This document shows, piece after piece, positions 1-21,516 of a stretch of 21,516 nucleotides of DNA; the first letter of the stretch is position 1, and every line of letters begins with the position of its first letter. The translations under genes and the position numbers were made by a program. Origin of the DNA: Physcia stellaris (taxonomy: Eukaryota > Ascomycota > Lecanoromycetes > Caliciales > Physciaceae); contig JABSSW010000123.1 of the NCBI GenBank assembly GCA_018902385.1, positions 1-21,516 of the forward strand, given 5' to 3'. A model generated the notes under the pieces. The model saw only the letters and a list, made by a program, of their open reading frames with translations, was not told the DNA's origin and did not search any database.

Positions 1-584
1 TCATTGTGTTACGTTTTGAAAATCGAACGTAAATTGTCGATCGTTTTTATTTTCAAATTGATGAGCAAATCGAACGAATGAACAACGTCGTGAAACAATT
101 TTTTCGTGTTTTCGTCAATTTCGAGCAAAATGATTGAATAAAATTGTTGTTAAAGATCGAATTCGTTTACGATAACGGCTCTTGTCATTTGAGACGTTTT
201 TCGTTCGAAATTATGTTTGAATATTTATCTCGCGTGTTTTCGAAAAAACGTGAAACAAAATTAAATTCAAATTCAGCAACCAGCGCTGAGCATTTAGTTG
301 AACTATTTCGAATATTGAAAAACAATTTATTCGTGGCAAACAACGACAAACGATGTATAAAAACGAACGCACGAAATCAATGTCATACAGACGTCGAAAA
401 TTACGTGAATCTGAACGATAAAAACATCAAAATTAAACGAAACAAGAAATTGAAATGAAAATTTTTTGAATCGTTTCAATTTTAGAATATAAAAAATCAA
501 TTTATCGTTTAAATTTATTGAGCGTTGACGCGTTACGACGTTTTTCGCGTTTTTTGAAAAAATTGATTTTAAAAAAAAAAAAAA
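1..584 (+). pseudogene. 3' end of decayed Ty3/Gypsy polyprotein (integrase C-terminus), copy A
   Basis: Read from about 70 in one frame, the translation follows the Gypsy integrase core end. There is a DGQTERxN-like segment (seen as DEQIERMN, 61-84), then a segment like QYLRxFVNFEQxDW, then an EFxYNNS-like segment (IEFVYDNGS, about 157-183) and a SPFE-like site. The tryptophan of the DW pair is a stop codon, TGA at 135-137. The frame stays open to 458. A second homologous stretch follows at 516-584 (TATTGAGCGTTGACG at 516-530, also at 5843-5857). The element begins left of the window. It is non-functional. The family assignment is firm although residues are heavily altered. Confidence 0.75.
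571..584 (+). other. A-run, probable decayed polypurine tract before LTR 1
   Basis: Fourteen A's lie just before the start of the LTR homology. A 12-A run sits in the matching place (5906-5917) before LTR 2. Gypsy elements have a purine-rich second-strand primer immediately upstream of the 3' LTR, and a G-rich tract would become A-rich under the mutation seen here. The assignment is inferred from position and from the pairing of the two copies. Confidence 0.4.
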
Positions 585-1799
585 CGCGTCATCAGCGTTT
601 TTGAATTTTCTATCAAATTGAAAATATTGAACTCGACGAACATAAAAATGAAAATGCGAAAAAATTTTATGAAATCGAAATCGTCAAATGACAAAATTTT
701 CAAAACAAATGAAATTTCAAACAAATTTTCAACGAATTCGATTTTATTATTTCGTGAAATGAAAAAATTATGAAAACGCGATTTGAAAATTTGCGTCGTT
801 TGTCGGCGTTTTCGAAAAACTTTGCGACAATTTATAACGAAAATTCGAAAAATCTGATGTCGATAAAAACAAATCGTCAATCGAAAAAAGTGAGTTGAAA
901 TATTTATTGCATATTAATTTTCGTTTTGAAAATTTTGTGTGCTATTTATTGTCAGAATTTACGACAAGCATGAAAAGTTGAATTGTGTCGAAAACATTTT
1001 CAGAAATTGCTGTTTCGATCTGATCGAACGATGAGTCGTTGAATAAAAATGTGAAATGAAATAAAAAAATTTGAAAATCTGAATATTGATGCGATCGCGA
1101 CTAATGGTATTTATCGCGTTGCGTTCTTCGTGATATCGATGTTGATATTCAGTAAGAAAATGAAAAAATGAAAAAATGTTCGAATTCAAGACTTTTGTCG
1201 ACAAATCAATTGTCGATAAGTATTATCGAGAATTGTGAATGATACGAAATCAAACATTCGATTATAGAAAGCAACAAGCAATTGATTCATCAAATTATGC
1301 TTTTTTTGAATCATTCAAAAAATGTTTTCAGATTTTTAACGCAAACTGATTATTGAATTCGAGCAAAAATATTTCGAAATGCAGAAAATCACGATCATAA
1401 TGATTTTTCAAATCAATGCAAAATCCAAGACAAACAGAACACGTCAAGACAAACAAAATGCGTCAAAATTTTTGTTAGCATGTTTGATTTCAAGAAATTT
1501 CGATGTTTAAAAAAAAACGTATGTAAAAAATAAAAATTCAGAATTTTCGAAGTGCGATTCGCATTTCGTCAAACAATTCGATTATCGAAATTCGAATGAT
1601 TTCGAAAAAATCAATTTCAATCATTTTACAATTCGATCGACGATAAATTTAACAAGTTCATACTGTCCAATCGAAATCGCTCGAATTCGTACGATTGAAT
1701 AGATAAAATGTGAATAAAAAGCAATTGCAGAACGTAATTTGTTCTGTAACGATTAATAAATCAATATATTACATTTCAAGTTATACATCTTTGATGTCA
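585..1799 (+). repeat. LTR 1 of Gypsy element (degraded)
   Basis: This segment is homologous along its length to 5918-7175. Matching blocks include the one around 968-1040 against 6310-6375 (shared GTCGAAAACATTTTCA), GCGATCGCGA at 1091 against 6435, the block at 1260-1345 against 6610-6690 (shared GCTTTTTTTGAAT), and an end block near 1780-1799 against 7157-7175. The left edge is set by the A-run and the right edge by the loss of similarity. Exact TG..CA ends cannot be read because of mutation. Length is about 1.2 kb. It may serve as 3' LTR of copy A and 5' LTR of copy B. Confidence 0.65.
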
Positions 1800-2900
1800 A
1801 TAATCCATTAGACTATACTATTTCTAGTACGAGTTTTACAGCAATTCAAACAAAATAAATCTAAAAACGACTATAATAAGCGCAAAAAAGACGAAAAAAC
1901 TTCGACGAAAAAAAAAACAATAATCGATTTCGATTCAACAAAAATCGAAAAGAAAAAAACGATAAAAAATTCAGATTTGATAATTTTAATCAAAAATCAG
2001 TCAAATTCAAAAATTATGACGTTGAATCAAAAACGAATTCAAAAATATTGTGAACAACAATAAATGCAAAAATTGCGATAAATCGAACTGTATTTTCAAA
2101 AAACTGTAAGAACAAAAGTCGAAAAAACATACATGAAAGATAACATTCGACTCGAAATCAAAAAATAATCGATTTGATGATTTTCAATCAAACTGACACA
2201 ACGAAAAATTCTATACTGAATGACGAAACTGATTTTAATTTTGACGAGTCGTTTACGATCGATATCGAAATCCAAAAACGTCGAAACGTCGTCGAAAAAG
2301 CTTCGCGTGACTAAATACAAAAAACATGATCAAAATAAATAAAGAATCAGACGAAAAAAACAAATTAAAATTCGAAACAATCATGAATTCAGAAGCAAAA
2401 AATCAGTTTGATAAATAATATTTTTGTTAAACAATTTGAATTAGAATTATTCAACGTGTCTAGTTGCGAAACAATGATTATCGATAATCATTTTTCAAAA
2501 TCTATGACGTTTATTTCGTGCATTCGAAATGCAGAAACGAGAACAATGTGAATCGTTTTTTCAATGATAATTTTCTAGAAACGAATCTGACATGAAACAT
2601 GACGTTAAATCTGTCATGAATGCAATTATCAAACGCAAAAATAAATTGAAAAATCGACAAAATCGAATCGTGATCATTGATTGTAAAATCAATTTTTTCA
2701 TCGTAAATCGTATCGAGAAAATCGAATCAAAAAAATTAATCAGCGTTGTCGTCGATGACAAAAAACAGATTTTCGTCATGTTTGTACGAGTTTTTCATGA
2801 CGAGAAAAAGAACATGAATAACGTACATATCGAACGACGAACACAAATTGATTCGATTCTTGCGAAAATAAAAAATAAATCAAATATTAAAAATTAAATC
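1800..2900 (+). pseudogene. decayed gag/protease part of Gypsy copy B (weak)
   Basis: This stretch lies between LTR 1 and the reverse transcriptase, where gag and protease belong. Around 2064-2106 a frame reads KCKNCDKSNCIFKK, which could be the remains of a CCHC zinc knuckle, but the spacing and the histidine are not convincing. A 101-codon open frame at 2592-2897 is lysine-rich and leads into the sequence just upstream of the reverse transcriptase. No active-site DSG/DTG protease motif was found. Assignment is by position only. Confidence 0.4.
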
Positions 2901-2929
2901 ATATTCGAAGTTTTGAAGAAATTCGCTGA

Positions 2930-3850
2930 TCTGACAGATGAAAACAAAACATACGAATTATTTGATGCGAATCAGACGATCATGCTATTGATTTGAAATC
3001 AAACAAAAAATTTTTACGATTTCATTTATTCATTGTCAAAAAACGAATTTAAGATATTACGAGTTTATTTGAACAAATATTTCAAAAACGATTTCATCAA
3101 ATTTTTCACTTTTTCAGTCAAGCATCAATTTTGTTCGTCAAAAAAAAAAAAAAAACAAAATTCTGAAATTATGTGTGAATTACAAAGATTTGAATCTCTT
3201 GACGATAAAAAATAAATATTTTTGTCGTTAATCGATAATCTAAATCGTTGAGCAAAATTCGCATTTATATCAATCTCGATATGATAGCAACGTACAATAA
3301 ACTACGTATCAAAAAAAAAACGAATGAAAAACGACGTTCAAAACACGATACGAACATTTTGAATATATCGTTTTATTTTTCGATTTTACTAATGCATTTG
3401 CGACGTTTCAAAATTTCGTCGATAAAATTCTGATCGAGCGATTCGATTTCACTGTCATAATTTATTTGAACAATATAATCGTATATTTCATGAACGAAAA
3501 ACAACTTAGCATCGAAAACGTCAAATGAATGCTAAATCGCTTGCGAAAACACAAGTTTTTAAATCAATATGAAAAAGTGTAAATTTTCAAAAACAGCATT
3601 GACTTTTTAAATTTCGTTGTATTTTCAAAAAAATACAAATGCAAAAAAATAAAATCGATGTTATACAAAAGTGATCGACGCTCAAAAACGTGTCAAAAAT
3701 TCTGAAATTTTTTTGAATTGTGCAATTTTATAAACGATTCATCAAGAACTTCAATAAGTTAACATTATTTTTAATTTCAATGCTAAAAAAAATCAACAGA
3801 ATTTCATAAAAAAAAAAATCAAACGAAAACGTAATCCGAACAAAAATCAA
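2930..3850 (+). pseudogene. decayed Gypsy reverse transcriptase, copy B
   Basis: Several family landmarks occur in order but in different frames. DHAIDL at 2978-2995 matches the usual lead-in. FIYSLSKNEFKILRVYL at 3018-3068 corresponds to the PIYSLSxxELxxLREYL segment. A KIR..LDxIAxYNKLRIK stretch at 3254-3318 corresponds to the motif around the first catalytic aspartate. YLNN at 3463-3474 stands where the catalytic YLDD belongs, so both aspartates are lost. FYKRFIKNFNKL at about 3727-3765 matches the FYRRFIKNFSKL connection. In-frame stops and indels disrupt it throughout. It cannot be active. Confidence 0.8.
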
Positions 3851-3879
3851 ACAAAAATCACAAAAAAACGATTGTCGAA

Positions 3880-4400
3880 TAACTTTTTGATTTTCGAAAT
3901 TTACGAAACTTTCAAACGTTTACGAGATGCATTTCTGAAAACATTTATTTTGTAACATTTCGATTCGACTAAATTCATACGTGTGAAAATCGACGTTTCG
4001 AACAAAACAATAAATGAAATTTTTGTCAATTCGACGATCAAAATCATTGACATTCGATAATTTATTTTTTCAAAAAAATGATTTGACGAAATGCGATTAT
4101 GAAATTCACGACAAAAAATTTCTGATCATAATTTTCGCATTCAAACAATGACGTCACTATTTCGAAAAAGCGAAAAAACAAATATTCGTTTTGACGAATC
4201 ATCGAAATTTCAATCGTTTCGTGATCACAACGAAATTATCGTTTCGACAAATACGATGAACGCAAAAATTGTTTCGTTACAATTTCGTAAATCGATTATC
4301 GTTTTGACAACAAAAATTTTGCAAACAATTTGTTTCGACGATTTGATTATATGATGCAATTGAAAAAAAATTGAAAACAATCGTCAAATTCTGACGCGTT
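3880..4400 (+). pseudogene. decayed Gypsy RNase H domain, copy B
   Basis: From 3890 a frame reads ETFKRLRDAF, then HFD and IRVKIDVSNKTI, matching the family's LKxAFxxAPILxHFDP...VETDASxxAI. After a frame shift, DYEIHDK at 4095-4115 and RHYFE match NYEIHDKELLAI...WRHYLEG. The tryptophan of WRHYLEG is TGA at 4149-4151. In the same frame a segment matching LTDHKNL is followed by RQIR-TGA at 4257-4259, where the family has RRQxRW. Both conserved tryptophans have thus become the same stop. A 68-codon open frame at 4148-4354 overlaps this region in another frame and is only a shadow. Confidence 0.8.
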
Positions 4401-4559
4401 TGCGACAATTTCTGCAATCGATTTCGAACGAATTTCAAATTTGCGTGAACGAAATTAAAACAACGATGCTCGAATTCAATAATGAAAAAAACAAATTTGC
4501 GAATGATTTTTTGATTTTCAAAAATGTCGTCAAACGTGATTATCGATGAATGAAAAATA

Positions 4560-5917
4560 TTAATACTGAATAACGACGATTTTCAGTCGATCAACGAAAT
4601 GTTTGCAAAAAAACATATTTACGAACATGATGTTGCATACGACGATAAAATCATTAACAATTTCGTCGAATTGATACGTTATTGTTAAATCAAAATTCAT
4701 GCGCGATTCAAATGAAACAAAAACTAATTATTTTGATATGTCACATTCGCATTGACAAAACGAAAAAAATATTGTGACACGATGATTGTCTGTACGTTTC
4801 GTCAAATTTGAAAAAAAATGTTATAAAAACAAATCTGACAATTTTCTCGTTGATCGTTTCGAAATAAAACGTATTTTCTTGAATTGATACGAAAAAAATA
4901 TTATTGATTTAATCAAAAACGAAACAATTTCGAAAAAACGTCGAACACGATTCGACATGCGTGCACAAATAAAAAACATTGCGAAACATGTGCTATTTGC
5001 AAAAAAAACAAGACATTTCGTCGCAAATGTTATGAAAAATTTCGTTTCTTTTTATATCGAAATTCAAATGAATTGATTTTTACAATGAATTTCGTAACAA
5101 ATTTTCAAAAAGCAAAACATGAAATGAAACGACGTATGATACAATATTCGTTGTGATAAATCGATCTAATGAAATGACATTACATTTATCGCTTGAAAAC
5201 GATAATCGCAAAAAATCTCGTCGAAATCTTAATTCGAAAAATGCATTTAAATTTCATGATTTTAAATCGTCGATAACAACAAACAGAAACTCGATTTTTA
5301 TCGCTAAATATCATGACGCATTATGTTATATTCTGAAAATAAAATTGAAATTATTAGATTTATCGTTTCGCAAACAAATGATCGAAACGAAACGACAAAA
5401 CTCAATCATGAAACAATATTTCCGAATTTTTGTCAATTTTGAACAAAAAATGACTGAATGAAACTACTGTCGATGATTGAATTTGTTTATAACAATAATA
5501 AAACATGCGTTAAGCGCAAATGTAAATCGTTCGAAACGATACAAAAATACACGTTAAATGTTTTCGAAAATTTTGCGAGCTTTAAAGTTAAATTGAAATC
5601 TGTTAAAAAGCGTGTCAGTGATCGAACTGATGAAAATACTGAAAATCGATTTAATTTACGTTCAAAAAGCAACAAATCAAATACAAAAATACAAAAATCA
5701 AACTGATGAGTTTCGACGTGAAAAATTACGTTAACTTGTCGACGTCGAAAATATTCGTATCGAGCAACGACAAAAGTTGGAAATGAAAGTGCTCGAATGC
5801 GTTAAGTATTGAATACAATAAAAAATGGCATCGCGTAAATATATTGAGCGTTGACGAATTACGCAATGTTTTCACGTTTCGTTGCTCCCGAAAAAAATCG
5901 TATTTAAAAAAAAAAAA
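4560..5917 (+). pseudogene. decayed Gypsy integrase and C-terminal tail, copy B
   Basis: YDTIFVVINRSNEM at 5135-5176 matches the YDxIxVVVDRxTKM strand of the DDE core, with the aspartate changed. About 5270-5350 reads like the SDRGxxFxSxFWxALCxxLGIKLKLS segment. 5395-5440 carries a QYFRIFVNFEQ stretch identical in layout to copy A. After a one-base shift, the conserved DW is followed by TGA at 5455-5457. IEFVYNNN at 5476-5499 corresponds to EFAYNNS. The 5' third (4560-5100), where the HHCC zinc finger should be, is too decayed to read. The tail shares the 516-584 block of copy A. Non-functional. Confidence 0.8.
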
Positions 5918-7175
5918 CTTCGTTAAAATTAAGTATCGTCGGATAATAATCGACATCGAAAAAACGAAAAATTAAATTGATGAAAAATATTGAATCAAAT
6001 GCATTCTAGACAGCAAAATTTACAAAAAAAAACAAATTTCGAACCGTCGTATAGCGAAGTCGAAATTTTATTATCTCGTTGATAAAAAATTACGAAAAAC
6101 GTATTTGAAAATTCGTTTCAATGATCGAACATTTTAAAAATATGCTCAAAATTTATTATGAAAAATCCGAAAAACGATGTCGATAAATTTACGAATCGTC
6201 GACGCGTTCGACGTCAAATAAATGTAATTTTCACGATAAAATCGTTGACAAAAAAAATCAACATTTCGCATTTGATTCGATCTCATTTGTTATGCAAAAC
6301 TTACGACGCATGAAAAACTGAATCTAGTCGAAAACATTTTCAAAAATTGTTGTTCGATTTGATTGAACGTTGAATATGAATGTGAAATATGTTATTGAAT
6401 GCAACGATAAAAATTCGAAATTTGATATGTCAATTGCGATCGCGATTATTCGAATTTATTTCGTTTAACAATTTGCAATAACATATGAGCTCTGATATAC
6501 GAAAACAGAAAAATGAAATATGCAAAAAAAATTCGAATTCGATTTCGTTGTCAACAAATCGGCTATCGATCATCGTATCGAAAATTGTGAATTGTACGAA
6601 ATCAATTATCAATATTGAAAGCAACAAACAATAAAATCGTCAAATCATTGCTTTTTTTGAATTATTGAAAAATGTTTTTAATTTTTAACCTTGAAACTGA
6701 TTGTGAATTGCGAAAAATATTCGATCACGAAAATTACGATCTTGATAATGATTTTCAAATCAACGATTTTCGATGCGAAAATGCCAGCGACCAATGATTT
6801 TCAATCAAAAAAATATACAAATTTAAAAATTTTGTTACAAAACAAATGAAAAATTTTGATCGTTTCAAAAATTTCGATGTTAAAAAAAAAACGCATGTAA
6901 AACATTCGAAATTCAAATCGACATAAATATGATCGAATTTCGATAAAATCGAAATATGTAAATGATCGCGTCTGAAAACAAACGTCGAATTCGAAAAAAT
7001 GTTGTTTGCGTTTTTATCTACAAACAAACAGCAAATCGAATGATTTGCAATTTGAAATTCTTTATTTTCTTTATTCGTACATTTGTATATAGCGAAAAAA
7101 ATAATGACTAGAATTCTGATTTTTTAAAAATTAATCTAATTGCTCCAAATCGGAAACTATACATTTCTGATGTTA
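5918..7175 (+). repeat. LTR 2 of Gypsy element (degraded)
   Basis: Homologous to 585-1799, with the matching blocks named there. It begins right after the A-run 5906-5917 and ends near 7175, where similarity to LTR 1 stops. It is about 40 bases longer than LTR 1. Point differences and indels are many, so the copies are old, or were mutated independently after duplication. Confidence 0.65.
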
Positions 7176-9800
7176 CATTTCGTATCTTACAAAAAATCGA
7201 TTTCGTAAACAAACAACATGAAAAATTCATTATCGAAATTCAATACGTCGCGAATTTTCTGCGATAATCGTACGTTTTGTTGACGATTGCGTCGTTTTAT
7301 TTTGATTTTGATTACAGCGTCGATTTGAAATTTCAAAATCGCAAAAAACGAAAAAACAATTGATTTTTTCATTTTTTTGCGATTTTTTTTTCAATTGATT
7401 GACGATTTATTTTAGTTGTTTTAGCTATGACGACAATTATATTGAATTTTTCCAATCGTTTTCGCGTTTGAGAATTTGAATCAATTTGCAGGAACAATGA
7501 ATATCATGACGTTGATGATTGAAAAACGCTAAAAAAAACGATCAAAACAATAAAATGTTGCTTAGAAAATTTTTGCACTTTCGAATCTCGATATGAAATG
7601 AGAAAAAACAATGAAATAAAATCGAATAACGTCGAAAACGTTGAAAAACTGAAAAAAACGCAATTTCGAAAGATAGAAATTTCGATGAAAAAAATGTATA
7701 TAAAAATTTGAAAATTGAAATTTGAACATCGTATCATTGCAATTTTCATACAAATTCGTTTTGTTTTTGTTTTTATTGATTATCAATTTACAAATTTCAA
7801 AACGTTGTTCGATTATTCAAATATCAAAATGATTTTCAAGCGTCGTTTGATTATTTTTCTGACGATTTCGACTTTGCATTTGCATTTTTGCATTTTCTTT
7901 TTCGACATTTCGTCGTTCAGATTTTTTCGTTGAAACAATTTTTTTGAACTTGTTTTTTTTTTTTTTTCGTACGATGAGAATACTGGCGTCGACTTTTAAT
8001 TCTGTCGCGTCGTTGTTTTCAGTATAAATACGATACAAGCATCAGAAAACGCTGAAATGAAAATTGAAATGAATGATCGTGATTGAGAAACGAATTTCGA
8101 ATTCATAATCATGAATTTGATACGCAATGAAATCGAAAAATTAAAAAAAATTCATAAATGCGTTCGATTAACAATGAGAAAATTGTTATGTTGATCGATT
8201 TGAATTTTGAAATCGTTAACGATCGCATTGTAAATGAAATATTGCATGACAATTTCAATCAATCAATAAATAAATTTTTCAATATAACAAAATCGTTTAT
8301 TAATTACATCAGAACGTTTCGAATTATATCGTTGTCAATTTCGATAATATCGACGAAAAATCATATTATCAGCAAAATTCATTACTCAAATCAAAATTTT
8401 TTCGTCATGTTGTTGAATGAACGTTTTTAATTATTGCTCGAAAATTTAAACTCAATTACGTGTCGATTTGACGTATTTGTCAAAAATTTTACATTTTTTC
8501 GTCGAGATCGAAACAGATTTTCAATCGTTGATACATCGATTCGTTGTCGTATCGTTGATTGCGTCATCGTCGATTCGAACGAACGTCGATTGATTTTCAA
8601 AAATGAAAAAAAATTGAATTTGTTCATTTCGACATTCACGATTAAATGAATTTTTCAACACGAAAATTTTTATCGTCGTATGATCATATCAAAATTTTTT
8701 TAAATAACGTGCATTTTGAAAAGCGCATGATTTTCGTCATTAAATATCAACATTGAAATAAGAAACAATGACGTTTCGTCATTTTAAATCGATGAGACGA
8801 TTTTCAAAACGATGATAATTGCAAACGATGAATAATTCGTCGTGCAAAAAAAAAAATTACATCGTGATTGTGTAAAATCGAAATTCAAAAAAGTTTACAT
8901 TTTGTATAATTAATGATTTTATTGCATATCATTGCAAAAAATCGTTGATTGAATAAAACAATCAAAATTGAAAAAAATCAATTTCAAAACGTATTGTGAA
9001 CACATATTGTTTGTAAATCGTATTTTCGCTCGTTATGAATTAAACGTGTGTTAAATTACATACAAAATCTTCACGATTTTTGAAAGTTTTGCGAAGAAAA
9101 TTTTCGAAACAATGAATTTATCACATTCGATTTCAGCGACGACGACGAGTTTTTATTTTCGAAAAATTTTTGAATTTCGCTCGTCGCGTCATGATGCAAA
9201 ATGAATTTTTATTATTATTTTTACATCACGTTTTGAATTGTTCAAAATAATTATTCAACAAAACAATGCGTTTTCGCATGTTTTCAAGTATATTCAAAAA
9301 CGAATCGTCGAAATGAGAATGTTTTTATGAATTGATTTTCGCAATTTTTCGATTTTAATTTCATTGAAAAATATGAGCAACATTTAAACGACGAATCGAT
9401 ATCATCGTCGATTCAAATTCACAATCAAAAAAATTATCATGAAAACGTTGAATGAAAAATGAAAAACATTGAATCAAAAAAATTGAAAATTTCATCGATT
9501 TAAATGTAACGTCGCATTCAAGCGATTTTGATTGCAAATGATGATCATATTTATTATTAAACATCATAACGATTTCGAAGACAATGAGATAAAAAAAAAA
9601 AAAGAATTATTCAAAAAAAAAGAAAAATGATGATTTTGAGCGATTTTTAGCAATTTAATCAATTTTTATCGTTTTGCAAAATTGTAGAAAAATCAAACAT
9701 TTTATCATATTAAATGATTTTTTTGACATAAAGGCATAAAATTGTCTGAATTTTGAGTTTTCGAAAACGATCATTTGCAACATTTTTCGAATCATAACAT
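7176..9800. repeat. unidentified degraded AT-rich repeat DNA
   Basis: This has the same composition and CpY depletion as the Gypsy part, so it was probably also repeated DNA. Open frames of 60-90 codons occur on both strands (for example 8158-8430 plus, 7817-8038 minus), but none reads like a known retrotransposon, transposase or host domain. It does not continue as a third Gypsy gag that I can align to 1800-2900. I see no RNA gene and no terminal inverted repeats. Confidence 0.5.
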
Positions 9801-9906
9801 GATTCCGAATTAGGCTAGCCTTGATGCCAAGGTCAGGTTTCACGTGATGCAAATCACTGCCTAAACAAGCTAGGGTAAGGGCTGCAGCATGCAACGCTAA
9901 ATGGCG

Positions 9907-10239
9907 CTATTCACCCGCTGTGGAAGGGGACTGTACCCGTCGAGCTCGTATCGTCGAAGAGAATCCCATCTTGATAACGTGCCCGTATTCGTGGATGTAT
10001 CTGTAGAGCAGGTCAGATGCCTTAGGACAGTACATCTTGGTCTCATCGTGCGACTTGGGTTGAAAAGAATAATTAAATTGCCTGCCAACCTTATGGTACG
10101 AAGCGACAGGGTAGCATTCTTCATGCTGGCCTTCGACGATGGAGCTAAACTAGGGCTCAGGGTATGTAGTGATGAAAAGTATGTACCCAAAGAAATAATC
10201 TCTATTAACACTCAATATATTTAATATTCTAGACACCAT
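9907..10239 (-). CDS. unidentified small gene or gene remnant at the island edge
   Basis: On the minus strand an ATG at 10239 opens 29 codons, ending in TAG at 10152-10150. The same frame then continues for 80 codons to a TAG at 9909-9907. The second part has a protein-like composition rich in aromatic and charged residues (for example VASYHKVGRQFNYSFQPK, ASDLLYRYIHEYGHVIK). It lacks its own long ATG-started frame, so it is easy to miss. The internal stop could reflect a small intron, a sequencing indel or true decay. Antisense frames of about 105 codons cover the same bases and look less natural. I do not recognise the product. It lies 71 bases downstream of the RAD2 stop, same strand. Confidence 0.35.
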
Positions 10240-10310
10240 CGCTATGCTGCAAAGCCTCCTCTTCCCAGGCCAAACGCCTAAAGTAGCATGCTAATCGGAA
10301 ATGGGACATT

Positions 10311-13300
10311 TCACTCGTCATCAGCGACACCCTTTCTCGATCGCTTGCTCTTCGTGCCTTTTCGAGATCTCTTCGTCACGGCAAAGTCATCTTCATCGTC
10401 ACTTTTAGACAACTCGGACGCCGGGCTTTCCTGAGCAGGTCTCTTCTTTGGTGCCCGTGATTTTCGCTTCGTGTTTGAACGAGGATTTTTGGCTTCATTA
10501 TCGGTCTTCTGCGTCGTTTTATTCTGATGTATTGATGTACCGGATGAGACTCCATCAGCAGTCACGCTCTCTCTATCCCCCGAAAGTCCCTCATCTTCGC
10601 CTATGGTTCGGTCCTTGGCTCTTGCATGCAGCCGACCCAAGGCATTGGTCATCCTCTTGCTTTTTTCGACTCTTCTCCTGGGTGCGAAAGCACCATCAGC
10701 CGATGGCTTATTGGCTCCTACTCCTACGCTGCCACCAAAGAACTGCGTTATGTTGGCTTGTGTACCCTCGTTTTCTCTACGATTCATGTCTTTCACTACT
10801 GGCACGAGCACCTCGTCAGTCCGCTCTTGACTCCAACCGATCGTTGCCATCAGAAAGCCGCGGAGGGCATCAAGGTCCGGAACACCCCAAGCGAAGGGTG
10901 ATGGGTCATGATCGACTTCTGGATGCAGGTATGCATCATCAACGCGTCTGTCCGGGAAGCCATTGGGCAAGAAGATCTTTGCTGCATTCTTTTTGAACTT
11001 CTTGCGAAATGAAGAAGACGTATCTATGGAGCTAGCAGATTGCCCCAATTGAACAGTCCCCCACCACTCAGAGAAAAACTCCAGATTTTCGAATTCGGAA
11101 AAGAATTTCTAGTGCTGTTACTGGTCCCACAGAAGGAAGGCCCTCAGTGTAATCACTCCCGAGTAGGTGGGCAATGCTGACCAATTTGGATCGAGTGAGT
11201 GAATATTCCTTCTCCAGATCAGAGGCTAGATAGCACTCGACAAACTTGGCTTGATTGAACATGTTTTTGTATACGCGCGTTCCACCAAATAAGAAAAACA
11301 TCAGAATCATCAGTCACAATTCCATCTACTAACCCTAGACTCACAAGCTCGGCGCACTGGGCTTCGGCTTCCATTGGTGCGGTAATGTAGGGAAGACCGA
11401 AAAACTTAAGGAGTTGCTGACATTCAGTGACCATGATCTGGGAGACTTCATCGGCATCTCGCCGATCCTTCTTCTGTTGCGTGCGGAGTTGGCGCAATTC
11501 TTTCTCGTACTCTTCGGCAGATTGAAGATGAGATTGAGGATTCAATGTTGCTGAGAAGCGAGCATGTTCCTCAGCTTCCACTGCCATCTGCCGCATCAAG
11601 TCTTCTTCTTCTGGGTCAGAGTATATCTCCGCTTCGTCATCCAGCTGCATATTATCAAAAGTGTCTTCAGTAGGGAGGGTTGGAACAGCGGTCGGAATCG
11701 GCGACGGTTCCGTGTGAGGGCTTCTGTTATATTTTAGGATTAAGGTCGACATCTTCGAAGTCAGACGCAGAGGGTGAAGCTGGAAAGGCAACGCCCGGAG
11801 ACCCGCCATCTGCTAGAGATGGAAGAGTTGACTGCTGTGGTACTTTTGGTCCATCGTTTTCTAGATCGCTTTCTTCCCACTCGATCAGCTCATCACTGTC
11901 GGATTCTTGCTGAGATGAGGTCTTCGCTGGTGGAATCGCCACTGGATGATCTCCGTGCCTAGGGGGCGACTCATATATCATGGGATGCGGTTTTGGTGGT
12001 TCGGCTCTGGTTAAGTCTGCTACATCGCCCATCTTCATCTCTGAATCGACCGGAACGGATGCTCCCACTATGACATCGTCATTTGTTTCGTTGTCCGATG
12101 ATTCAACCTCAATGACCTCTTCAACGCCCGCCTTGGCAGGGTCGAGATCTATGACTTCTCCAGTCTCATGTCGATGCAGTCGCGCGTGATGTAGTAGATT
12201 GGATTCCTCGCCTGAAATATCTGGTTGATTTGATTGTCCGCTGCCGGGGTCTTTCCATTCCTTGGCCTCCTTTGTGGCCTCTGCAGAGAACCATGGAGGT
12301 AAGTCTTGTTGCCTTTTCTCGGTTGTTGTTGGCTCTTTTTCAAACCCGCCGCCTTCTTCAACAATACTCTTCTTTTTCTTGCCAAATACTGACTTGCCGA
12401 GATTTATCGACTCAAGGGCAAGGACCCTCGAAGCCTCGAGATGTGGACAAATCGCTTGATTTTGTAGCGATTGGCCTGGACGGATCCTTACTTGGGACAG
12501 GACCTGCATTGTCTAGGCTCATGCTTTCATCTTCGCTGAGCTTATCATTCGTGATTCTGTACTTCTCCAACGAGCCCAAGCCCATTGCCCTGGCATTAGT
12601 TTGATGTGCAAAGTCGCGACCAACCTTTGCATTTCTTCGATTGAAGTCTAGAGGTTTATCGATATCTGGGCCTACATAACATGCTTTGTCTGCGGGCTCC
12701 TGGACCTTCTTGGCCGAATGATCTTCAAAAGCCTCTAAAGACATAGCAATTGCCTTTTGCAATTCATCATCCTCACATGCATCGTGAAGAGGGACATCCT
12801 CGAATAAGACGTCTACATCGCTCTGTGCAGGCTTTGTCTGCCCTCTTCGGGGCCTTGGGGAATAAACAATGAGTCAGGGTCTTCGTCAATTGGTTCTACT
12901 GCATCCTCAATGAAACCAGCTTCCTGCTGACGCGCCTGATAGAGGGCTTTCCTTTTTTGGCCATGGTGTCATTCGCACCGACTTTCTGGGCAGTGTCTGG
13001 TCTAGCGGTATTCGCTGAACGTTTGGGAGACGATTGAGCCCCTCGATCGGGACATCCTCGAACCCGTCTTCTTCCCATTCGTCTCCTTCTATATTTTCGA
13101 TGGCAGTCTCTTTGCCAAAGGTTTCAACATCGATGGGCTTATTACGTTCTCCTTCGTTCTTGTTGCTCACCACCCAAAAAGCCCATCCACCCTCAACACC
13201 GTCATTTTTGACAAGAACATACTCTTTGCCCCTTTCTCCTGCAACTCTTCCTCCACCGTCAATGTTGAAGATCGCATCATCACCGCTCATACCGTTTAGA

Positions 13301-14295
13301 TTCATCAGCCGCTGAGTCAGTTCATTCCTCTCTTTCACCCTTTCGATCTGAAATTTGGAAAAAGCCATACGGTCCGGAAACATGATATCCAATTGGTCTT
13401 TGCTGTAGCCCATTCTCAATCGGCTTCTCAATCGTGCTGCGTTGAGAATATTATAACGATCGGTAGCTGGTAGACTGATAAAGAATTGACTGTTGAAATC
13501 AATCTTGCTGAAATCATAGATATTGATGTCTTCTCCAGTATGAAATTGCCTTGCATATTCCTCTAACTCTTCAGGACTCATAACCTTCGGATCATCTGGC
13601 CCGCCCATCTCAGAAAGACCGACAGGCAGGTCAGGTAAGTGGTATGCGTCTTGTTTCTTGAACAATCGCTTTTGTTGGCGTTCTTGTGCACTCATCTGCA
13701 ACTCGTCGACATACACGAGATCGTCAGGGACCTCCTCTTCCACAGGGCCAATTGCAGGTCTATCCCTTTCTTCCCTTCTTTTTCGCTCATCCTCCTCTGC
13801 GCGCCTTTGCATCTGTACTGCCAAGAGCTTCCCCGCTGTTCGCACCGCATCTTCCCTTCGGCCTTCTCTTCTCGCCTTTCGGGCTCCAATGGTCTGTCGC
13901 TTCAAGAGGGTGCACCACCATCAAATACAAAGACAGGCTTTATACCGAAGAAGAGGAGCTTGCATATACGGCGAAAGAACCCCACGACGATGCGAATTGC
14001 GAAAGAGCATTTCCCTCTTTGTCACGTACAGCCTTTAGGAACTGGTATATCCATATCGATGCATCAACAGCAAAGTCTTTTTCTTATTTAGGGTCTCGAG
14101 CTTGATTGGGCGCCTGAATGAAATCTCGCGATTAGCGTCTATATCTACGATCACGACTCGGGTAGCATGTCAATCTGTTTTACACTGGGTTGCGGACTTC
14201 GCTCACATGCAACCAACGAGCAGATAGAAACGAATAGGGATTACAGATACGTACGCACACGGTTGGACCACAGTCCAAAGGCCCGTAACGCCCAT
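10311..14295 (-). CDS. RAD2: RAD2/XPG (Rad13) structure-specific endonuclease, frame broken by indels
   Basis: This is the nuclear 3'-incision nuclease of nucleotide-excision repair. The start at 14295 reads [14 protein letters not shown], the family N-terminus. A 141-nt intron (14254-14114) follows, then RPIKLETLN. The N-nuclease half shows [17 protein letters not shown] and VFVFDGG. The long acidic spacer holds a UIM-like [13 protein letters not shown] (about 12732-12775). The I-nuclease half has [20 protein letters not shown] and TDDSDVFL, with the acidic metal ligands present, then [15 protein letters not shown] of the H2TH/helix-hairpin region. A PIP-box-like QANITQFF and a basic NLS-like tail ([12 protein letters not shown]) close it. 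Expected length, about 1,280 residues, is plausible. At least ten frame changes occur, for example at 14072-14082, 13901-13907, 13025-13027, 12953-12958, 12841-12843, about 11295 and 11099-11102. Residues stay conserved on both sides of each. The ATG at 13905 is internal, not the start. Confidence 0.95.
14114..14254 (-). other. RAD2: RAD2 intron 1
   Basis: Read on the minus strand, it begins GTACGT after codon 14 (..CCG TGT GC) and ends ATTTCATTCAG. Joining the exons restores Cys-Ala-Arg-Pro exactly as expected in the XPG N-terminus. Length is 141 nt and phase is 2. The fit of the joined residues makes this intron secure. Confidence 0.85.
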
Positions 14296-14624
14296 CGTTC
14301 ATTGACCTCAAGCCTTTCTACAGGCACGTCCAACGAGCAGGATAGCTTCCGCATTTTGCGGCATAAGAGCTCGCAGATGGGGTTGTAAGGTGGCTATGAA
14401 AGTGGCGATGGATTCGTCTTTCGAGTCAAGGAGCGCAGTCACGTGTCTGGTCTGGCCTTCTGGCGTGTCATTATCAAACGCACCACGTTGGTAGGACCAC
14501 CCAACTGAAACAGAACCTCCATTTTTCGGCATCGGACACTTTCTATGGTACTCTCGAGATGCATTCGGCATCCCAGGTCAACCATCTCGCCGTGTCCTCA
14601 TCGATGCTTGCTGATGGGGTTCGC
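14296..14624. promoter_or_regulatory. bidirectional promoter interval between RAD2 and WDR6
   Basis: The start codons of RAD2 (minus) and WDR6 (plus) lie head to head with 329 bases between them, so both promoters and 5' UTRs must share this interval. A CACGTG E-box palindrome sits at 14440-14445 (context GTCACGTGTC), roughly midway. An 87-codon minus frame at 14308-14571 has no recognisable content and is probably chance. No clear TATA element was seen. Confidence 0.55.
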
Positions 14625-17600
14625 ATGATTAAACAGATACAAAATTTGTACCCGTGACTGCTTTGGCCTTTGTACGCGTAGAGTCAAGGCTGCTCTTATT
14701 GTCTGGTGAAGGATCATACTTGCAAATCTACGATGGGCATAGACGGCTAGTAGAATGTTCTAGCAAAATCTTCGACTCTGAAGATATACGCCAATGGTAT
14801 CAAAGTCCGTTCCGACGAACAGTGTCCTGTCCACATGATGCTCGTAAGCAGATTGTGGCGTAGATGGAAGCTCAGTTTGCCTACTTGATGTCATGGCCAG
14901 ACTGAAATTGACGGAAAATCCCGAGCATAGTCATCAAAGTCATAGCCAAAAATCCAGGCGAAAGATTGGATCCAGGACGTATGCTTTCACCGTGTTTGAT
15001 GAGAGTTCTTCCACCTTTGACGCCATCTTATTGACCTCTCGCAACCGGTTACATGGTCTAAATTTCTCCCGAGGACTACCGTCTCATGAATCAAATCTAA
15101 TTAAGATACAACTGATCGCCGAAGGTCCGCCGAGTCTTTTGTATTGTGCTCATTCTATGGCCAGCAAAGGTCGTGGACTTGTTGCTGCAGGTAATATATT
15201 CGGGACCGTCTTCCTATGGTCTTTTTCCTGATATCCAAACTATACTACGTTCATCTCTACCTGTTTGCCATTCTCTACATTGCACACTGGTAGGTCACGA
15301 GGGTTCAGTCTTTGGCGTACGAATATCTGAGCCCTCTTCTGCGATCGGGCACGGTTTAGCGCGACGTCTCGTCGCAAGCTGCAGTGATGATCGAACTATC
15401 AGAGTATGGGAAATCAGCGGATTGGAAGACACGGGGCATGGATACCAGGCTGACGACGGCAGCACAAGCCCGGCTCGACAAGTTGCAACTGTTATGGGCC
15501 ACAAGTCACGCATTTGGGGTGTTAGATTCTTGCGTTGCAATCAAGGTCCGTCACACGTAATGTCGTACGGCGAAGACGGTAGCCTTCAGGTTTGGCGTAT
15601 GGATAGTCAAACGCGTAATCTGCCTCAAACCTCGGCGAATGTGCGATCTGCCGTGTACCATGAGGCGTCATACACGTTTCACACCGGAAAGAATATCTGG
15701 GCAGTAGATGTCCTGGATTCCCTTGCGTCTAATTCAATGGTTGCTTCAGGTGGTGCTGATGGGCGTATCGTTTACTACACGTTAAAGAGCCAGGGAGGGA
15801 GACTCGGTCTAGACAGGCTTTTCTTCAGCCAATCTACAATAGTAGACGTACGACTGAATGTACAGACGAAGGTGAGGACGCCCACTACTACCCCTCAAGG
15901 CCCGCCGCCACACGCGGATCCTTCCAAGCTTGGGGCAAAGGTCATTTTCGATGAATTGAAAGGGGACTGGGTGTTGGTTCGAGCCTTGACAAGTGCAATC
16001 CCAGCATACCCTACTGGTAAGTTCACAGGACTAGCAACGTTTCAAGAGCGTAGTTCAACAGATCCGGTCTATGACTTGGAATACCTGTATCTAGAGAAAG
16101 GTCAATTCACAACTCAACAAGGGATCACTCTCTCAGCTACACGGCGCTACGTTTACCGCTACGAATTGGGCTCCAAGCAGATCAGTGTCTGGTTCGTCAA
16201 GCCAGAAGATGGTCTTACGGTTGATTATCTCTTCCATACACTCGAGTTCCCGGCGGTAACACCTGATGCAAAGTGTAGGACTTTGAAAGCGCACCACCTC
16301 TGTAACGAGGACAACTACTGGGCTGAGTACACTTTCTCTCGTCATGCCTCGAGGCTGAATAGCTTCAATGTAAATTATGTCGTCAAGGGACCAAACAAAG
16401 ATTACATTGCGGACGCTATTTATACACGTCAATCAGAGCCTTCTGCAGATGCCGCCAGAGTCTCATCAAGAAACCTCGAATGCAATGGACTCCTCCAAGG
16501 CATTGATGACGATATCAATGCTGCTGGTCGCTTTGAGAGTCCAATCTCAAGTAATGACTCGTTTAAGTCCTATGCATGGGTGGACGAAAGCAGCTTTTTA
16601 GTAACTACTGATCAAGGATGGCTCTTGCTGGGATCCGTGGAAGTTGAGAATTCGTCGGAGGCTGGTATATCCAAAGAGATCATTAATCTGGAGTCCGATT
16701 TTGCAAGACTCTGCGTTCAGATGTTCTTGTATTCTCAGTAACGTCGAAAGTCATGGTCTTGTACTGATCACAGGTCAAAGATGGGGCAGTGTACTGCTTT
16801 AGAGGCGCAACAAGGACTATCGCGCTCGTCACCAAATTACCAAGAAAAAGTTGCGTGTCTTAGAGCATCGTGCCTAGACTCAATGTCCGATAGTCGTCGG
16901 CATCGCATTTCTCGACCAGAATTTTCCGCGTTTGTATCGTGCCTAGGTACTTCTACAGCCTATCATCTTACGATCAGCCATGAAAACGAAACGTTCCGTT
17001 GCGTTCAGATACAGCTGGATCTGCCCGCAGTTTCATACCCGTCCTTTCTGTTCGTGGTATCGCAGATGATACTGATTATAGGGTTTCGTAACGGAGCTTT
17101 GGCTTTTTATCACCTTTCAAACAACGTTTCCCGGGCAGTCCTAAGCTGATCAAATCATATGTCCACGGCAGAGAGACGGTTTCGGCCATGAAGACTACTC
17201 CCCTTCAACATCCAAATGGAACACTCGGGTCCATATACTTTGTCAGTGCTGGTAGGGATGGTAAATACGCAGTACACCTCCTAGACACTTGTCTAGCCCA
17301 GGAGTCCTCCACTCAGATGAGCTTACAAACAATACATATCTGCAATCTACCCTTCGGCCCTAATATTGAAGGCATATCTTTTGACCGGGAAACCCAGGAA
17401 CTACTCGTATGGGGTTTTCGTGGCAAGCTCTTCATTGTTTGGAATGATTCTCTGAAAGCGGAGGTCACGTCTGTTGAATGCGGAGGTGCATATCGCAACT
17501 GGGCTTACTTGCCTTTACAAAATACGAAAGGAGGAGGAAATCTCGTGTGGACTAAAGCTTCATCGCTGAACATATTCCTGCAATCCCAACCATCACATAA

Positions 17601-18904
17601 TGTCTTGCGGTATGGCGGCCATGGCAGAGAGATCAAAGCTATATCATTGTCACCGCCTATCAAGGGATATGATGGTCCCAGCGTACAGTATCTCGCGACC
17701 GGTGCTGAAGACACTACGATTCGGGTCTTCAACAGCACTCGTGAAGACTTGAATTACATGTGAAGGACAGCCAGCGCCTCACTGTTCTTTCAGATCATAC
17801 CGCAGGCATACAGAAACTACGCTGGTCTTCAGATGGCCGCTTTCTTTTCAGCGCAGCAGGACGTGAAGAGTTCTTCGTGTGGCAAACGCAAGTAATTCCT
17901 TGTTTTGGACTGGGAGCAATCTGTCTATCGAAGTGCCCCCGTGTGACCGATTCGGAGATCTACGAATCATGGACTTTGATATCATTGACGTTTTGAAAGG
18001 AGGAGAAATGACGTCGAGTTATATTGTGAGACCGTCTACTCAAACTCAAGCTTACGGGTGAGTTGGTCAAGTCGAATTTGAAATTGAATTAATCATCCAA
18101 CAGATCTTCTACTACGATCCTGCCAACTCACAGAATCCCTTTCAGCTTATGTCCATTGGCAACTATAGTAGCCACTGCCTCACCCAGTCGTCGTTTTTGC
18201 GCATCAGCTCCCAAGTCCACTGCTGTACTGCGAGTACGGACGGGCACATAGCTCTTTGGCCACTTGATTTAGCATTCAGTGGACGAGATACCAACGGTCC
18301 CAAGGAAGCTTGCTGGAAGTACGATACATCATTGGGTTCGATCACTGTCAAGGACAGTCTGTATTTCACAAAGCGTATTCAGGTACACCAGAGTAGTATA
18401 AATTGCATGACAACTCTCAATCTATCGGACGCGGATGTTCTGATAGCGACTGTTAGCGACGACGGTGCTTTGGCATTTATTCGTGTTAGTGGAATGAGCA
18501 CGCCCCAGTCGACGCACGGGAATCAATCCGGGGACCCAGAGGGAAGGTTCTCAAGCTGCTCCCAAGTAAAGCAATCAACGATATTGCTACCGAAAGCCCA
18601 CAGTTCTACGGTCGACGCTTTGATCTACTTGGGATTGGATAGAGGAACAGACGGTTCCGAAAAGGGGCATCGATTCCTGACCTGTGGTAAGGACCAAAGA
18701 CTCAAAACGTGGAAGCTAACAGCAAAGCTTGAGCAGCCCGGGATACACGGCTTCACGGTCATCAGGGAACAGGATACTCATACTTCTATTGCGGACGTCT
18801 CTTCGCTTGAGTGTATGGCAGTTGACCATCCGCCATGTGGCGCTGTGCTAGTAGCAGGTGTTGGATTTGAGGTACGACGCATAGATCAGACTCTAGAATG
18901 TTAA
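14625..18904 (+). CDS. WDR6/Trm734 (Rtt10) WD40 protein with an inserted DUF6314-like domain
   Basis: WDR6/Trm734 partners the Trm7/FTSJ1 methyltransferase for 2'-O-methylation of tRNA wobble position 34. Conserved segments appear in order: VTALAFVR near the start, DWIQDV (about 14966), DAILLTSRNRLHGLNFS, GHEGSVFGVRIS with CSDDRTIRVWEIS, MGHKSRIWGVRFL, YGEDGSLQVWRMD, ASGGADGRIVYY, then the inserted domain. After it come TTDQGWLLLGS, SAGRDGKYAVHLL, CGGAYRNWAYLP, GGHGREIKAISLSP, TGAEDTTIRVF, SSDGRFLFSAAGREEFFVW, CTASTDGHIALWPLD, TCGKDQRLKTWKL and VLVAGVGFEVRRID at the end. The proposed start at 14625 needs one extra A in the AAAA run near 14641 to join VPVTALAF. The alternative is ATG 14654. 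At least eight frame changes occur, the clearest an extra T in 15222-15226. Continuing similarity on both sides argues against a pseudogene. Confidence 0.9.
15944..16429 (+). other. DUF6314-like domain inserted between WD repeats of WDR6
   Basis: About 162 residues lie within a single uninterrupted frame (15146-16741), between the WD strands ending GGADGRIVYY and the segment TTDQGWLLLGS. Features are FDELKGDWVLVRAL at the start, then GKFTGLATF, RRYVYRYELGSKQISVWFV, VDYLFHTLEF, HHLCNEDNYWAEYTF and VVKGPNKDYIADAIYTR. This matches my memory of the DUF6314 pattern: LxGxWxLxR, GxAxF, RRYxYR, HxCxxDxYxxxY, VxGPxKDY. The fold resembles lipocalin-like barrels in general outline, but that is inference. 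Function is unknown. Confidence 0.65.
18058..18103 (+). other. WDR6 intron
   Basis: It begins GTGAGT and ends CATCCAACAG, 46 nt. Removing it joins YSNSSLR to IFYYDPANS in phase 0, which matches the expected strand pattern of the protein. Without removal the upstream frame meets TGA at once. Confidence 0.75.
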
Positions 18905-19306
18905 AGATAACAACGATATGTTCCTGTTTTGAAGTCGTGGCCCGATGTTAGTCAATAACAGAATTGTCTTACTACTATGGAGATGGGAACGTCTGTATCC
19001 GTTGTTTTTTGGTCCTCACTCAAGCTTAAGATGAATTTCCTACTGGAATGACCCGCTGATGATACCAGCAATTGACTGGACAAGAGACTATCGACCGCTC
19101 TGAGATCCGAGTATTATCGAGGAGGGAATCACAGACACGACCGAGGGGACGCCATTTCGCCGGACTTCCGGGCACTAATGCAATCCGCTTCGACGTCATC
19201 CCTACCCCGGAGCCTCCCGCACGATACCAACCGCGGAGTGAGCTCTCGCCGAAGCTTCAATATGGTGACGAAATCCCCAACTTTACTAATATTGCTTCCT
19301 ACCGCA
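18905..19306 (+). promoter_or_regulatory. WDR6-SSADH intergenic region
   Basis: About 400 bases between the WDR6 stop and the proposed SSADH start. It must hold the WDR6 3' UTR and the SSADH promoter and 5' UTR. An open frame runs through from 19072 but has no recognisable sequence before the mitochondrial leader. I see no clear TATA box, poly(A) hexamer or other gene. Confidence 0.35.
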
Positions 19307-21163
19307 ATGCGTACTCTGCTTTTACACTCAACAAAAGCCCATCTGCCTCGTATTCCGTTCCAACCCTCGCGACTACCCCGGACAATAGCAAGAACCTACG
19401 CCATGCCGAACCAGACCATTCCTCCGGTAAGATGTTCCTCTTGTTCATAGGAAGCTGAGTTCGCACGACCTTACCTGAAGCTGTTCTACCACCAGTCCTC
19501 GTGGCAGTCCCTCACAGCTCACAATTGAACAGCTGAAAGACCAATCGCTGTTCAAGCAGGACGGAATATATGTCAATGGCGAGTGGGCTAAAGCTAAATC
19601 TGGCCAAACCTTTGAAGTGACAGGTAATCTCTCAACCCTCCTCAAAACTTGTCAAAAGCTAAGTCAACTTATCATAGATCCTTCAACCGACAAGGTTGTC
19701 GGCACGTGTCCAGAGTGCTCGAAGGAAGATGTCGATAATGCTATAAACGCTGCAGCCGAAGCCTTCAAGTCTTTCCGCAAGACTACACCTCGCGAGCGGG
19801 CACGTATGCTCAGGAAATGGTACCAATTGATGGTCGATAATTCCGAAGATATTGCAAAATTGATCACATGGGAGAATGGCAAACCATTCAATGATGCGAA
19901 AGGTGAGGCAGCGTATGCCGCTAGCTTCTTCGAATGGTTCAGCGAAGAGGCTCCGAGGATAGACGGGGATACTATTCAGGCATCAATTGCTGGTAACAGA
20001 GTCTTCACGATCAAGGAGCCTGTGGGCGTTTGTGGACTTATTACCCCGTAAGCTTAAGCGACCTTCGACAACGCAATGCCGATACTGATACTTTACAGAT
20101 GGAATTTCCCAGCCGCCATGATAACCCGGAAGATCGGTCCTGCGATTGCTGCTGGCTGCACCGTTGTGTGTAAATCACCTGGTGAAACACCTTTCACGTC
20201 CCTTGCACTCGTGGAGTTGGCCAGTCGCGCCGGCATCCCAAAGGGGGTTATCAATATCGTCAGCGCCTTAAAGAATACCGTGGAGGTCGGCGAAGCTCTT
20301 ACATCAAATGCTATTGTACGAAAAGTTTCTTTCACAGGCTCAACTGGGGTAGGGAAATTGTTAATGAAGCAATCTTCGGATACGCTCAAGAAATTGTCGT
20401 TCGAACTTGGTGGCAATGCTCCTTCATTGTCTTTGATGACGCCGATCTCGAGACAGCCGTCAATGGCGCAATTGCATGCAAGTTCCGGAGTTCGGGACAG
20501 ACTTGCGTTTGTGCCAACCGAATCTACGTCCAAAAAGGCATATACGACAAGTTCGCTACCTCTTTTGCAGAGAAGGTCAAGTCCTTCAAGGTAGGCGGTG
20601 GTTACGACGAGGGCGTTACGCACGGCCCCCTTATTCACGACCGAGCTGTCAGTAAAGTCGATGCTCATGTGCGAGATGCTGAAAAATGGAGCAAAAGTGC
20701 TCCTTGGTGGACAGAAGATGCCAGATCTCGGGTCAAACTTCTTTCAGCCTACCGTCATTACCGGTATGACGATGGATATGAAGATGGCTTCGGAAGAGAC
20801 GTTTGGACCTGTTGCAGGCATTTACCCTTTTGACACGGAGCAAGACGTCGTCGAGATGGCAAACAAGTCAGAGGTCGGCTTAGCTGGGTACTTTTACAGC
20901 AACCATCTCCAAAGAGTCTATCGGGTAGCGGAGGCTCTGGAGGTTGGTATGGTTGGAGTCAATACTGGCTTGATCAGCGATCCTGCAGCTCCGTGAGTCC
21001 TACCTTCGCCACAATATGAAATGACAGCTAATAGAGTTCTAGGTTTGGAGGAGTGAAGTTCAGCGGCTTCGGTAGGGAGGGGAGTAAATACGGGATCTCT
21101 GAGTATCAAACCACGAAGACGGTAACTCTTGGAGGAATGGGCCAACCACTTCAAGGTTCATGA
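19307..21163 (+). CDS. mitochondrial succinate-semialdehyde dehydrogenase, five exons, two indels
   Basis: It oxidises succinate semialdehyde to succinate with NAD(P)+, the last step of the GABA shunt. The proposed start (19307) gives an Arg-rich leader, [22 protein letters not shown], typical of mitochondrial import. The body shows [53 protein letters not shown] and GSTGVGKLL of the cofactor site. The catalytic Glu is in FELGG (codon 20403-20405). The catalytic Cys (20504-20506) stands in the SSADH-typical TCVCAN pair. [12 protein letters not shown] and the ending GMGQPLQGS follow. Spliced length is about 540 residues. One T is missing at about 20422 (CCTTCATT), and a second shift lies at 20682-20686 (AAAAA). 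Between them the residues are right in another frame. Both sit in or beside homopolymers, so the gene is probably intact in the organism. Confidence 0.93.
19427..19495 (+). other. SSADH intron 1
   Basis: It begins GTAAGA and ends CTACCACCAG, 69 nt, between the mitochondrial leader and [17 protein letters not shown]. The join is off by one base relative to the leader frame, so either there is a further indel or the exact splice site differs. Confidence 0.5.
19624..19677 (+). other. SSADH intron 2
   Basis: It begins GTAATC and ends TTATCATAG, 54 nt. Joining GTGACAG to ATCCTTCA gives Val-Thr-Asp-Pro-Ser, as the family has between the GQTFEV and DKVVG segments. Confidence 0.85.
20048..20098 (+). 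other. SSADH intron 3
   Basis: It begins GTAAGC and ends CTTTACAG, 51 nt. The join restores LITPWNFPAAM, the invariant aldehyde dehydrogenase segment. Confidence 0.92.
20993..21042 (+). other. SSADH intron 4
   Basis: It begins GTGAGT and ends GAGTTCTAG, 50 nt, with a branch-point-like GCTAAT about 13 bases before the end. The join gives [18 protein letters not shown], the expected C-terminal segment. Confidence 0.92.
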
Positions 21164-21516
21164 GGGAACTGTTCTTGTCATAAGCAGTAATGTGATCCTT
21201 TTTAATAAAGTAGCTTCAGTGTTCGACACAATTTTGAATTTGCTCATGAGATGTCTAGACATAGATTTTATTGAATTGAGTTCAATCTTGGAAAGACGTT
21301 ACAGAGACTTGTGGTATTAATAAACTTCTGTCTTGAAACTCGAGAACTTCAAGTATTCGTGCGAAGCACCAAGAAAGAACAAGCTTTGGGCATTCACATC
21401 GAATCGATTGAATCGGAAAAGGGGTGGCAAAGGAGGGTTAAGGTTGTCGGCAAGCTCCTCGGCTCCTTCCCGTCTGTCTTGGCCTTAAATGCTAGTGCGG
21501 TCGAACTTGGGGCCAG
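21164..21516 (+). other. SSADH 3' flank, no supported gene
   Basis: An AATAAA at 21204-21209, 41 bases past the stop, and another near 21318 could direct polyadenylation of SSADH. The rest, including the GC-richer last 100 bases, shows no frame or motif I can assign. A gene could begin beyond the window edge. Confidence 0.4.

Follow-up and report, generated by a model that had tools for sequence, protein, structure and literature searches.

Repeat DNA of Physcia stellaris is mutated from C to T at CpC and CpT, a probable variant of RIP

Described systems and their targets

The RID-dependent RIP of Neurospora crassa resembles the mutation described here in changing C:G to T:A in repeats, on both strands, with new stop codons that break elements while unique DNA is left intact; both fungi have genes of the RID and DIM-2 types. 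The two differ in target. The available part of PMC5496416 gives the Neurospora order as CpA>CpT>CpG>CpC, and that of PMC2621366 includes one alignment of Tad1 copies with CpT change exceeding CpA. Here the order is CpC>CpT>>CpA>CpG, the products are TpC and TpT, the stops are chiefly TGA, and TpA/ApT is low. Signatures at CpT as well as CpA are described for Botrytis, Sclerotinia, Magnaporthe, Colletotrichum truncatum and Anisogramma. These share the CpT target, and the first three have a RID/Masc1-type gene, as here. Unlike the present genome, all five also target CpA, which in C. truncatum is partly a matter of other families, and no CpC signature is named, the term CpC occurring 0 times in PMC4352252, PMC6180176 and PMC10998396. 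The CpG/TCG hypermutation of basidiomycetes (Microbotryum, Rhizoctonia AG8) is likewise a context-biased C-to-T change in repeats, whereas in the present genome no site is better protected than CpG. Filamentous ascomycetes also carry RIP-mutated 45S rDNA pseudogenes with C-to-T change, as here, but those covered in the accessible portion of PMC5555474 are mutated mainly at CpA, with CpT in N. crassa, rather than at CpC and CpU.

Across 1,239 fungi, a screen from 2025 concludes, in the sections available, that a preference for CpA is common to RIP-like defences (PMC12543289). In the open literature searched, the targets are CpA, CpT beside CpA, or CpG; CpC first with CpA spared was not found, and within that same scope the statement in an earlier note on this DNA, that no RIP aimed at CpY (C before a pyrimidine) is described, held. 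The terms CpC and CpT each occur 0 times in the available text of PMC11969663, and CpC occurs 3 times in that of PMC5602860, on Ramichloridium luteum. The target rule that we describe nearly reverses the one known from fungal RIP, which is aimed at CpA, and the process is probably a variant of RIP.

A CpY-depleted tract with a sharp end

The window is the whole stretch of DNA analysed, 21,516 nucleotides of contig JABSSW010000123.1 (C123 below). Its features are as follows.

1..9803, no strand: repeat DNA from retrotransposon remnants, depleted in CpY by C-to-T mutation, recognised by dinucleotide counts and a sharp end at ~9803; open at the contig start
88..1416, + strand: diverged duplicate of 5406-6763 at ~66% identity, both CpY-depleted
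2700..5000, + strand: repeated segment, found in 39 other places at 75-97% identity (40 of 334 candidate places scored, self included)
5406..6763, + strand: diverged duplicate of 88-1416
7250..9780, + strand: second repeated segment, with long matches on contigs C28 (95%), C78 (87%), C4 (80%) and C1 (80%), and a match on C33 at 83% identity across 471 bases
9804..9903, + strand: end of the repeat, aligned in C28, C78, C4 and C1; of normal composition and unmutated
9906..21516, no strand: flank that serves as unmutated control; composition normal, matches to host genes (XPG I-region, WD40/DUF6314, aldehyde dehydrogenase)

From six 60-base rows, the earlier note had claimed a depletion of CpC and CpT visible on both strands, with CpG above expectation and CpA normal. 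A tally of all 16 dinucleotides, comparing 1-9800 with 9800-21516, bears this out. The first part has a GC content of 0.275, and its 1341 cytosines are followed by A 572 times, C 16, G 604 and T 149; base composition alone predicts ~183 CC. Observed/expected ratios are 0.09 for CC and 0.06 for GG, 0.34 for CT and 0.31 for AG, against 3.25 for CG, 1.06 for CA, 1.31 for TG and 0.43 for TA. The second part, at GC 0.485, is ordinary (CC 0.85, CG 0.92, CT 1.09, CA 1.13). Across 1-9600, cut into 16 full steps of 600 bases, CC ranges over 0.00-0.37, CT over 0.07-0.71, CA over 0.74-1.36 and CG over 2.62-3.58; thus the depletion is general but uneven. Its edge is sharp, with 0 CC/GG dinucleotides in 8400-9600, 1 in 9600-9803 and 11 in 9810-9910. 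The mutated tract stops inside the repeat, at this one boundary, and leaves the flank untouched; there, 9900-13400 has a full-length match to C28 alone (97%) and 7 other matches of 32-36 bases.

Both of the usual RIP indices place 1-9800 on the side of no RIP: TpA/ApT is 0.44 (cut-off 0.89), so that this index is blind to the region as had been foreseen, and (CpA+TpG)/(ApC+GpT) is 1.33 (cut-off 1.03).

Such a composition could be classical CpA RIP misread, or a sequencing or assembly artefact of a single contig, and the window's contig is indeed error-rich. A three-way comparison gives the window copy 132 private substitutions and 131 indel columns, and the C28 copy 18 and 6, so C123 is probably, judging by sequence comparison, an error-rich near-duplicate of C28. 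The window copy has 32 CpG sites where its C28 sister has 1; a strand-specific CpG process, considered for this surplus, was rejected on the three-way comparison, which reads it as sequencing error in C123. At least 37 of 56 A-to-G changes in the window copy follow C, and the CpG excess of the window is probably in part such noise; the other 29 loci of the family are also high in CpG (2.68-4.48). Against an artefact or a misread CpA signal, all 30 family loci, on 26 contigs (25 besides the window's), agree, with CC 0.00-0.06, CA 1.13-1.32 and CG 2.68-4.48; CpA falls below an observed/expected ratio of 1.0 in none of 60 element loci (L001-L030 and L035-L064, a few of which overlap); and an rDNA pseudogene, described below, shows the same contexts. 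Together with the polarised counts that follow, these results refute both forms of the explanation, to which we attach a negligible probability.

Target order in polarised copies, rDNA and stop codons

The direction of change was read against L035, a relative of normal composition (CC 0.98, CT 1.07) that is Gypsy-type by its RT, RNase H and H2C2 matches. With both strands pooled over 11 mutated copies, C has become T at 4172 of 4271 CpC sites (97.7%) and 3897 of 4517 CpT sites (86.3%); for CpA, the usual though not universal target of RIP, the figure is 301 of 4311 (7.0%), and for CpG it is 135 of 3987 (3.4%). The preceding base has little effect (96-99% of CpC and 83-90% of CpT changed across preceding bases). 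Overall, 45.9% of C is changed to T and 53.1% of G to A; T-to-C stands at 1.9%, A-to-G at 1.2%, and no substitution of a non-RIP type exceeds 1.9%, so that, as in RIP, C:G-to-T:A transitions occur with nearly nothing else. The earlier note had asked for a family alignment tabulated by next base, and the outcome is the one it favoured, C-to-T at CpC and CpT and neither mainly at CpA nor evenly, but in the family of L035 and not the window's own (that of L003); the L035 family is the only one that can be polarised by a relative of normal composition. The note had held that less mutated copies already devoid of CpC and CpT would speak against it; the less mutated relative compared, L035, has both at ordinary frequency. 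A second polarised pair, the Copia-type L069/L070, was set aside: the two belong to different subfamilies (321 bases aligned at 57%) and L070 is lightly mutated.

These counts also bear on deamination of methyl-CpG, on a general mutation pressure towards AT and on selection relaxed in old repeats, any of which would suit copies that are AT-rich and broken. CpG is not lost; it is the best-kept site, 96% unchanged against L035 and raised in the family loci, context differences reach 29-fold, and other substitutions are as rare as given above. Methyl-CpG decay and AT drift are thereby refuted for the L035 family, and we give this group of explanations next to no credence.

The signature extends to other repeats. 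CC is at most 0.43 in 24 of 30 RVT_1 loci. A 45S rDNA pseudogene compared with the Rfam consensus, in six gap-free blocks picked from the consensus alignment, has the same context order: at upper-case consensus positions 17/18 CpC, 11/23 CpU, 0/18 CpA and 0/21 CpG are changed to U, and over all positions 3/50 CpA. The sole 5.8S match reported is mutated too. The stops within scored domains are TGA in 695 of 838 cases, TAA in 137 and TAG in 6 (TGA/TAA/TAG: RVT_1 250/33/3, RVT_2 401/101/3, DDE_1 44/3/0). This TGA surplus fits a CpY rule, because GG-to-GA change in TGG gives TGA, whereas RIP of the CpA type leads to TAA and TAG; the 137 TAA exceed a pure CpY rule unless they stem from the 7% of CpA changes or from TAG becoming TAA. 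The signature is thus common to Gypsy-type, DDE_1 and rDNA copies, and to Copia-type copies by stop type only. As for the window's own family, which the earlier note had called Gypsy, RVT_1 matches are carried by some copies of 2700..5000 (e.g. L003, the match that encloses the RVT_1 hit at C3:914737-915186), but two L003 frames searched gave no Pfam match.

As in RIP, repeats are affected and the unique stretches examined are spared, the methyltransferase loci being normal in composition. Exceptions among repeats are the last ~100 bases of the window's repeat and the pair L036/L037, which is 95% identical across 3.4 kb yet normal in composition. Leftover sites can be unequal between strands: L003 against L004 keeps 43 CpT and 140 ApG (same-strand pairs only), and in L048 the imbalance is 33% versus 18%. 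Whole-copy strand imbalance of this kind is known from RIP. Local strand clustering of leftover CpT gave no consistent signal in the 11 copies checked.

Our conclusion from these results is that the CpY depletion comes from C-to-T mutation directed at repeats and aimed at CpY, CpC before CpT; CpC is near-saturated, both strands are affected and the unique sequence examined is spared. Overall, the interpretation in the earlier note is supported.

Candidate enzymes and what the target rule means

The search for RID and DIM-2 homologues that had been proposed found both types: two RID/Masc1-type methyltransferase genes (contigs C5 and C6) and a DIM-2-type gene (contig C3). According to the part of PMC6709928 available, Masc1/RID proteins are marked by PCQ in motif IV, EQT or EET in place of ENV in motif VI, and a target-recognition domain (TRD) of ~80 residues. 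Both genes carry these marks: C5 has PCQ, EQT and a VIII-IX gap of 88 residues, and C6 has PCQ, EET and a gap of 81, with introns set by eye from GT-AG signals. The two are 40% identical over 305 aa, and B. cinerea RID has, in the record available, an EET triad like that of C6. The C3 gene has the ENV triad, PCQGFS, a BAH match below the curated cut-off and a close match (E 4.6e-188) to chain 9bap_A, which we take to be DIM-2. The PDB chain lists for the C6 first exon and for C3 include no chain named RID or Masc1.

On this footing we lean towards a process of the RIP kind whose mutator would be a Masc1/RID-type cytosine methyltransferase with its preference shifted from CpA to CpY, the EET paralogue on C6 being the likelier of the two. 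The host fungus would have, or have had, a C-to-T process aimed at repeats and at C before a pyrimidine, CpC ahead of CpT, with CpA and CpG nearly spared; its chemistry would be methylation or deamination at cytosine, as in RIP, and it would act before meiosis and may persist today. Against this reading of the enzyme, a canonical EQT-type RID is present yet CpA is spared; knowing that a genome has a RID is thus not enough to predict its target. Nor would two RIDs suffice to explain CpY, given that Phialocephala subalpina, in the account available, has two homologues with CpA RIP. A narrower version, which we hold as possible though doubtful, is that the EET RID is a CpY-specific enzyme beside the EQT one, having kept or gained a 3'-pyrimidine target after duplication and taken over the defence.

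A RID type is our first choice from the genes present, and the DIM-2-type protein its main rival. Under that rival, heterochromatic repeats would be methylated at CpT and CpC and these sites turned to T through a DIM-2-dependent branch of RIP, the RID types playing a minor part. The gene is present, and the 2026 review PMC13297926, in the part available, has Neurospora DIM-2 preferring CpT and RIP of old heterochromatic repeats needing DIM-2. However, functional Dim2 in Zymoseptoria tritici is associated with mitotic C-to-T at CA and almost no 5mC at CT (PMC8016269, as far as available), the tract ends sharply inside the repeat with the flank untouched (at one boundary), and CpC is affected ahead of CpT, an order not expected from a simple preference for CpT. 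We consider DIM-2 as the mutator unlikely.

Still less probable is direct action on single-stranded repeats by a cytidine deaminase from a different family, whether like AID/APOBEC or of unknown type. It would account for C-to-T alone, on both strands and at very high density, but the rule here is set by the 3' neighbour and hardly by the 5' one, whereas the AID/APOBEC enzymes known so far are guided by the 5' side. An APOBEC_N profile search had no match in the genome, nor in the control genomes.

RIP is mostly regarded as a CpA process, and indices of the TpA/ApT type are widely applied. Repeats saturated at CpC and CpT, with CpA nearly untouched, show that the target rule of RIP can vary and that a heavily mutated genome can score as clean in surveys built on such indices. 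For annotation, the chief mark here is TGA inside the frame of an element, and masking or reversal of RIP based on CpA would probably fail. RID methyltransferase activity is undetected in vitro in the portion of PMC13297926 available; two RID-type paralogues and a reversed rule make the choice of cytosine by RID a testable question. If the EET paralogue is indeed specific for CpY, the specificity of RIP would be evolvable, and comparing the short target-recognition regions of the two paralogues, within a single genome, could reveal its code.

Composition of the contig and the end of its repeat

The window is one complete contig (C123, 21,516 bases) of the 147 in this 44 Mb assembly. The earlier note had proposed that its first 9.8 kb are depleted of CpC and CpT, with CpA normal and CpG high, and dinucleotide counts bear this out: in this AT-rich repeat DNA CpC and GpG are nearly absent, CpT and ApG are scarce, CpA is ordinary and CpG stands at three times expectation. 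From ~9804 onward the composition is ordinary, with these gene-family matches:

Window beyond ~9804: XPG I-region, WD40/DUF6314, aldehyde dehydrogenase

The switch at ~9803/9804 is complete within a few tens of bases. Repeat alignments with contigs C28, C78, C4 and C1 reach 9903 or further, but the mutated tract finishes at ~9803; thus, at this one boundary, the mutation process has not spread into the flank, and the last ~100 bases of the repeat (9804-9903) are unmutated though aligned to other copies. Just past the repeat end lies a segment of 32-36 bases (9904-9939) that is found elsewhere and is perhaps a small inverted-repeat element; two cases are inverted pairs ~116 bases apart:

C5:308255/308371: inverted pair
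C61:210033/210149: inverted pair

The window and C28 (~480-493 kb) are near-duplicates, 97% identical over the stretch of the gene part that was compared (9900-13400) and likewise matched in the repeat part. Private changes number 132 substitutions and 131 indel columns in the C123 copy, against 18 and 6 in the C28 copy. On this sequence comparison C123 looks like an error-rich redundant contig of C28, and frame breaks in its genes are therefore not to be trusted.

Direction and context of the changes

In order to polarise the changes we took as reference state L035, an element on contig C52 that is Gypsy-type by its RVT_1, RT_RNaseH and Integrase_H2C2 matches, has a GC content of 0.509 and ordinary dinucleotides, and belongs to a family other than the window's own. 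Genome-wide, a further 23 places match it, none outside 63-75% identity. We aligned the 11 fetched loci whose match to L035 exceeds 1000 bases (70-75% identity), excluding shorter pieces and gap-adjacent positions and pooling strands. A reference independent of any element in the genome is the Rfam consensus, with which we compared a mutated 45S rDNA copy in six hand-chosen gap-free blocks, excluding more diverged, gapped blocks. The one 5.8S rRNA match reported for the assembly lies within this copy, and no unmutated 5.8S match was reported among the 39 of 2644 candidates scored.

C41:44399-47552: 45S rDNA pseudogene (L068), mutated at CpC/CpU along its whole length

Changes of C to T (or U) by following base
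Comparison; CpC; CpT or CpU; CpA; CpG
From L035, 11 copies; 4172/4271; 3897/4517; 301/4311; 135/3987
rDNA pseudogene, all positions; 37/47; 33/52; 3/50; 8/58
rDNA pseudogene, upper-case consensus positions; 17/18; 11/23; 0/18; 0/21

Tabulated by next base, as the earlier note had suggested, C-to-T changes in the L035 family are dominated by CpC and CpT, not CpA. Nor is L035, the less mutated relative, already poor in CpC and CpT, the outcome that would have told against the proposal. Given a background of 1.9% for T-to-C and 1.2% for A-to-G, CpG changes are close to background and CpA changes slightly above it. L035 is a relative rather than a demonstrated ancestor, but the direction is clear because other differences are nearly absent. 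The base 5' of the C has a small effect. The rare CpA changes prefer CAC (15%) and CAT (9%) over CAA (4.5%) and CAG (3.1%), which hints that a pyrimidine is favoured at the second position 3' of the C.

Extent among repeats and effect on reading frames

Window 2700-5000 recurs in at least 39 other places, with identities of 75-97% (of 334 candidates, 40 were scored, itself included), and window 7250-9780 in four long ones at 80-95%, plus 471 bases at 83% and one 91-base place. All 30 fetched loci of the former family, the window's own included, share the signature, with observed/expected ratios of 0.00-0.06 for CpC, 0.07-0.55 for CpT, 1.13-1.32 for CpA and 2.68-4.48 for CpG. CpC is exhausted while CpT ranges from almost none to half remaining, so CpC is mutated first. 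Between close mutated copies (12 chosen pairs), C/T differences lie chiefly at CpT sites not yet exhausted. The pattern recurs in 24 of 30 reverse transcriptase-matched loci (L035-L064, a few overlapping the first set), more weakly in three of these (L040, L051, L054), and the other six are of ordinary composition; among DDE_1 loci the CpC ratio is 0.03 in L072 and L073, and L071 is ordinary.

Three part-mutated loci, in which the early course of the process could be readable, are L040, L054 and L070 (GC 0.37, 0.29 and 0.44; CpC ratio 0.43, 0.11 and 0.79), with CpC below CpT in each. Two RVT_1 loci, L036 (C5:1165021-1168497) and L037 (C12:58812-62288), are 95% identical over 3.4 kb, of ordinary composition and with open frames, a long repeat without visible mutation; the C/T differences between them show just a slight bias towards CpY, that is, C before C or T (CC 38, CT 36, CA 26, CG 21). 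Remaining CpT sites are split unevenly by strand over whole copies, as if single events had each acted on one strand: L003, compared with L004, keeps 43 CpT and 140 ApG, and in L048 the leftover is 33% against 18%.

A GG-to-GA change converts the tryptophan codon TGG to TGA; CpA-type RIP would yield TAA and TAG stops.

Stop codons in domain matches
Domain; matches (stop-free); TGA; TAA; TAG
RVT_1; 150 (10); 250; 33; 3
RVT_2 (Copia type); 137 (4); 401; 101; 3
DDE_1; 10 (1); 44; 3; 0
All three; TGA 695 of 838 stops; TAA 137; TAG 6

TAA makes up a fifth of the RVT_2 stops, which exceeds the yield of a strict CpY rule; the surplus may come from the rare CpA changes together with TAG-to-TAA conversion, ApG being a target.

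Our conclusion is that C-to-T mutation in the repeats examined is almost certainly limited to CpY, and the process is very probably RIP-like and repeat-directed.

Candidate enzymes and known targets

A DNA_methylase profile search gave four matches in three genes, named here by contig (C3, C5 and C6), all at loci of ordinary composition. Of the RID and DIM-2 homologues that the earlier note had proposed seeking, the genome holds two of Masc1/RID type (C5, C6) and one of DIM-2 type (C3). The main rival reading, that DIM-2 is the mutator, has its candidate in C3, which carries ENV and PCQ and matches PDB chain 9bap (4.6e-188), a chain we take to be DIM-2-type; we consider this rival reading rather unlikely. 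In the PDB, the C6 first exon gave hits to bacterial and DNMT1-type chains, 9bap not among them. With introns (GT-AG) placed by eye, two removed from C6 and one from C5, C6 reads 508 residues and C5, measured stop to stop, 935. The two are 40% identical over 305 residues, share one intron position, and have a second common stretch with DGDF(L/M)RI (34% over 149 residues). C5 has PCQ/EQT and C6 PCQ/EET, with 88 and 81 residues respectively between motifs VIII and IX; the predicted proteins show EQT and EET triads coexisting in one genome. EQT or EET replacing ENV, and a short TRD, mark the Masc1/RID group in the excerpts of PMC6709928, which give EET for Botrytis cinerea and Pseudogymnoascus destructans; RID is listed for Ascomycota in a 2026 review (PMC13297926), and the enzyme set accordingly points most probably to a filamentous ascomycete as host. 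We lean modestly towards a RID-type mutator, with the C5 and C6 enzymes as candidates.

CpT is already known as a target. In the excerpts compared, most fungi are CpA-dominant, with one Neurospora Tad1 alignment in which CpT change exceeds CpA (RIPCAL, PMC2621366). CpA is also given for Phialocephala (PMC5148876), Zymoseptoria Dim2 (PMC8016269) and a 1,239-genome screen (PMC12543289), and for Monilinia with CpG-to-TpA and CpC-to-TpT double changes (PMC8959702). Others give CpA about equal to CpG in Trichoderma reesei (PMC5496416), CpA, CpT alongside CpA, or CpG in ten genomes (PMC4352252), CpA or CpT by family in C. truncatum (PMC6180176), CpA and CpT in Anisogramma (PMC10998396), and prevailing CpT-to-TpT in alignments of RIP-capable controls in an Ascomycota survey (PMC7882544). 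Unlike these CpA, CpA-plus-CpT, CpT-by-family or CpG targets, the P. stellaris repeats are mutated at CpC first with CpA spared, a combination not reported in those excerpts, subscription papers being mostly outside their scope. The main point needing explanation is that CpA is spared despite an apparently intact EQT-type RID.
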